Positions 1-48,939 of a stretch of DNA of 48,939 nucleotides are shown here, piece after piece. The stretch lies in assembly GCF_014696715.1 (NCBI RefSeq), contig NZ_JACJQO010000042.1, positions 1 through 48,939 on the forward strand, written 5' to 3'. The position numbers and the translations under genes are program-made. Below the pieces are notes generated by a model that saw nothing but the letters and a program-made list of their open reading frames with translations, did no database searches and had not been told where the DNA came from. The stretch is from Pseudanabaena sp. FACHB-2040. GTDB taxonomy: Bacteria > Cyanobacteriota > Cyanobacteriia > Phormidesmidales > Phormidesmidaceae. Each line of letters opens with the position of its first letter. The first letter of the stretch is position 1.

Positions 1-45
1 TTGTGGTTCCACCATTCGAGGGTTCGAGTCCCTTCGTTCGCCCTT
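1..45 (+). tRNA. attL core: 3' part of tRNA-His(GTG)
   Basis: The bases fold as the 3' part of a tRNA: anticodon loop TTGTGGT (anticodon GTG), 3' anticodon stem TCCAC, 5-nt variable loop, T arm GAGGG-TTCGAGT-CCCTT, 3' acceptor strand CGTTCGC and discriminator C at 42. C73 is the hallmark of tRNA-His. The same 45 bp recurs exactly at 48895-48939, so this is the attachment core. The 5' half of the tRNA must lie just left of the window, so the intact gene is expected at this end (inference). No CCA is encoded. Confidence 0.8.
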
Positions 46-68
46 ATTGCGGGTCTCTGGGCAAATGG

Positions 69-89
69 CTTGCCTAAAGCTTGCCTAAA
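69..89 (+). promoter_or_regulatory. Putative integrase arm-type sites, left pair
   Basis: CTTGCCTAAA occurs at 69-78 and again at 80-89, 11 bp apart and in the same orientation. The same motif is present as an 11-bp-spaced pair beside attR (48760-48769, one mismatch, and 48771-48780). Identical spacing and orientation at both ends suggests arm sites bound by the integrase N-terminal domain. Seen directly; the function is inferred. Confidence 0.55.
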
Positions 90-90
90 T

Positions 91-126
91 AGAAGCCCCC
101 AGATTTTGTGAAATCTGGGGGCTTCT
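91..126 (-). terminator. Terminator of the leftward tail-tip operon
   Basis: A perfect 16-bp inverted repeat (91-106 and 111-126) with a TGTG loop lies just downstream of the tail-fibre stop at 143. Read leftward, it is followed by AUUUAGG rather than a pure U tract, so it may act as a strong hairpin or a two-way barrier between the phage and the tRNA. Confidence 0.65.
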
Positions 127-142
127 GCGTTCAAAAGCTGAG

Positions 143-1243
143 TTAGGCCAATACCTGCCCTGCCATAGTGAACCCAATAGTGTTGGCGTTGTATGTGCCG
201 TTGTTACTGCGCTCCAGTATCGTGATCGAGGTATAGCCTACTGCTGGCAAGTGGTGCAGCGTGGCGATCACGGTCAGGTCATCGGCGACGACATTGGAGC
301 TTGCACCCTGCCCGTCTACCGTGGGAGTCGAGGTGCTGTTGATGCCGAATGCCAGCACCTGGTCGCCGCTGTTTGCAAGGCCGACTGTGGTCAGTTCGAT
401 CAAGTCCTCGGATAGCCCGCAAACCACCTCAACTCGGATGTTCGGGTCATTGTTAAGTGGCCTGAACGTGCCCACTCCGTAGCTGTACACCTGGTTCCCT
501 GCCTGAACCCGCAGCTTGCGCCCCACTCGGTTTTGGGCGTTCCAGACGAAGCGCCTGCCGTCGGAGTCTTCGGACTGGCCTGCTGCTACGGTGCGGAACG
601 TACCCAGATAGCGGCGTGTAGCTGCCCCAGAGCGCACCCACACGCCATCCTGCAAGGCAAGGCCGAGGGTGCGGGTTGTGGCGTTTGTCCAGGCGTTCAC
701 GTCGATGGCTAGACTGCCTGAATTGTCATACCCGAAGACGTCGAAGACGGTGTTTGCCGTTAGTCCCGAGAGCGAGATCGACATCTGGGTAAATGTCCGG
801 GTCACCCATTCGGTGCCCGTGTAGAGCGAAATTCGGTTACCCCGAAACGGGGTGTAGAAAAGCGTCGTTGCTGCGGCAATGCCAGCGGTGGGAACAGCTA
901 CACCGTTCTGCAGGGTGAGTCTGCCTTCGGCTAGCCCGTTATCGACCCATAGCGGCACTGTAGCCCAATTGCCTACTCCAAGCCGCCGAGCCAGCCCCGT
1001 TCCGGTCAGTCCTGCTAGGGCGTCTAGGTCGAGATCCCATGCCTGCACCTCTTCGCCTATTGTCAGGCCGATGAGGCCCTGCAGCAGCGCATCAACCTGG
1101 CCCTTGAGCCATCGGGTGCGGTCTGTGAGTTGCTTGAGCTGCAGGTTAGGGGCGTTAATTTCATTGCCGCCCAGAGCGATATCATTCGCCTCAATCCGGG
1201 TGACAGCAGCCGTAAAGCTGTTGGATTCGCTTAAATCGACCAT
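143..1243 (-). CDS. Putative tail fibre / receptor-binding protein
   Basis: 366 aa, the last gene of the leftward tail-tip operon. Its position directly after gpI is where P2-like phages keep their fibre gene (H). The N-terminal ~75 residues are polar and probably attach to the baseplate. The rest is rich in Gly, Thr, Asn and Val with short beta-type repeats, including the stretch LQNGVAVPTAGIAA near residue 110, as in collar or fibre shafts. No catalytic motif is visible. Its start overlaps the gpI stop as TGATG, indicating translational coupling. No separate fibre-assembly chaperone follows. Assignment rests on position and composition rather than on a recognised domain. Confidence 0.65.
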   Translation of the reverse strand: MVDLSESNSFTAAVTRIEANDIALGGNEINAPNLQLKQLTDRTRWLKGQVDALLQGLIGLTIGEEVQAWDLDLDALAGLTGTGLARRLGVGNWATVPLWVDNGLAEGRLTLQNGVAVPTAGIAAATTLFYTPFRGNRISLYTGTEWVTRTFTQMSISLSGLTANTVFDVFGYDNSGSLAIDVNAWTNATTRTLGLALQDGVWVRSGAATRRYLGTFRTVAAGQSEDSDGRRFVWNAQNRVGRKLRVQAGNQVYSYGVGTFRPLNNDPNIRVEVVCGLSEDLIELTTVGLANSGDQVLAFGINSTSTPTVDGQGASSNVVADDLTVIATLHHLPAVGYTSITILERSNNGTYNANTIGFTMAGQVLA

Positions 1244-1845
1244 CAGATATTCCTCTCTCCGTCAAAGGTTTGTGCGCCGTTGTAACCCCACAGCCCATCG
1301 TGCAGCTGCAGGTTGCTGAACAGGCTGATATTGCCAATTCGCAAATCCACAAGGGAGCTGCGGGCGTTTTTCCACTCGTTAATCAAGGCCACAATCAGTT
1401 TGATCAAATCAGCGCTAACGAGCGATTGCTGCGAGTCAAGCGTGACAACGAAAGTGCCGTAACTCACGCCTGAAAACTGCCGGGTGCCGTTGAACCTCCA
1501 ACTACCGTCGAAGCGAAGCCCCGGATTCTCGGTGATGGTGGCATTGGGATACCCCACTAGGGCCATCGCCCGCTTCACGGCATAGGGAGTGCCTGCCGTG
1601 CGGTGCAATGCGATCGCCTCCTTGATGAGCGCTCGCCGCTGCGTCTCATTCCCGGCCAGAGTCCACCCGCGGAGGCCGAGCACGTTGAACTGGTCGGCCA
1701 GGTCATACAGGGCCTCAGGCGTCACGTTGTCGATGTCGTAGACGGCCAGCACCGAGAGATCTAGCTCTGAGAGCCGGTCCAAAACGGCCTCAAACGCTAG
1801 GAAGCGCTCATCCCGAATCGCTAGTGGCAGCAGGCTAGCCGTCAT
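1243..1845 (-). CDS. I: Baseplate wedge protein gpI (P2 tail protein I family)
   Basis: 200 aa from the ATG at 1845; a TTG 12 nt upstream is also possible, but the ATG follows a GGGG ribosome site. The family features are clear: an N-terminal segment SLLPLAIRDERFLAFEA, then LADQFNVLGLRGW, then ETQRRALIKEAIALHR and the GTP-x-A-V motif that typifies P2 gpI. The protein forms part of the baseplate wedge with gpJ. It overlaps the end of gpJ by 11 nt and couples to the fibre gene. The C-terminal 60 residues (FNGTRQFSG, YNGAQTFDG) contain a repeated aromatic/Gly motif that may contact the fibre. Confidence 0.85.
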   Translation of the reverse strand: MTASLLPLAIRDERFLAFEAVLDRLSELDLSVLAVYDIDNVTPEALYDLADQFNVLGLRGWTLAGNETQRRALIKEAIALHRTAGTPYAVKRAMALVGYPNATITENPGLRFDGSWRFNGTRQFSGVSYGTFVVTLDSQQSLVSADLIKLIVALINEWKNARSSLVDLRIGNISLFSNLQLHDGLWGYNGAQTFDGERNI

Positions 1846-2947
1846 TTGACCCCGCAATGGTGATGGTGACGGCGGTGCAGTTAGCCCACTGGCTGGGAGT
1901 AATCACCAGGTCGGTGGCAGGCGTGCTGAGCGTGACCTGATAGACTCCTGCCAGACTCAGTGCAGCGATGATTTGGCTACGGATGATGTCCTGCCCTAGC
2001 TTTGCCCGCTTAGCGGTGGCAAAGGCCTGGGCTGCGGCATTGAGTTGAGCCGTGAGCGCGGTTGCATCAGCAGTGCGATACAGGGTGATGCTGGCCGTGA
2101 TGGTGTAGCCCACAGCCGTTGGAGCCAGGACACTCACCTCGTCTGTCAGCGGCCGAATTGTGTCTCCACTGAGCACCGATTGGACGGCCTGCAAAATCTC
2201 TGCGCTAGGTAGTCCTGTGCTGGTGAGCGGGTAGACCTGCACCAGCACAGGGCCGACCCCGCCTCGGTCCTCAGGCCCCAGCACAGCCACATCAACCACC
2301 GTTGGGCTAGCTGTGAGCGCCCAATACTTATAGGCCCCCTTTGAGCCAGCTACTGAAAACTGGTTGGGAGCCAGCTTAATGCGGGTACGCAGCCGCTCGT
2401 CGGTTTCGATGTCGGTGCCGCCGTTGCTGGTGGTGATGTTGGCTGCTGATACGGTGGCGATCGCATCGAGCATCTCGCTGATTTGGCCAGCGGTGAACCC
2501 ATTGCCAGCCGTGCCGGTGCTCGCGGCTTGAGCCACAACATTAACGCTGGTCCCATTGGCTGGAATTGTTGCTGCCTCGACGGTGGCAAAGCGCATCTCT
2601 GAGCCAGAAACGCCTACCCGCGTGCCCTGCGGAATCAGCAGGGAAGCAGGAGCAGCTGCTCGGCTAAAGCGCAACGTCACCCGGGCAGCTGCTGCAGGCA
2701 GTCGAATCACTCCCAGCAGTGCCCCCAGCTGATCAAGCCGGTTGTCCACGGCGTAATTGACCAGGTTTTGCTCAGCTGCGTACTGAATGCCAATGCGGGT
2801 TAGGGCCTCGCGGTAGACCAAGCCGTTGAGCAGTAGGCGCTCTGGCTGGCCTGGCAGCAGCGATTTACCCAGCGCCGCCTCAAAGGTTGCTAGGGCCTGG
2901 GCTTCAATGGTAGTCGGGTCGCGCTCAATAAAGTTTGGTTCAGCCAA
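1835..2947 (-). CDS. J: Baseplate assembly protein gpJ
   Basis: 370 aa, close to P2 gpJ and Mu gp47 in plan. It has an N-terminal region with LLPGQPERLLLNGLVYREA, a central beta-rich part with IPQGTRVGV and GTAGNGFTAGQI, and then the diagnostic TDEERLRTRI-like segment, here ETDERLRTRIKLAP. The C-terminal half has the RGGVGPVLVQVYP and RPLTDEVSVLAP elements. It builds the baseplate wedge ring around the hub. It overlaps gpW by 8 nt and gpI by 11 nt, giving the usual W-J-I order. Confidence 0.92.
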   Translation of the reverse strand: MAEPNFIERDPTTIEAQALATFEAALGKSLLPGQPERLLLNGLVYREALTRIGIQYAAEQNLVNYAVDNRLDQLGALLGVIRLPAAAARVTLRFSRAAAPASLLIPQGTRVGVSGSEMRFATVEAATIPANGTSVNVVAQAASTGTAGNGFTAGQISEMLDAIATVSAANITTSNGGTDIETDERLRTRIKLAPNQFSVAGSKGAYKYWALTASPTVVDVAVLGPEDRGGVGPVLVQVYPLTSTGLPSAEILQAVQSVLSGDTIRPLTDEVSVLAPTAVGYTITASITLYRTADATALTAQLNAAAQAFATAKRAKLGQDIIRSQIIAALSLAGVYQVTLSTPATDLVITPSQWANCTAVTITIAGSNDG

Positions 2948-3359
2948 TGGCCACCTCCGTCTGCCCTTCTACTGAGCCAATAGTCCACTGGGCGTTGATG
3001 GTCAAAGCTGCTTGGTTAGGGCGATACGGATTGACTGAAACAGACTCAAGCTCAACCCTGGGCTCCCAGGTCTCCACGGCCAGCATCGACTCACGGACCA
3101 CATGGGGCGTGGCCCGAGGTACCGGATAGTCGATGTAGAGCCAGATGTTGCTGGCGAAGTCAGGTCGGTGCGGGTCGCTGCCGTAGGGCGTGGCCAAAAT
3201 GATTTTGATTGCCTGATCCAGGTCGGTGGCATCTTGCACAATGCCGCTCCTGCCCACAGCAAAGCTCCACCAGACGGCATCGATGCCGTTGGTCGCCAGG
3301 GTCGGATCGACCTCGGCTAGCTTTCCCTGCCACCACGCTTCTAGGGCCGCAGTAGTCAT
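2940..3359 (-). CDS. W: Baseplate wedge protein gpW (T4 gp25-like)
   Basis: 139 aa from the ATG at 3359, chosen because a GGGGGG ribosome site lies 6 nt upstream and the ATG overlaps the stop of the preceding small gene as TGATG. The family motif is plain: a Gly/Val strand, then LDQAIKIILATPYGSDPHRP followed by DFASNIWLYIDYPV, as in gp25/gpW wedge proteins. It links hub and wedge in the baseplate. In P2 the order is V-W-J-I, as here, except for the extra small gene between V and W. Confidence 0.88.
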   Translation of the reverse strand: MTTAALEAWWQGKLAEVDPTLATNGIDAVWWSFAVGRSGIVQDATDLDQAIKIILATPYGSDPHRPDFASNIWLYIDYPVPRATPHVVRESMLAVETWEPRVELESVSVNPYRPNQAALTINAQWTIGSVEGQTEVAIG

Positions 3360-3424
3360 CAGTTGCCCCCCAGAGCGGCGTAGACCACCCCAAACATCAA
3401 ACACAGGACGAAAATATCAAGCAT
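3359..3424 (-). CDS. Putative 21-residue single-pass membrane peptide
   Basis: A small reading frame fills the gap between gpV and gpW. ATG at 3424 lies 2 nt after the gpV stop, and TGA at 3361-3359 overlaps the gpW ATG. The peptide MLDIFVLCLMFGVVYAALGG followed by Asn is hydrophobic almost throughout and long enough to cross a membrane once. Tight coupling on both sides argues for real translation. The alternative is that it only serves as a translational bridge. No known family was recognised and P2 has no gene here. Confidence 0.45.
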   Translation of the reverse strand: MLDIFVLCLMFGVVYAALGGN

Positions 3425-3426
3425 CG

Positions 3427-3885
3427 CTATTGACCAGAGCTAACGATAGAGTGCCCTGCGTTGTCTGCAGCGCCGATTACGGCCATCTGCTTGCCGTTGA
3501 TCGCATTGCCGCTGCCACTGATTTTGAGTGTGCCGGTGAGGTCTACATCGCCCTTGATGACTACTTTTCCGGTGAGGATGTGCAGCTGGTTGGCGCTGCT
3601 CGCCGGCGGCGGATCAGCTTCGGAGTAACAGCCGCCCAGAATTGCCCCGCCTTCGCCTTTCTCATCAAGCAAGCAGCAGACCAGCTCACCCACTGACGGC
3701 ATCCAGTAGGCCTGATTTGCCCCAGCGCGGAACTGCAACACGGGCAGCCAGTAGCTCTCCATGCCCAGCTCGGCCACGTTGACTCGCGCCGTACATTTGG
3801 CTGAATCTATAGCGCTGATGCGGCCAAAATGAAGGCTCACAACGCCGTTGCTACTGTTGTTCTGTTTGGCTCTGTTGGCTGTCAT
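3427..3885 (-). CDS. V: Baseplate spike protein gpV
   Basis: 152 aa, the first gene of the leftward tail-tip operon, with a GAGGA ribosome site before the ATG. The N-terminal half shows the OB-fold pattern of gpV/gp45-type spikes (HFGRISAIDSAKCTARVNV, YWLPVLQFRAGANQAYW, VGELVCCLLDEKGEGGAILG). The C-terminal part, starting near LTGKVVIKGDVDLTGTLKI, should form the triple-stranded helix. It is shorter than P2 gpV (about 211 aa) and no HxH iron-binding tip is visible, so the tip may be different or completed by another protein. A late-type motif precedes it on the same strand (3905-3917). Confidence 0.82.
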   Translation of the reverse strand: MTANRAKQNNSSNGVVSLHFGRISAIDSAKCTARVNVAELGMESYWLPVLQFRAGANQAYWMPSVGELVCCLLDEKGEGGAILGGCYSEADPPPASSANQLHILTGKVVIKGDVDLTGTLKISGSGNAINGKQMAVIGAADNAGHSIVSSGQ

Positions 3886-3904
3886 TTGGTCCTCGGCGCG
3901 ACAG

Positions 3905-3917
3905 CCTCAGCGTTCCC
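3905..3917 (-). promoter_or_regulatory. Late-type motif before gpV operon
   Basis: On the minus strand the sequence reads GGGAACGCTGAGG, ending 19 nt before the gpV ATG. It matches motifs before rightward structural genes (GGGAACTCTGAGG at 8119 and GGGAACACTGCGG at 9689 and 17937). Its presence on the opposite strand, again just upstream of a late operon, argues that it is a functional signal and not a local repeat. Confidence 0.6.
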
Positions 3918-3936
3918 AGGCGGGAAACCTGGGGGC

Positions 3937-4809
3937 ATGAATAATCTAGCGATCGCACCCCAAACCCCCGGCCATCTGGTTCCCCAGCAGGCCAGCTCCG
4001 ACGACCACCTGATTGAGCTTTGGCTGGCGGGCTTCGATTCTCCCAGCACCCGCAAAGCCTATACCAGCGCCATTAATCGGCTGCGGAAGTGGCTTGGCGC
4101 TGTGGGCCTGCGCCAGGTCACCGCCTCCGACCTGGTGGACTACCGCGATAGCTTTAAAGCCAGCTGGAGCGACGCTACCCGCAACCAGCACCTGGCGGCC
4201 ATCAAAAGCCTGTGGAGCTTCGGCTGCGACCTGTGCTACCTGCCCTTCAACGTCCCCCACGCGGTCTACAAGCTCAAAAAGCCGCGCCCGGTTACAGCAG
4301 AGCGCATTCTGACCGAGAAGGAAATGCTCAAAGCCATCCAGTTAGAGCCTGACCCAGGAGCCCAAATCTTTCTACGAATTTTGTACGGAACTGGCATCAG
4401 AGCCAGCGAGGCTATTAGCCTGCGGTGGTGCGACTTTCAGCGCCGTGGGAATCGAGTTTTTCTGCAGGTTCAAAACGGCAAAGGTGGGCAGTTTCGAGAA
4501 ATCGGCTGCCCCCCAAAACTGTACCAAGAGCTGATGGCCCGCCAAAGCCCCACGGCAAGCGGTTCTGAGCTGGTTTTTGGGGTGCCCTATATCCACGCCT
4601 ACAGGTGGGTGAAGCAGGCCCTCACCCGCATCGGCAAACCCGAGGCCTCTCCTCACTGGGCCAGGCACTGTCACGCAGTGGTCAGCCACGAGCACGGAGC
4701 AGATTGGCACTCAATCGCCCGCCAGCTGGGCCATAAGCGGGCCTCATTCACGATGGACCGCTATGGCCACTTCACCGGAAAGGCCAGCTCTGACTATATC
4801 GACTGCTAA
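3937..4809 (+). CDS. XerC/D-like tyrosine recombinase
   Basis: 290 aa from the ATG at 3937. An upstream in-frame ATG at 3829 would run across the gpV start and is unlikely. Residues 25-105 form a SAM-like core-binding domain (STRKAYTSAINRLRKWLG), and the catalytic domain is complete: R155 in GTGIRASEA, K182 in NGKGGQF, H240/R243 in HWARH, H266 in LGHKRAS and nucleophile Y276. It is compact like Xer proteins and has no arm-binding domain, unlike the integrase at 47654-48760. A second recombinase in one element suggests resolution of episome multimers or fibre/DNA inversion; no invertible segment was seen. A hairpin (3915-3920 with 3928-3933) sits right at its start codon. Confidence 0.85.
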   Translation: MNNLAIAPQTPGHLVPQQASSDDHLIELWLAGFDSPSTRKAYTSAINRLRKWLGAVGLRQVTASDLVDYRDSFKASWSDATRNQHLAAIKSLWSFGCDLCYLPFNVPHAVYKLKKPRPVTAERILTEKEMLKAIQLEPDPGAQIFLRILYGTGIRASEAISLRWCDFQRRGNRVFLQVQNGKGGQFREIGCPPKLYQELMARQSPTASGSELVFGVPYIHAYRWVKQALTRIGKPEASPHWARHCHAVVSHEHGADWHSIARQLGHKRASFTMDRYGHFTGKASSDYIDC

Positions 4810-4853
4810 AACCCTGAAAGTCTTGCTATCAGAAGCTTTTAGGCTCTTTAGCC

Positions 4854-4882
4854 TTGATAAGATAATTACCCTTAATTATCGT
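4854..4882 (+). promoter_or_regulatory. Possible sigma-70 promoter of the HU gene
   Basis: TTGATA at 4854-4859 and TATCGT at 4877-4882 are separated by 17 bp in an AT-rich stretch between the recombinase stop and the HU start. The -10 element matches only 4 of 6 positions, so this is a candidate. Confidence 0.4.
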
Positions 4883-4956
4883 TAGTTGTGCCCACGCTTG
4901 AAAGCCTTGATCGCCCATGCTACAAAGGCTTCAGCGTTTACAACTTTTGGATTCCT

Positions 4957-5280
4957 ATGAACAAGGGCGAACTCGTAGACAAAGTTTCAGAGAAGGCATC
5001 GGTCACGAAGAAGGAGGCCGATGCCATTATCAGCGCGATTATTGACTCCATCGTAGAGGCCGTTGCTGACGGCCAGAAGGTTACCCTGGTAGGCTTTGGT
5101 TCCTTCGAGCCGCGCTCTCGGGCCGAGCGAGAGGGCCGCAATCCCAAAACTGGCGACACGATGGTCATCCCAGCCAGCGTAGTACCGGCATTCTCGGCAG
5201 GTAAACTGTTCAAAGACCGACTCAAGCCGGAACCCGAGCCGGTGGCCGCCGCTCCAGCCAAGGGCAAAGGCAAAAAGTAG
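4957..5280 (+). CDS. HU-family DNA-bending protein
   Basis: 107 aa from the ATG at 4957; an upstream frame start at 4888 would add a non-HU extension. It has the full HU/IHF fold: helices NKGELVDKVSEKASVTKKEA, the core GFGSFEPRSRAEREGRNPKT, the DNA-intercalating arm GDTMVIPASVVPAFSAGK, and a final helix. A PEPEP linker with a lysine-rich tail (KGKGKK) is added, as in several cyanobacterial HU proteins. It may assist integrase, the Xer-like recombinase or DNA packing. It has its own promoter candidate and a terminator, so it is a single-gene unit. Confidence 0.93.
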   Translation: MNKGELVDKVSEKASVTKKEADAIISAIIDSIVEAVADGQKVTLVGFGSFEPRSRAEREGRNPKTGDTMVIPASVVPAFSAGKLFKDRLKPEPEPVAAAPAKGKGKK

Positions 5281-5310
5281 TTTCTCTCGCGTTCTTTCTG
5301 CTCTCTATTA

Positions 5311-5336
5311 CCCCGGCCCGTTGGTCGGGGTTTTTT
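5311..5336 (+). terminator. Intrinsic terminator after HU
   Basis: CCCCGGCC and GGTCGGGG form an 8-bp stem with one G-U pair and a 4-nt loop, followed by TTTTTT. It lies 31 nt after the HU stop and is also at the end of the convergent gene at 5335. Confidence 0.85.
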
Positions 5337-5676
5337 ATTGGGCCGGCAGCAGATATTTGCTTAATGCAGCCTCAACCACATCAACCAAAAAGCACCTGTC
5401 CTGCTCAGCTCTGTCCTCAATCGCCTCGACCAAGTCGGCATCGAGCTTGAATTTTTTCTCCACCTTGGGCCGATCGCCAATCTGCCGAGCAGGCTTGGCT
5501 ATGACGTAGTGAGTTATCCGGCCCTGAACGATGGTGCCTGTAACTCGATCCAGCAGCGCTGCTGTCGTGGGCTTCTTTTTAGCTAAGAAATACGCTTTTC
5601 CAAACTCATCCAGCATCACCTGGTTGGGATCTTCATCCGGGTGTGCATCAATTCTTCGCTGGCGTTTAGTGGGCAC
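5335..5676 (-). CDS. Small putative ribbon-helix-helix-like regulator
   Basis: 113 aa with a GTG start preceded by AAGGAG at a good distance. The N-terminus is basic (PTKRQRR). The C-terminal part FKLDADLVEAIEDRAEQDR followed by CFLVDVVEAALSKYL has the strand-helix-helix pattern of RHH DNA-binding proteins. It is convergent with HU and divergent from the terminase genes. It could control the start of the late block or itself. No catalytic motif is seen. The RHH call rests on pattern only. Confidence 0.5.
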   Translation of the reverse strand: MPTKRQRRIDAHPDEDPNQVMLDEFGKAYFLAKKKPTTAALLDRVTGTIVQGRITHYVIAKPARQIGDRPKVEKKFKLDADLVEAIEDRAEQDRCFLVDVVEAALSKYLLPAQ

Positions 5677-5892
5677 TTTCTGTCTCCTTCAAAAGGGTTC
5701 CTATTGACACTTGCCTACAGGGTTCCCGCACTTTTCAATGCAACAGGGGAAATCCCAAAATCCTTCCCTCAAAACCCCCTCTCAGGTTCGTAGGCTTTAG
5801 GCTTTGCCCAAAGGAGGAATCCGCGAATCTACTGATATACAACGGTTTTGGCAATTCTGGGCACTCTCTGGGACAGCCGGAGAATAGTTAAT
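5677..5892. promoter_or_regulatory. Divergent control region upstream of terminase
   Basis: This 216-bp gap separates the leftward regulator from the small terminase. It holds TTGACA at 5704-5709 with no convincing partner, an isolated AAGGAGGAAT at 5810-5819 not followed by a start codon, and the late-type motif GGGCACTCTCTGG at 5859-5871. The last lies 34 nt before the terminase ATG. Confidence 0.45.
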
Positions 5893-6504
5893 ATGCAACG
5901 CCGAACCAGTCAGAAAACCCAAGGGAAAAAAGCCTCTCAAGCTGTTATTAATAAGGGCTTTAAGCTCTTTTGTCAGCAGCAAACTTTAGCTGCGATCGCA
6001 AAGGCAACTGGCTACAGCTCTGAAACTGTCAGCAAGTGGGCCAAAGGCAAATCCCAGACCAACCCCAGCGGCGATAGGAGCGGTCCCTGGAAAGAGCGGC
6101 GCATGGAGCTGCTGCTCAAGGCCCAGACCACACCTCCCGCAGCAGCTGCCCTGGCAGTGGCCCCAGCAGCGCCCCGGCAACAGGCCGAGCGGGTTGTGCT
6201 GGAGGTGGCCAGCGAGGTGGCCAGCAGCAATGTGGTGGACTTTGGGGCTAGGCGCGATCGCAAATCAATTCTGGAGGATTGCAAGACCATCCGGCAGGAG
6301 CTGCGACGGGCGGTGGAGCGCCTGGTGGAGCACGATGACTTTCGCCCCCTAGGCAGCTGCGCCACAGCGTTTGAGAGAATCGCCCGGCTGGAGATTGAGC
6401 TGGACCCTGCCACACCGATGGAGTGGGTTCGGACGGCAGTTGAGCGGGGTTGGTCGGTGCCTGATCTGGCAGATGCGATCGTGGCCGAGCGGAGGGTTAG
6501 CTAG
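5893..6504 (+). CDS. terS: Terminase small subunit
   Basis: 203 aa from the ATG at 5893 (a TTG at 5848 is possible but has no ribosome site). A helix-turn-helix is visible at residues 28-55 (LAAIAKATGYSSETVSKWAK), suited to recognising the packaging start. A low-complexity Ala/Pro stretch follows, then an oligomerisation region and a C-terminal helix that should contact the large subunit. It sits 2 nt upstream of the terminase large gene. The identity comes from the HTH plus position. Confidence 0.75.
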   Translation: MQRRTSQKTQGKKASQAVINKGFKLFCQQQTLAAIAKATGYSSETVSKWAKGKSQTNPSGDRSGPWKERRMELLLKAQTTPPAAAALAVAPAAPRQQAERVVLEVASEVASSNVVDFGARRDRKSILEDCKTIRQELRRAVERLVEHDDFRPLGSCATAFERIARLEIELDPATPMEWVRTAVERGWSVPDLADAIVAERRVS

Positions 6505-6506
6505 GT

Positions 6507-7958
6507 GTGGCCCTTTCATCGCTCAAGCAATGGCATGAGGTAGAGCAGTGGGCGCTGGCTAAGAAGCGCCAGGCCGAGGCATCAGACAAGGTGCTGACGT
6601 TCCGTGAGTTCGTCTGCCAGGTGATGCCCTCCTACCAGTGGTATCGGCACTGCGAAGTGCTGGCTGACATTCTGCAGGAGGTGGCCGACGGTAAGCGCCA
6701 CCGGCTAATGATTTTCATGCCGCCCCGGCACGGCAAAAGCCAGCTCACCTCTCGCCTCTTCCCCGCCTACTACCTCTACCGGCACCCAGAGCGCTTTGTT
6801 GGCATCAGCAGCTACGCAGCAGATTTGGCTCACGGCTTCAGCAGAATTTGTCGGGAGAATTACCGCAAGGTAGGTGGCCAAATCAAAAACGATTCTGGCC
6901 AGATTAAGCACTGGGAAACGGTCAGCGGCGGTGGCCTGTGGGCGGCAGGGGTGGGCGGCCCCATCACGGGCAAGGGCTACCACCTGGGCCTGATTGACGA
7001 CCCCTTGAAGAACCACGCCGAGGCCTTCAGCGAGACCATCCGGCGAGGGCAGAAGGAGTGGTATGAATCGACTTTCGCCACTCGTGAGGAGCCTGGCGGC
7101 GCTCAGATTGTCATCCTGACCCGATGGCATGAGGACGACCTGGCAGGCTGGCTGCTGGGCCGGGAAGTGGGCGATGACGAGGAAAGCCCGCCGGAGCACT
7201 GGCACGTCGTCAACCTACCTGCGATCGCAGAGGACGAGGCGATCAAAATCCCCGATACCTGCACCCTGGAGCCGGACTGGCGGCAGCCAGGGCAGCCGCT
7301 GTGCCCCGAGCGCTACTCGCTCTCGCGCCTAGCCAAGTTCAGGAAAAACCCCTACTTCTGGGCGGCCCTCTTCCAGCAGCGCCCCAGCCCACTGGAGGGC
7401 GACTACTTCAAGCGCGACTGGTGGCAGTTCTACCAGCAGCCCCCGGCCAAGTTCGACCGGGTGATTATCTCGGGTGACTGCGCCTTCAAAGAGACCAGCA
7501 GCAGCGACTTTGTGGTGCTCCAGGTGTGGGGCGTGGTGGGCGGCCTGTATTACCTGCTAGACCAGGTGCGAGGTCGCATGGACATCAACGCCACCCTGAC
7601 GGCGGTGCAGGCCCTCTCGGCCAAATGGCCGCAGGCCCGCGCCAAGCTGATTGAGGACAAGGCCAACGGCCCGGCGGTGATCGACCTGCTCAAGCGAAAG
7701 CTGCCAGGTATGATTCCGGTCAACCCCGAGGGCGGCAAGGTAGCGCGGGCAGTGGCTGTGAGCCCCTACGTGCAGTCGGGTAACGTGTTCCTGCCTGAGT
7801 CGGCGCGGTGGGTGCTCGACTTCATTGAGGAGTTCGCCGCCTTCCCCAATGGCTCACACGATGACCAGGTGGATGCGATGACCCAGGCGATCAACTGGCT
7901 AGAGACCGAGGCTCGCAGCCACGGCCCTGCTCAGAAGTCTGGCCGCCGCTTTGCTTAG
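6507..7958 (+). CDS. terL: Terminase large subunit
   Basis: 483 aa with a GTG start. The packaging ATPase has the classical Walker A at residues 72-78 (PPRHGKS), Walker B LGLIDD around 160-165 and the coupling motif TRWHEDD near 205. The C-terminal RNase H-like nuclease has D324 (SGDCAFKET), E383/D384 (LIEDKANG) and D452/D453 (HDDQVDAM). All key residues are present. It cuts and pumps DNA into the prohead docked on the portal encoded downstream. The family is the one with an N-terminal FREFVCQVMPSYQWYRHC segment. Confidence 0.95.
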   Translation: MALSSLKQWHEVEQWALAKKRQAEASDKVLTFREFVCQVMPSYQWYRHCEVLADILQEVADGKRHRLMIFMPPRHGKSQLTSRLFPAYYLYRHPERFVGISSYAADLAHGFSRICRENYRKVGGQIKNDSGQIKHWETVSGGGLWAAGVGGPITGKGYHLGLIDDPLKNHAEAFSETIRRGQKEWYESTFATREEPGGAQIVILTRWHEDDLAGWLLGREVGDDEESPPEHWHVVNLPAIAEDEAIKIPDTCTLEPDWRQPGQPLCPERYSLSRLAKFRKNPYFWAALFQQRPSPLEGDYFKRDWWQFYQQPPAKFDRVIISGDCAFKETSSSDFVVLQVWGVVGGLYYLLDQVRGRMDINATLTAVQALSAKWPQARAKLIEDKANGPAVIDLLKRKLPGMIPVNPEGGKVARAVAVSPYVQSGNVFLPESARWVLDFIEEFAAFPNGSHDDQVDAMTQAINWLETEARSHGPAQKSGRRFA

Positions 7959-8115
7959 GCGTACTACAAGCGGCCTGGGCTAGATCTGGACTAGATTTGG
8001 CCTACTGGCACATAGGTTTTGGGCGTAATCGGGCGTACTACAGAGGCCTCAACCCCGCATTCTCGCGTTGATTAGTTGCCTATACAGCAGCTAGTCACGG
8101 CTGGGAGATTACCCA
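7959..8115. other. Non-coding gap between terminase and portal
   Basis: About 195 bp separate the terminase stop from the portal start. The only structure seen is a direct repeat GGCGTACTACA (near 7959 and 8031) and the late-type motif at 8116-8131. No reading frame with a ribosome site was found. Confidence 0.4.
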
Positions 8116-8131
8116 CTAGGGAACTCTGAGG
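8116..8131 (+). promoter_or_regulatory. Late-type motif before portal gene
   Basis: CTAGGGAACTCTGAGG begins 38 nt before the portal ATG. It differs from the copies at 9686 and 17934 at two positions. No conserved -35-like block is visible upstream. Confidence 0.55.
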
Positions 8132-8153
8132 GCACCTGAGCCGCAGCCCTGCC

Positions 8154-9689
8154 ATGACCTACGACCGAAGCGCCGAGAGACTTAAAGCCACACCCATCAA
8201 CGACGGCCAATCGCCCTTTCCTGACAAGGTGAAGGCGGCGGCTGAAGACAATAAACCTGGCCCCCGCACCCCAGGGGCAAAGTACCGAGAGATGGAGCGC
8301 TTTTGGCAAAAGCTGCGCGATGTGCGCGGCGGCACCGAGGCCATGCGCGACGCGGGCAAGAGTTACTTGCCAGAGGAGCCCGACGAGGCCCCAGAAACAT
8401 ACGCCAACCGACTGGGCCGAGCCACGCTGGCCCCCATCTACGAATGGCTGGTGGGCGTGTTTGTCGGCATGATTATGCGCAAGCCAATTGCTCTGCCGAC
8501 TGAGGGCATCCCCAGCGATGTGCAGGCCCACCTGGCCAATATCGACTTGGAGGGCAGCAGCCTTGATCAGTTCGCCAGTGACCTGCTAGAGTCGGCCATC
8601 GACTACAGCTACTGCGGCGTGCTGGTGGAGTACCCCACTGCCGAAGGTATCGCAACTCGCGCCGATGAGGTGGCTGCGGCCCTGCGGCCCTACTGGGTGG
8701 CTTACCCCGGCGATCGCATTCTCGATATGCGCTGGCACCAGCAGGGCAGCCAGCACTACCTCAAGCAGCTGCGGCTGCTGCAGCACCTCTGCGAGCCCGA
8801 CGGCGACTTTGGCGAGCGCTCAGTGGAGCAGGTGATGGTCTATGACAGAACCCCTGCAGGCGTGACCTGGCGGACGTTTCGGGAGAGCAAAGAGAAGAAA
8901 TGGGTGGAGCACCAGCAGGGCACTCTCAGCCGCGCCGAAATCCCCTTTGAAGTGCTCTGGACAAATCGCAAACAGAAGATCACCAAGCCGCCGATGATTG
9001 AGGCTCTAAACCTCAACATCAGGCACTACCAGCTATCGGCTGACCTGGATTACAGCCTGCACATCGCCAGCGTCCCCCGCTGGCTGTTCTTCGGCACTAC
9101 GGCTGAGGATTTGGGCAGTGTGGGCAGCGTGAGCGAGGCCATCTGCTTCCCCAACGAAAACGCCCGCGCCGAGTGGAGCATCCCCGATATTTCAGCTTTT
9201 GAGCCAGTGCGCGATCGCATGGGTGAGGTGGAGCGCCAGGCCAAAGCAATGGGTCTAGCAGCGATGGTGGCCCAGAAGAACGTGGGTGAAAGCGCCGAGG
9301 CAAAGCGCCTGGACCGTGGCCAGGGTGACTCTCGCCTGGCAGTGCTGGCCCAAACGCTGCAGCAGGTGATCGACCGCTGCCTGGGCCACCACTACGGCTA
9401 CATGGGCCTAACCCCTGCCCAGGCTCCGGCCTGCCAGGTCAACCGCGACTTCGACACCACCACCCTCGATGCAGGGATGCTCGGTGCCCTCACCGGCGCT
9501 GCCAATGCTGGCAAGCTGAGCGACCTGACCTACCACGGCCTGCTCAAGGCGGGCGAAATCGGGCTGCCGGACGATTGGACCCCTGAGCTAGAGGCAGAGC
9601 GGCTGGAGCAGCAGCGAGCCCGCGACACGGCTCGCCCGCTGCTGGCCAATGGCCTGAAAAATCCGCTCGATTCGCTCCTAGAGGGCTAG
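8154..9689 (+). CDS. Portal protein (DUF4055 type)
   Basis: 511 aa. The segment YLPEEPDEAPETYANRLGRA followed by TLAPIYEWLVGVFVGMIMRKP is typical of the DUF4055 portal family, and the length fits. The clip/crown part follows (residues ~130-400). The C-terminal region has LTGAANAGKLSDLTYHGLL and GLPDDWTPELEAERLEQQ, as in such portals. It forms the dodecameric DNA channel at one capsid vertex, docks terminase and later binds the neck. It is followed directly by the scaffold gene, as expected. Confidence 0.88.
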   Translation: MTYDRSAERLKATPINDGQSPFPDKVKAAAEDNKPGPRTPGAKYREMERFWQKLRDVRGGTEAMRDAGKSYLPEEPDEAPETYANRLGRATLAPIYEWLVGVFVGMIMRKPIALPTEGIPSDVQAHLANIDLEGSSLDQFASDLLESAIDYSYCGVLVEYPTAEGIATRADEVAAALRPYWVAYPGDRILDMRWHQQGSQHYLKQLRLLQHLCEPDGDFGERSVEQVMVYDRTPAGVTWRTFRESKEKKWVEHQQGTLSRAEIPFEVLWTNRKQKITKPPMIEALNLNIRHYQLSADLDYSLHIASVPRWLFFGTTAEDLGSVGSVSEAICFPNENARAEWSIPDISAFEPVRDRMGEVERQAKAMGLAAMVAQKNVGESAEAKRLDRGQGDSRLAVLAQTLQQVIDRCLGHHYGYMGLTPAQAPACQVNRDFDTTTLDAGMLGALTGAANAGKLSDLTYHGLLKAGEIGLPDDWTPELEAERLEQQRARDTARPLLANGLKNPLDSLLEG

Positions 9690-9701
9690 GGAACACTGCG
9701 G
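9686..9701 (+). promoter_or_regulatory. Late-type motif before scaffold gene
   Basis: CTAGGGAACACTGCGG overlaps the portal stop codon and begins 53 nt before the scaffold ATG. This 16-mer is identical to the one at 17934-17949. Confidence 0.6.
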
Positions 9702-9738
9702 CTGTAAGCTCTGTGAGCCCCTAGTAGGGAAGAAGCCA

Positions 9739-10488
9739 ATGCCTTTTCAGCTCAAAACCGAATTTGAAAATGTCGATGATGCGATCGCATACATCAAAAC
9801 GCAGGTAGCCCCTGAACTAACGCGACTAGCAGTTATCGAAGAGACCGATTTGCCTGCTGTCAAGCGAAACCGTGATGCCCTCAAGGCCGAAAAAGTGGCG
9901 ACTCAGGAGAAGCTCACCGCCGCCGAAACCAAGGTGAGCGAGCTGGAAGGTAAAACCGCATCCACCGCAGACAAAGACGCCGAGTTCAGTCGCATTCTGG
10001 CTGACCAGAAGGCTGAATTTGATAAGCGCCTCAAAGAGATTGAGGACCGTGAGGCGGTGAAAGAGAAGCAGGCCGCCCAGAATGCTCTGGAGCGAGATGC
10101 GATCGCAGAGCTGAGCAAGGGCCAGTATCGGGTCAATAACGCGGCTCAGGTGTTGGCACTCCACAAGGCCAAAGTGCTTGGCGTGAACGGCGACCTCAAG
10201 CGCGACGAGGCCACCGGTGAGGTATACGTTGACCTAGGCGACTATAAGCGCCAAAGCATTGAGCAGTTTGTCGAGTCGGTAGAGGCCAAAACCGAGAACC
10301 AGCACCTGTTCAAGCCTAAAGGCGGCTCGGGTAGCGAGACTCCGGCGGGCGCTGGCAGCACCGGCGGCGGCGGTGGGGCGGGCGTGAACCCCTTTAAGAA
10401 AGAGACCTGGAACATGACTGAGCAAACCCGTCTCTACCGCACCAACCGGCCCCTCTACGACCGCTACAAGGCCGAATCTGGCAAGTAA
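9739..10488 (+). CDS. Capsid scaffolding protein
   Basis: 249 aa. Residues 30-130 are charged and heptad-like, predicted coiled coil (VATQEKLTAAETKVSELEGK and the DRE/KQ-rich stretch). A glycine-rich hinge (GSTGGGGGAG) near 215 leads to a C-terminal NPFKKETWNMTEQTRLYRTN segment typical of scaffold tails that touch the capsid protein. Position between portal and major capsid fits. No protease motif is present here, so scaffold removal may be by exit or by another protease such as the HELIH protein at 13146. It ends before a strong terminator. Confidence 0.8.
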   Translation: MPFQLKTEFENVDDAIAYIKTQVAPELTRLAVIEETDLPAVKRNRDALKAEKVATQEKLTAAETKVSELEGKTASTADKDAEFSRILADQKAEFDKRLKEIEDREAVKEKQAAQNALERDAIAELSKGQYRVNNAAQVLALHKAKVLGVNGDLKRDEATGEVYVDLGDYKRQSIEQFVESVEAKTENQHLFKPKGGSGSETPAGAGSTGGGGGAGVNPFKKETWNMTEQTRLYRTNRPLYDRYKAESGK

Positions 10489-10518
10489 TTTAGCTTTCCA
10501 TCCCAACAGACCATAGGC

Positions 10519-10551
10519 AGCGCCCCGACTCAAAACCGGGGCGCTTTTTTT
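10519..10551 (+). terminator. Terminator between scaffold and capsid genes
   Basis: AGCGCCCCG and CGGGGCGCT form a perfect 9-bp stem with a 9-nt loop, followed by seven T. Placed before the most highly needed structural gene, it implies that the capsid gene has its own promoter. Confidence 0.85.
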
Positions 10552-10552
10552 C

Positions 10553-10604
10553 GGGAACGTTGAGAGCAGCGCAGGGCAGTGCCCGCGCCATCCGAGGCAG
10601 TGCC
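10553..10604 (+). promoter_or_regulatory. Capsid gene leader: late-type motif and two GGCAGTGCC repeats
   Basis: Directly after the terminator comes GGGAACGTTGAGA (10553-10565), a variant of the late motif. Two copies of GGCAGTGCC follow at 10575-10583 and 10596-10604, 21 bp apart, which is two DNA turns. They could bind a regulator or form small hairpins in the mRNA leader. The capsid start lies 41 nt further on. Confidence 0.45.
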
Positions 10605-10644
10605 GACGATGCACAACCCCCACTGACCTCAACACTTCAGAAAA

Positions 10645-11646
10645 ATGGCTACTACTTCTATTGCAGACATCATCGTTCCAGAGATCTGGGTGCCCTACAT
10701 GCAGGAGCGCACCACCCAGAAATCTGCCCTCTTCCAATCCGGCATCATCGAGCAGTCTGAGACCTACGACGACCTGATCACTAAAGGCGCTAACACCGCC
10801 AATATGCCTTTCTTTAAAGACCTCTCTGGCCGCTCTCAGGGCCTGAGCGAGGACATTCCCCTCAACCCCAAAAAGATCGGCACTGGCGGCGATGTGTGCG
10901 TGATTCAGCGCCGTGGTGATGCCTGGAGCAGCTCCGACCTGGCCAAGGCCCTCTCTGGCGCTGACCCCGCCGATGCGATCGCAGAACTGGTCTCGGATTA
11001 CTGGGTGCGTGACATGCAGACCACCCTGCTGTGCATTCTCAAGGGCGTGTTTGGCTCCACGGCAATGGCAGCCGAACATGTTCGCAACCTCGCCATTGAG
11101 GCCGGTGCTACGGCCACCGAGGACAACCTGATTAGCTCTGGCGGCGTGCTCGATGCCTTCAAGCTGATGGGCGACAAGCTCGACGCTTTTGCTGGGATCG
11201 CCATGCACGGCGATATCTACTGGGAGCTCGAAAAGCAGGACGTGATTGAGTTCTTGGCTCCGAGCGGGCAAAACGACCAGCCGATTCGCACCTATAAGGG
11301 AAAAATGGTGATCGTCGACGACACGATGCCCAAAGTTCCTGGCACCACCAGCGGCTTCAAGTACACCACCTACCTCTTTGGCATGGACACCATCGCTTAC
11401 GGCGAAGGCACGCCCATGGGCGAGTTTGGCGAGGACATCAGCGTCGAAACTGACCGCGACATCCTGGCCGGTAAGGGCTACCTCACCAACCGCCGCCACT
11501 TCACCATGCACCCCAAGGGAGTCAAGTGGAAGGGCATCCTCGCAGGCGCTACCCCCACCGACGCTGAGCTCGAAGCAGCTGCTAGCTGGGAGCGGGTGTT
11601 TGAGAAGAAGAATGTGCCGATCGCAGCCCTAGTCACCAACGGCTAA
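10645..11646 (+). CDS. Major capsid protein
   Basis: 333 aa. The N-terminus TTSIADIIVPEIWVPYMQER and the following KSALFQSGII fit HK97-fold coat proteins of the class lacking an N-terminal cleaved delta domain. The P-loop-like IVDDTMPKVPG and the C-terminal YLTNRRHFTMHPKGVKW are typical of this coat group. The start is the ATG in AAAAATGGCT. It is preceded by its own leader after a terminator, as fits a highly expressed gene. Scaffold lies upstream. Confidence 0.88.
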   Translation: MATTSIADIIVPEIWVPYMQERTTQKSALFQSGIIEQSETYDDLITKGANTANMPFFKDLSGRSQGLSEDIPLNPKKIGTGGDVCVIQRRGDAWSSSDLAKALSGADPADAIAELVSDYWVRDMQTTLLCILKGVFGSTAMAAEHVRNLAIEAGATATEDNLISSGGVLDAFKLMGDKLDAFAGIAMHGDIYWELEKQDVIEFLAPSGQNDQPIRTYKGKMVIVDDTMPKVPGTTSGFKYTTYLFGMDTIAYGEGTPMGEFGEDISVETDRDILAGKGYLTNRRHFTMHPKGVKWKGILAGATPTDAELEAAASWERVFEKKNVPIAALVTNG

Positions 11647-11676
11647 GGCCAAAGCCACCCTATTGAGGCAAAACCC

Positions 11677-12051
11677 ATGGGACTAACAGGCTTTGAGCTG
11701 GCCCGACGGCTGGCACAGGCAAATGTCGATTACGAGGCGGCCCAAAACCTGATCCGCCAAGTCAGCGCTGCACCTGAGTTGCAGCCACCAAAGGCAGACA
11801 AGCCTGCGGTGGTCATCCCCCACGCCCTGGCGCTGATCAATTCCACCGATTCCGCTGCAGCGGAAAAACTTGTGCCACTACCAGGCATTGGCCCAGCTGC
11901 AGCTCGCAAACTGCTGGAACGGCGGCCAGAGGGAGGTTACGCCTCCCTGGAGCAGGCGGCTGAGCTGAACCCAGAACTGGCCGAACGGCCTTTCAACGTG
12001 AAATGGGATGCGATCGCATCCTGGCAACCCAAAGGAATGCACGATGGCTGA
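11677..12051 (+). CDS. Helix-hairpin-helix protein in head cluster
   Basis: 124 aa. The C-terminal half carries a helix-hairpin-helix: VPLPGIGPAAARKLLERRPE then GGYASLEQAAEL, as in ComEA/RuvA-type non-specific DNA-binding motifs. The N-terminal half is helical (GFELARRLAQANVDYEAAQN). It lies after the capsid gene and overlaps the lysine/alanine-rich gene by 8 nt. Two DNA-binding proteins made together in a head operon suggest internal proteins that organise packaged DNA, or a head-tail joining role. The HhH is seen directly, and the function is inferred. Confidence 0.65.
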   Translation: MGLTGFELARRLAQANVDYEAAQNLIRQVSAAPELQPPKADKPAVVIPHALALINSTDSAAAEKLVPLPGIGPAAARKLLERRPEGGYASLEQAAELNPELAERPFNVKWDAIASWQPKGMHDG

Positions 12052-12766
12052 CTTCAACTCATTCTCTAAATCAGCGACCAGAACGACCACGGCCGCCAAC
12101 AGAACCAAAGCTACTGCTAGGCCCAAAGCTAAAGCTGCTGCCAAAACCAAAGCGGCCAAAGCCAAAGCTGCGGAGAAGGCCAAGGCCGCCAAAGCTAAAG
12201 CTGCTGCCAAAACCAAGGCCGCCAAAGCCAAAGCTGCGGAGAAGGCCAAGGCAACCAAAGCTAAAGCTGCTGCCAAAACCAAAGCGGCCAAGGCTAAAGC
12301 TGCTGCCAAAGCCAAAGCAACCAAAGCCAAAGCTGCTGCCAAAACCAAGGCCGCCAAAGCTAAAGCTACGGCCAAAGCCAAAGCTGCCGCCAAAACCAAG
12401 GCCGCCAAAGCTAAAGCTACGGCTAAAGCCAAAGCTGCCAAAGCCAAAGCTACGGCCAAAGCCAAAGCTGCCAAGCCCAAGGCTACTAAGCCCAAGGCCA
12501 CTAAGGCTAAAGCTACTAAGCCCAAGGCCACTAAGGCTAAAGCTACTAAGCCCAAGGCCACTAAGGCTAAGGCCACTAAGGCTAAGGCAACTAAAGCCAC
12601 CAAGCCCAAGGCCACTAAGACCAAGGCTACTAAATCTAAGGCAACGGCTGGCAAGGTCAAGGGTGCTAAGCGGGTCATGACTGCTGGCAAAAAAGGTGGC
12701 AAGGGCGGCGGCGGTGGCGGCGGTGGTCGCACCTATAACCGCGATAGCAAGGGGAGATTCGCCTAA
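12044..12766 (+). CDS. Histone H1-like Lys/Ala-rich protein
   Basis: 240 aa from the ATG at 12044 (ADFNSFSK follows). Residues ~18-205 are almost wholly Lys, Ala, Thr and Pro in AKAKAA / KATKAKAT / KPKATKP patterns, like the tail of histone H1 and bacterial Hc2/BpH1-type nucleoid proteins. A Gly run and a conserved-looking end, RTYNRDSKGRFA, close the protein. It overlaps the HhH gene and the next gene. High positive charge suits neutralising DNA, so it may be an internal head protein or condense DNA late in infection. DNA-level repeats suggest a variable length between relatives. Confidence 0.8.
   Translation: MADFNSFSKSATRTTTAANRTKATARPKAKAAAKTKAAKAKAAEKAKAAKAKAAAKTKAAKAKAAEKAKATKAKAAAKTKAAKAKAAAKAKATKAKAAAKTKAAKAKATAKAKAAAKTKAAKAKATAKAKAAKAKATAKAKAAKPKATKPKATKAKATKPKATKAKATKPKATKAKATKAKATKATKPKATKTKATKSKATAGKVKGAKRVMTAGKKGGKGGGGGGGGRTYNRDSKGRFA
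12099..12645 (+). repeat. Lys/Ala codon repeat tract
   Basis: Within the histone-like gene, short units such as GCCAAAGCTAAAGCTGCT and ACTAAGCCCAAGGCC are repeated in tandem with small changes. The first part favours GCC-AAA units and the later part favours ACT-AAG-CCC-AAG units, suggesting two rounds of expansion. The tract makes long spurious frames on the other strand. Confidence 0.85.
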
Positions 12767-13146
12767 TGCCTTGGACACCAACCACCAAGGCCCGTATCAT
12801 GGCAGCCCTCCGGCTGCCCCAGGCGGCTCCCCGCTGGTGGGAGCTGGTTGAGGATGCCATGACGCGGGTTGAAATGCTCAGCGGGGGCAGCTCCATCGGC
12901 TATGTCGAGGGGCTGCTCACCTCCATTGAGGCGGCTAAGACTGCGATCGCATCTGGGGCGGGGGATTCAGCCCTGGTTCGGGCGGATGTGCTGGAGTGGC
13001 AGCCCGGCCAGCGCAACGCCGGGTTTTCTCAGGAGTTGGCGGGCAAGAAGGAAGACCTGATCTGCGCGCTCTTCACCGAGCCTGAGCAGGTGCAGATCCG
13101 CCGCATTGCCAGCGGCAGCGGCAACAGAGTGAGGATTCGCAGGTAA
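12766..13146 (+). CDS. Unassigned head/neck protein
   Basis: 126 aa, TAATG-coupled to the histone-like gene and to the next gene. It contains a helical N-terminus (RIMAALRLPQAAPRWWELVE) followed by SSIGYVEGLLTSIEAAKTAI and a C-terminal basic end (NRVRIRR). The place between capsid and MuF gene is typical for a head-tail connector or head-completion protein, and its helical look agrees. No family was recognised, so the connector role is an inference from position only. Confidence 0.5.
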   Translation: MPWTPTTKARIMAALRLPQAAPRWWELVEDAMTRVEMLSGGSSIGYVEGLLTSIEAAKTAIASGAGDSALVRADVLEWQPGQRNAGFSQELAGKKEDLICALFTEPEQVQIRRIASGSGNRVRIRR

Positions 13147-13622
13147 TGGATAAATCAGAAGTTAAGGCCATTGTCCACGAGCACATAAATCGGCTCATGA
13201 ACGAGCTGGGTCCAGTGCGCAGCTGGAACGTGACGGTCAAATATGACCGCCTGTCCAGTGATGCCCACACCACGATCAACGCTGAGATCGGCTTTGACTA
13301 TGCCTATGAGCAGGCGGTCATCACGATAGACCCCGATTCGCAGGATGACGCTAACCACGTTTTGCGCAACCTACGGCATGAGCTGATACATCTGCTGCTA
13401 GCCCCCATAGAGGCTTACAGGGGCGTTGTTCGCTCAATGCTGGATGAACAGCAGGAGGAGGTTGAGGCTGCGGCTGAGCGTGTCGCCATTGAGCGCTGCG
13501 TGATGAACGTTGAGCGGGTTCTCGACTGGGGCCTGAAGATTCCCCTGATGCCTGAAGAGGCCGCACCTGAGCAGCCCCAGGCAGCCGAGCTTAAGACCCC
13601 CCGAAAGCGATCGCAAAGCTGA
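13146..13622 (+). CDS. Putative HELIH zinc metallopeptidase-like protein
   Basis: 158 aa, TAATG-coupled to the gene before it. It carries a zincin motif H78-E79-L-I-H82 in LRNLRHELIHLLLAPIEAYR, with acidic residues in the following helix (QQEEVEAAAE) that could supply a third ligand. The preceding strand (QAVITIDPDSQDD) fits the usual edge strand. The whole is short, like IrrE/SprT-type or phage-encoded minimal zincins. In a head operon it could process scaffold or capsid precursors, or remodel MuF. A hydrolysed substrate cannot be named from sequence, and a purely structural role is possible. Confidence 0.55.
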   Translation: MDKSEVKAIVHEHINRLMNELGPVRSWNVTVKYDRLSSDAHTTINAEIGFDYAYEQAVITIDPDSQDDANHVLRNLRHELIHLLLAPIEAYRGVVRSMLDEQQEEVEAAAERVAIERCVMNVERVLDWGLKIPLMPEEAAPEQPQAAELKTPRKRSQS

Positions 13623-13627
13623 GAACC

Positions 13628-13828
13628 ATGCCTCAACCTGCCCTCCGGCAAGCCCTTATCACCTTCGCTGCCACCACTACAGAGGGGATGACAACCATGG
13701 GTTGGCTCGATGAAGCCCACGAACCAGGGCGTATCGTGATTTGGGCTGATGAGCAGCGCACCGCAGGGCTCTCAATCCCAAAAGAGGCAGCAACCTGCAT
13801 CACCTACTGCGATCGCAACCCTGAGTAA
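13628..13828 (+). CDS. Small hypothetical protein
   Basis: 66 aa from the ATG at 13628. An internal ATG at 13697, nine bases after GAGGGG, would give 43 aa starting GWLDEAHEPGRIVIW and may be the true start. The C-terminal half (RTAGLSIPKEAATCITYCDR) is the better-conserved-looking part. It sits in the 6-nt-spaced run between the HELIH gene and the MuF gene. Function not recognised. The 3' end contains a HIP1 site within TACTGCGATCGCAACCCT, an 18-mer found again at 17371. Confidence 0.45.
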   Translation: MPQPALRQALITFAATTTEGMTTMGWLDEAHEPGRIVIWADEQRTAGLSIPKEAATCITYCDRNPE

Positions 13829-13834
13829 CCCCTA

Positions 13835-15478
13835 ATGCCTGACTACCGCAAGCTCGAAAACCTGGTAGAGCGCTATTCCAACGCCGTTGCCGGGCTCGAC
13901 GCTGATGTGGTGGAACGGCTATCGGACGCGCTCGATGCGAGCTACCGCAACCTGGAGCGGGAGCTGCGCAAGATTTACCCAGAGTGGGAGAGCATGGGCA
14001 GCCTCTATGCTGCTCAGCGTCGCCTACTGCTGATGGATCAACTAAAGCCGGTGCTAGCCATGGTGCGGCCCGACCAAGAAGCTGAGTACGAGGCACTTTT
14101 CACCGAGGCCATACGGCTAAGCCACACCAGTGGGGGCACCCTGGCCGATGAGCTGGTGCGCATTGTTGATCCCGGCTACCCGCTGCAAGAGTTTTCGACT
14201 ATCCCGATTGAGGCTGCGGCATTGCAGGCCCGAGATGGCCTGCAGCGGCTGCGGCGACACGATGAGAAATTTCGTAGCAAGGCCAGTGCGATCGTTGAGC
14301 AGGGGCTCTTGCAGGGGTGGGGTGCGGCCAAGGTAGCCCAGCAGCTGGCCAGCGAGCTGGGGGCGCTTAAGAGCAAAGCGGAGACCATTGCTCGCACCGA
14401 GACGATGTCGGCTTTTAACGATGCGGCTCAGCAGCGGTACGAGAAGAACGGCATTGAGGGCGTGCAGTGGCTGATTACGCCCAATGAGAACTTGTGCAGT
14501 ATCTGCGTCGCCCGCAACGGTAACGTGTACCCCGTGGGCAAGGTGCGGCTGCCGGCCCACCCCCGATGCCTCTGCATCTGGCTCCCCTGGTCCAAGGACT
14601 GGCAGGAGATGGGCCTCATTGATGAGGCGTTCATGCGAGATTACCACAGGGACAACTTGACCAAGGCCAAGGGAAAGGGCATTGAGCCCGACAACGGCCC
14701 TACCTACTGGGAGCGTAAGGCCGGGCAGCAGAAAGCCCCCAAACCCCTATGGAAACCGGCCAACAAGGCTGGCGATGCCAAGGCTGAAGCGGTTGCTCCT
14801 AAGCCTAAGCCTAAGCAGGGCAGCGCTGGAGAGGATAAGGGGCCGGTAGTGGTGCGCCCTGCCAGGCCAAAAGGCCCGGAGCCAGCAGTGCCACAGCAGC
14901 CCTACCAGACCCCAGCGGCAACGCGCCGGTGGGAAGACGGCAAACGCCTTCAGCCATTTGAATCAGCAGCCATCTTTGACAGCAACGGCAGCCTCATTTT
15001 TGAGAAGGACGGTGGCAGCTTTAATGTTGAGTTCAGCGATGCTGAGCTGCGACGGCTGCGAGGGCAGATCCTTACTCACAACCATCCGCCCGACCTGTTG
15101 CCGGAGGCAGAACTCAAAAACCACGGCTACAGTTTTAGCCAGGCTGATATTCTGTTTGCGATCGCAAACGATTTACAGGAAATGCGGGTTGTGTCCCCTG
15201 GCTACCGCTTCAGCCTGCTGCGGCCTGAGGGTGGATGGCCAGAGTGGACTGGCAGGAGTGAGGCTGAGCTAGGAAAGAGCTACCAGAAGATTTTGAACGG
15301 CGAGATAGGGCGGCTACTCAAAGAGATGGACGAGGCCCTAGGGAAAGACCCAGACCTAGCCAAAGCTCTGGATCGCCAGTTCAATACCAATGCCACTCAC
15401 GAAGCAGCTCGCCGCTTCGCTGAGCAGGAGGGACTAATCTACAAGCGGGAGCGCTGGAAGGAGCAGAAAGGTGACTGA
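13835..15478 (+). CDS. MuF minor head protein fused to a JAB-like C-terminal domain
   Basis: 547 aa. Residues ~150-255 form the SPP1 gp7/Mu F domain: [17 protein letters not shown], then C221/C224 (CSIC) and H242/C245/C247 (HPRCLC). A Lys/Pro linker (about 290-360) leads to a separate C-terminal domain with H415-N-H417-P and S435-x-x-D438, the HxHP...SxxD signature of JAB/JAMM metallopeptidases; E390 (SLIFE) could be the catalytic Glu. Known MuF proteins of temperate phages often end in polymorphic toxin domains, so the C-terminus may be a delivered effector. The next gene overlaps by 8 nt and may be its partner. The MuF part is certain; the effector role is inferred. Confidence 0.85.
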
Positions 15479-15683
15479 CGGCCCTAAGGTGAACAAACTA
15501 GATGACGCGCCGCTCTACCAGATGCCAGGACGTGTTTGCCGCAGCTGCAAGCACGTCACCAGCCTGAGAGACCGCACCTGCATCGCATTCTCTCGGGGTA
15601 TCCCTGACGAGATCTGGGGTGGGGACAACGATCACCGCCAGTCCTACCCCGGCGACAAAGGTATCCAGTTTGAAGCGAGGTAG
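15471..15683 (+). CDS. Small cysteine protein, possible MuF-JAB partner or immunity protein
   Basis: 70 aa, overlapping the MuF-JAB gene by 8 nt. It has a C-x-x-C ([17 protein letters not shown]) followed by [17 protein letters not shown] and [12 protein letters not shown]. Small proteins with the pattern C..C...C.AF..GIP.EI..G...H...GD.GI.F are often found beside phage or toxin genes, which fits an immunity or chaperone role for the JAB domain. The cysteines could bind zinc. The partner role is an inference from overlap and pattern. Confidence 0.55.
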
Positions 15684-15988
15684 CTAGGCAACAAATTGGC
15701 CGCAGGGAGATACCCCCCGATCACCGCCTTGACTAGCTGCCGAGAGACGCAACTAGTCAACCGTCACAAACACTGGCACAATCGCTGATCCTGCAAGAGG
15801 TTGAGGCTGTTTTTGCAGGACTGATAATACAAATCGTATTACACGAGATTTCAACGTTTTAGGTGTGTGACAGTTGGGTTCAAAAGTCCAAAATTAGTCC
15901 AACCTGCTTTGTAGTACGTTTTGCGATCACAAGGGTGGGGGGTGCGATCGCCCCTCGATCCTAGCAGTGGGCACTCTGAGGGAGTCCG
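15684..15988 (+). promoter_or_regulatory. 305-bp non-coding region with three dyads and a late-type motif
   Basis: No gene is visible. Three inverted repeats are seen: TTGACTAG (15729-15736) with CTAGTCAA (15753-15760); TCCTGCAA (15789-15796) with TTGCAGGA (15813-15820); TAATAC (15825-15830) with GTATTA (15836-15841). AGTCCAA is repeated near 15885. GGGCACTCTGAGG, a late-motif variant, lies at 15969-15981, just before the next start. The middle dyad could terminate transcription from the MuF operon, though it has no T tract. Confidence 0.5.
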
Positions 15989-16453
15989 ATGCACCGGAAA
16001 AGTTTTATGCCGACTCCGCCAATCCTTCAGCTCCACCAAGCCCTAGAAGCCGTCGCGCCCATTGATGGCGTGGCGGATCTGGGAGACGGCACCTATCGCA
16101 TTGACTTCAGCGATTCAGCCACTTCAGAGCAGCAAGCTGCTGCAGAGGAACTGGCCAAGATCTGGCAGCCTGAGCCTGAGCAGGAGTGGGCCAAATTCAC
16201 CGACGCCCTGGCTCAGGTGACAGGCTTCTACGCTGCGGTGGCCCAGTCCCCTATGTGCTCATTCATCACAGCTCGCATGGTGCGACTGGCCAGCAGAGAG
16301 GCCTTTCAGGACGCAGCTGACCCGCTGCTGCAGATCTGGAATGCAGCCCCGCCGAACCTGACTGCCGAGCAGCGGGCTGCGGTGCAAGCCCTAGCCGATG
16401 CTCACCACCTCCCCCTAGCCTTCCGTGCCAGCAATCAGATTGAGGTGCAGTAA
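15989..16453 (+). CDS. Unassigned head-tail region protein
   Basis: 154 aa from the ATG at 15989, with GGGAG just upstream; a second ATG at 16007 is possible. The middle is helical and acidic (SEQQAAAEELAKIWQPEPEQ), followed by FYAAVAQSPMCSFITARMV and a C-terminal part FRASNQIEVQ. It begins a new transcription unit after the dyad region and is TAATG-coupled to the next gene. No family recognised. Its place before the neck genes suggests a role in head completion or tail start. Confidence 0.45.
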   Translation: MHRKSFMPTPPILQLHQALEAVAPIDGVADLGDGTYRIDFSDSATSEQQAAAEELAKIWQPEPEQEWAKFTDALAQVTGFYAAVAQSPMCSFITARMVRLASREAFQDAADPLLQIWNAAPPNLTAEQRAAVQALADAHHLPLAFRASNQIEVQ

Positions 16454-16929
16454 TGGCGTCCCCTCTGGCTAGATACGCAAATCTGAGCCTGCTCTTTCAG
16501 GTGCCCACCGGCGAGCCGATCGAGAATGCTGACGGGGATGTTGCGATCGCAACGGTGCCCCTGCCGGTGGTGGCCTACGTCAAGCAGCAGTCGAGGAGCA
16601 ACACGCCCCGCCAGGATGGGGAGCTGTGCCAAACCAATCTCAGTGGGTTCTACCTGGCCCCTCAAATCATCCCGGCTGAGGTTGAGGGTGAGTCGGTGGC
16701 TGAGGCTATCGAGTGGGATTTAGAAGGCGGGTTCATCCTGCCTGCTGATGGCTGGGCCACGCTCGCGGAGTATGAGACCTTCATCACGGCCAACACGACC
16801 CGCATCCGGCGGCGCAGCGAGTTTGTGTATGCTCCCAACCTGCTCAACCAATTCGGCGTAGACCGGCTGCTGGGGCAGAAGCTGGAGGGTTTCCTGATCC
16901 AGCGTTCCGACTGGGTCAACAAGGTTTAG
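16453..16929 (+). CDS. Putative neck / head-closure protein
   Basis: 158 aa, mainly predicted beta strands (LSLLFQVPTGEPI, VAIATVPLPVVAYVKQ) with a C-terminal RLLGQKLEGFLIQRSDW element. Small beta proteins just upstream of the gpG-type and gp37-type genes commonly close the head. It is coupled to its neighbour by TAATG, and the next start lies 2 nt after its stop. No definite family was recognised. Confidence 0.45.
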   Translation: MASPLARYANLSLLFQVPTGEPIENADGDVAIATVPLPVVAYVKQQSRSNTPRQDGELCQTNLSGFYLAPQIIPAEVEGESVAEAIEWDLEGGFILPADGWATLAEYETFITANTTRIRRRSEFVYAPNLLNQFGVDRLLGQKLEGFLIQRSDWVNKV

Positions 16930-16931
16930 TT

Positions 16932-17345
16932 GTGATTCGGGTCAAAGTTAAGTCGGCCAGTGCGCTCAAGAAGCTGGCGACTCTGGCTGAAAAGGCCAAG
17001 CACATGGATCGGCCCCTGCGGCAGGGTGCGCTTTACAAAGAGCGCTCTACCAAAGAGCAATTTGCTAGTGAAACCGACCCAGATGGGGCCGCCTGGGCAC
17101 CGCTGGCTCGCAGCACCCTCAGACGGAAGAAAACCAGCTCGATCCTACGCGAAACCGGCTCGACAGCGGTTTCTGTCGCGATGGTCGGCCCTTCTGGGCT
17201 GGTGGTGCGCGTTGTGGTGGGGACGGGCTATGCAATCTACCACCAGACGGGTACGACGAAGATGCCTCAGCGCAAAATTCTGGGCTGGGCGGACAAAGAC
17301 CGAGAAAAAATTGCCAAAATTTTTGAGCGCTACTTTAGCGTCTAA
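16932..17345 (+). CDS. Virion morphogenesis protein (Mu gpG / P2 gpS-like)
   Basis: 137 aa, GTG start. The motif order is that of phage tail completion proteins: N-terminal IRVKVKSASALKKLATLAEK, then STKEQFASETDPDGAAWAPL, STLRRKKTSSILRETG, and GTGYAIYHQTGTTKMPQRK near the end. That last Gly/His/Pro-rich block (H-Q-x-G-x-x-x-x-P-x-R) is diagnostic. The protein acts at the head-tail junction. It is followed by a gene of the gp37 type, as in Mu-like modules. Confidence 0.85.
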   Translation: MIRVKVKSASALKKLATLAEKAKHMDRPLRQGALYKERSTKEQFASETDPDGAAWAPLARSTLRRKKTSSILRETGSTAVSVAMVGPSGLVVRVVVGTGYAIYHQTGTTKMPQRKILGWADKDREKIAKIFERYFSV

Positions 17346-17365
17346 CGGCCTGCTCGATCCGCACA

Positions 17366-17378
17366 GGGAATACTGCGA
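17366..17378 (+). promoter_or_regulatory. Late-type motif before gp37-like gene
   Basis: GGGAATACTGCGA lies 38 nt before the start at 17404. It is followed by a HIP1 site, and the 18-mer TACTGCGATCGCAACCCT here also occurs at 13807. Confidence 0.5.
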
Positions 17379-17403
17379 TCGCAACCCTCTGAGCAAAAAC
17401 CTC

Positions 17404-17937
17404 ATGGATCTCAGCCCTGCAGAACAGTCTATTAAGGTCCGGCTAGCCCCCCTCAAGCAATTGGGCCTGCGCACCCTGCCTGAGACGGCAGCTGAGGCAG
17501 GCGTGGTAAGCGGCAATGGAACCCTGACCCTGCAATGGACCTCTGACGAACCCGGCGCGGCCACCGACACAATGAGCCGAATGCAGGACTGCGCGGTCAA
17601 TTGGGAAATTGACGGGCGTGTGCGTGGCCTGCGTAACCCCACTCAGGGACTGATCAAAATACGGCAGCTGCTCTACTGGCTGACCATTGGCTTTAAGCCA
17701 GACGGCTGCGGCCCGCTCTACGCTACGGGGTTTCAGTTTCTTGAGCGTGAGAACAACTACTGGCGGTTCAAATATCAGATGGCCTGCAAGAGCAAGCTGA
17801 TTGGCCTTGGCATGGAAGAACCCGGCGACCTGGGTGTGAACCTGAGAGAAATCTTCTTCGACGCCGTGGAGTTGAGCGATCGCTACGGCATCAGCATCTC
17901 GGAGGGAGACCTGCCAGAACCGCCCCCAATTATCTAG
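17404..17937 (+). CDS. Gp37-like tail protein (Mu gp37 / DUF1834 type)
   Basis: 177 aa from the ATG at 17404; the frame is open upstream to 16960 but there overlaps the gpG gene in another frame. The pattern ADTMSRMQDCAVNWEIDGRV followed by RNPTQGLIKIRQLLYWLTIG and a C-terminal PDGCGPLYATGFQFLERENN resembles gp37/tail-terminator proteins: DxC-x-W-E-I/V, then a helix that closes the tube end. It precedes the sheath as in Mu. Family placement is by pattern. Confidence 0.65.
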   Translation: MDLSPAEQSIKVRLAPLKQLGLRTLPETAAEAGVVSGNGTLTLQWTSDEPGAATDTMSRMQDCAVNWEIDGRVRGLRNPTQGLIKIRQLLYWLTIGFKPDGCGPLYATGFQFLERENNYWRFKYQMACKSKLIGLGMEEPGDLGVNLREIFFDAVELSDRYGISISEGDLPEPPPII

Positions 17938-17949
17938 GGAACACTGCGG
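17934..17949 (+). promoter_or_regulatory. Late-type motif before sheath operon
   Basis: CTAGGGAACACTGCGG overlaps the stop of the gp37-like gene and starts 40 nt before the next ATG. It is the exact 16-mer of 9686-9701. Confidence 0.6.
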
Positions 17950-17973
17950 GGGACAAAGCATTTTGGCCCCGCC

Positions 17974-18225
17974 ATGCCCAGATATCTCTACAGCGGCCCC
18001 AGAACCGCCATCAGCCTTCCCCCTGCCTCTGAGGGCCAACCGCCTCAGGAGGTGGCTTTGGTTCCCCATCAGGAGGTGGAGCTGCCTGCTGAGCTGCCCT
18101 ATGTGCAGCGGCTGGTTGGCAAAGGCCAGCTGGTTGCGATCGCAGCAGAGCCTGAGGCAGAAGCTGAGCCCAAACCCACGCGCAGCCGCACCACCCGCAC
18201 AACCAAGGAAGAGGGGGATAGTTAA
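17974..18225 (+). CDS. Small pre-sheath protein (gp38-like position)
   Basis: 83 aa. The N-terminus PRYLYSGPRTAISL and the middle LPYVQRLVGKGQLVAI look folded, and the C-terminal third is charged and disordered (EAEAEPKPTRSRTTRTTKEE). It is coupled to the sheath gene by TAATG. A small protein in this spot is usual in Mu-like tail modules (gp38). Function unknown; perhaps it helps sheath or tube start. Confidence 0.55.
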   Translation: MPRYLYSGPRTAISLPPASEGQPPQEVALVPHQEVELPAELPYVQRLVGKGQLVAIAAEPEAEAEPKPTRSRTTRTTKEEGDS

Positions 18226-19733
18226 TGGTTACAGGTTTTTCCCACGGCGTATTTACCCGCTACGTCGATACCGTCCCCCGCCCAGTCACGGTGGTTCCCA
18301 GCGCAGTGATTGCGATTGTGGGCACTGCGCCAACCTACCGATTGGCAGCTGTTGACAGGCATTTGAACGACCCAGTGCGCGTGATCAACGACGTTGATGA
18401 CGCTCAGTTTGGAGGCCCTAAAAGCATGGGCTTCACTATCCCCTATGCTCTCGACGCACTGCGCGACAACGGCGCGGGCACCGTCGAGATTGTCAACGTC
18501 TTTAATGCGAACGTCCACAAGACCACGGCCCAGGCCGTGAGCCACACCTTCGCAACCACTGGGGCAATGGCTGACAAGCTGCAGCTGCAGCAGGTAACGG
18601 GCACTGCTCCCACCCAGACGGTGGTAAGCGGAACCAAGGCTGAAGGCCTGACGGACACCTTCACCCTCACCAACCAGGCCGGGGGCACGACCTACGCGGC
18701 GGGCACCGACTACACGTATGACGCCATCACGGGCATCGTCTCTCGCGTGAGCGGCGGCACTATCCCCAGCGGAAGTCAGGTCAAAGTGACCTACACCTAC
18801 GCTGACCCATCGAAAGCAACCTCGACTGACGTTGTTGGGGCGGTCACCAATGGCGATCGCACTGGCCTGCAGGCGCTCAAGGATATCTACAACCTGCGTG
18901 GCTACCGGCCCAAAATCATTATCTGTCCTGGCTTTAGCGACCTGACCACGGTGGCTGCTGAGATGGGTGCGATCGCAAATGACCTGGAAGCCTACTACAT
19001 CCTCGACAGCGCGGTGGGCCTCACTCGGGATGAGGCTGTTGCAGGCCGAGCTGGGACATCGCCAGCGGCCAACTTCGGCACGGCATCCCGGCGGGCCATC
19101 TTGGCCTACCCCCGCGTCTATGACACGCAAGAGGTGCCTCAGTTACAACCCTATAGCCAGTATCTGGCTGGCGTGATGGCCAACACCGACGCTGAGCTGG
19201 GCTACTGGTGGAGCCCTTCTAACAAGCCAATCCAGGGGATTACGGGCGTTGAGCGCCGCCTGACGGCAGATTTTACCGACCCCAATACGGACGTGACAGC
19301 CCTCAACGCGGCTGGCGTGACCACCATTTACAACAATTTCGGCAGCGGGTTCCTGGTGTGGGGCAACCGCTCTGCGCTGTACCCCAGCGACACCACGCCG
19401 CTCAACTTTATCGCCGTGGGCCGCACGCTGGACATCTTCCACGAGTCGCTGCAGCGGGCCTCGCTCCCGTTTGTAGACCGGCCCATCAACAACGCTCTGA
19501 TCGATGCGATCGTCGAAACCGGCAATGGTTTCATCCGTGAGCAGGTCATCCTGGGGGCGCTGCTGGAGGGCTCAAAACTGTTTTACGACAAGGCTAAAAA
19601 CCCGCCCACCTCGCTGGCTGCGGGCCGCATCGTGTTCAGCATCAGCATGATGATCCCGACCCCCGCCGAGACCATCATCTTCGAGACCACGCTCGATATC
19701 AACCTGCTCGGCAATCTGGGAGGCAATAGCTAA
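18225..19733 (+). CDS. Tail sheath protein
   Basis: 502 aa. The N-terminus FSHGVFTRYVDTVPRPVTVV then SAVIAIVGTAP is typical of sheath subunits. An inserted beta domain follows (about 110-200, with the TYAAGTDYTYDAITG repeat-like strand common in sheath insertions), then PKIIICPGFSDLTTVAAEM and the C-terminal RTLDIFHESLQRASLPFVDR and IVFSISMMIPTPAETI. These match P2 FI/Mu L sheath proteins. It forms the contractile outer tail. The tube gene follows without a gap. Confidence 0.95.
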   Translation: MVTGFSHGVFTRYVDTVPRPVTVVPSAVIAIVGTAPTYRLAAVDRHLNDPVRVINDVDDAQFGGPKSMGFTIPYALDALRDNGAGTVEIVNVFNANVHKTTAQAVSHTFATTGAMADKLQLQQVTGTAPTQTVVSGTKAEGLTDTFTLTNQAGGTTYAAGTDYTYDAITGIVSRVSGGTIPSGSQVKVTYTYADPSKATSTDVVGAVTNGDRTGLQALKDIYNLRGYRPKIIICPGFSDLTTVAAEMGAIANDLEAYYILDSAVGLTRDEAVAGRAGTSPAANFGTASRRAILAYPRVYDTQEVPQLQPYSQYLAGVMANTDAELGYWWSPSNKPIQGITGVERRLTADFTDPNTDVTALNAAGVTTIYNNFGSGFLVWGNRSALYPSDTTPLNFIAVGRTLDIFHESLQRASLPFVDRPINNALIDAIVETGNGFIREQVILGALLEGSKLFYDKAKNPPTSLAAGRIVFSISMMIPTPAETIIFETTLDINLLGNLGGNS

Positions 19734-20252
19734 ATGAGCAAAATCTACAACTTCGACACCCTGGCGGTCTGGCTTGACGGTGTTAGCTTGGCAGGCCACA
19801 TCAATGAGGTTGAGCTGCCGGAACTGGAATTTGACATGCGCGAGCACGAGAGCCTAGCGCTGCGGGGCACTAGCGAGTATCCCACTCGCATGAATGCCCT
19901 TGAATGCACCATCACCTGGGCAGACTACACCCCCGAACTGGCCAGGGCAGCAGCCAACCCGTTTAAGGCCGTAAACCTGCAGATGCGAGCCAACTTTGCT
20001 GAATACACGGCTGGCAGCAAGACCGGCGATGTGCTCCAGGTGATCAGCCTAACTGGGCGCTTCAAAAACAATCAGCTGGGCTCCTACAGCCCCGGCGAGA
20101 TGGAGCGCGAGTCAGTCTTGGCCATCGACTACGTGAAAGAGGTCTGGAACGGTCAGGTCATGCTGGAATTCTCTGTCAACCCTCCCATCTACCGCTCTGG
20201 CCCCGGGGCTCCTGACCTGTTCGCGCTACTGAGAGCCAACCTGGGTCTCTAG
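19734..20252 (+). CDS. Tail tube protein (P2 FII-like)
   Basis: 172 aa, start directly abutting the sheath stop. The N-terminus IYNFDTLAVWLDGVSLAGHI then VELPELEFDMREHESLALRG matches P2 FII tubes. Length is as usual. It forms the inner tube through which DNA passes, stacked on the tape measure. The following 53 bases are almost all pyrimidine with no ribosome site, an odd leader for the next gene. Confidence 0.92.
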   Translation: MSKIYNFDTLAVWLDGVSLAGHINEVELPELEFDMREHESLALRGTSEYPTRMNALECTITWADYTPELARAAANPFKAVNLQMRANFAEYTAGSKTGDVLQVISLTGRFKNNQLGSYSPGEMERESVLAIDYVKEVWNGQVMLEFSVNPPIYRSGPGAPDLFALLRANLGL

Positions 20253-20305
20253 CCTTCTACCTTTCATCCTCCGCCCCCTGCCCTCTACCCACTCACCCCT
20301 AAATC

Positions 20306-20716
20306 ATGACCACCAACCTAGAAGTTATCCGCACCCTGGAACCCGCTGCAGCTCCTGCTTCCAGCGTCAGCCTGCCCTCCTCTGATCCGGTGGCTCACGC
20401 CTGGGACGGTCGGCCCATCTACCAGATCTCGGAAGAAGACTTGGATGCGGATGCATATTTCCAATTTCAACGGATGGCCACGCAGAACAAAAAGAACCCC
20501 GATGAGGCCATGCGCTGGCTCATGATTCGGCTGTTCACGCTGGGAGATTGCGATCGCATGACGCTAGACCACATCAGCGGCAAACCCTCGCAGAATCCCC
20601 AGTGCATCGGCTTTAAAGCGCTAGCCATCCTGGGCACGCTCACCGGGCAGTTTGTCTCGGGGATGCCCTCGGGAAAGGACTCGTCCACCTCTGCCGATTT
20701 GCAGGATGGAGTTTAG
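20306..20716 (+). CDS. E: Tail assembly chaperone gpE
   Basis: 136 aa when read without frameshift. The body (PVAHAWDGRPIYQISEEDLD, then PDEAMRWLMIRLFTLGDCDRM) resembles the helical P2 gpE family. At 20671-20677 the sequence G-GGA-AAG lies in the right phase for -1 slippage, and the new frame stays open to 20841. The stop at 20716 ends the short form. It overlaps the gpE' frame and precedes the tape measure, which it should keep soluble during tail assembly. The leader 20253-20305 is pyrimidine-rich. Confidence 0.85.
   Translation: MTTNLEVIRTLEPAAAPASSVSLPSSDPVAHAWDGRPIYQISEEDLDADAYFQFQRMATQNKKNPDEAMRWLMIRLFTLGDCDRMTLDHISGKPSQNPQCIGFKALAILGTLTGQFVSGMPSGKDSSTSADLQDGV
20671..20677 (+). promoter_or_regulatory. 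Programmed -1 frameshift site GGGAAAG
   Basis: The heptamer has the X-XXY-YYZ form in the gpE frame: the last G of TCG, then GGA and AAG. After a -1 slip the reading goes GGG-AAA-GGA and remains open. This is the standard mechanism for gpE/gpE' in P2-like phages. Confidence 0.82.
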
Positions 20717-20841
20717 GCGATTTTAGAGGGCTCTCGGTAGCTGAGCTGCGCTATTGGATTGACGAGATATCAGCAGCTCAGAAGGACGTGGCTGAGGCAG
20801 AAGAGCAGGCCCGACGTGAAGCGGAGAAAAAGCGAAAATGA
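20677..20841 (+). CDS. E': gpE' extension of gpE (frameshift product)
   Basis: Read in the -1 frame from the slip site, this adds 54 residues to the first 124 of gpE, giving about 178 aa. The added part contains AGWSLGDFRGLSVAELRYWI then DEISAAQKDVAEAEEQ, the helix-plus-Trp pattern of GpE' proteins (LS..EL..W). It ends with a basic tail and its TGA overlaps the tape-measure ATG (ATGA). It has no start codon of its own, so it exists only as part of the fusion. Confidence 0.8.
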   Translation, partial: GLVHLCRFAGWSLGDFRGLSVAELRYWIDEISAAQKDVAEAEEQARREAEKKRK

Positions 20842-23081
20842 GCGTCGAGTCACTGCAAATCTTGCTGGAGGCCGTAGACCAGGCCTCTCAACCGATTCAG
20901 GCTGTTGCCGATTCGATTGAGGGGCTAACTAAGCTATCAGGCGACATGAAGTCGCTCGGCCAGGGCGTCTCTGACTTTGGCCAGGGCATGGTCCGCAACG
21001 TCACGCTGCCCATTGTGGCGGGCCTGGGCGAAGCGGCGCGGGTGGCGATTGAATTTGAGTCAGTAATGGCCGACCTGAACAAGGCCTACGGCTTTGAGCA
21101 GGGCACTCAGGAAGCAGCCGAAGGTCAGCGGGTGGTCAAGAAGCTCAGCATGGAGCTGGGACGAATGCCCACCGACATTGCTGCGATCGGCACCGAGGCC
21201 GGTAAGCTCGGCGTCAAATTTGACCAGTTCGAGGACTACACGCGCCTGGTCACCAGTGCGAGCGTGGCCTTTGACATGAGCGCCCAGCAGGCCGGTGAGA
21301 GCATTGGCGTGATTACCAACGTGCTCGGCTACATGGATAACCAGGGTCGGGTCAACATTGAGGGCTTGGGCAAGCTCGGCGATGCCATCAACTTCCTGGC
21401 TGACAGCGGGGCCACCTCCGAGAGCGCCATCATTGGCGTGCTTCAGCGGGCGGGTGGCACGACCCGAACTTTTGGCCTGGCCAGCGAGTCGGCGGCAGCG
21501 CTGGCGGCGAGCTTCCTCAACCTGGGCTACCCCCCTGAGGTGGTGGGGACGGCGCTCAACGGAATGCTGCCAATGCTGCAAAATGCCACCCAGCAGACGA
21601 GCAAATTCCAGCAGACCCTAGAGGATATCGGGCTCCCAGCGGCTGAGCTGGAGAAGATGATCAAGCAGGATGCGGTGGGAGCTATCGACACTCTGCTGCA
21701 GACCATTGCAGACTCGGGCGACACATCGGTCATCTCTAAGATGTTCGGCACCGGCAGCGATGCGGCCATGATGACCAGCATGGTGCAGAACTTGGAGCTA
21801 TTCAGAAAGACCATGGGCAGCCTCGACAAGGTGGAGGCGGGCTCGATGATGGACACGTTTGCCAAGCGCAGTGCCACGACAGCGGCTGGACTAGAGCGGC
21901 TGCGGGCTACCACCTACATCTTGAGAAATGAGATCGGCTCGGCCCTGCTGCCAGCCATCAACAGCATTTTGGGGGCTTTAACGCCTCTCGTGCAAAAGTT
22001 TGCGACCTTTGCAGAAGCCAACCCTCAAATCGTCAAAATGGGCATTGCCCTGCTGCTGGTGGCCGCCGCAATTGGCCCTATTGCGATCGCAATAGGCGGC
22101 GTCATAACCACTCTTGCAGCCATCCCAGCGGCTCTAGCAGGCTGGCAGGCGCTGATGCTGATGTTTGCCTCAGGCGGTGGCATAGCGGCGGCTCTGGGGA
22201 CCGTGAAAGCGATGATCATGGGCGTTGTGACCAGCGCGGCAAGCCTAGGAGCCATCCTGCTTGGGGTGGTCTATGGCGTGTTTGCCCTGGGTGGCGCACT
22301 GATGGGCGTGAGCGTGAGCTTCGGCACCTTTCTGCAGACCATCAAGTTTTCGCTGATGGAGCTGCCTGCCAACCTGGCAGCGCTGCCCGCAGCGGTGGGA
22401 GCAATCTTCTCTGCGATGGCTGCAGCAGCCCGCATGGCTGTGATGAACATCGTCATCACGTTCAGGATGATGGTCACCACCATGAGCAGCGTGTGGGCCC
22501 AGGTGAGGGCGGTGGCCACCGCTGGCGTAATGAGCGTTGTGGCCGCTATTCGCGCCGGAGCATCTGCTGCTGTGAGCGCTGTAACAGGCATGGGCAGTGC
22601 AATTCTCGCTAGCATCCGTGCGATCGCATCCCAAGCATTTGCAGCGGGCAGAAACATCGTCACCCGCATCGCAGACGGCATCAGGTCGGGCATTGGGGCG
22701 GTGCAATCGGCAGTCAGCTCGGTGGCCGCAGCGGTGCGCTCCTTCCTGCCCAACTCGCCGGTGCCAGAAGGGCCTTTGACCATCCTCAACAACCTCAGCA
22801 ACAACCCAGGCACCAAAATCGTGGAGATGCTGGCGGCGGGCATGGCCGGAGCAGCTGGCACCCTGGGCGACACAATGGGTGCGGTGGGTGGCGGCGCGGT
22901 GGGTGGCCTGAATGTGCCGGTGAGCGCCGGCGGCGGCAGCGCCCCTGTGAGCATCGTCGTGCAGGTGAATGGGGTGGGCAATGCGCAGGAGGCTGAGGCT
23001 ATTGGCGACAGCTTCGCTCAGCGGGTGCGCCAGGTGTTAAGCGACGTGGAGCGGCAGAAGGCACGAGTCAGCTATGGTTAA
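20838..23081 (+). CDS. T: Tail tape measure protein
   Basis: 747 aa. The TP901-type tape-measure domain is clear in the first half: residues ~1-60 are coiled coil (SIEGLTKLSGDMKSLGQGVS), then FESVMADLNKAYGFEQGTQE, KLSMELGRMPTDIAAIGTEA and GYPPEVVGTALNGMLPMLQN. Three or more hydrophobic segments lie around 385-480 (GIALLLVAAAIGPIAIAIGG and following), probably for host membrane insertion. The end has FLPNSPVPEGPLTILNN, usual in this family. Length sets tail length; at 747 aa the tail is of medium length. Confidence 0.93.
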   Translation: MSVESLQILLEAVDQASQPIQAVADSIEGLTKLSGDMKSLGQGVSDFGQGMVRNVTLPIVAGLGEAARVAIEFESVMADLNKAYGFEQGTQEAAEGQRVVKKLSMELGRMPTDIAAIGTEAGKLGVKFDQFEDYTRLVTSASVAFDMSAQQAGESIGVITNVLGYMDNQGRVNIEGLGKLGDAINFLADSGATSESAIIGVLQRAGGTTRTFGLASESAAALAASFLNLGYPPEVVGTALNGMLPMLQNATQQTSKFQQTLEDIGLPAAELEKMIKQDAVGAIDTLLQTIADSGDTSVISKMFGTGSDAAMMTSMVQNLELFRKTMGSLDKVEAGSMMDTFAKRSATTAAGLERLRATTYILRNEIGSALLPAINSILGALTPLVQKFATFAEANPQIVKMGIALLLVAAAIGPIAIAIGGVITTLAAIPAALAGWQALMLMFASGGGIAAALGTVKAMIMGVVTSAASLGAILLGVVYGVFALGGALMGVSVSFGTFLQTIKFSLMELPANLAALPAAVGAIFSAMAAAARMAVMNIVITFRMMVTTMSSVWAQVRAVATAGVMSVVAAIRAGASAAVSAVTGMGSAILASIRAIASQAFAAGRNIVTRIADGIRSGIGAVQSAVSSVAAAVRSFLPNSPVPEGPLTILNNLSNNPGTKIVEMLAAGMAGAAGTLGDTMGAVGGGAVGGLNVPVSAGGGSAPVSIVVQVNGVGNAQEAEAIGDSFAQRVRQVLSDVERQKARVSYG

Positions 23082-23553
23082 CAGCGCCATTACCCCTAAC
23101 AAACGGCCTAAAGCAGGCACCCAACCCTTTGGCCTGCTGGGCGATATCGAGATTGAGGTCAGCCTGGCCCCGCGCAAATTTAGCTACAACGAGGGCAGCA
23201 GCTTTGCCGAGCACCCCCGCATTGAGGGCACACCAACCCTCCAATACACGGGGGAGGAGCTGCGCAACCTCGATTTGGCGTTTCGGTTTCACTTTGGCTG
23301 GTGCAACCCGGATGAGCAGCTGAAGAAACTGCAGAAAGCCCGGCGCGATCGCAAGCCGATGCTGCTGCTGATTGGCACTGGCAGGTTCAAGACCTACTAC
23401 GTGATTGAGGAGATCAAAGTTGCGCTGACGGACTGCCTGCCCGACGGCGTGACCCTCTCGATTGAGGTTGATGTAAAGCTGGTCGAGACGACTGATCGGC
23501 CTAAGCCGCTGAGCTTGCAGTCCGCCAGCCCCTTCAAGAAGAGGTTGGTCTGA
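23074..23553 (+). CDS. U: Tail protein gpU-like
   Basis: 159 aa, overlapping the tape measure by 8 nt. It has the gpU pattern: N-terminal GLLGDIEIEVSLAPRKFSYN, middle QYTGEELRNLDLAFRFHFGW and C-terminal LTDCLPDGVTLSIEVDVKLV. P2 gpU is found right after T and acts at the tail end or tube cap. The gene is coupled to gpX by an ATGA-type junction. Confidence 0.8.
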   Translation: MVNSAITPNKRPKAGTQPFGLLGDIEIEVSLAPRKFSYNEGSSFAEHPRIEGTPTLQYTGEELRNLDLAFRFHFGWCNPDEQLKKLQKARRDRKPMLLLIGTGRFKTYYVIEEIKVALTDCLPDGVTLSIEVDVKLVETTDRPKPLSLQSASPFKKRLV

Positions 23554-23771
23554 TGGAATTCACGGCATATCAGACTCTGCAGGGGCAACGGTGGGACGCG
23601 ATCGCTCAGGCGGTCTACGGCTCACCCTATGCCTATGAGGGCATCATTTTCGCTAATCCCCAGTACCGGCACCTGCTACAGCTGCCGGGGGGCGTGGTGC
23701 TGCGCATTCCGGTGGTGGCTCAGACCGAGCCGACGATTCCCAAGGAACTGCTGCCGCCGTGGAAGCGCTAG
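23553..23771 (+). CDS. X: Tail protein gpX (LysM-like)
   Basis: 72 aa, the last gene of this late segment. It shows the small LysM-like fold of phage tail X: AYQTLQGQRWDAIAQAVYGS then YEGIIFANPQYRHLLQLPGG and VVLRIPVV. In P2 it attaches at the baseplate hub and is followed by D. Here gpD lies 2.8 kb further on, after a leftward operon. Its stop overlaps the 3' end of that operon by 4 nt. Confidence 0.85.
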   Translation: MEFTAYQTLQGQRWDAIAQAVYGSPYAYEGIIFANPQYRHLLQLPGGVVLRIPVVAQTEPTIPKELLPPWKR

Positions 23772-24268
23772 ACCCTATCAGGGCAGAGCTGTGCTGGCGG
23801 CCCGCTGGGGTTCACCGCACATGGCATGAAGGGATTCGGGTCGAAGTACTTGCAGCCGGGGCAGCCTGCAAAGCGGGATACGGCTGGAGGTGAGGGTGGT
23901 GGGGCAGCTGGCGGGTCGATGATGCAGCGGCAACGCGGGAGCGGCGGCAGGGATGCCCATCGCTCTCGGAACGCCTCACTAGCAGCAAGAAGCTCTGGGC
24001 CAAGATTCTCAAAGACTTTTGTTGCTGCTCGAAGCGCCGCCGCCAATGGCTCAATATTCACTGAAATTCGTAACTGCATCGACCGCCGATGGTGCAGCTT
24101 TCCACCTCGGTATCTGAGCTTGCCGGTAGTCAGCAGGGTGTAAATGCGCTGATACGAAAGCCCAGACTCGGCTCTGTAGGCTGCGATCGCAACCTGGGCC
24201 GAGTCTGGGCTGATTTGGAATAGCTGAGTCATTACCACGGTTAGGCGGACAATGTGGCGCTCAGTCAT
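23768..24268 (-). CDS. HTH protein with C-terminal cysteine motif
   Basis: 166 aa, the last gene of the leftward early operon. A HTH_17/MerR-like segment is seen near residues 35-60 (GLSYQRIYTLLTTGKLRYRG). A proline-rich linker follows, then a C-terminal CPGCKYFDPNPFMPCAVNPS and LCPDRV, a Cys motif known from many cyanobacterial hypothetical proteins. It may be a small regulator or nuclease-like factor. ATG at 24268. Function not known. Confidence 0.5.
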   Translation of the reverse strand: MTERHIVRLTVVMTQLFQISPDSAQVAIAAYRAESGLSYQRIYTLLTTGKLRYRGGKLHHRRSMQLRISVNIEPLAAALRAATKVFENLGPELLAASEAFRERWASLPPLPRCRCIIDPPAAPPPSPPAVSRFAGCPGCKYFDPNPFMPCAVNPSGPPAQLCPDRV

Positions 24269-24303
24269 GGCGAGTTGATTGAGAGATGTCCAATTCTACC
24301 CAC

Positions 24304-24582
24304 TCACATCGGGTCGATCCCAATAACCAGCGCCTGGTCTAGCCACTGGCTAATCGTCGCTCTGTTGCCGCCGGTGACCATCGCATCAAAGCTCTGCCGC
24401 AGCACCTCTAGCTGGCCAGTATCGTCGCGCCACCCTGGGTAAAAGGCCCAGATCCGGAAATAGGCAGCCAGGTGCGATCGCTCTTCGGCTGTCAGCTCCC
24501 GATCTTCTGTGCAGTAGACCTTTACGGCTTTGGCCAGCTCGCCGCTGGTCTCGTTTCGCCAGTAGACAAGGATGTTTTCCAC
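24304..24582 (-). CDS. Hypothetical early protein
   Basis: 92 aa from a GTG at 24582, chosen because GGAGG lies 5 nt upstream and the start overlaps the previous stop as TAGTG. Helical, acidic (DRELTAEERSHLAAYFRIWA), with FYPGWRDDTGQLEVLRQSFD and TISQWLDQALVIG. No family recognised. It belongs to the early operon with the Rad52-like gene. Confidence 0.5.
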   Translation of the reverse strand: MENILVYWRNETSGELAKAVKVYCTEDRELTAEERSHLAAYFRIWAFYPGWRDDTGQLEVLRQSFDAMVTGGNRATISQWLDQALVIGIDPM

Positions 24583-24740
24583 TATCTCCTCCAAATGAAC
24601 AGATCTGACTGAGCTTTTTTCCAGTCCTGATGGCCAGAGCGAGGGACGTTGACCACAACGGGACCATCAGGGGTTTGAGCGATCATTTCGCGGATGCAGG
24701 GCACCTCACGGATCAAAACGACAGGGGCTTGTGGGGGCAT
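24582..24740 (-). CDS. Small hypothetical early protein
   Basis: 52 aa from the ATG at 24740, 10 nt after the stop of the gene before it. The sequence PPQAPVVLIREVPCIREMIA then QTPDGPVVVNVPRSGHQDW has no recognised family. An upstream in-frame extension to 24839 would overlap the neighbouring gene in another frame and is unlikely. Confidence 0.4.
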   Translation of the reverse strand: MPPQAPVVLIREVPCIREMIAQTPDGPVVVNVPRSGHQDWKKAQSDLFIWRR

Positions 24741-24750
24741 AGTTGTAGGT

Positions 24751-24897
24751 TCAACTTTTAGCTTGGCTTGTGATGCGTTGGCGGGTAAGCACGTTGCCGT
24801 TGGCGTCAACTTTGTAGGTGAAGGCCTTGGGGTCGCCACCGAGGAAAAAGTGGGTGACGTAGGCTCTTTGAGTCTCGTTCAAGTCTTCGTAAAACAT
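24751..24897 (-). CDS. Small hypothetical early protein, 48 aa
   Basis: ATG at 24897 and stop at 24751. The product begins MFYEDLNETQRAYVTHFFLG followed by GDPKAFTYKVDANGNVLT; the balanced composition and the fit between its neighbours argue for a real gene. It lies between the Rad52-like gene and the 52-aa gene in the leftward operon. Function unknown. Confidence 0.45.
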   Translation of the reverse strand: MFYEDLNETQRAYVTHFFLGGDPKAFTYKVDANGNVLTRQRITSQAKS

Positions 24898-24924
24898 ATT
24901 GGGTGAAATAAAGTTGCGGGGAAT

Positions 24925-25374
24925 CTAGGCAGTTCCTTGGGCCTGGCGCACCCAGGCGATCAGCTTTTGCTGCCACTGGCGGTCTCTCTGCTGGTGCAGG
25001 TAGACGCCGATGCCAAACAGCTCGCAGGCTGAGCGAATAGCGTCGGCGGTGGCCCGTTCGATGGGGTCACCCTGGGCCATGTCGTTGCCGTCTCTGCTGA
25101 TCAGCTCGTGCTCGGCTGAACCTGGGGCCTGGCGGGGCACTCCGCAGATGGTTAGGGTGCAGCGGATCACGCAAAACCGCTTGTCTTCATGCACCAGGAA
25201 GATGGGGTCTGAAAATGCGATCGCCCAGTCTTCGGGGCAAATCTGGTCAAGGTAGGCCAGCAGGCTCCTCCAAGGGATGAAGACCCACTGCCCGCCACCG
25301 GGCAGCTTGCGAATCCGGTGAACCTCTGGAGGCAGCTTGGCAGTGAGCTTAGGCAGGACTTCAGTGAGTTTCAT
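24925..25374 (-). CDS. Putative Rad52-like single-strand annealing protein
   Basis: 149 aa. The plan is that of compact Sak/Rad52 annealing proteins: a basic start (RIRKLPGGGQWVFIPWRSLL), a strand region with ICPEDWAIAFSDPIF and KRFCVIRCTLTICGV, and the highly typical GDPIERATADAIRSACELFG followed by IGVYLHQQ. This binds single-stranded DNA and anneals ends, serving recombination or concatemer formation. It is the only recombination gene recognised in the early operon; no exonuclease partner is seen next to it. A short gene overlaps its start by 14 nt. Confidence 0.7.
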   Translation of the reverse strand: MKLTEVLPKLTAKLPPEVHRIRKLPGGGQWVFIPWRSLLAYLDQICPEDWAIAFSDPIFLVHEDKRFCVIRCTLTICGVPRQAPGSAEHELISRDGNDMAQGDPIERATADAIRSACELFGIGVYLHQQRDRQWQQKLIAWVRQAQGTA

Positions 25375-25540
25375 TGGTCTTCTCCTGGCGAAAATCTTTG
25401 GTCAGTTCGTCAACAACTCGCGCCTGCTCTTGAAGCCAAACGGCGCGGTGGATGGCCTGCTGCTGGGTGAGTGTCGGATCAGCTTTCCGAAGCCGGTTGG
25501 CTATGGCCTGTGTTTGTCGGGAAACTTGAGGCTCGGTCAT
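25361..25540 (-). CDS. Small helical protein paralogous to the 43-aa gene at 34322
   Basis: 59 aa, ATG at 25540, overlapping the Rad52-like gene by 14 nt. It reads MTEPQVSRQTQAIANRLRKA followed by DPTLTQQQAIHRAVWL. The segment aligns with QSASPELTARQARRRAVWL of the gene at 34322-34453, so the two are related. It may be a small DNA-bound or protein-interacting helix. Not recognised as any named family. Confidence 0.5.
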   Translation of the reverse strand: MTEPQVSRQTQAIANRLRKADPTLTQQQAIHRAVWLQEQARVVDELTKDFRQEKTNETH

Positions 25541-25602
25541 TTTTCAATTGCTGTAGGGAGTGCTGGAGTGAGGCGAAGGGCGGGGCGGCCCGCCCGTGGG
25601 AT

Positions 25603-25998
25603 TTAGCAGTCAGTTAGCGGCTGCGGGTCGCGCTCGGTCCAGCTCCAGTTCACGGTGTTGGCAGACTGGGTAGCGTAGACAATTTGGCCTTGGCTGTCGC
25701 GGGGGCGTCGGCCCAGTTCGCGCAGGTAGCCCTCCAGATAGGGGCGGTTGAGGAATCGGATTGCATTGCCAAAGGCGGCATCGCAGCTGCCCCAGCAGCG
25801 CCACTCGGTCTCATCCATGACAGCGTCACGCTCGTCGATGGCGATGCGCAGGGTGACCTCCTGAGTGGAGGGTGCGATCGCATTGAGCCGGGCCAGCAGC
25901 TGCTCGATATCAGGCTCGGTGTCGCGGCCAGAGCCACGGTTAATGCCGGGAGCTGCGACGGCGGTAGAACTTGCGATCGCGGGAAATGTTGATACCAT
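25603..25998 (-). CDS. First gene of the leftward early operon, unassigned
   Basis: 131 aa from the ATG at 25998, with GGAG about 13 nt upstream. An in-frame GTG at 26097 would add 33 residues read through the leader hairpin, but its AGGAGG is only 1 nt away. Features: a serine/alanine start, EVTLRIAIDERDAVMDETEW, then RCWGSCDAAFGNAIRF and LEGYLRELGRRPRDSQG. A role next to annealing proteins, such as a host-takeover protein, is possible. No family recognised. Confidence 0.5.
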   Translation of the reverse strand: MVSTFPAIASSTAVAAPGINRGSGRDTEPDIEQLLARLNAIAPSTQEVTLRIAIDERDAVMDETEWRCWGSCDAAFGNAIRFLNRPYLEGYLRELGRRPRDSQGQIVYATQSANTVNWSWTERDPQPLTDC

Positions 25999-26030
25999 TT
26001 GAGTTGAAACTCCATCGATGTGGTTTTCGC

Positions 26031-26071
26031 AAAACCCCCGCCGACGCCCTGGAAAAGCTGGTGGGGGTTTT
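26031..26071 (-). terminator. Leader hairpin of the leftward early operon (possible attenuator)
   Basis: AAAACCCCCGCC (26031-26042) pairs with GGTGGGGGTTTT (26060-26071), a 12-bp stem with T runs on both strands. On the plus strand it is perfect with one G-U. On the minus strand there is one mismatch. It lies between the early promoter and the first gene, so it could terminate early transcripts unless read through, as an attenuator or antitermination target. Confidence 0.6.
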
Positions 26072-26102
26072 GTTGTGTGAGCGGTTAGGTGGCTCACACC
26101 TC

Positions 26103-26155
26103 CTATTGTCTACAATAGATTGTAGATTGTCAATGCCCTATAATAGGCTATTGAC
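26103..26155. promoter_or_regulatory. Operator region between divergent early genes
   Basis: CTATTGT-CT-ACAATAG (26103-26118) is a perfect palindrome. GTCAAT (26129-26134) and ATTGAC (26150-26155) form a larger dyad around CCTATAATAGG (26137-26147). The half-site CTATTG recurs, so several dimers of one regulator may bind. The sites overlap both promoters, as expected for a lysis-lysogeny switch. Confidence 0.65.
26105..26133 (-). promoter_or_regulatory. Leftward early promoter
   Basis: On the minus strand TTGACA (26133-26128) and GACAAT (26110-26105) are 17 bp apart. The -35 is consensus and the -10 matches 4 of 6. It is followed by AGGAGG and the leader hairpin. It is covered by the CTATTG operators. 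Confidence 0.6.
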
Positions 26156-26179
26156 TAATACTAGTTAACTGTTTATGAT
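26151..26179 (+). promoter_or_regulatory. Rightward promoter of the regulator gene
   Basis: TTGACT (26151-26156) and TATGAT (26174-26179) are separated by exactly 17 bp. The -35 overlaps the operator ATTGAC, which suits autoregulation. Confidence 0.75.
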
Positions 26180-26213
26180 TGCCTCACAAAGACTGATAAT
26201 TCGGGAGGCGATT

Positions 26214-26450
26214 ATGACGGCTGCGTTGATGGCGACTATTGATATTTCTGCGTTTTGGCCTGAGGCCAAGACAGTAAACGCTGTGTACGTGGAGTATGGG
26301 CCTAAATTTGGCCTCAATGCTTACACGCTCAAGAAGGCTAAAGAGGGGGATTTGGAGAGCGCAAAGATGGACAACCTGCTGGCTCTGCGACGGCTGTGCA
26401 GCGAATGGGCAGGGCGCGAAGTCTCTCTAGACGAAATTGTCAGGAGCTAG
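26214..26450 (+). CDS. Small Cro/CI-like regulator
   Basis: 78 aa from the ATG at 26214, preceded by GGGAGG. It contains TVNAVYVEYGPKFGLNAYTL followed by KKAKEGDLESAKMDNLLALR and CSEWAGREVSLDEIV: a compact helix-turn-helix like XRE family regulators, lacking any peptidase or dimerisation domain. It is divergent from the early operon and borders palindromic operators, so it is the best candidate for the phage switch protein. The small size resembles Cro more than CI. It could be assisted by another repressor. Confidence 0.65.
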   Translation: MTAALMATIDISAFWPEAKTVNAVYVEYGPKFGLNAYTLKKAKEGDLESAKMDNLLALRRLCSEWAGREVSLDEIVRS

Positions 26451-26452
26451 GC

Positions 26453-26554
26453 CGTGCTTAAGCACGACTCGGTGGGCCGCTCCGAGCTGCGCCCCTAATT
26501 TTTCCGCCGCATCGGAATGAGGCACTAGCCCCCGGCACTCGCTGGGGGCTAGTG
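26453..26554. other. Palindrome and hairpin downstream of the regulator
   Basis: CGTGCTTAAGCACG (26453-26466) is a perfect 14-bp palindrome; its core TGCTTAAGCACG recurs at 39552. CACTAGCCCCC (26523-26533) pairs perfectly with GGGGGCTAGTG (26544-26554), but no T tract follows on the plus strand. They insulate the early switch from gpD. Confidence 0.5.
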
Positions 26555-26559
26555 CTGCA

Positions 26560-26573
26560 GGGGCACTCTGAAG
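26560..26573 (+). promoter_or_regulatory. Late-type motif before gpD
   Basis: GGGGCACTCTGAAG lies 35 nt before the gpD start. It resembles GGGCACTCTGAGG at 15969. It restarts late transcription after the leftward early operon. Confidence 0.5.
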
Positions 26574-26594
26574 CCATCCCACACCGCTCCTGCT

Positions 26595-27617
26595 ATGCCC
26601 CGCGCCGCCGTCTTTAAGCTCACTTACCTGGGCACCGACATCACCAACGAGATCAACCCGCTGACCCTCCAGATTGCCTACACGGACAACCTGGAGGGGG
26701 AGGCCGATGACCTGGCCATTGCGCTGCTCAACTCTGACCTGCGGTGGCTCGATACGTGGTTGCCCGCCGAGGGTGATCGCGTGGCCTTGGAGCTGGGCTA
26801 TGAGGGTGAGGCGCGTCTAGGGCCGGTGCAGTTTGAGGTGGATGAGCCAGAGTGGTCGGGTATGCCTGACGGGTTCAAGTTGCAGGCGCAGGCGGTGCCG
26901 CTGACCTCCAGTTTGAGGGAGCGCCGCAGTCAGGCTTACGAGAACACGACCCTGCGTGCGATCGCAAGCCGAATTGCTGAAAAGCACGGCCTGGAGCTGG
27001 TTGGCGAGATTCCTAACATCAGGTTCAAGCGCCTGTCACAGTCGGAGCAGACCGATCTCGAGTTTTTGCGCGAGACGGCGGCTGAATACGGCCTGCTGTT
27101 CAAAATTGAGGGCACCACGCGCCTGGTATTTTTTCAAGAGAGCGACCTGGAGGCGGCAGCGCCGGTGCTCACCGTCAAGCGCACTGAGATGGCCAACTAC
27201 CGGCTCAGACGGAGCGCGTCGGGCACCTACAAGGCGGCCACCGTGAGCTACCAGAACGCTGAGAGCGGCGAGTTCATCGAGGTCACGATTGACCTCAACG
27301 GAGCCGAGGTGCCCAAGCCCAAGGATGGGCAGGAGGGTGCGATCGCGAGTGAGTCGATCCTGCGTATCCGCGAACGGGTGGAGAGCCGGGCCCAGGCTCG
27401 ATTAAAAGCGGTGGCTGCCCTCAAGCGGGCCAACAGTGCGCGGGTGGAGCTGGACTTTGAGGCTGAGGGCAATGTGCTCTTTGCGGCGGGCAGCTGCTTC
27501 ACCTTGGAGGGTTTCAAACGGCTCGACGGCAAGTATCTGCTCAGCCGGGTGCGGCACCAGCTCGATAAGGGCCGAGGCTATCGGTGCAGCGTGGAGGCGC
27601 GGAAAGTCGAGGGCTGA
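26595..27617 (+). CDS. D: Baseplate hub protein gpD
   Basis: 340 aa. Typical of P2 gpD/VgrG-like hub: N-terminal ITNEINPLTLQIAYTDNLEG and EADDLAIALLNSDLRW, then AENTTLRAIASRIAE-like segment (YENTTLRAIASRIAEKHGLE), the aromatic stretch SQSEQTDLEFLRETAAEYGL, and the C-terminal FTLEGFKRLDGKYLLSRVRH. It forms the trimer linking tube and spike. It is separated from gpX by the leftward operon, an unusual arrangement. Confidence 0.9.
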   Translation: MPRAAVFKLTYLGTDITNEINPLTLQIAYTDNLEGEADDLAIALLNSDLRWLDTWLPAEGDRVALELGYEGEARLGPVQFEVDEPEWSGMPDGFKLQAQAVPLTSSLRERRSQAYENTTLRAIASRIAEKHGLELVGEIPNIRFKRLSQSEQTDLEFLRETAAEYGLLFKIEGTTRLVFFQESDLEAAAPVLTVKRTEMANYRLRRSASGTYKAATVSYQNAESGEFIEVTIDLNGAEVPKPKDGQEGAIASESILRIRERVESRAQARLKAVAALKRANSARVELDFEAEGNVLFAAGSCFTLEGFKRLDGKYLLSRVRHQLDKGRGYRCSVEARKVEG

Positions 27618-27623
27618 GCCTCA

Positions 27624-27636
27624 GGGAACTTTAAAG
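27624..27636 (+). promoter_or_regulatory. Late-type motif before FHA-EAL operon
   Basis: GGGAACTTTAAAG lies 54 nt before the chosen ATG of the FHA gene (or 15 nt before a GTG at 27639). It is the most divergent copy, sharing GGGAAC with the others. Confidence 0.4.
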
Positions 27637-27677
27637 GTGTGGCAAGTGTGCCATCGCTCCATCCACCCTCAGCACCA

Positions 27678-28262
27678 ATGGCCAGACTTGCCTGTTATTT
27701 CGTCGCTTCGACCCGCCCGCGCATTCTCGATACGGATCAGGCTCCAGAAGGTAAGTCCCCCTGGACTGTGGGCCGGTCTCCTGAGAGCCAAATCACCTTC
27801 CACAAACCAACCGTCTCCAAAGCTCATGCCCTAATTCGCTACTTTGAAGAGGTAAGGGCTTGGCAGCTTTTGGATTGTGGCAGCCTCAACGGCACGTTCG
27901 TTAATGGCGAGCGGATCGCCCCTTCTCAATGGCGAAACCTGATGGAAGGGGACACAATCGACTTTGGCACCATTGCAGCTCGCGTTCGCATCTCTTTTGA
28001 TGATGATGAAACCCTGCATACCATCGCTGAAGACGAGACGCCAACCTGCAATTTGAAGCCGGCCCTAACTCCGGCTGTTGGTCCAAAGCCAGAGCCAACT
28101 GTTCAACAGGGTGCCGGAGACAAAAGCAAGATGCCGTGGGCGTTGGCTGCGGATGCTCTCGACTGGCTGCAGTCGCCCATCTCTCTGTCGGGAGCAATGT
28201 ACCGACTCCTCGTGTTACTGGCTTTCCTGACGGCTATGGTCGTAGTCGTAATCCACAAATGA
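27678..28262 (+). CDS. FHA-domain membrane protein
   Basis: 194 aa from the ATG at 27678; a GTG at 27639 would add 13 residues. The FHA domain fills residues ~5-110 with all key residues: G32-R33 (VGRSPE), S47-x-x-H50 (TVSKAH) and N71-G-T-F-V-N76-G (LNGTFVNG). FHA binds phospho-threonine. A Pro-rich linker (residues 115-150) follows and a single C-terminal hydrophobic helix at about 174-192 (YRLLVLLAFLTAMVVVVI), so it is probably tail-anchored. The stop overlaps the start of the EAL gene (ATGA). In a prophage this pairing suggests a regulator that links a host Ser/Thr kinase to the EAL enzyme; this link is inferred. Confidence 0.8.
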   Translation: MARLACYFVASTRPRILDTDQAPEGKSPWTVGRSPESQITFHKPTVSKAHALIRYFEEVRAWQLLDCGSLNGTFVNGERIAPSQWRNLMEGDTIDFGTIAARVRISFDDDETLHTIAEDETPTCNLKPALTPAVGPKPEPTVQQGAGDKSKMPWALAADALDWLQSPISLSGAMYRLLVLLAFLTAMVVVVIHK

Positions 28263-29344
28263 TTTCAACTCTGGCTGCCGCGATCGCGCTGTGCCCTACT
28301 GCCGCTGCTGCCGTCAATAGCAGGGGGGTGATCTGGCTGTGCAATGAGCCCTTTGCGGCGCTGCTGGGGCACTCCAGAAGCGAAATTGAAGGGCAGGTAT
28401 GTTTGAGCGAACTGGCCCTCCTAGGGGAGCAGGCAGCGGCCCACAAGCAGCATCAGGCGCTGATGGCGGGCAGCGTGGAGAGCTATGAGCTGGACGGCCA
28501 CTGCTGCCGCCCAGACGGACAAAGTTTTTGGATGCATCTGGTGGTGGGGTGCTTCGACCATAGCTACTCGCTTGTGTTTGCCCACAGCATCACCCGGCAT
28601 CAGGAGGTGTCGGCCTTGGAAGTGCTTAAGGATGAGCTGTTGGAGGCAATCCGCTTGCGGCAGTTCGTCCTGTGGTATCAACCCATTGTCCACCTGGCTA
28701 CCGGCAGGATTTTGGCTCAGGAGGCGCTGGTGCGGTGGCAACACCCTAACGGCCTGCGCTACCCAAATTACTTTTTGCCCTTTGCCAGGCACCTGGGGCT
28801 GGAGACCTGGATCTGCCGTATCGTCTTGGGGCTGGCCGCAAAGCAGCTGCGGGCTTGGTCTGATACTGGCGAAACCTGGGCTGTGGCTGTCAATATTGAG
28901 CCCTCAACACTGGAGCTGGTGGCCTTTGAGGAGATGGTCGAGTTTGCAATCGCGCGCTACGGTGCCCCCGCAGACAGGCTGTGGCTAGAGATTGTGGAGA
29001 CTCAAAGTCTCGACATTGAGTCTCTGGTCGATAAGTTGAGGCGGTTGAGCAAGCGCCACCTGTTGGCCATCGACGATTTTGGTGCGGGCTATTCCAATCT
29101 GGGAGCAGTCACCCGCTATCCAGTGCAGGCACTCAAAATCGACAAGCACCTGATCAAAGGGGTGGACCACGATCCGGGCCTGCAAACGGTGGTGGGCACA
29201 GTTATTGTCATGGCTCACGAGTTGGGCCTAAAAGTCGTCGCTGAAGGTATTGAAACCGAGGCGGAGCTGCAGTGGCTTAAGACTTACGGCTGCGATTTCG
29301 GGCAAGGATTCTGGCTGGGCAGACCTGCGGCGGCGAAGCAGTAG
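28259..29344 (+). CDS. PAS-EAL cyclic-di-GMP phosphodiesterase
   Basis: 361 aa, coupled to the FHA gene by ATGA. A PAS-like sensor fills residues ~15-105 (FAALLGHSRSEIEGQ). The EAL domain (about 120-355) has the full catalytic set: E155 (QEALVRW), N212, E244 (LWLEIVET), D272-D273 (IDDFGAGYSNL), K293 (LKIDKH), E329/E332 (AEGIETE) and Q349 (GQGFWLG). It should hydrolyse c-di-GMP to pGpG. No GGDEF domain is present. It could push the host away from sessile behaviour, alter motility or control lysogeny. Its level may depend on the late-type signal before the operon. Confidence 0.88.
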   Translation: MISTLAAAIALCPTAAAAVNSRGVIWLCNEPFAALLGHSRSEIEGQVCLSELALLGEQAAAHKQHQALMAGSVESYELDGHCCRPDGQSFWMHLVVGCFDHSYSLVFAHSITRHQEVSALEVLKDELLEAIRLRQFVLWYQPIVHLATGRILAQEALVRWQHPNGLRYPNYFLPFARHLGLETWICRIVLGLAAKQLRAWSDTGETWAVAVNIEPSTLELVAFEEMVEFAIARYGAPADRLWLEIVETQSLDIESLVDKLRRLSKRHLLAIDDFGAGYSNLGAVTRYPVQALKIDKHLIKGVDHDPGLQTVVGTVIVMAHELGLKVVAEGIETEAELQWLKTYGCDFGQGFWLGRPAAAKQ

Positions 29345-29459
29345 GCAGCAAATCTACGCATGGCTCTGGCGGGCTGACTTAGAAATTCAGTAGTTGTCTC
29401 AATGGCACGGTCTAAAGCGCTACCGATGATAGGTTTAGCCACCTCGCCCCCGCCTCAGT

Positions 29460-30230
29460 ATGCGCCCGTCTACTCCCGCCGCTACGAACTGCCTCGAAGC
29501 TTTGATTGCTTACAAGCAAAACCCTTCAACCGAAGGCCGAAATAAATTGGTACGGCTCAATGCAGGCCTAGTGCGAAAAGTTGCACACCGCATCCTACAG
29601 CAGTGCAATGAGCCCTATGAAGACCTGGAGCAGATTGGTTACCTGGGCCTGATCCGGGCCATCGAGCGCTTCGATCCGACTCAGGGCTGCGCTTTCAGCT
29701 CGTTTGCGGTGCCCTACATTCGGGGGGACATGCTGCACTACCTGCGCGATCGCAGCGGCACCGTCAAAATCCCCCGCCGCTGGCAGGACTTGCAGAAGGA
29801 GGCGCAGAAACTGCAGCCGCAGCTGCAGCGGGTGCTGGGGCGCACGGCTGATGAGACTGAGCTGGCCCAGGCGCTGGGTGTGCCGGTGAGCGAGTGGCAG
29901 GAGGCTAAGTTCTCGAACAAAAATCGTCACCTCCTAAGCCTTGATGCCAGGGTAGGCGGACAGGATGATTCTGCGATTACGCTGGGAGAAACTCTCCCGG
30001 ATGCGAACTACCAAGTAATGCAAAAACTTGAGGAAGATCGGGCGCAACTGCAGCGAGCTATGCAGGGCTTGGAAGAGGGCACGCGCACTGTGATTGAGTT
30101 TGTGTTTTACAACGGTCTATCTCGAAAAGAGGTAGCTAAAAAAATTGGTGTTAGCCCTATGACGGTCAGCCGCAGACTTCAGGAAGGCCTGCAGCAAATG
30201 GCTTCATGCCTGGGCGCTGCTAAGGCATGA
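29460..30230 (+). CDS. Group-3 (SigF/SigB-like) sigma factor
   Basis: 256 aa. Region 2 spans residues ~25-105: NAGLVRKVAHRILQQCNEPY, then EDLEQIGYLGLIRAIERFDP, CAFSSFAVPYIRGDMLHYLR and RSGTVKIPRRWQDL, the cyanobacterial SigF pattern. Region 3 follows, then region 4 near the C-terminus with LSRKEVAKKIGVSPMTVSRR as the -35 reader. There is no region 1.1. A phage-borne group-3 sigma factor can redirect host RNA polymerase; the GGGAAC motif before the late genes is the obvious candidate target, since the -10 of SigB/SigF-type promoters often contains GGG. That link is inferred. Confidence 0.88.
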   Translation: MRPSTPAATNCLEALIAYKQNPSTEGRNKLVRLNAGLVRKVAHRILQQCNEPYEDLEQIGYLGLIRAIERFDPTQGCAFSSFAVPYIRGDMLHYLRDRSGTVKIPRRWQDLQKEAQKLQPQLQRVLGRTADETELAQALGVPVSEWQEAKFSNKNRHLLSLDARVGGQDDSAITLGETLPDANYQVMQKLEEDRAQLQRAMQGLEEGTRTVIEFVFYNGLSRKEVAKKIGVSPMTVSRRLQEGLQQMASCLGAAKA

Positions 30231-30305
30231 AAAAACCGCCCAGGAGAGGCGGCGTGGTGCGGTTTGTATGGGTTTCTCCTACTAAGAACCATGTGTGCCA
30301 GTCGG

Positions 30306-30457
30306 CTCAGGATGCCGCTTAAGCCAATTCAGGATGCTCAGGACGTTTCGCTCAGGATTTTCAGGATAGGACTCTCAGGACGGCTCAGGATGCCCATCCT
30401 GTCGATAATCCTGAGCCGTCCTGAGGGGTTTTCGGATTCCATCCTGAGTATCCTGAG
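30306..30457. repeat. Array of twelve TCAGGA octamers with reversed polarity
   Basis: Seven YTCAGGAY copies run forward (30306, 30328, 30337, 30351, 30360, 30374, 30384) and five run inverted (30396, 30408, 30418, 30441, 30450). The centre has an 18-bp perfect dyad, CTCAGGACGGCTCAGGAT (30374-30391) with its reverse complement at 30408-30425, spaced by 16 bp and then GGGGTTTT. It lies between convergent genes. It may be a binding array, a translocation guide, a centromere or a terminator. Confidence 0.75.
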
Positions 30458-30465
30458 CATTTTGC

Positions 30466-32229
30466 CTAGGCTGTGCCACTTACGGCATAGAGGGGGGCAC
30501 CATTCTCAAATCTGCTCAGAATCATTCCCTCTTCAGCCATTCGGTTCAAGACCGCTTTAGCCTCCTCAGCAGAGAGTTTTTTTAGGTCTGTGATCGCACT
30601 CTTGATTTGGTGCCCAGGGACAAATCCGTCTTGTCGTTCTAGGTAAGCGACTACCTTGGCTTCTACCGATTCAGATGTCTGCTGTTGGAAGGCATTCTCT
30701 AGCCGCTGCTGGTCAGTTTGGGGTGCGGCTCCATAGGTGGGTTCAGCATCTTGAGAGGGGCTCGGGTAGGCCATACGACCGGGTACAAGGCAGGGTTTTA
30801 CATCTCCGTCGAACTGAGGGAATGAGCACAGCAACGGCTCACCTTTGACGGCTGCCAGCTGATAGAAACCGCTATCAAGTTTCTTCAATTCTGCCACCTG
30901 CGGCCCGGTCAGAGAATCGACGTGCTTCGAGTACCATGCCGGCATGTGGGAGAAGCCATCGGCGCACCGCTCCGATCCGCAGATGACAGACCAAAGGTTT
31001 TGCAAACTGGCGGCAGAGATGCCCTTGATATCGCTGCCGTTTTGGGTCTGCGACATCAGGGCCAGCATTGCCCCTTGGGCGGCTCCGGTCGCCAGCAGGA
31101 GCTTAATCAGGCTGCTGAACTGTTTGGTCACTTTCTTGTCTTCGTCGGTTTCGGCCTGTGACTCTAGCAGGTCAGTGACGGCCAGGGCCTCGTCTAGCAC
31201 CAGCCAGTGAGTCTCCTTGCACCGGCCATCGAGAATGGCGGCAATCATCGGCTGCACCTCTGCCAGGACAGCAGCGACATCGGCATGGATGTTGAATGCC
31301 CGCAACCGGTAGCCCTTCCAGTGGTGGGGCACGCGATCGCTGTCCTTCAAGGTCAGGTAGGTGACATGCTGAGCGTCTTTCAGCAGGTGCAGCAGCGTGT
31401 TGGTCTTGCCGCCCCTAGACGGTGCCAGCAGCTTCAGGTGCGTCTCTGGGCGCAGCGACAGCACTCCGCGAGGAATGGCAGTTCTGACGGCTGAACTGTC
31501 GTCACAGGGCTGAACCGACTCAGCTGGGACTGCGATCGCACCTAGCCGGGTAGTCGGCCCAATGTTGCCCCCGGTCGGCTGCGGCTCGGGTTCAGGCGTA
31601 GAGTCTGCCGGCAGGGCTGCTTGCTGCTGTGCCCCTGCCCGTAGCCGCTTGAAATCATCCTCACTGGCTAGGACGTACTCAGCCACTTCGGCAGCATCAA
31701 CGGCCATCAGCAGCTCGGGGGTGTGCTTGATGTGTTGCCCGTACAGCTCATGGAACCGGCGCTTTGCCACGCTGTAGGCAAAGTAGCGGTGCTCGTCACT
31801 GGGGAGCTGAGCTAGGGCATGGGCCAGCCTGTTGCCGCAGGTGAGGATCAAGGCGTACTCAGCCTTTTGGGCGGCGCTCATGTAGCTGTAGTCTTCGAGC
31901 TCTGGCAACTCCATCTGAGCACCAGAAGCAGCCCCTAGCATCTCGGCGGTACCGGTATCGCTGAAGGGGATGAGCATCACCCGGCCAGTCTTCTTGGCCT
32001 GGCCCATCACCCCAGCTATGTAGGTCACTACACCGATGCCGATCGGGATGGTGGCCAGCCCGCCAGTCGTGATGGCAGCCAGGCCCCCTAGCGCTAGGCT
32101 GGTCAGCCCCAAGGTCTTGCTCAGATTCCCGGCGGCGCGCTCGGCCTGGGCGTCTTCCACCAGTGATGTCAGACGGCGCTTGAGGACGATCTGAGCGTTT
32201 GAAACTTGCTGCTGAATCTCGGTGCTCAT
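30466..32229 (-). CDS. Membrane-anchored FtsK/HerA-like ATPase
   Basis: 587 aa. Two hydrophobic segments lie at about residues 40-75 (SLALGGLAAITTGGL). Residues ~255-480 form a P-loop ATPase with Walker A at 269-276 (APSRGGKT), Walker B WLVLDEA (342-348) and a polar sensor region MLALMSQTQNGSD. The C-terminal ~65 residues look like a winged helix (EAKVVAYLERQDGFVPGH and KAVLNRMAEEGMILSRFE), as in the FtsK gamma domain. It is ATGA-coupled to the gene before it and ends next to the octamer array. This layout suggests a DNA pump, as in FtsK or conjugation coupling proteins, not a phage packaging motor. A defence role is also possible. Confidence 0.65.
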   Translation of the reverse strand: MSTEIQQQVSNAQIVLKRRLTSLVEDAQAERAAGNLSKTLGLTSLALGGLAAITTGGLATIPIGIGVVTYIAGVMGQAKKTGRVMLIPFSDTGTAEMLGAASGAQMELPELEDYSYMSAAQKAEYALILTCGNRLAHALAQLPSDEHRYFAYSVAKRRFHELYGQHIKHTPELLMAVDAAEVAEYVLASEDDFKRLRAGAQQQAALPADSTPEPEPQPTGGNIGPTTRLGAIAVPAESVQPCDDSSAVRTAIPRGVLSLRPETHLKLLAPSRGGKTNTLLHLLKDAQHVTYLTLKDSDRVPHHWKGYRLRAFNIHADVAAVLAEVQPMIAAILDGRCKETHWLVLDEALAVTDLLESQAETDEDKKVTKQFSSLIKLLLATGAAQGAMLALMSQTQNGSDIKGISAASLQNLWSVICGSERCADGFSHMPAWYSKHVDSLTGPQVAELKKLDSGFYQLAAVKGEPLLCSFPQFDGDVKPCLVPGRMAYPSPSQDAEPTYGAAPQTDQQRLENAFQQQTSESVEAKVVAYLERQDGFVPGHQIKSAITDLKKLSAEEAKAVLNRMAEEGMILSRFENGAPLYAVSGTA

Positions 32230-33104
32230 GCCTGCACCTCCTCATCTTCCAGGTCGGTCAGCCCGGTCAATTTGTAACAGCTCTCGAAGCCGAACACCTC
32301 GATCACCCCGTTGAGCAGCAGGAACACAACGGTGCTGCCGCTGTGCTCAAAAGTGACCAGGAAGCAGCCGATTTCAAAAACGTAGCTGGTCACAATCACC
32401 AGGCCATCGAAGATGTAGTTGTCTACCTCGGCGTACTGAAATTCAGCGTTTCGGATCTTTGCGATCGCTAGAGCTCTGGGGCTGAGGTCATCTACCCGAT
32501 ATTTGCGAACCCGGTCAAGCCTGGCTTTACGAACTTTGATGCTGACCGAGCGGATTGCTTTGGCCTGAAGGATGCCGCTGACCGCAGCTCCCACTAGCGC
32601 GATGTAGAAGTTGGGGTCAGCCCAGACGAGGTAATTGTCGAAGCTGGTGTTGCCGAAAGCTCGGTAGCCCGGCACCCAGCCGAAAGCGAAGTTGGAGCTT
32701 AGGCGGACCAGCTTCAGGGGACTGGGCAGCACTCGGCCCAGCTGAGCCCCATCAGAGACGCCTAGCTTCGGAACGAATCTGACGTCTTCGGCGACCCGGC
32801 CAGAGCCGTAAATCTCGCTGGTGCCGGCGTTGAGCAGCACGAGCAGACTCTCGGTGGTGAGGCCGTAGGCATAGACCATGCCGGCACTGAACAGCAGCAC
32901 CTTGCCGGTGATTTCAATCTTGCCTCTGCCCTTGGCTTCCTCGGGTTCTGTCAGCCAGGCCAGGCCGCGAGCAATCCAAACGATGGGGCGGCCCAGCTGA
33001 GCCAGCAGGGGCGTTTTACTAGAGGCTTTAGGCTTCCAGTTGTTGTCCCTGGTAGCGGTGTCTGCAGGTGTGGTGGTGTCTGCGGGAGGATTAGCTGATT
33101 TCAT
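32226..33104 (-). CDS. Multi-pass membrane protein of the ATPase operon
   Basis: 292 aa. Hydrophobic segments: one near 69-92 (VLLFSAGMVYAYGL), one near 163-185 (FYIALVGAAVSGILQ) and two near 232-275 (IFDGLVIVTSYVFEIG; STVVFLLLNGVIEVFG). A basic cytoplasmic loop (RSVSIKVRKARLDRVRKYRV) lies between. The N-terminus is Thr/Asp-rich and disordered. Its stop overlaps the ATPase start. Likely a membrane partner or anchor of the ATPase. No family was recognised. Confidence 0.6.
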   Translation of the reverse strand: MKSANPPADTTTPADTATRDNNWKPKASSKTPLLAQLGRPIVWIARGLAWLTEPEEAKGRGKIEITGKVLLFSAGMVYAYGLTTESLLVLLNAGTSEIYGSGRVAEDVRFVPKLGVSDGAQLGRVLPSPLKLVRLSSNFAFGWVPGYRAFGNTSFDNYLVWADPNFYIALVGAAVSGILQAKAIRSVSIKVRKARLDRVRKYRVDDLSPRALAIAKIRNAEFQYAEVDNYIFDGLVIVTSYVFEIGCFLVTFEHSGSTVVFLLLNGVIEVFGFESCYKLTGLTDLEDEEVQA

Positions 33105-33119
33105 CGGTTGAGTCTCCAG

Positions 33120-33626
33120 TTACTTGAGTTGGCCAAACGTGCACATCTTTCCGGCGCTCATGGCGGGCTCGGTGTCGATGGTGATGACCGCGCCATCCTT
33201 AACGGCTGCGACCAAGTGGCCGGATTCCGCATAGAGGGGATACCAGCGCCCCAGCGCGGGGTTGAAAATCGGTGCAGTGGGGTTGAGGCCCCAGTTGATG
33301 AGGTCTTGATCGACGGTGCCGGGGTTGTAGCGAAATCGGTTGAGCCTGACCCCGCAGGTGTGGTCGAGCACGTTGGCCCGCTGGTAGGCGTCTGAGAGTT
33401 GCGCTCGCTGCTGAATCTGGGCTAGCTCGGCCTCGGTTTTTTCCTGAGCTCGCAGCTGAGAGCGCTGCACTGAAACCCGCGTCATTGTCTCGCGCTCGCT
33501 CATGTTGTCCCAGACTGCCAGCGTGTTCTGAGTTCCCAGCAGGCCCATACACGCAGAAAACCCAGCGAGGACTGGCAGGCCCCACCGGCTAACGGCTTTG
33601 TGTTTATCGGTTGGAATGAAATTCAT
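33120..33626 (-). CDS. Single-pass membrane protein of the ATPase operon
   Basis: 168 aa from the ATG at 33626; an upstream in-frame start at 33764 would overlap the next gene. One hydrophobic segment lies at about residues 16-33 (LPVLAGFSACMGLLG), followed by a coiled-coil-like part (QRSQLRAQEKTEAELAQIQQ) and a C-terminal domain with two cysteines (DHTCGVRLNRFRYN; AMSAGKMCTFGQ). It may be an extracytoplasmic or periplasmic partner. It lies 15 nt before the multi-pass gene. Function not recognised. Confidence 0.55.
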   Translation of the reverse strand: MNFIPTDKHKAVSRWGLPVLAGFSACMGLLGTQNTLAVWDNMSERETMTRVSVQRSQLRAQEKTEAELAQIQQRAQLSDAYQRANVLDHTCGVRLNRFRYNPGTVDQDLINWGLNPTAPIFNPALGRWYPLYAESGHLVAAVKDGAVITIDTEPAMSAGKMCTFGQLK

Positions 33627-33650
33627 GGCTGTCCCTGAATCACGGCAAAG

Positions 33651-33674
33651 GCCCCTACCGACAGCAGTAGGGGC
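33651..33674 (-). terminator. Hairpin between small gene and membrane gene
   Basis: GCCCCTAC (33651-33658) pairs perfectly with GTAGGGGC (33667-33674). Read leftward, it is followed by CTTTGCC, a weak U tract. It may be a partial terminator that lowers expression of the ATPase operon. Confidence 0.45.
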
Positions 33675-33681
33675 GAGGAAG

Positions 33682-33996
33682 CTAGACGCTTGCGTAGCAG
33701 AGGCTTTCTGCGATCGCATTGACCAAGGTGACTGCTTCCCCCCAACTCGTGAGTTCTTCGTCAAGCTGCTGCACCAGAGTCAGCAGTTCGCTGTCGGCGG
33801 TGGGGTAAGCGTCTAGCAGGGCAATGTCTAGGCGCTCTGAGATGCCGTCCTGCTGGACAGCTGATGCGGCATACGCTAGGGCGGCCATCAGGTGCAGGCG
33901 AGTCTCTACGGTGAGGTGCTGCAGGGTGCTGCCGTAACGCTGCTGTAGGGCCTGCACCGAAGGCAGATCGAGGTAATAGGTCAGGCAGTTAGCCAT
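33682..33996 (-). CDS. Unassigned protein downstream of leader copy 1
   Basis: 104 aa, ATG at 33996. The leader at 33994-34074 ends at this start and supplies AAGGA about 10 nt upstream. The protein is helical, with TYYLDLPSVQALQQRYGSTL and HLMAALAYAASAVQQDGIS. No domain recognised. Shares its leader with the gene at 34071-34247, so the two may be co-regulated. Confidence 0.5.
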   Translation of the reverse strand: MANCLTYYLDLPSVQALQQRYGSTLQHLTVETRLHLMAALAYAASAVQQDGISERLDIALLDAYPTADSELLTLVQQLDEELTSWGEAVTLVNAIAESLCYASV

Positions 33997-34074
33997 AATT
34001 GGGTTAAGTCCTTACGTAGTTTGCGTGGGATGAAGGCCCCCGAAAGTGGCGTGGAAACTGGTTTCGGGGGTTAT
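33994..34074 (-). repeat. 81-bp leader repeat, copy 1
   Basis: Identical to 34245-34325 except for one base (cttacgtAgt vs cttacgtGgt). Each copy begins at the stop codon of the upstream gene and ends at the ATG of the downstream one. Each contains a 9-bp hairpin (CCCCCGAAA, 34037-34045, with TTTCGGGGG, 34062-34070). Confidence 0.9.
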
Positions 34075-34247
34075 CTAGTCATTTTTTTCGGCTGCAGCCG
34101 TTGGGGGAGACTTCCAGGCGGGGCAACCTCAGCGATTTCCGTTGCCAGTTTCTTAAGCAGGTCTGGCCGGTCGGCCAGCTGCCCGATGTAGTTTTTGGCT
34201 GTCTCGAAGGCTGCTTCTTGAAACGATTGGTCGAAGTTGCTATTCAT
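34071..34247 (-). CDS. Small protein, 58 aa, between the two leader repeats
   Basis: ATG at 34247 directly after leader copy 2, stop at 34071 inside copy 1. The product starts MNSNFDQSFQEAAFETAKNY and goes on IGQLADRPDLLKKLATEIAE. Helical, with a basic tail (LPQRLQPKKMTR). Not recognised. The leader hairpin and AAGGA ribosome site support translation. Confidence 0.5.
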   Translation of the reverse strand: MNSNFDQSFQEAAFETAKNYIGQLADRPDLLKKLATEIAEVAPPGSLPQRLQPKKMTR

Positions 34248-34325
34248 AATTGGGTTAAGTCCTTACGTGGTTTGCGTGGGATGAAGGCCCCCGAAAGTGG
34301 CGTGGAAACTGGTTTCGGGGGTTAT
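34245..34325 (-). repeat. 81-bp leader repeat, copy 2
   Basis: Second copy of the intercistronic leader, with hairpin arms 34288-34296 and 34313-34321. It starts at the stop codon of the 43-aa gene and ends at the ATG at 34247. Confidence 0.9.
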
Positions 34326-34453
34326 TCTGTGATCTGCTGTTGCAGGAGCCAGACAGCACGGCGGCGGGCTTGTCTAGCGGTCAGCTCTGGGCTGGCGGAC
34401 TGGATGCGAGCGGCCAGAGCTTCGATCGTCGGTCGGTCAGCTTTTTGGGTCAT
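34322..34453 (-). CDS. Small helical protein, 43 aa, paralogue of 25361-25540
   Basis: ATG at 34453, stop at 34322. It reads MTQKADRPTIEALAARIQSA followed by SPELTARQARRRAVWLLQQQ. The central part matches the 59-aa early protein (LTQQQAIHRAVWL). Two small paralogues in separate operons of one element suggest a recurrent phage module. Function unknown. Confidence 0.5.
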   Translation of the reverse strand: MTQKADRPTIEALAARIQSASPELTARQARRRAVWLLQQQITE

Positions 34454-34505
34454 AGGTCATCGCTTTGATTTTGAGAATTTACGATCGCACTCAACGGCCA
34501 GAGCG

Positions 34506-35225
34506 CTACTGCTGCAGACGTTTGCGGATATCCTTGCGGGCCTGCAACCTGCCCTCAATCTCGGCGAGCTGACGGGCCATCTCCTTCTCGTAGGCCCGTT
34601 CCCTGATTAGTTCCAACTCGGCCTCTCCGGCCTCCACCTCGCCCAAATCATCGGCATCTATCTCAGCTACGAGGGCGTCGAGCTTGTTTTTGGCGCTGAG
34701 AACGATTGCCCCTCGCTCCTTCTCAAGCTCCTCCTTGCGAGTTTTCCAGTTTTCGGCAACGGACTCTTTAGGAATGGTGGTAACAGCCTCAGGCAGTGCT
34801 CCCACAACCTCTGCGAGACCGTGAATCCAAGCGGCCCCGGTTAGCTGGTCTGCCCTCTGAAAATACGCCTGCATAAGCGACTTCCCTAGCTCAGTAAACT
34901 TGTCATCCGCCTTCAACAGGTCGCTTGAGACGACCTGAATCAGAGCTTTATAAGCTTTCCTTACGGCTGTATCGCTAACGCCAAACTCACGGGCCAGCTC
35001 GCGGGCCGAAAATGCCCCGTCTGCTTTGTCGTGAGTCGAAAATAGGCTCCCAATCTCGCTCCAGTAGTTAATCGGTTCGACCTGGTTCGCAGCAGGTTCG
35101 GGGGTGGTTTGCTCTTGGTTCTCATTCGGTTCGATATTGCTGGACTTCTCGGTTTGTTGCTCGGTTCCTTCGTCAATCAGCATCTGTTTTTTCCTTGTTT
35201 TGGCAAAGTTTTTGGCGCGGTTCAT
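34506..35225 (-). CDS. HTH / coiled-coil DNA-binding protein
   Basis: 239 aa, first gene of the leftward ATPase operon. The N-terminal ~55 residues are polar (Glu/Gln/Asn/Pro). A clear helix-turn-helix lies near residues 70-97 (FSARELAREFGVSDTAVRKA). The C-terminal ~90 residues are charged coiled coil (ENWKTRKEELEKERGAIVLS and RERAYEKEMARQLAEIEGRL). This HTH-plus-coil plan is typical of plasmid KfrA/TubR-like or other accessory partition regulators. Repeats of GGTTCG around its own start suggest self-regulation. The partition role is inferred. Confidence 0.55.
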   Translation of the reverse strand: MNRAKNFAKTRKKQMLIDEGTEQQTEKSSNIEPNENQEQTTPEPAANQVEPINYWSEIGSLFSTHDKADGAFSARELAREFGVSDTAVRKAYKALIQVVSSDLLKADDKFTELGKSLMQAYFQRADQLTGAAWIHGLAEVVGALPEAVTTIPKESVAENWKTRKEELEKERGAIVLSAKNKLDALVAEIDADDLGEVEAGEAELELIRERAYEKEMARQLAEIEGRLQARKDIRKRLQQ

Positions 35226-35380
35226 GAGCGGTTCGCGTGAAGAGTTTTGTCAGTTCGCAAACCAGGTTCGCACATTCTCAATATACCGCATGGGTAGGGC
35301 ATGGGTGGAGCACTCATGCCGAATTAGTCACAATCCTATAACTTACGGGTACTGCATGGGTGCTTGATTGCGTAGGATTG
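35074..35380. promoter_or_regulatory. Divergent control region with GGTTCG and GCATGGGT repeats
   Basis: GGTTCG occurs at 35074, 35084, 35095, 35128, 35230 and 35265, with AGTTCG at 35252; some are 10-11 bp apart and some lie in the 5' end of the HTH gene. GCATGGGTR occurs at 35288, 35299 and 35354, with a related inverted copy (one mismatch) at 35311-35319. CAATCCTA (35331-35338) and TAGGATTG (35373-35380) form an inverted repeat. These fit operators for the divergent genes. Confidence 0.5.
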
Positions 35381-35402
35381 GGCTAGTGATTAGTGAGCAG
35401 CC

Positions 35403-35702
35403 ATGCCAGATGAACAGCCAATGAAGGATTGCGATTGGAGCAAAGTCACGCTCCCAAGGCCCTCCAAAGCTCAATCAAGGCCTTCCATTGGTGAGCTGAG
35501 TGACCTGGACTGGGCCAAGCTGATGGTGGTCTCCAAGCTCATCCACAAGTCAATTGCGTCAGTGCTGCAAACTGCCGTGATCACTTATCTCAACCGCAAC
35601 TGGCATAACCACCTGGAGCGGCTGCACATAGTCGCTAACCGCGAGAACATCAGCATCGAAGAGGCTTTTGAGAAAATCGTTAAGGAAGAATTGGAGCCAT
35701 GA
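35403..35702 (+). CDS. Small unassigned protein, possibly DNA-binding
   Basis: 99 aa. A flexible basic start is followed by LSDLDWAKLMVVSKLIHKSI and ASVLQTAVITYLNRNW, then RENISIEEAFEKIVKEE. The second part could be helical with an RHH-like look, though the strand is unclear. It is divergent from the HTH/coiled-coil gene and coupled to the next gene by ATGA. No family recognised. Confidence 0.5.
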   Translation: MPDEQPMKDCDWSKVTLPRPSKAQSRPSIGELSDLDWAKLMVVSKLIHKSIASVLQTAVITYLNRNWHNHLERLHIVANRENISIEEAFEKIVKEELEP

Positions 35703-36163
35703 CCCAAGTTTGTGTTTGCGATCGCTGCCGTGTGCCGGCAACTGAGGAAACGATGTCACTCACCGGCTGGTGGCACCTGGTCACCGAGTCTAAAAAGAGC
35801 CGCCCCGCAAAGCCTAAAGGCCAACCGCGCCTCAAAGCTGATATTTGCCAGCCGTGCATTGAGGAAATGGGACTGCGCACGAATCTTGAGCCAACTCGGG
35901 GAGAGCTGTACCTACGCTGGATGAAGGAACACCCAGGTCGCTCAGCAATAGAAGGGCTGCGCAAGACTGCTCTGGCCGATGCCTACATTGAAGATACGTT
36001 TTGCGATCGCTGTGAAGAGATTTGCTCTGAGCAGTACGTGCGGCTGGAGAGCACCTGGCTGACTGAGGCTCAGGAAAAGGTCTGCATAGACTTGTGCCCT
36101 AGCTGCGCTGCGGCAGTAGAGATGCCCGTTGCGCCGCTGGAGAGCCAAGCGCTAAGTGTGTGA
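35699..36163 (+). CDS. Double zinc-ribbon-like protein
   Basis: 154 aa, ATGA-coupled to the gene before it. Two Cys pairs stand at the N-terminus (CVCDRC ... DICQPCIEEMG) and two later (FCDRCEEICSEQY ... DLCPSCAAAV), so two zinc sites are likely. No enzyme motif. Such proteins often act as regulators or as parts of complexes. It ends before a strong terminator. Confidence 0.5.
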   Translation: MTQVCVCDRCRVPATEETMSLTGWWHLVTESKKSRPAKPKGQPRLKADICQPCIEEMGLRTNLEPTRGELYLRWMKEHPGRSAIEGLRKTALADAYIEDTFCDRCEEICSEQYVRLESTWLTEAQEKVCIDLCPSCAAAVEMPVAPLESQALSV

Positions 36164-36194
36164 TCTAGGGCAAACTGTGGACAGGAACAAACGC

Positions 36195-36227
36195 AAAAGC
36201 CCCCTGGCCTTAGGCCGGGGGGCTTTT
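36195..36227. terminator. Bidirectional terminator
   Basis: AAAAGCCCCCTGGCC pairs with GGCCGGGGGGCTTTT (15-bp stem with one G-U, 3-nt loop), with T runs on both sides. It serves the rightward zinc-ribbon gene and the leftward membrane gene. Confidence 0.9.
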
Positions 36228-36243
36228 TGTTGAAAACTTGGTC

Positions 36244-36978
36244 TCAGCCTGCGGGTTTGACTACCAGCATTACAAAGCCCAGATCCTCGGAAAAGCTTAG
36301 GGTGTAGGTTTTACCGTCATGAGCAGTTTGAATTTCCGTGTCGGAAGTTGAGGCAAGAGTGTCCAAGCCATTTCGTAGCCAGTCTTTGCCGCCGTCCCAT
36401 CCCGGTGAGGCAAGATGCATAAAACCCGTGAGGTGAACAGAGTTTTCGGCTAGAGCATAGTCATCGTCATTCGGTAAACCCGCAATCATGGTTGCCTGCG
36501 TTAGCTCGTTATCAGGGCCGATTAACTCAACATGAACTAGGTTGTTTTCAGAGGTTCCCTGCACCCTAGGTTGGCCACCAACGGGAGAGCTTTGCTCAAA
36601 AACAAAGCCAATTTCAGGCTTTTCAAATATGCTCTGAAAGCCAGCCCTGGAGAGGCCGATACCGGCTGGTGCCTCTAGTGCCGGTGCAGGCTCTGGTGCT
36701 GCAGCCACTTGCTGCACGGGCGGGGCAGCAGCCACCTCAACAGCGGCAGGATCTGTGGCAATGAGGCTGACGAGGGGCGCGGAGCAGAAAATCAAGCTTC
36801 TAATGAGCAGGCGCTTGGGCACGGAGTATTTGCCTAAAAGCCTTCCGGTAGGCGGTGCGACGGAGGTGGCCATGGTGAGCATTGCTAGGGCTATGCCGAT
36901 CTGGCTAACGCTGACAAGAGCGCAGAGGCCGAACAGGCCAGTGAAGGCCCAGCCTGCGCGGGTCGTGAAGGTTTTCAT
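36244..36978 (-). CDS. Membrane protein with Ala/Pro linker and outer domain
   Basis: 244 aa, single-gene unit. Two hydrophobic segments lie near residues 10-35 (TGLFGLCALVSVSQIGIALA) and 55-73 (RLLIRSLIFCSAPLVSLIA). A flexible Ala/Pro/Glu linker (78-103) leads to a C-terminal domain from about 105 with GFQSIFEKPEIGFVFEQ and LTGFMHLASPGWDGGKDWLR. Stand-alone membrane proteins of prophages often mediate superinfection exclusion or lysogenic conversion. That role is only suggested by context. No family recognised. Confidence 0.5.
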   Translation of the reverse strand: MKTFTTRAGWAFTGLFGLCALVSVSQIGIALAMLTMATSVAPPTGRLLGKYSVPKRLLIRSLIFCSAPLVSLIATDPAAVEVAAAPPVQQVAAAPEPAPALEAPAGIGLSRAGFQSIFEKPEIGFVFEQSSPVGGQPRVQGTSENNLVHVELIGPDNELTQATMIAGLPNDDDYALAENSVHLTGFMHLASPGWDGGKDWLRNGLDTLASTSDTEIQTAHDGKTYTLSFSEDLGFVMLVVKPAG

Positions 36979-37091
36979 GAGCTAGGAACAGAAACGCTTA
37001 GCTCAGAATTCCCGGCAGCTTGAGCCGATTCCCGTTGGATGTTATGAGGCAGATATGATTTGATGCTCAAAGGCTAACCTGAGGGCTGCAA

Positions 37092-37823
37092 ATGATGCTA
37101 ACCGAGTACCTGGAGCAGTTTGACCGGATCGAGGGGTGGTTGCATAAGCCGACAGCCATCATGACCTTTAGGCTATGCGAGTTTCAAAGGCACATGCGGT
37201 TCGCTGGGAACCTGGTGGAGATTGGGACTTACCACGGTCGCTACTTTTTTGCGTTTTCCGGTGCAGCGGAAAAGGGAGAGATCTGCATCGCGGTTGACCT
37301 GTTTGAGGACCAGGCCCGCAATGAGGACTTGCCGGGCTATGACGAGGTGGGCTCAACGGGCATCCATTCCTTGACCCAGGACATTTTCAGGGACCATGCC
37401 AGAAATCTGCTGCCAGAGCACAATGTGCTGATAGTTCAGGCCTCCTCGCTCGACATCAGCCCACGCCACCTAATGCCCAACGGGCTACAGGCCAGGTTCT
37501 TTTCCATAGACGGTGGCCACTCTGCTACGGTCTTTAAGCACGACCTGCTGCTGGCTGAGCAGGTCATTGCAGAGCACGGCATCATCGCAATCGATGACAT
37601 CCTCAACCCCCAGTGGCCTGGCATCATCACCGAGGTGATCCGTTACCTCGACCGGGGAGAGCCACAGCTCAAGCCGATTGCGTTTCTGCCCAACAAACTG
37701 CTGCTGGGTAAGGGAAATTTCGTGGAGCTGTATAAGAGCTTCCTCCGGGTCAAGTTCCCGGAGGCCCTAGAGCGCAAGGATGCAGAGCTTTCAACCTTCT
37801 TGGTTGACCAGTACCGAGGCTGA
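37092..37823 (+). CDS. SAM-dependent methyltransferase-like protein (Methyltransf_24 type)
   Basis: 243 aa. The Rossmann motif I is visible as NLVEIGTYHGRYFFAFSGAA, followed by motif II ICIAVDLFEDQ and a later FFSIDGGHSATVFKHDLLLA then GIIAIDDILNP. This set (E-I-G-x-Y-x-G, D-G-x-H, D-D) is typical of small-molecule or glycan O-methyltransferases of the Methyltransf_24 group, not of DNA methylases. In a prophage it could change a surface sugar to block further infection. This is inferred. It stands alone with AT-rich sequence and a TATGAT box upstream. Confidence 0.72.
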   Translation: MMLTEYLEQFDRIEGWLHKPTAIMTFRLCEFQRHMRFAGNLVEIGTYHGRYFFAFSGAAEKGEICIAVDLFEDQARNEDLPGYDEVGSTGIHSLTQDIFRDHARNLLPEHNVLIVQASSLDISPRHLMPNGLQARFFSIDGGHSATVFKHDLLLAEQVIAEHGIIAIDDILNPQWPGIITEVIRYLDRGEPQLKPIAFLPNKLLLGKGNFVELYKSFLRVKFPEALERKDAELSTFLVDQYRG

Positions 37824-37931
37824 TGCAGTTTCGAGGGCTTTTACCTACGAAAGTCTCAATTTGAGCGCCCTAGCCCTGATTTCTGGTTCAGAATAAAACC
37901 GTTAGGGCAAATGTTTGCATAACGGGACTTC

Positions 37932-38588
37932 ATGGTTTCTACGCCTCTGCAACACACGCTGATCAAAGAGCGGATTCTTGCGAACCTTAAGGCTGAATAC
38001 CCCTTTATCGTCGATTGCTCAATACAGCTAGCAGCCAACGGATGGCAACTGGGCATCCGCACGGATCCAATGCCAGATGGCTTTTTTGATGAGATGGGCA
38101 ACGTGCTAGCGATCGCAGAGCGTGTTGCAGAATTTCGCACCCTGAAACTCAATGACAATCAGCCTGTTGAGGCAGAGGGGCTACGGGCCTGGTGCGAGCA
38201 ACTTTTCACGGACGACTCAGGGGAGGGTGACCTCAAGGAGCTGTGCAGATTCCTGATGAAGGATGCCAGACAGCTCCGCAGCATCATCACCATCAGCCCC
38301 AGCGGGGTTTACCTCAGCTTCATCCCACAGCAGGGGCAAAGGTCCAAGGTAGCCCCCAATGAGCTTTTGGGAAAAACCATTGCTCAGGTAATTGGCCAGA
38401 CGGCCCATGACGAAATTATCAGCGCCGTCAGACGGTCTCAAAGCACTGGCCAGGACCAGTTCTGCGTGTATGAGGCGGTGTTTGGCGACGGGGAGAGGCA
38501 GCGCTACACCGCCAGAGTCTCAGCTAAGCCAGATGGGTCACTTGCTTGGCTTGCCGTTACCCGTCTTGAATCCATTTCTCACGACTAG
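37932..38588 (+). CDS. PAS-domain protein
   Basis: 218 aa. The N-terminal half is unassigned. The C-terminal half (residues ~115-215) has a PAS pattern: LRSIITISPSGVYLSFIPQQ, LGKTIAQVIGQTAHDEIISA, FCVYEAVFGDGERQRYTARV and DGSLAWLAVTRLES. It has no output domain, so it may sense a ligand and act by binding another protein. It is the second PAS protein in this element, after the PAS-EAL enzyme. Its end overlaps the convergent gene by 51 bp. Confidence 0.65.
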   Translation: MVSTPLQHTLIKERILANLKAEYPFIVDCSIQLAANGWQLGIRTDPMPDGFFDEMGNVLAIAERVAEFRTLKLNDNQPVEAEGLRAWCEQLFTDDSGEGDLKELCRFLMKDARQLRSIITISPSGVYLSFIPQQGQRSKVAPNELLGKTIAQVIGQTAHDEIISAVRRSQSTGQDQFCVYEAVFGDGERQRYTARVSAKPDGSLAWLAVTRLESISHD

Positions 38589-38915
38589 GTCACCGTTCGC
38601 GGCTCTGACGCCAATAATCACTTCCTGAAGGGCGAACATGGTTACCGGGTCACCGTTGGGAAATTTGAAGGAGCCCATAGCTTCGAGGGCAAAGGCAATT
38701 CCAGAGTTGGGGAGCGAGGCGAAACTGGTGCTCTGGTACCGCTGAAACATGGATCTTGGTGGAGAGTAGCCGGTTTTTTCCTTGAGAAGGTCCACAAAGT
38801 CCTGCCAATTTTCTAACCCCAACTGCTCTCGACAGTGAAGCAAAACCATTGAGTACGCTTCGATTCCAGCCCTAGACGCCTTGGTTGGATCCATAAGTTT
38901 GAGATTTGAGGTCAC
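38538..38915 (-). CDS. Putative XRE-like regulator with FKFPNG motif
   Basis: 125 aa with a GTG start (an ATG at 38894 is also possible). It has GLENWQDFVDLLKEKTGYSP followed by SGIAFALEAMGSFKFPNGDP and VTMFALQEV. A helix-turn-helix followed by FKFPNGxPVT and a final helix is common in small cyanobacterial regulators of uncertain function. It is divergent from the RHH-like gene, and TCAGGAT sites lie between them. The 3' end overlaps the PAS gene by 51 bp on the other strand. Confidence 0.5.
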   Translation of the reverse strand: MTSNLKLMDPTKASRAGIEAYSMVLLHCREQLGLENWQDFVDLLKEKTGYSPPRSMFQRYQSTSFASLPNSGIAFALEAMGSFKFPNGDPVTMFALQEVIIGVRAANGDLVVRNGFKTGNGKPSK

Positions 38916-38925
38916 ACATCCATGA

Positions 38926-39049
38926 TTCAGGATTTAACCCCGATCCTAGGGTTTTTCGGGTGAGCGTCTCCTAACTTTCCTGAATCTTGGTACTTACTGT
39001 TGCGATCGCAAGAGTTAGATCGTACACTCAGGATCGCGGATTCAAGATT
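38926..39049. promoter_or_regulatory. Cluster of TCAGGAT-type sites between divergent regulators
   Basis: TTCAGGAT (38926-38933), inverted TTCCTGAA (38977-38984), CTCAGGAT (39028-39035) and TTCAAGAT (39042-39049) lie in the gap, and ATCCTAGG at 38943 is a weaker copy. The same octamer forms the array at 30306-30457. One DNA-binding protein of the element probably recognises both. Confidence 0.55.
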
Positions 39050-39061
39050 GGAGTGAAGAAA

Positions 39062-39304
39062 ATGCCCCGAGGCGATCACCTAGCTGGAATTAATGTCTAC
39101 AGGTCCACGCAGAAGCGACTCTCCACGTTCTGCCGACTGACTGGCCGCTCTCAGGTTTGGGTTATCAGCACGTCTATCGAAGAGTGGCTAGCCAAACAGC
39201 CGGAGGCACAGAAGGTGGAGGAAATGCTGGCAGAAGAGGCCGCAAAAGCATCTCAGGAGCAGGAGGAGGAGCAATTGCTCTCCCCAAAGCAGCGAGCGGC
39301 TTAG
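39062..39304 (+). CDS. Putative ribbon-helix-helix protein
   Basis: 80 aa from the ATG at 39062 with GGAG upstream. Residues 8-45 (AGINVYRSTQKRLSTFCRLT, then GRSQVWVISTSIEEWL) fit a strand-helix-helix DNA-binding fold. The tail is acidic (VEEMLAEEAAKASQEQEEEQ). Small RHH proteins act as plasmid centromere binders or repressors of rep genes. It stands beside the TCAGGAT cluster and before the rep gene. The role is inferred. Confidence 0.55.
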   Translation: MPRGDHLAGINVYRSTQKRLSTFCRLTGRSQVWVISTSIEEWLAKQPEAQKVEEMLAEEAAKASQEQEEEQLLSPKQRAA

Positions 39305-39643
39305 CGGTTAATAAAGAGCCCCCACAGGTAGGACTGTGAGGGCTTTTGAGAATTTTTTACTTCAACAAATTGCAGCCCAAAGGGGGCAACAACTTGGATA
39401 TCGCAGTGACGGGCACCGAAACGCAGGCGTCGCAGTGACGAGCATCACAACGATGGCTATCTTAATGAATCTAACACGAAGCAACACTCGGAATCGGGAC
39501 GGAATTCCCGAACAGTCAGATTTTACATGCACTTCACCCGCTCAGTCAGCTTGCTTAAGCACGCTGCTGCAGTGCGATCGCTCGGTAGTGAGTTCAGGCG
39601 TGGCTTTGGCCGACGCCTTTTTGTTTGCTGTTTTGAGGTTCTG
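39305..39643 (+). promoter_or_regulatory. Rep leader region: terminator, repeats, dyad and attenuator-like hairpin
   Basis: A terminator (39317-39347) ends the RHH gene. TCGCAGTGACG is repeated at 39401-39411 and 39430-39440. TCGGGA-CGGAAT-TCCCGA is a dyad at 39494-39511. TGCTTAAGCACG at 39552-39563 repeats the palindrome core of 26455. GGCGT-GGC...GCC-ACGCC (39597-39617) followed by TTTTTG forms a terminator-like hairpin 22 nt before the rep ATG. These could include origin repeats and an attenuator controlling rep. Confidence 0.55.
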
Positions 39644-42600
39644 ATGGTTTCGATAGACACTCCACCTGCCCCAAGTCATATCGCCCCAAAGCACTGGCAG
39701 GAATGGGTTACAGGCAGCCAAGTATCTCCCCATATTGCGGCACTTAATCTGTCTGAATACTCCGGTCAGGCGGTCATTGAGATGCTGGCTGACAAGCCCC
39801 TTAGCAAGCTGGGGCCACACTCAAAAATCTATGTCACCGCTGGGATGAGGCGCATTTTGCAGCGCTACGAAGGCCCTAGCCAGGGGGGATGGGGTCTTTT
39901 TGGGCTTGACCCGCTCAACGACTGGCAGCAGTCGAGCTGGTTCAGGTTCAAGCCTGACACTCCTCACTTTGACTCAGAGCGACAGCGCCCGGTCAAATAC
40001 GAGAGCCCAGCCGGGGAACCAACCCGCGCTACGTTCCTGCGCGTGAGTTACGCCGATTCAGTTTTAACAGCAGAGAGGATCAAAGACAGTTATGAAACAG
40101 CGTACTGTGCATTCCGGTCAAGGCTTTATGACAAGCTCCAACAAGCGGCGAAAGCCAAGGGCCAGCAACTACAAAGTTCACAAGAGCCCGCTACTGGAAG
40201 TGATGACGATAGACCTGCACAGATTTTTGAGGGGGATGCCTGGTTCGCAGCCGCCAGAGGTCAGTTCAAAAAAGCTCATCAAATCCTGAGCCAGGCACGA
40301 GAACCCATTGAGGATGAAGGCTTCTGGCCGTGGGTAGACCGCTTCGTTTTACCTGTGGCTATTGTCGAGGGGGAGAAGAAGGCTGGGGCCATGCTCTCTC
40401 TCGGTATCCCCGCGATCGCAATTCCAGGTATTCGCAACGCCGTGCGCACCCGTGACAAAGAGGGCAACCGGCTGCTGGAGCCCTACCTCATCCCAGAGCT
40501 AAAACACTTTGCCACGGAGAACCGAGAGGTCACGGTCTGCTTTGACTACGAAACCCGCCAGGAGCAGCGGCTGGAGCTAGACCTGGAAATCGAAAAAATC
40601 AAGGTGCAGTTCAGCAGGGCCAAATGCCAGGTGAAGGTGCTGGAGCTGCCTGGCCCCCAGAAGGGGGTGGACGATTTCATAGTGGCGCACGGCTGGGAAG
40701 CTTTTGCAGCGCTCTACGATGGCGCTCCTAGCTTTGAGCTTTGGACGGTGATCCGCTACAGCAGGCTGACCTACAAAACCGATCTGGAGCTTAACCAGCG
40801 CTATTTAGGAGACATCCCCATCCCGCCCACAGCGAAGCTTATTGCCATCAGCTCACCCAAAGGCACCGGCAAAACCGAGAGCTTCCGGTCGCTGGTGGAA
40901 GAGGCCAGCGCTCGCGGCCAGCGCACCCTGCTTATCACTCACCGAGTGCAGCTGGGTCAGGCCATTTGCGATCGCGTCTACCTGCCCTACGTGACCGAGC
41001 TGCGCAGCAGCGAGGAGGGCTCGCTGCTGGGCTATGGCGTGTGCATCGATAGCTTGCACCCCGAGTCTCAAGCCCGGTTCAATGCCGAGGACTGGAGCAA
41101 TGCGCTGGTCATTATCGACGAATGCGAGCAGGTTGTTTGGCACCTGCTGAGCGCCACCACAGAGGTCAAAAATCGCCGGGTCGAAGTGCTCAAGCAGCTG
41201 CAGACCTTGCTCAACGGCGTGCTGGCCAGCGACAGGGGCCGCATTGTTCTCTCCGATGCCGACCTGTCAGATCTGAGCCTCGATTTTGTTCATTCCCTGC
41301 TCAACAACCGGCTCAAGTTTGAGTCCTTTGTGGTGGCCAACCGCTACCAGCCGCAGGAGCCTTGGGAGGTAACGCTCTACCGCCAGAGCAAGCCCGCCCA
41401 ATGGATGGCAGCACTGCTGGAGCACATCGGCGACGGGGGCAAGCCCTTCGTAGTTACGCAGTCGCAAAAAACGAAATCCAAGTGGAGCACCACCACGCTG
41501 GAGAAGCTGCTCAATGAGCGATACCCAGAGCTGCGGGTGCTGCGCATTGATAGCCAAAGCGTGGCCGACCCCAGCCACCCAGCCTACCTCTGCACCTCCA
41601 ACCTCAATGAGGTACTGCTGGGGTATGACGCGGTGATAGCCTCTCCCACCATCGAAACCGGGGTGAGCATCGACATCAGAGGCCACTTCACCAGCGTCTG
41701 GGGCTGTATGCAGGGTGTGCTGCCTGAGAACTCTGCCAGGCAGTCACTGGCCCGGGTGCGAGAGCCGGTGCCCAGGCACATCTGGTGCAGCCCTTTTGGG
41801 GTAGGCCGAGTTGGCAACGGCGGCACATCTGTGCGCTCAATCCTGGCCGCAGAGTACAAGCTCGCTAAGCGCAGCGCCCAGGTGCTCAGCTACGCAGCCC
41901 TGGGAGATGACATGATCTCGGCCTTTGGCTCGGTGCTGCGAATTTGGGCAGCAATGGCCTGCCGCATCAATGCGGGAGCAGTTCGCTATCGGGACTCGGT
42001 ACTCTACGGCCTGCAGCAAGAGGGGCACACCGTTACGGAGGACGACCAGGTGCGGCCCATTGTGGGGTTAAACGTTGACCTGGAAAAAATTAAGCGGGAG
42101 CAGTTCGCCAAGGAATGCGAAGCCACTTCAGCTGAGGAGGAGATTCACACCGAGCGCGAGTATGAGGAGCTGAAGGGCAAAAAGGCCAAAACCAAATCCG
42201 AGTGGTATAAGCAGCGGAAATACGAAATTCAGCAGCGCTACGGGCAGGAGGTGACCCCCGAGCTGGTGGCAAAAGATGCTGACGGTTGGTATCCCCAGCT
42301 CAGGCTTTTCTACTACCTCACCCTCGGCAATAGCTTTCTGGCAGAGCGCGATCGGGGAGCTTTTGACACCCAGCTGAAATCTGGTGCTGCCTGGCTACCC
42401 ACCCTCAACCGCTCGCAACTAAGCCTGCGGGTGAAGGCCCTCGACTACCTGGGCATCAAAAAGCTTTTCAACACCCAGGAGTGCTTTAACGGTGGCACCA
42501 GGGCCGATGAGGCCGAGATTGAGGCGGGCGATCGCACTCACTACGATGATGCACACCCCCTCCTCTTGGAGGTCGCCGAGGCGGCCCGCAAATTCAGCTG

Positions 42601-42877
42601 GGAGATCAGGGCCATTTTGGGCATCACCACTAGTGAGAAAATGTCGCCAATACAGATCTGCCAGGCTCTTTTGGGCAAGGTAGGCATAAAGCTTGAGTGT
42701 GTTTGCCAAGAGGGTCCGCGTGGAGCCAGGCAGCGCATTTACAGGTTTAGACAGCCGCAGGACGGAAGGGCTGAAGTCCTTGAAGGCTGGTATCTGCGAG
42801 ACGTTTCAGCTCATGACGCCGGGGGAGCGGTGCACACCCCTGGTAATAAAGAGATTTACTCTGGGGAGGCCGCATGA
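39644..42877 (+). CDS. Plasmid-type replication protein (CyRepA1-like primase-helicase)
   Basis: 1077 aa from the ATG at 39644 with GAGG upstream (a start at 39527 lies within the leader). Around residues 225-345 is a DUF3854/Toprim-like part (PVAIVEGEKKAGAMLSLGIP; VTVCFDYETRQEQ; GVDDFIVAHGWEAF). A helicase part follows with Walker A ~405-412 (SSPKGTGKT), Walker B ~488-494 (LVIIDECEQ) and a motif VI-like QSLARVREPVPRH near 700. The C-terminus is basic and may bind DNA. This arrangement is that of the cyanobacterial plasmid Rep proteins named CyRepA1. It should start replication of the excised form. Confidence 0.82.
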   Translation: MVSIDTPPAPSHIAPKHWQEWVTGSQVSPHIAALNLSEYSGQAVIEMLADKPLSKLGPHSKIYVTAGMRRILQRYEGPSQGGWGLFGLDPLNDWQQSSWFRFKPDTPHFDSERQRPVKYESPAGEPTRATFLRVSYADSVLTAERIKDSYETAYCAFRSRLYDKLQQAAKAKGQQLQSSQEPATGSDDDRPAQIFEGDAWFAAARGQFKKAHQILSQAREPIEDEGFWPWVDRFVLPVAIVEGEKKAGAMLSLGIPAIAIPGIRNAVRTRDKEGNRLLEPYLIPELKHFATENREVTVCFDYETRQEQRLELDLEIEKIKVQFSRAKCQVKVLELPGPQKGVDDFIVAHGWEAFAALYDGAPSFELWTVIRYSRLTYKTDLELNQRYLGDIPIPPTAKLIAISSPKGTGKTESFRSLVEEASARGQRTLLITHRVQLGQAICDRVYLPYVTELRSSEEGSLLGYGVCIDSLHPESQARFNAEDWSNALVIIDECEQVVWHLLSATTEVKNRRVEVLKQLQTLLNGVLASDRGRIVLSDADLSDLSLDFVHSLLNNRLKFESFVVANRYQPQEPWEVTLYRQSKPAQWMAALLEHIGDGGKPFVVTQSQKTKSKWSTTTLEKLLNERYPELRVLRIDSQSVADPSHPAYLCTSNLNEVLLGYDAVIASPTIETGVSIDIRGHFTSVWGCMQGVLPENSARQSLARVREPVPRHIWCSPFGVGRVGNGGTSVRSILAAEYKLAKRSAQVLSYAALGDDMISAFGSVLRIWAAMACRINAGAVRYRDSVLYGLQQEGHTVTEDDQVRPIVGLNVDLEKIKREQFAKECEATSAEEEIHTEREYEELKGKKAKTKSEWYKQRKYEIQQRYGQEVTPELVAKDADGWYPQLRLFYYLTLGNSFLAERDRGAFDTQLKSGAAWLPTLNRSQLSLRVKALDYLGIKKLFNTQECFNGGTRADEAEIEAGDRTHYDDAHPLLLEVAEAARKFSWEIRAILGITTSEKMSPIQICQALLGKVGIKLECVCQEGPRGARQRIYRFRQPQDGRAEVLEGWYLRDVSAHDAGGAVHTPGNKEIYSGEAA

Positions 42878-43263
42878 TGACGCAGCTTCCCGCCTGGGTC
42901 AAACCCGGCGCGATCGCATTCGACCGCAGCACCTTCACCTGCTTCACCGTCTGCCGGGTTCGCCAGGCGAAAGGCAATGGCCCGCTCTACCTGATGCACA
43001 AGCACGAAGGCGATCTAGGGGCTGGCCACCGGCTGGAGGATTGCAAGCTGGCAGAGCTAGGCGACCTGCTGAACTGCCGCCGGTACATCTTCGAGGACCT
43101 GGCCTTGGCGCTGACCCTGAAAGGCAGCGAAATCGTGCTGACGCGGTCCCAGAGCAGTGCCATCGTGGCTCTACCAGAGGAGCAGATCGACTTTGCCGCT
43201 TCAGTTCAGAGCTTTGCCAACTTCTTCAGCGGCGTGATTGTGGCTGAGGAGGTGGAAGCGTGA
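42874..43263 (+). CDS. Hypothetical protein after rep
   Basis: 129 aa, ATGA-coupled to rep. Beta-rich start (WVKPGAIAFDRSTFTCFTVC), then DLLNCRRYIFEDLALALTLK and helical end (SFANFFSGVIVAEEVEA). Possibly a small DNA-associated protein. No family recognised. Coupling suggests a link with replication. Confidence 0.5.
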   Translation: MMTQLPAWVKPGAIAFDRSTFTCFTVCRVRQAKGNGPLYLMHKHEGDLGAGHRLEDCKLAELGDLLNCRRYIFEDLALALTLKGSEIVLTRSQSSAIVALPEEQIDFAASVQSFANFFSGVIVAEEVEA

Positions 43264-43772
43264 TTGAGCAGCTCAGCCTACTAAGCCTCACCCCCGAGCC
43301 CGAATCTGAGCCAGCCCCTGCTCCTGAAATCCCACTCTGCCACTGCTGCGCGGTTCCTGGCTGCGACAGCCTGATCAGCGAAATCCTGCTGATGTGCAGC
43401 CGCCACTGGGGGCAAATTCCGAGGGAGTTGCAGGCGATCTACTGGGCGCACTACCAAGCCCCTGACTCCCCCGAGTGCATCGCAGCTACTGCGGCAGCGG
43501 TGGCTGCCGTTAGTCCCCCGGTTCTAGAGCCGTCCCGTAATCAGATCCGCTTCCTAATCGGCGATCGCGTCTGCATCACCGAGCCAATTCAGGGTCGCTC
43601 CAGGCCAAACCCAGAGGACAAGAAAAAACCCATCCCTGTTTGGTTCACCCCATGGGAGGGCCGTGTTGGTACCTACTGCGGCCTCAACAGAGCGGGCTTG
43701 GCGCTGGTCGATTTTGGCGTGGGGCTTTACCCCGTTTCACTCAAATCACTTTCATTTGCGGAGATGACCTGA
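43260..43772 (+). CDS. Hypothetical cysteine-containing protein
   Basis: 170 aa, GTGA overlap with the previous stop. Pro/Glu-rich start, then a Cys cluster (LCHCCAVPGCDSLISEILLM then CSRHWGQIPRELQAIYWAHY) that could bind zinc, and a beta-type C-terminal part (VGTYCGLNRAGLALVDFG). The CSRHW...YW segment looks like a small conserved motif in cyanobacterial mobile elements. Function unknown. Confidence 0.5.
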   Translation: MIEQLSLLSLTPEPESEPAPAPEIPLCHCCAVPGCDSLISEILLMCSRHWGQIPRELQAIYWAHYQAPDSPECIAATAAAVAAVSPPVLEPSRNQIRFLIGDRVCITEPIQGRSRPNPEDKKKPIPVWFTPWEGRVGTYCGLNRAGLALVDFGVGLYPVSLKSLSFAEMT

Positions 43773-44005
43773 TGTCGCTCGACAAACTACTGATAAACCA
43801 AAAGCTCACAGACATCACGATAGGTCAGTTGGCCCAGCTGCTGAAGGAGTCGGGAGCTGGGCGCATGTCACTCTCCCAGGACTACATAAGCGGCAAAAGG
43901 CACTGGGTGCTGGTGATGGCCCACAACGACAGCGCTGATCGGCTTAGTCAGTGCATCAAGCAGCTTGATGCAGAGGACTTAGCGGCAGAGGTGGAAGAGA
44001 GCTAA
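43772..44005 (+). CDS. Small hypothetical protein
   Basis: 77 aa, ATG at 43772 overlapping the previous stop (TGATG). The product begins MSLDKLLINQKLTDITIGQL and continues AQLLKESGAGRMSLSQDYI. Helical, with KRHWVLVMAHND in the middle. Function unknown. Part of the tight operon after rep. Confidence 0.45.
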   Translation: MSLDKLLINQKLTDITIGQLAQLLKESGAGRMSLSQDYISGKRHWVLVMAHNDSADRLSQCIKQLDAEDLAAEVEES

Positions 44006-44460
44006 TGCCAATGCAGCGTGAGCTTTATCCGCCGAATTGGGATGCGATCGCACTGGCCAAAAAAGAGTCTGTGGGTTGGCACTGCGAGAACTGTGATCGC
44101 CCCTGCCGCATCAGCGGTGAGTCCCTCTACGACTTCATCCTCCGCATTGAGGGCGAGCCCCATCCTGACTTGGATTGGGTCAATCAGGCCGCTATCTCAA
44201 CCATCTGCGAGAAGCCGCAGCGCTGGACGCTCACCGTGGCTCACCTGAACCAAGAGCCCAGCGATTGCTCTGATGCAAACCTCAAGGCCCTCTGTGCCCC
44301 CTGCCACCTGGAGCACGACCGGCCCTTCCGCTTAGCCAACAGGGCCAGAAAGTTGGAGCGCCAAGGCCAACTCAACCTGCTCCGGCCACCGGCGATCGCA
44401 CCCATCGCAGCAGACCTAGGCAGAGACCCAACCCGTATCCAGCCGACCCTTTGGAGTTAG
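44005..44460 (+). CDS. HNH endonuclease-like protein
   Basis: 151 aa, TAATG-coupled. It has a zinc knuckle C27-x-x-C30 (HCENCDRPC) and an HNH core: RWTLTVAHLNQEPSDCSDAN then LKALCAPCHLEHDR, with H80, N92 and H101 as the expected catalytic set and C97/C100 as ligands. It may nick or cut DNA in replication or packaging. HNH genes often lie near terminase; here it is in the rep operon, so a replication or host-DNA role is more likely. Confidence 0.75.
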   Translation: MPMQRELYPPNWDAIALAKKESVGWHCENCDRPCRISGESLYDFILRIEGEPHPDLDWVNQAAISTICEKPQRWTLTVAHLNQEPSDCSDANLKALCAPCHLEHDRPFRLANRARKLERQGQLNLLRPPAIAPIAADLGRDPTRIQPTLWS

Positions 44461-44464
44461 GCAC

Positions 44465-46180
44465 ATGGCAACCCGACCCCGACAGCAATTCGCCCCAGGG
44501 CAACTGGTCAGGGTTGCCCATCCCCTTCCCGCAAACAGAGACCTGAAAAACGAAGTTTTGGAGATAGTCGAGATGGTAGGAAAGAGCGCAGTTGTATCGA
44601 AGGACTCAAAGCGCCGTGTCGTCGGCACTGAGCAGTTAGAGACGGTTGAGCGGCCTATCCCTGCTGAGCCTACGGTTGAAAGCTCACGGCCAGAACCAGA
44701 GGCCCCAGAGCGGAAGTTCCAGCTTGGCGACCAGCTCAAGCAAGACCTCAACACCGAGGGCACTGGCAGCTTGCCTTCCCTCATTAGCTACGGCGTCCTA
44801 GTAGACTACTGCCCAATGCCCAACGCGGGACCAAAGCTTCTACCGTTCCTGCGCTGGGAGAACGGCACTCAGGGCTGGGCCTCAGAGGATCAGCTAGAGC
44901 CAGCTGATCGGCCCGTAGTGGTTCCAAAGTTCTGCGCTGGAGATCGCGTACAAACTGACTACAGCAAGCATGATCAAGCCTCACCACCCCCTGGCCTAAA
45001 TGGCGTAGCGGATAGGCAGCGAGGCTATGTTGAGGCAGTAAGGCCTCGTCACGGTTACTTCGGCTATTGGGTGCGATTTGACGGTTTTGATCGAGCCGTT
45101 GAAGTTCCTCTGCAATTCCTAGCATCCGAGCAGTCCGATTCTGACGCAACGGAAAGTGAGATCGCAGCGGTTGAAGCCGAGATTGTGGAAGCCGAGCCAG
45201 CTGCTCGCTTGGCCCAGCTTGAAGAGGAAATTCAGGCTAGCTTGACCCAGATTGACGAGGGTCGCTCTCGGCTCTGGTCCGCCGTGGCAGCCGTGAAAAA
45301 TGAGGAGCTATGGCGCGAGGCTGGCCACCCCAATTTCATCAGCTACTGCAAAGAGCGCTGGGGCTGGGAGAAGTCCAACGCCTACGACAATGCGATCGCC
45401 GGTGAGGTCTATCAGTCCCTAGTGCTTTCCGGCGCAGCGGAAAACGAGCTGCCTCAGAGCCTGGGAGCGATGCGCGAGCTGGCCAAAGTGCCAGAGAGTG
45501 AGCGCATGGAGGTGCTGCAGCAGGCACAGGTGGCCACCGGTGGCCGAGTCACGGGTAAAGCGGTGAGAAATGCGGCCAGGCCTAAAGTAGACCCCGATCA
45601 GCCCGCCGATGAGGAAAAAGCCGAGCTAGAGGAACCCACCTACCACGACGCCGACGGTAGGCCCCTTTGCCTAAACGATGCTGTGGTCTCCGCCAAAGGC
45701 TACGCCCTGCTGGGCAAGGTTATTGCCTTTGACCACAACCACTACCTGCCCGTGGTCATCCTTCAGCCCGACGGCACAGAGTCGAACGTCAAGCCCGAAA
45801 CCCTACTGGTAGCAGAGCTGAACGAATTGCCAGCCAGCCCCGCAGAGCTGCCGCAGCCAGCCGCCCCAGAGGCGAAAAACGCCCACTCGGATGCGGAAAC
45901 GCCCTCGCCTGTTGTAGAGGCTTCTGGAGGGGGCTGGCAGATCGGAGACATCGTGGTAGACGAGTATCGCCCCTACAGCCCCATGGTCATCACCAAAATG
46001 AGCGAGACTCAGGCCTGCTGCTGGGACATGCTCAACGAGACCTGGATCGGCTGGAAGAGCCTACAGCCCTACACCGAAAAGACCTCAATCAGCCTTGAAA
46101 GCATCTGCAAGTGGCGGCTGCAGAAGCTGGTGAAGGTGCTGGGCAAGGATGCTGTCACCGCAATGCTGGAGGAGGTGTGA
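44465..46180 (+). CDS. Large phage/plasmid protein with DNA-binding-type helical domain
   Basis: 571 aa. Three or more short beta modules of SH3-like look lie before residue 210 (PGQLVRVAHPLP, KFQLGDQLKQDL and FCAGDRVQTDYS). Residues ~250-370 hold a helical domain with HPNFISYCKERWGWEKSNAY then PQSLGAMRELAKVPESERME and GRVTGKAVRNA, found in many phage/plasmid regulators of ParB/KorB-like type. The C-terminal part has another beta module and GWQIGDIVVDEYRPYSP. Repeated beta modules with a helical core suggest a DNA-binding scaffold. It opens a small operon after a 4-nt gap. Confidence 0.55.
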   Translation: MATRPRQQFAPGQLVRVAHPLPANRDLKNEVLEIVEMVGKSAVVSKDSKRRVVGTEQLETVERPIPAEPTVESSRPEPEAPERKFQLGDQLKQDLNTEGTGSLPSLISYGVLVDYCPMPNAGPKLLPFLRWENGTQGWASEDQLEPADRPVVVPKFCAGDRVQTDYSKHDQASPPPGLNGVADRQRGYVEAVRPRHGYFGYWVRFDGFDRAVEVPLQFLASEQSDSDATESEIAAVEAEIVEAEPAARLAQLEEEIQASLTQIDEGRSRLWSAVAAVKNEELWREAGHPNFISYCKERWGWEKSNAYDNAIAGEVYQSLVLSGAAENELPQSLGAMRELAKVPESERMEVLQQAQVATGGRVTGKAVRNAARPKVDPDQPADEEKAELEEPTYHDADGRPLCLNDAVVSAKGYALLGKVIAFDHNHYLPVVILQPDGTESNVKPETLLVAELNELPASPAELPQPAAPEAKNAHSDAETPSPVVEASGGGWQIGDIVVDEYRPYSPMVITKMSETQACCWDMLNETWIGWKSLQPYTEKTSISLESICKWRLQKLVKVLGKDAVTAMLEEV

Positions 46181-46183
46181 GTC

Positions 46184-46486
46184 ATGCCCATAAAGCTCAT
46201 CAAAATTAGCTACAACCCTCGCCTAAAAAGCGTTGTAGACGCAGCTATTCACCTGCTCAACGTCACTCTATATGGGCGCTGTGAGGTGAGTATCCAGCAC
46301 TTTGAGTCAGAGCAGGAGCTGGAAACCTTTCTGCTTAACGGTGCCGACGGCCCAGAGCAGGAGCATGAAATCCCTACTTTCACTTGCCCGGAGTGCCACC
46401 GCACCAGCTATAACCCCAACGACGTGCTCAACAGCTACTGCGGGGCCTGCAATCGTTTTTTTGAGGAGTCAAACGTTGATGGCTAA
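46184..46486 (+). CDS. Small zinc-ribbon protein
   Basis: 100 aa. The C-terminus has a C-x-x-C zinc pair set: TFTCPECHRTSYNPNDVLNS then YCGACNRFFEE. The rest is alpha/beta. It overlaps the next gene by 8 nt. Possibly a protein-binding adapter. No family recognised. Confidence 0.55.
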   Translation: MPIKLIKISYNPRLKSVVDAAIHLLNVTLYGRCEVSIQHFESEQELETFLLNGADGPEQEHEIPTFTCPECHRTSYNPNDVLNSYCGACNRFFEESNVDG

Positions 46487-47009
46487 AGGTTTTGGAAAAG
46501 AGCAGCAGTCGGATCAAATTTGGGTCGAGTCACTAGTCAAATCTCGCACACTGCAACCTGCGATCAACCTCAAATGGGGCAAGCAGCAGGCGCAGCTCAC
46601 CCCCCAGGAGGCAACCCACCATGCCCTGGCAGTACTCGAAGCGGCGGCAGCTGCTGAGCTAGACAGCGCTCTGATGCGGTGGGCCGTGGAGGTTGCTGGC
46701 TCGTCTCCAGTCCAGGGCGCTCAACTGCTGCAGCTATTTAGGCAGCAGCGCGAAGCAGGCCAAATTCCGAGTTGCACTATGGACCTGGGGGATGAGTCGA
46801 TCCGCCCTGACACGGCTAGAGAGCGGGCTAAATACTTGCTGATGAATGCGTTCAACACCGAAGTCGAGGCATTTCTGTTGGTCTTTGCCATACAAGATTT
46901 GGGCTTGGCTGCAGAGCAGGCAGACCAAATGCTGCAGGAGTTTCGGGCACTCAGAGGTCTACAAACTGATTGGAACCGTGAAGGGCTAAGGGGTGATGGC
47001 GATGAGTAA
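46479..47009 (+). CDS. Hypothetical helical protein
   Basis: 176 aa from the ATG at 46479. Helical throughout, with AVLEAAAAAELDSALMRWAV and AKYLLMNAFNTEVEAFLLVF. No motif recognised. The position in the run of coupled genes between rep and the excisionase-like gene suggests a replication or early function. Confidence 0.5.
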   Translation: MAKGFGKEQQSDQIWVESLVKSRTLQPAINLKWGKQQAQLTPQEATHHALAVLEAAAAAELDSALMRWAVEVAGSSPVQGAQLLQLFRQQREAGQIPSCTMDLGDESIRPDTARERAKYLLMNAFNTEVEAFLLVFAIQDLGLAAEQADQMLQEFRALRGLQTDWNREGLRGDGDE

Positions 47010-47307
47010 CGAATCTACTCGGTTAGAAGAGCTGAAGCAGCGATATTTTGCCCTGGCTCATGCCATGCAGACTGGTGTTGCCTTCACGATGGAGTTTGAC
47101 CCTTCCCAGGTTGCACCCAAGCACCTGAGGGTAGGCGTGAACTCTGCAATGGTTGAGCACTCCGCAGTGGTGCGGCTGCTCTTGGAGAAAGGCATCTTCA
47201 CCGAGCTGGAGTTTTACGAATCTCTCTGTGAGGTCATGGAGGAAGAGGCGCAGCGCTACAAGAGGCAGCTGCGGGAGCATTACGGCGGAGATGTAGACCT
47301 GGCATGA
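47002..47307 (+). CDS. Small hypothetical protein
   Basis: 101 aa from the ATG at 47002, chosen because AGGGG lies 8 nt upstream; ATG 46996 is also possible. Helical and acidic (LEELKQRYFALAHAMQTG; FYESLCEVMEEEAQRYKRQL). Function unknown. It overlaps neighbours on both sides. Confidence 0.45.
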   Translation: MSNESTRLEELKQRYFALAHAMQTGVAFTMEFDPSQVAPKHLRVGVNSAMVEHSAVVRLLLEKGIFTELEFYESLCEVMEEEAQRYKRQLREHYGGDVDLA

Positions 47308-47657
47308 CGGACACAGCCCAGACAATAGCCCTGCTGCTAGAAACCGCTGCGGCTCAGCAGAAGCTGGCCGAGGCCGCCCTGGAGATGGCTAGAGATCTAC
47401 AGCGCCAGACTCAAGAGCATCAGTGGGTGAAACTTACAGAAGCCGCCCTAATGCTGGGCAGCGCCTTCACAGCGGGCAAAATTGGCGACGACATCAAGGC
47501 TGGGCTCTTCAAGTACGGGCGAGACTACATCAACACCAGCAACGGCGTGAAGCCTAACTACGCCGTGAAGGTTGCTCGCCTGCGCAAGGTCTACGAGCTG
47601 GAGCCAGAGAAGCGCCCCACCTACCCCCAGCCAGAACCTGCTCAGAAAGAGGCTTAG
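47304..47657 (+). CDS. Putative excisionase / recombination directionality factor
   Basis: 117 aa, ATGA-coupled to the preceding gene and convergent with the integrase (4-nt overlap at the 3' ends). After a coiled-coil-like start comes WVKLTEAALMLGSAFTAGKI, then GDDIKAGLFKYGRDYINTSN, a winged-helix pattern of excisionases with A-A-x-L-G and LR/I-x-x-G. The basic end (RLRKVYELEPEKRP) fits DNA binding. The pairing with the integrase supports the call. Confidence 0.65.
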   Translation: MTDTAQTIALLLETAAAQQKLAEAALEMARDLQRQTQEHQWVKLTEAALMLGSAFTAGKIGDDIKAGLFKYGRDYINTSNGVKPNYAVKVARLRKVYELEPEKRPTYPQPEPAQKEA

Positions 47658-48760
47658 ATGGGTCTGTTCAGCCTGGCCCGCTCCCATGCCTGCTGCATGT
47701 GGTCCCTGTTCAGAAACTGCTGATAAATCCGGTTGTGAACCACCAGGCTGTGATCCATCATCTTGGCGGCAATGCTGGGGTCTAGGCCCATCACTGCCGC
47801 CCTGGCCGCCCAGCAGTGCCTCAGGTCGTAGGGGACAAATGGCATCTGGTTGCGGTTGAAATACTGCGAAACGCGCATCCCATAGTCGCTGTTGCGCTTA
47901 GCTGTCAGCCTGGGCAGCTCTACATCCCAAAGCCGAAATCGCTCCCACCAGTCGTCTGGCAAAGGCCAAACGCTGTGGGGCTTTCTGTTTTTGCCATCCT
48001 GCACCAGGGCAATACCTGGGGGCTCCTTGAGCGCTTCCAGGTCCACAAAAAACACCTCATGATCCCTAAGACCATAGGTCGCCATGAGGGCATAAACACA
48101 CTGCCACGGGCGCGACGGTATCTGGTCGTAGTAGGCCAATATTTCTTGGTCACTAGGCAAGTCACGAGGGTTCACCGAGCTGGGGCTATACGCGCCCCTG
48201 TAGGCCGTGAGGTTGGCATCGAGCTGCGCCAGTCTGGCCAGTGCTCCATAGGCCATAGCGGCCCGCTGCCGTGCCCTGGTGTCAGGCTTAGTGGTCTCCA
48301 GCAGTACCTTGACCAGCAGCTCGGCAGAAAGGTCTTTGTCCGCTGGCAGCCGCCGAAACGGGATCTGGTAATCCTTTTCCCAGGTCGTCTCGCTCTGGGG
48401 GTTGCGATCGCGGCGCTGGAAATAGTTTTGCTCGAATGCCTCCACCCAATCGGCGCAGGTTTGGCACCGGCGCTCAGTGGCGGACCAGTCCGCCCAGCTG
48501 AATCGCCCCATAGGAAGGTCAGAGGCCAGGCGCTGAGCATCGGCCAAAGATCGCTTCACCCCAGCCGGGTTGAGAAAGACCCCCAAAGCAATCCTCTGCT
48601 GATAGGGTTTATCCTTTGAGCTATTGGGCTTCGGTGGTAGCGTGGCCCTTAGGTAGAGCCGGTTGCTTCCCTTCACTTGAACAATCTGCACCCCAGAGCG
48701 GGCTGCCTTTAAAGAGGCGTTGGCTTCTGCCAGCAAATCCTCAACGGAACGCTTGCCCAC
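47654..48760 (-). CDS. int: Phage integrase (tyrosine recombinase)
   Basis: 368 aa, GTG start at 48760. Upstream of this the frame is closed by a TAG. Residues ~1-60 form an arm-binding-type start (GVQIVQVKGSNRLYLRATLP), the middle is a core-binding domain, and the catalytic domain has R232 (TYGLRDHE), K257 (DGKNRK), Y311-x-x-R314-H315 (YDLRHCW), H337 (MMDHS) and nucleophile Y346 (NRIYQQF). The first box II His is Tyr, a known variant. It faces attR, and the arm-type sites overlap its start, so it may repress itself. It should join attP with the tRNA-His gene. Confidence 0.92.
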   Translation of the reverse strand: MGKRSVEDLLAEANASLKAARSGVQIVQVKGSNRLYLRATLPPKPNSSKDKPYQQRIALGVFLNPAGVKRSLADAQRLASDLPMGRFSWADWSATERRCQTCADWVEAFEQNYFQRRDRNPQSETTWEKDYQIPFRRLPADKDLSAELLVKVLLETTKPDTRARQRAAMAYGALARLAQLDANLTAYRGAYSPSSVNPRDLPSDQEILAYYDQIPSRPWQCVYALMATYGLRDHEVFFVDLEALKEPPGIALVQDGKNRKPHSVWPLPDDWWERFRLWDVELPRLTAKRNSDYGMRVSQYFNRNQMPFVPYDLRHCWAARAAVMGLDPSIAAKMMDHSLVVHNRIYQQFLNRDHMQQAWERARLNRPI

Positions 48761-48780
48761 TTGACTAAAACTTGCCTAAA
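48760..48780 (-). promoter_or_regulatory. Putative integrase arm-type sites, right pair
   Basis: CTTGACTAAA (48760-48769) and CTTGCCTAAA (48771-48780), 11 bp apart in the same orientation as the left pair, straddle the integrase start. This permits both binding for recombination and autoregulation. Confidence 0.55.
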
Positions 48781-48894
48781 ATTCAGCCCAAATAATAGCT
48801 TTTAAGTTTGATAAAGCAAACGCAAACAACAGAAAATCAGCGTTATTCGGGCCGCAAAACTGCTTAAACGTGAAATCAAGGTGTTGACAGGGGG

Positions 48895-48939
48895 TTGTGG
48901 TTCCACCATTCGAGGGTTCGAGTCCCTTCGTTCGCCCTT
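48895..48939 (+). repeat. attR core: duplicate of the tRNA-His 3' part
   Basis: Exact 45-bp copy of 1-45. The bases just before it (GTTGACAGGGG) do not continue the tRNA anticodon stem, so this copy is the phage-derived partial tRNA 3' end. Between the integrase and the core (48781-48894) only AT-rich sequence is seen. Confidence 0.9.

Follow-up and report, generated by a model that had tools for sequence, protein, structure and literature searches.

Why should a compact array of short repeats stand directly behind the gene of a putative membrane ATPase, and which protein reads it? The question arises in a 48,939-nucleotide stretch of Pseudanabaena sp. FACHB-2040 DNA (hereafter the window), a tailed prophage located beside a tRNA-His gene. 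Megablast of positions 1-20000 and 20001-40000 against phages gave no match. The element is joined to the tRNA-His gene in the host assembly, so the phage-plasmid status proposed by an earlier, sequence-only reading is not established. The locus comprises the following features.

30307-30456, no strand assigned: polarity-reversing array, 7 TCAGGA on the plus strand, then 4 on the minus strand; unit approximately CTCAGGAYG.
30374-30425, no strand assigned: perfect dyad of 18 bp with a 16-nt loop, at the polarity switch point.
30466-32229, minus strand: ATPase P0001 of 587 aa, made up of a membrane/helical part at the N-terminus (1-240), a core of the FtsK/HerA type (250-480) and a winged helix at the C-terminus (about 520-585).
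30469-30675, minus strand: winged helix at the ATPase C-terminus, the proposed array reader; in relatives, covariation with the motif falls on positions 538, 544 and 554.
32226-33104, minus strand: membrane protein P0002, 292 aa, overlapping the ATPase start; relative in locus L025 (31%).
33120-33626, minus strand: probable membrane-anchored protein P0003, 168 aa; relative in L025 (27%).

The array lies 9 bp beyond the ATPase stop codon and holds 11 exact TCAGGA copies within 150 bp, starting at 30307, 30329, 30338, 30352, 30361, 30375 and 30385 on the plus strand and at 30409, 30419, 30442 and 30451 on the minus strand. In the orientation of the ATPase gene, this corresponds to four forward copies followed by seven inverted ones. 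The sequence-only reading had counted seven forward and five inverted octamers; the forward count stands, whereas four inverted copies are exact and the fifth, read from the sequence at about 30397 inside the dyad loop, carries one mismatch. The dyad itself was found as described, its arms (30374-30391 and 30408-30425) matching at 100% across a gap of 16 nt. TCAGGA is unchanged in 11/11 units. Since the flanking bases are also conserved (a preceding C in 9/11, then T or C after the hexamer in 11/11, followed by G in 7/11), the repeat unit measures approximately 8-9 bp (CTCAGGAYG).

The array is real: 11 copies are present in 300 bp, against a maximum of 4 among 200 dinucleotide shuffles. Over the whole window, TCAGGA occurs 42 times (27.0 expected), with 31 of these copies outside the array. 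A spaced-triplet TCAGGA pattern is confined to the ATPase-linked array in the host assembly. Of 63 genomes from the family, 32 have the same pattern, many of them as tandem GTCAGGA heptamers, and a TCAGGA cluster alone is therefore weak proof. The case rests on the position of the array and on motif diversity, not on clustering alone.

P0001 displays a Walker A motif (APSRGGKTN, residue 269), a Walker B motif (WLVLDE, residue 342) and a C-terminal winged helix, which is modelled with a pLDDT of about 91. These parts of the sequence-only reading were recovered; of the membrane segments that it also described, only residues 45-63 exceed a simple hydropathy threshold in the N-terminal part. A fold search restricted to residues 249-479 returned TcpA (Z 15.6), HerA (14.4), EssC (14.0) and FtsK (13.3), with RecA-like rows ranking below (Z about 10.7). 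As judged from the structure model, the core has the FtsK/HerA/TcpA fold, in agreement with the FtsK-like assignment.

P0001-P0003 gave no match in Pfam and PHROGs (E 0.1), and PDB sequences, searched with phmmer and with profiles, gave a best E of 0.095 or worse. The relatives L028 and L032 showed only weak matches to FtsK_SpoIIIE (0.025 and 0.01), below the cut-off; we take this family, PF01580, to be that of TraB. The FtsK gamma domain that had been expected at the C-terminus did not appear, as PF09397 had no match in the C-termini of five members at E up to 10. When P0001 alone was the query, plasmids and phages gave no match, viral contigs gave only the window's own record, and a first scan of genome contigs gave no relative.

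Two membrane partners had also been proposed. P0002, with three hydrophobic segments, qualifies; P0003 has none above threshold, although several relatives at its position carry one. HerA defence complexes are also among the fold matches of the P0001 core, which brings in a HerA-type ATPase acting in defence or conflict. However, PADLOC models did not match P0001-P0003 at E 0.01, and no nuclease, SIR2 or DUF4297 partner was seen. Moreover, we know of no HerA defence system with a self-matched repeat array. This alternative, already raised in the sequence-only reading, is barely credible.

The relationship between array and ATPase was assayed in relatives. At least five copies of one hexamer were found at 34 of 54 ATPase gene ends, whereas the 458 control gene ends yielded 13 such cases, 4 of which are in fact module arrays placed before the operon. 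As the relatives are not independent, p-values are nominal. Excluded before the 54-end count were L111 and L112 (both scored identically to L110), as well as L120, L124 and fragment 142-666 of L123, which scored as array-less; L124 is a 335-aa N-terminal relative in the host itself. Relatives on plasmids and phages have other short motifs in place of TCAGGA, clustered in a compact and often polarity-reversing array either at the 3' end of the ATPase gene or just before the operon. Six Leptolyngbya-type loci first seemed to be array-less; L027, L109, L110 and L116 turned out to carry a clear array ahead of the operon, and L025 and L115 a weaker one. A stricter array call failed at 13 of the 54 loci. 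Fewer than five copies were present at 10 of 20 Nostocales loci, a sample out of 40 listed from 90 record matches (some records twice). By sequence comparison, the array and the three genes belong together as a single module.

The motif changes together with the winged helix. For pairs with a core similarity of at least 0.5, motif similarity was 2.18 when the winged helices were alike (n=53) and 0.89 when they were unlike (n=30). The corresponding values were 2.21 (n=24) and 0.94 (n=43) at core similarities of 0.2-0.5, and 1.77 (n=16) and 1.05 (n=646) below 0.2. Core similarity predicts motif similarity too (partial 0.21, versus 0.27 for the C-terminus). The array and the winged-helix code adjoin, and joint inheritance is therefore partly plain linkage.

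Closely related motifs allow a finer comparison. Genes with GTAGG (7) and GTGGG (4) are separated by two fixed differences in 308 gapless columns, 238 of them variable, and both differences (N to G and T to V) fall inside the winged helix. The GTAGG group is impure, four of its arrays each containing one GTGGGT. Likewise, TGTCTC (3 genes) and TGTCTT (2) differ at two fixed positions in 98 variable columns, one being an R to L change that adjoins the same winged-helix helix; this split concerns only five related genes. Their arrays are mixed, with 6 TGTCTC and 3 TGTCTT in L117 and 6 TGTCTT and 3 TGTCTC in L118. A CTGTGAG/CTGTGAC pair, with 44 fixed differences in 204 variable columns, was unusable for covariation. 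The covariation is drawn from the motifs of relatives, TCAGGA having a single member. Because the motif follows the winged helix, and because the GTAGG/GTGGG differences are both located there, the ATPase very probably reads its own array through this domain. Comparison shows the module as such, a motif that is linked to it and changes, and the covariation of motif and residues. Together, gene-end enrichment and covariation uphold the proposal that the array belongs to the ATPase.

These data also bear on an unrelated role for the arrays, as iterons, operators or terminators that serve something other than the ATPase and stand at the gene end by chance. Iterons commonly consist of short direct and inverted repeats, and the fold of the array strand, between two convergent genes, is a highly stable hairpin (-76.9 kcal/mol, z -6.6). 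However, an array of this kind will fold simply because its polarity reverses, some arrays stand before the operon, unlike a terminator, and changes of the motif go with those of the ATPase winged helix. Such a coincidence is very improbable.

Among known systems, the closest is TraB-clt of Streptomyces rather than FtsK-KOPS-Xer. According to PMC3583192 and PMC4170104, TraB has two N-terminal membrane segments, and helix alpha-3 of its C-terminal winged helix reads 8-bp repeats in clt, which extends across the tra gene end (in pWTY27, 16 bp inside traA and 159 bp after it). The likeness to P0001 covers the FtsK-type motor with N-terminal membrane segments, the C-terminal winged helix (which reads 7-8 bp repeats in TraB and is the proposed reader here), direct and inverted repeats at the motor gene end, small membrane proteins adjoining the motor gene (Spd in Streptomyces) and filamentous hosts. 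The motif also varies between plasmids, as described in PMC3583192, PMC4170104 and PMC12857230. The differences are the phylum, the lack of a Pfam FtsK_SpoIIIE match in P0001 and the presence of the module on a tailed prophage. Cyanobacterial arrays are longer, polarity-reversing and sometimes before the operon; moreover, membrane part, core and winged helix are exchanged between elements, and transfer is only proposed. TcpA, the membrane-anchored coupling protein of pCW3, is the best structural match (rmsd 5.9 over 215 residues), with 13% identity; a dsDNA substrate is suggested for it in PMC12857230. TcpA partners a relaxase and T4SS parts, whereas these were not found with the module in five genomes.

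FtsK/SpoIIIE with KOPS/SRS shares the core fold, a terminal winged helix and octamer-like sites, and the sequence-only reading proposed that the motor uses the array to join tyrosine recombinase sites for dimer resolution. The Xer-like recombinase that it placed at 3937 is indeed a tyrosine recombinase (ORF 3829-4809), the second one of the window, and in the Nostocales loci L148, L151 and L157 the ATPase gene is followed, after about 450-550 bp, by a short gene for an integrase. However, ORF 3829-4809 is 25 kb from the array and the ATPase, while the other recombinase (47654-48760) adjoins the att core; the proposed recombinase-ATPase link is thus unsupported. KOPS-like guidance over the replicon fares no better: TCAGGA outside the single compact array is near background and non-polar (12 plus and 8 minus on the left, 4 plus and 7 minus on the right; p = 0.27). 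P0001 differs further from FtsK by the missing FtsK_gamma match, and from FtsK/SpoIIIE in that reader and motif change jointly from element to element. Dimer resolution is quite improbable.

We next consider where the module is found. The ATPases of L122, L041 and L040, used as queries, matched 45, 45 and 36 plasmid records; that of L105 found no plasmid relative. All genera of these records are known as filamentous, and a control cyanobacterial plasmid protein also matched plasmids of Synechococcus, Synechocystis and Acaryochloris. The Nostocales plasmids with a relative were typed mobilizable in 31/45, 31/45 and 27/36 cases and conjugative in 7/45 and 4/36, and often have a relaxase. Thus, these plasmids may not depend on the module for their transfer. 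In five genomes, the two relaxase families searched (PF03432 and PF08751) had no match on 12 module contigs, and VirB4 (PF03135) had none at all.

The evidence for a membrane-bound addressed pump (fold, array linkage and covariation) would equally suit a septum-clearing or segregation pump, in which a motor at the division septum draws copies of the element into the daughters for maintenance rather than transfer. The modules on plasmids typed conjugative would agree with this, as would a ParM gene upstream of the module in several Nostocales plasmids and a ParA gene on a circular Tildeniella plasmid carrying the module (Pfam run on 10 of 28 ORFs). FtsK_gamma matched in 0 of 3 host genomes (control positive in 8/14); a self-supplied motor would therefore fill a gap in such hosts. 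Conversely, an integrated prophage segregates with the chromosome, neither ParA nor ParM was among the window proteins scanned, and the apparent restriction to filamentous hosts fits spread along the filament better. Segregation is unlikely, though a serious competitor.

We therefore favor, with a probability of roughly 0.6, a membrane-anchored dsDNA pump with a sequence address, which would carry the element across the septum or into a neighbouring cell. P0001 would be anchored by its N-terminal part and the two membrane partners, and its winged helix would bind the 8-9 bp repeats at the end of its own gene. The motor would thereby load solely on DNA belonging to its element and drive this dsDNA through the membrane or septum. 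The purpose would be passage into adjacent cells or spread among them, in the manner of TraB-clt with Spd proteins. Sequence addressing is well supported. That the module is a dsDNA pump is likely, ATP-driven movement being suggested by the fold. Transfer or spread from cell to cell is plausible, and the anatomy makes it about an even proposition.

More tentatively, filamentous cyanobacteria may harbor a widespread and undescribed form of dsDNA transfer, in which a motor on plasmids and prophages recognises an octamer specific to its element and drives the circular molecule across septa into adjoining cells, independently of relaxase and T4SS; address and reader would be swapped jointly, as a cassette. 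On the relaxase/T4SS model, a survey predicts that 88% of 424 cyanobacterial plasmids are immobile; it also refers to a study of 2010 that guessed at an unknown mechanism (PMC8600333). If many of these plasmids do carry a self-addressed dsDNA pump, it would be a direct candidate for how they move, and TraB-like logic would extend from mycelial actinomycetes to filamentous cyanobacteria. The modules would also offer a natural series of motor-address pairs for decoding DNA recognition by winged helices, and orthogonal addresses for cyanobacterial genetics. Finally, if the pump acts as proposed, a tailed prophage would gain a second, particle-free way of spreading along the filament.

The array and the module operon lie next to each other in the window:

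30307-30456, array of TCAGGA copies
30466-32229, minus strand, ATPase (P0001)
32226-33104, minus strand, partner P0002
33120-33626, minus strand, partner P0003

Eleven exact TCAGGA copies were found within 150 bp, between a sigma-factor gene (ending at 30230) and the ATPase gene (ending at 30466, minus strand), while the maximum in 200 shuffles was four. Seen in the orientation of the ATPase gene, the first four copies are forward and the remaining seven are inverted; the polarity turns at a perfect 18-bp dyad. The sequence-only reading had described seven forward and five inverted octamers around this dyad; the seven and the dyad were recovered, but only four exact copies were found in place of the five. 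Genes for an FHA-domain protein, a PAS-EAL protein and a sigma-70-type factor lie adjacent at 27639-30230, immediately before the array.

The structure model of P0001 is confident for the core (residues 250-480) and for a winged helix (520-585), and poor for the N-terminal part. The core fold matched TcpA (Z 15.6), HerA (14.4), EssC (14.0) and FtsK (13.3). The model supports the earlier proposal of an FtsK-like ATPase with a winged-helix-like end. P0001 matched no Pfam, PHROG or PADLOC family. FtsK_gamma (PF09397) gave no match in the whole genomes of the host (G000), G025 and G038; the control gave matches in 8/14.

In most loci with relatives of the module, the strongest hexamer cluster also sits where the ATPase gene ends, each time with another motif: GTAGGTG, GTGGGCG, TGTCTCG, TGTCTTG, GTCTTTG, TGTCAGTG, TGTCGGG, CATCCGG, CGTTCGG, CCTTGAA, CTAGAT, GGTGTCTG or CCGGAA. 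Arrays, scored as at least five copies of a single hexamer in a 265-bp stretch at a gene end, were detected at 34 of 54 ATPase ends (24/34 in the Leptolyngbya-type and viral set, 10/20 in Nostocales plasmids) versus 13 of 458 ends of other genes in these loci (Fisher 2e-28, a nominal value as the genes are related to one another). Four of these 13 controls were the module's own arrays, positioned just upstream of the operon (L027, L109, L110, L116). The polarity turn is present in many of the relatives' arrays. Elsewhere in the host genome, on contig C30, a gene (L124) encodes a 335-aa protein related to the N-terminal region of the ATPase, and no array of clustered hexamers was scored at its end.

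Sequence comparison indicates that the elements swap module parts among themselves. L025, L040 and L041 have the same type of membrane part and partners as P0001, but the core of P0001 is shared with L022-L024. L022 combines a P0001-like core with both the winged helix and the GTAGGTG array of the L034-L039 group, whereas L033 and L037 have the core of this group but other winged helices and other arrays. Among the 41 genes passing an array call, similar winged helices went with similar arrays at each level of core similarity, and core similarity had a smaller effect of its own. Between ATPases with GTAGG (7) and GTGGG (4) arrays, only two of 238 variable columns were fixed, N/G and T/V, corresponding to P0001 residues 544 and 554; in the winged helix these lie where helix 2 ends and helix 3 begins. 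For ATPases with TGTCTC (3) versus TGTCTT (2) arrays, two of 98 variable columns were fixed: R/L, corresponding to P0001 residue 538, and an L/I column close to the N-terminus. Matching Asn to adenine, and Arg to a C:G pair, would be chemically sensible. That a whole array of about ten copies shifts in step with a residue of its proposed reader is hard to explain by linkage alone.

Relatives were present in 16/95 and 17/388 cyanobacterial genomes (two profile searches), nearly all from the host's own family, with named records from Leptolyngbya, Nodosilinea, Halomicronema and Tildeniella. Four further viral contigs, bearing portal, terminase, tail-fibre or baseplate genes, also carry a relative, by score the same ATPase in three. 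More distant relatives reside on complete plasmids of Nostoc, Tolypothrix, Calothrix, Scytonema and others. The operon order recurs: first comes a small protein with no more than one membrane segment, next a membrane protein with several segments, and last the ATPase. First-gene relatives were grouped in 17/35 loci, second-gene relatives in 13/35 and 7/35 (two families). A 23.5-kb Tildeniella contig (G025:C25; L133, L134) whose ends overlap by 127 bp bears genes for ParA and a terminase small subunit in addition to the module, and may be a phage-plasmid or a satellite.

The window corresponds to contig C42 in an assembly of 6.28 Mb and 44 contigs. Its recognised baseplate, terminase, portal, scaffold, major head, sheath, tape measure and hub proteins identify it as a tailed prophage with a contractile tail. 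Both ends share 45 bp that form the 3' terminus of a tRNA-His(gtg) gene, and host contig C12 terminates in tRNA-His(gtg) followed by window bases 46-113. The same searches turned up no contig with a right-hand host junction; the link to the host is therefore seen on one side, and the element could also occur as a free circle. It encodes two different tyrosine recombinases:

3829-4809, tyrosine recombinase, previously noted as Xer-like at 3937
47654-48760, tyrosine recombinase (PHROG integrase 2e-12, Pfam below cut-off), beginning 135 bp from the right-hand att core

Only the latter adjoins the att core. Among the head genes, 12008-12766 encodes a lysine/alanine-rich protein with AKAKATKAK repeats, resembling histone H1 in composition; within the window, hexamers cluster most densely in its DNA. 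A 106-bp direct repeat (33994-34099 and 34245-34350, 88% identical) precedes two short ORFs in the minus-strand cluster. The DUF3854 gene (39527-42877) is a plasmid-like replication gene inside the prophage; relatives occur on contigs that bear the module (L118, L119, L124 and L126).

A membrane-anchored FtsK/HerA-type motor whose winged helix is proposed to bind a cis array resembles the TraB-clt system. TraB is a single FtsK-like protein, assembled at clt by 8-bp repeats, that transfers plasmid in double-stranded form (PMC4170104). In pWTY27, clt comprises 16 bp within traA and 159 bp beyond it, TraA having two membrane segments, and in pSVH1 the repeats are read by helix alpha-3 of the winged helix (PMC3583192). 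Spd membrane proteins accompany the system (PMC12857230). In five genomes, none of the 12 module contigs, which may be incomplete, matched relaxase PF03432 or PF08751, the two families searched, and VirB4 (PF03135) had no match in any of these genomes. Plasmid-borne relatives were found solely in genera that we take to be filamentous; a control cyanobacterial plasmid protein also matched plasmids of unicellular genera. Among Nostocales plasmids carrying the module, many are typed as mobilizable and some as conjugative, which counts against transfer. On balance, the module is likely an addressed dsDNA pump, for which transfer or spread between cells would be the best single purpose and segregation of the element at the septum the main rival. 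Among the open-access titles listed for TraB, FtsK or HerA in combination with cyanobacteria, plasmids, prophages or cyanophages, none concerned such a module. The proposed working principle resembles that of TraB-clt; compared with the Streptomyces system, the protein family, the hosts, the prophage carrier, the form of the array and the exchange of parts are different.
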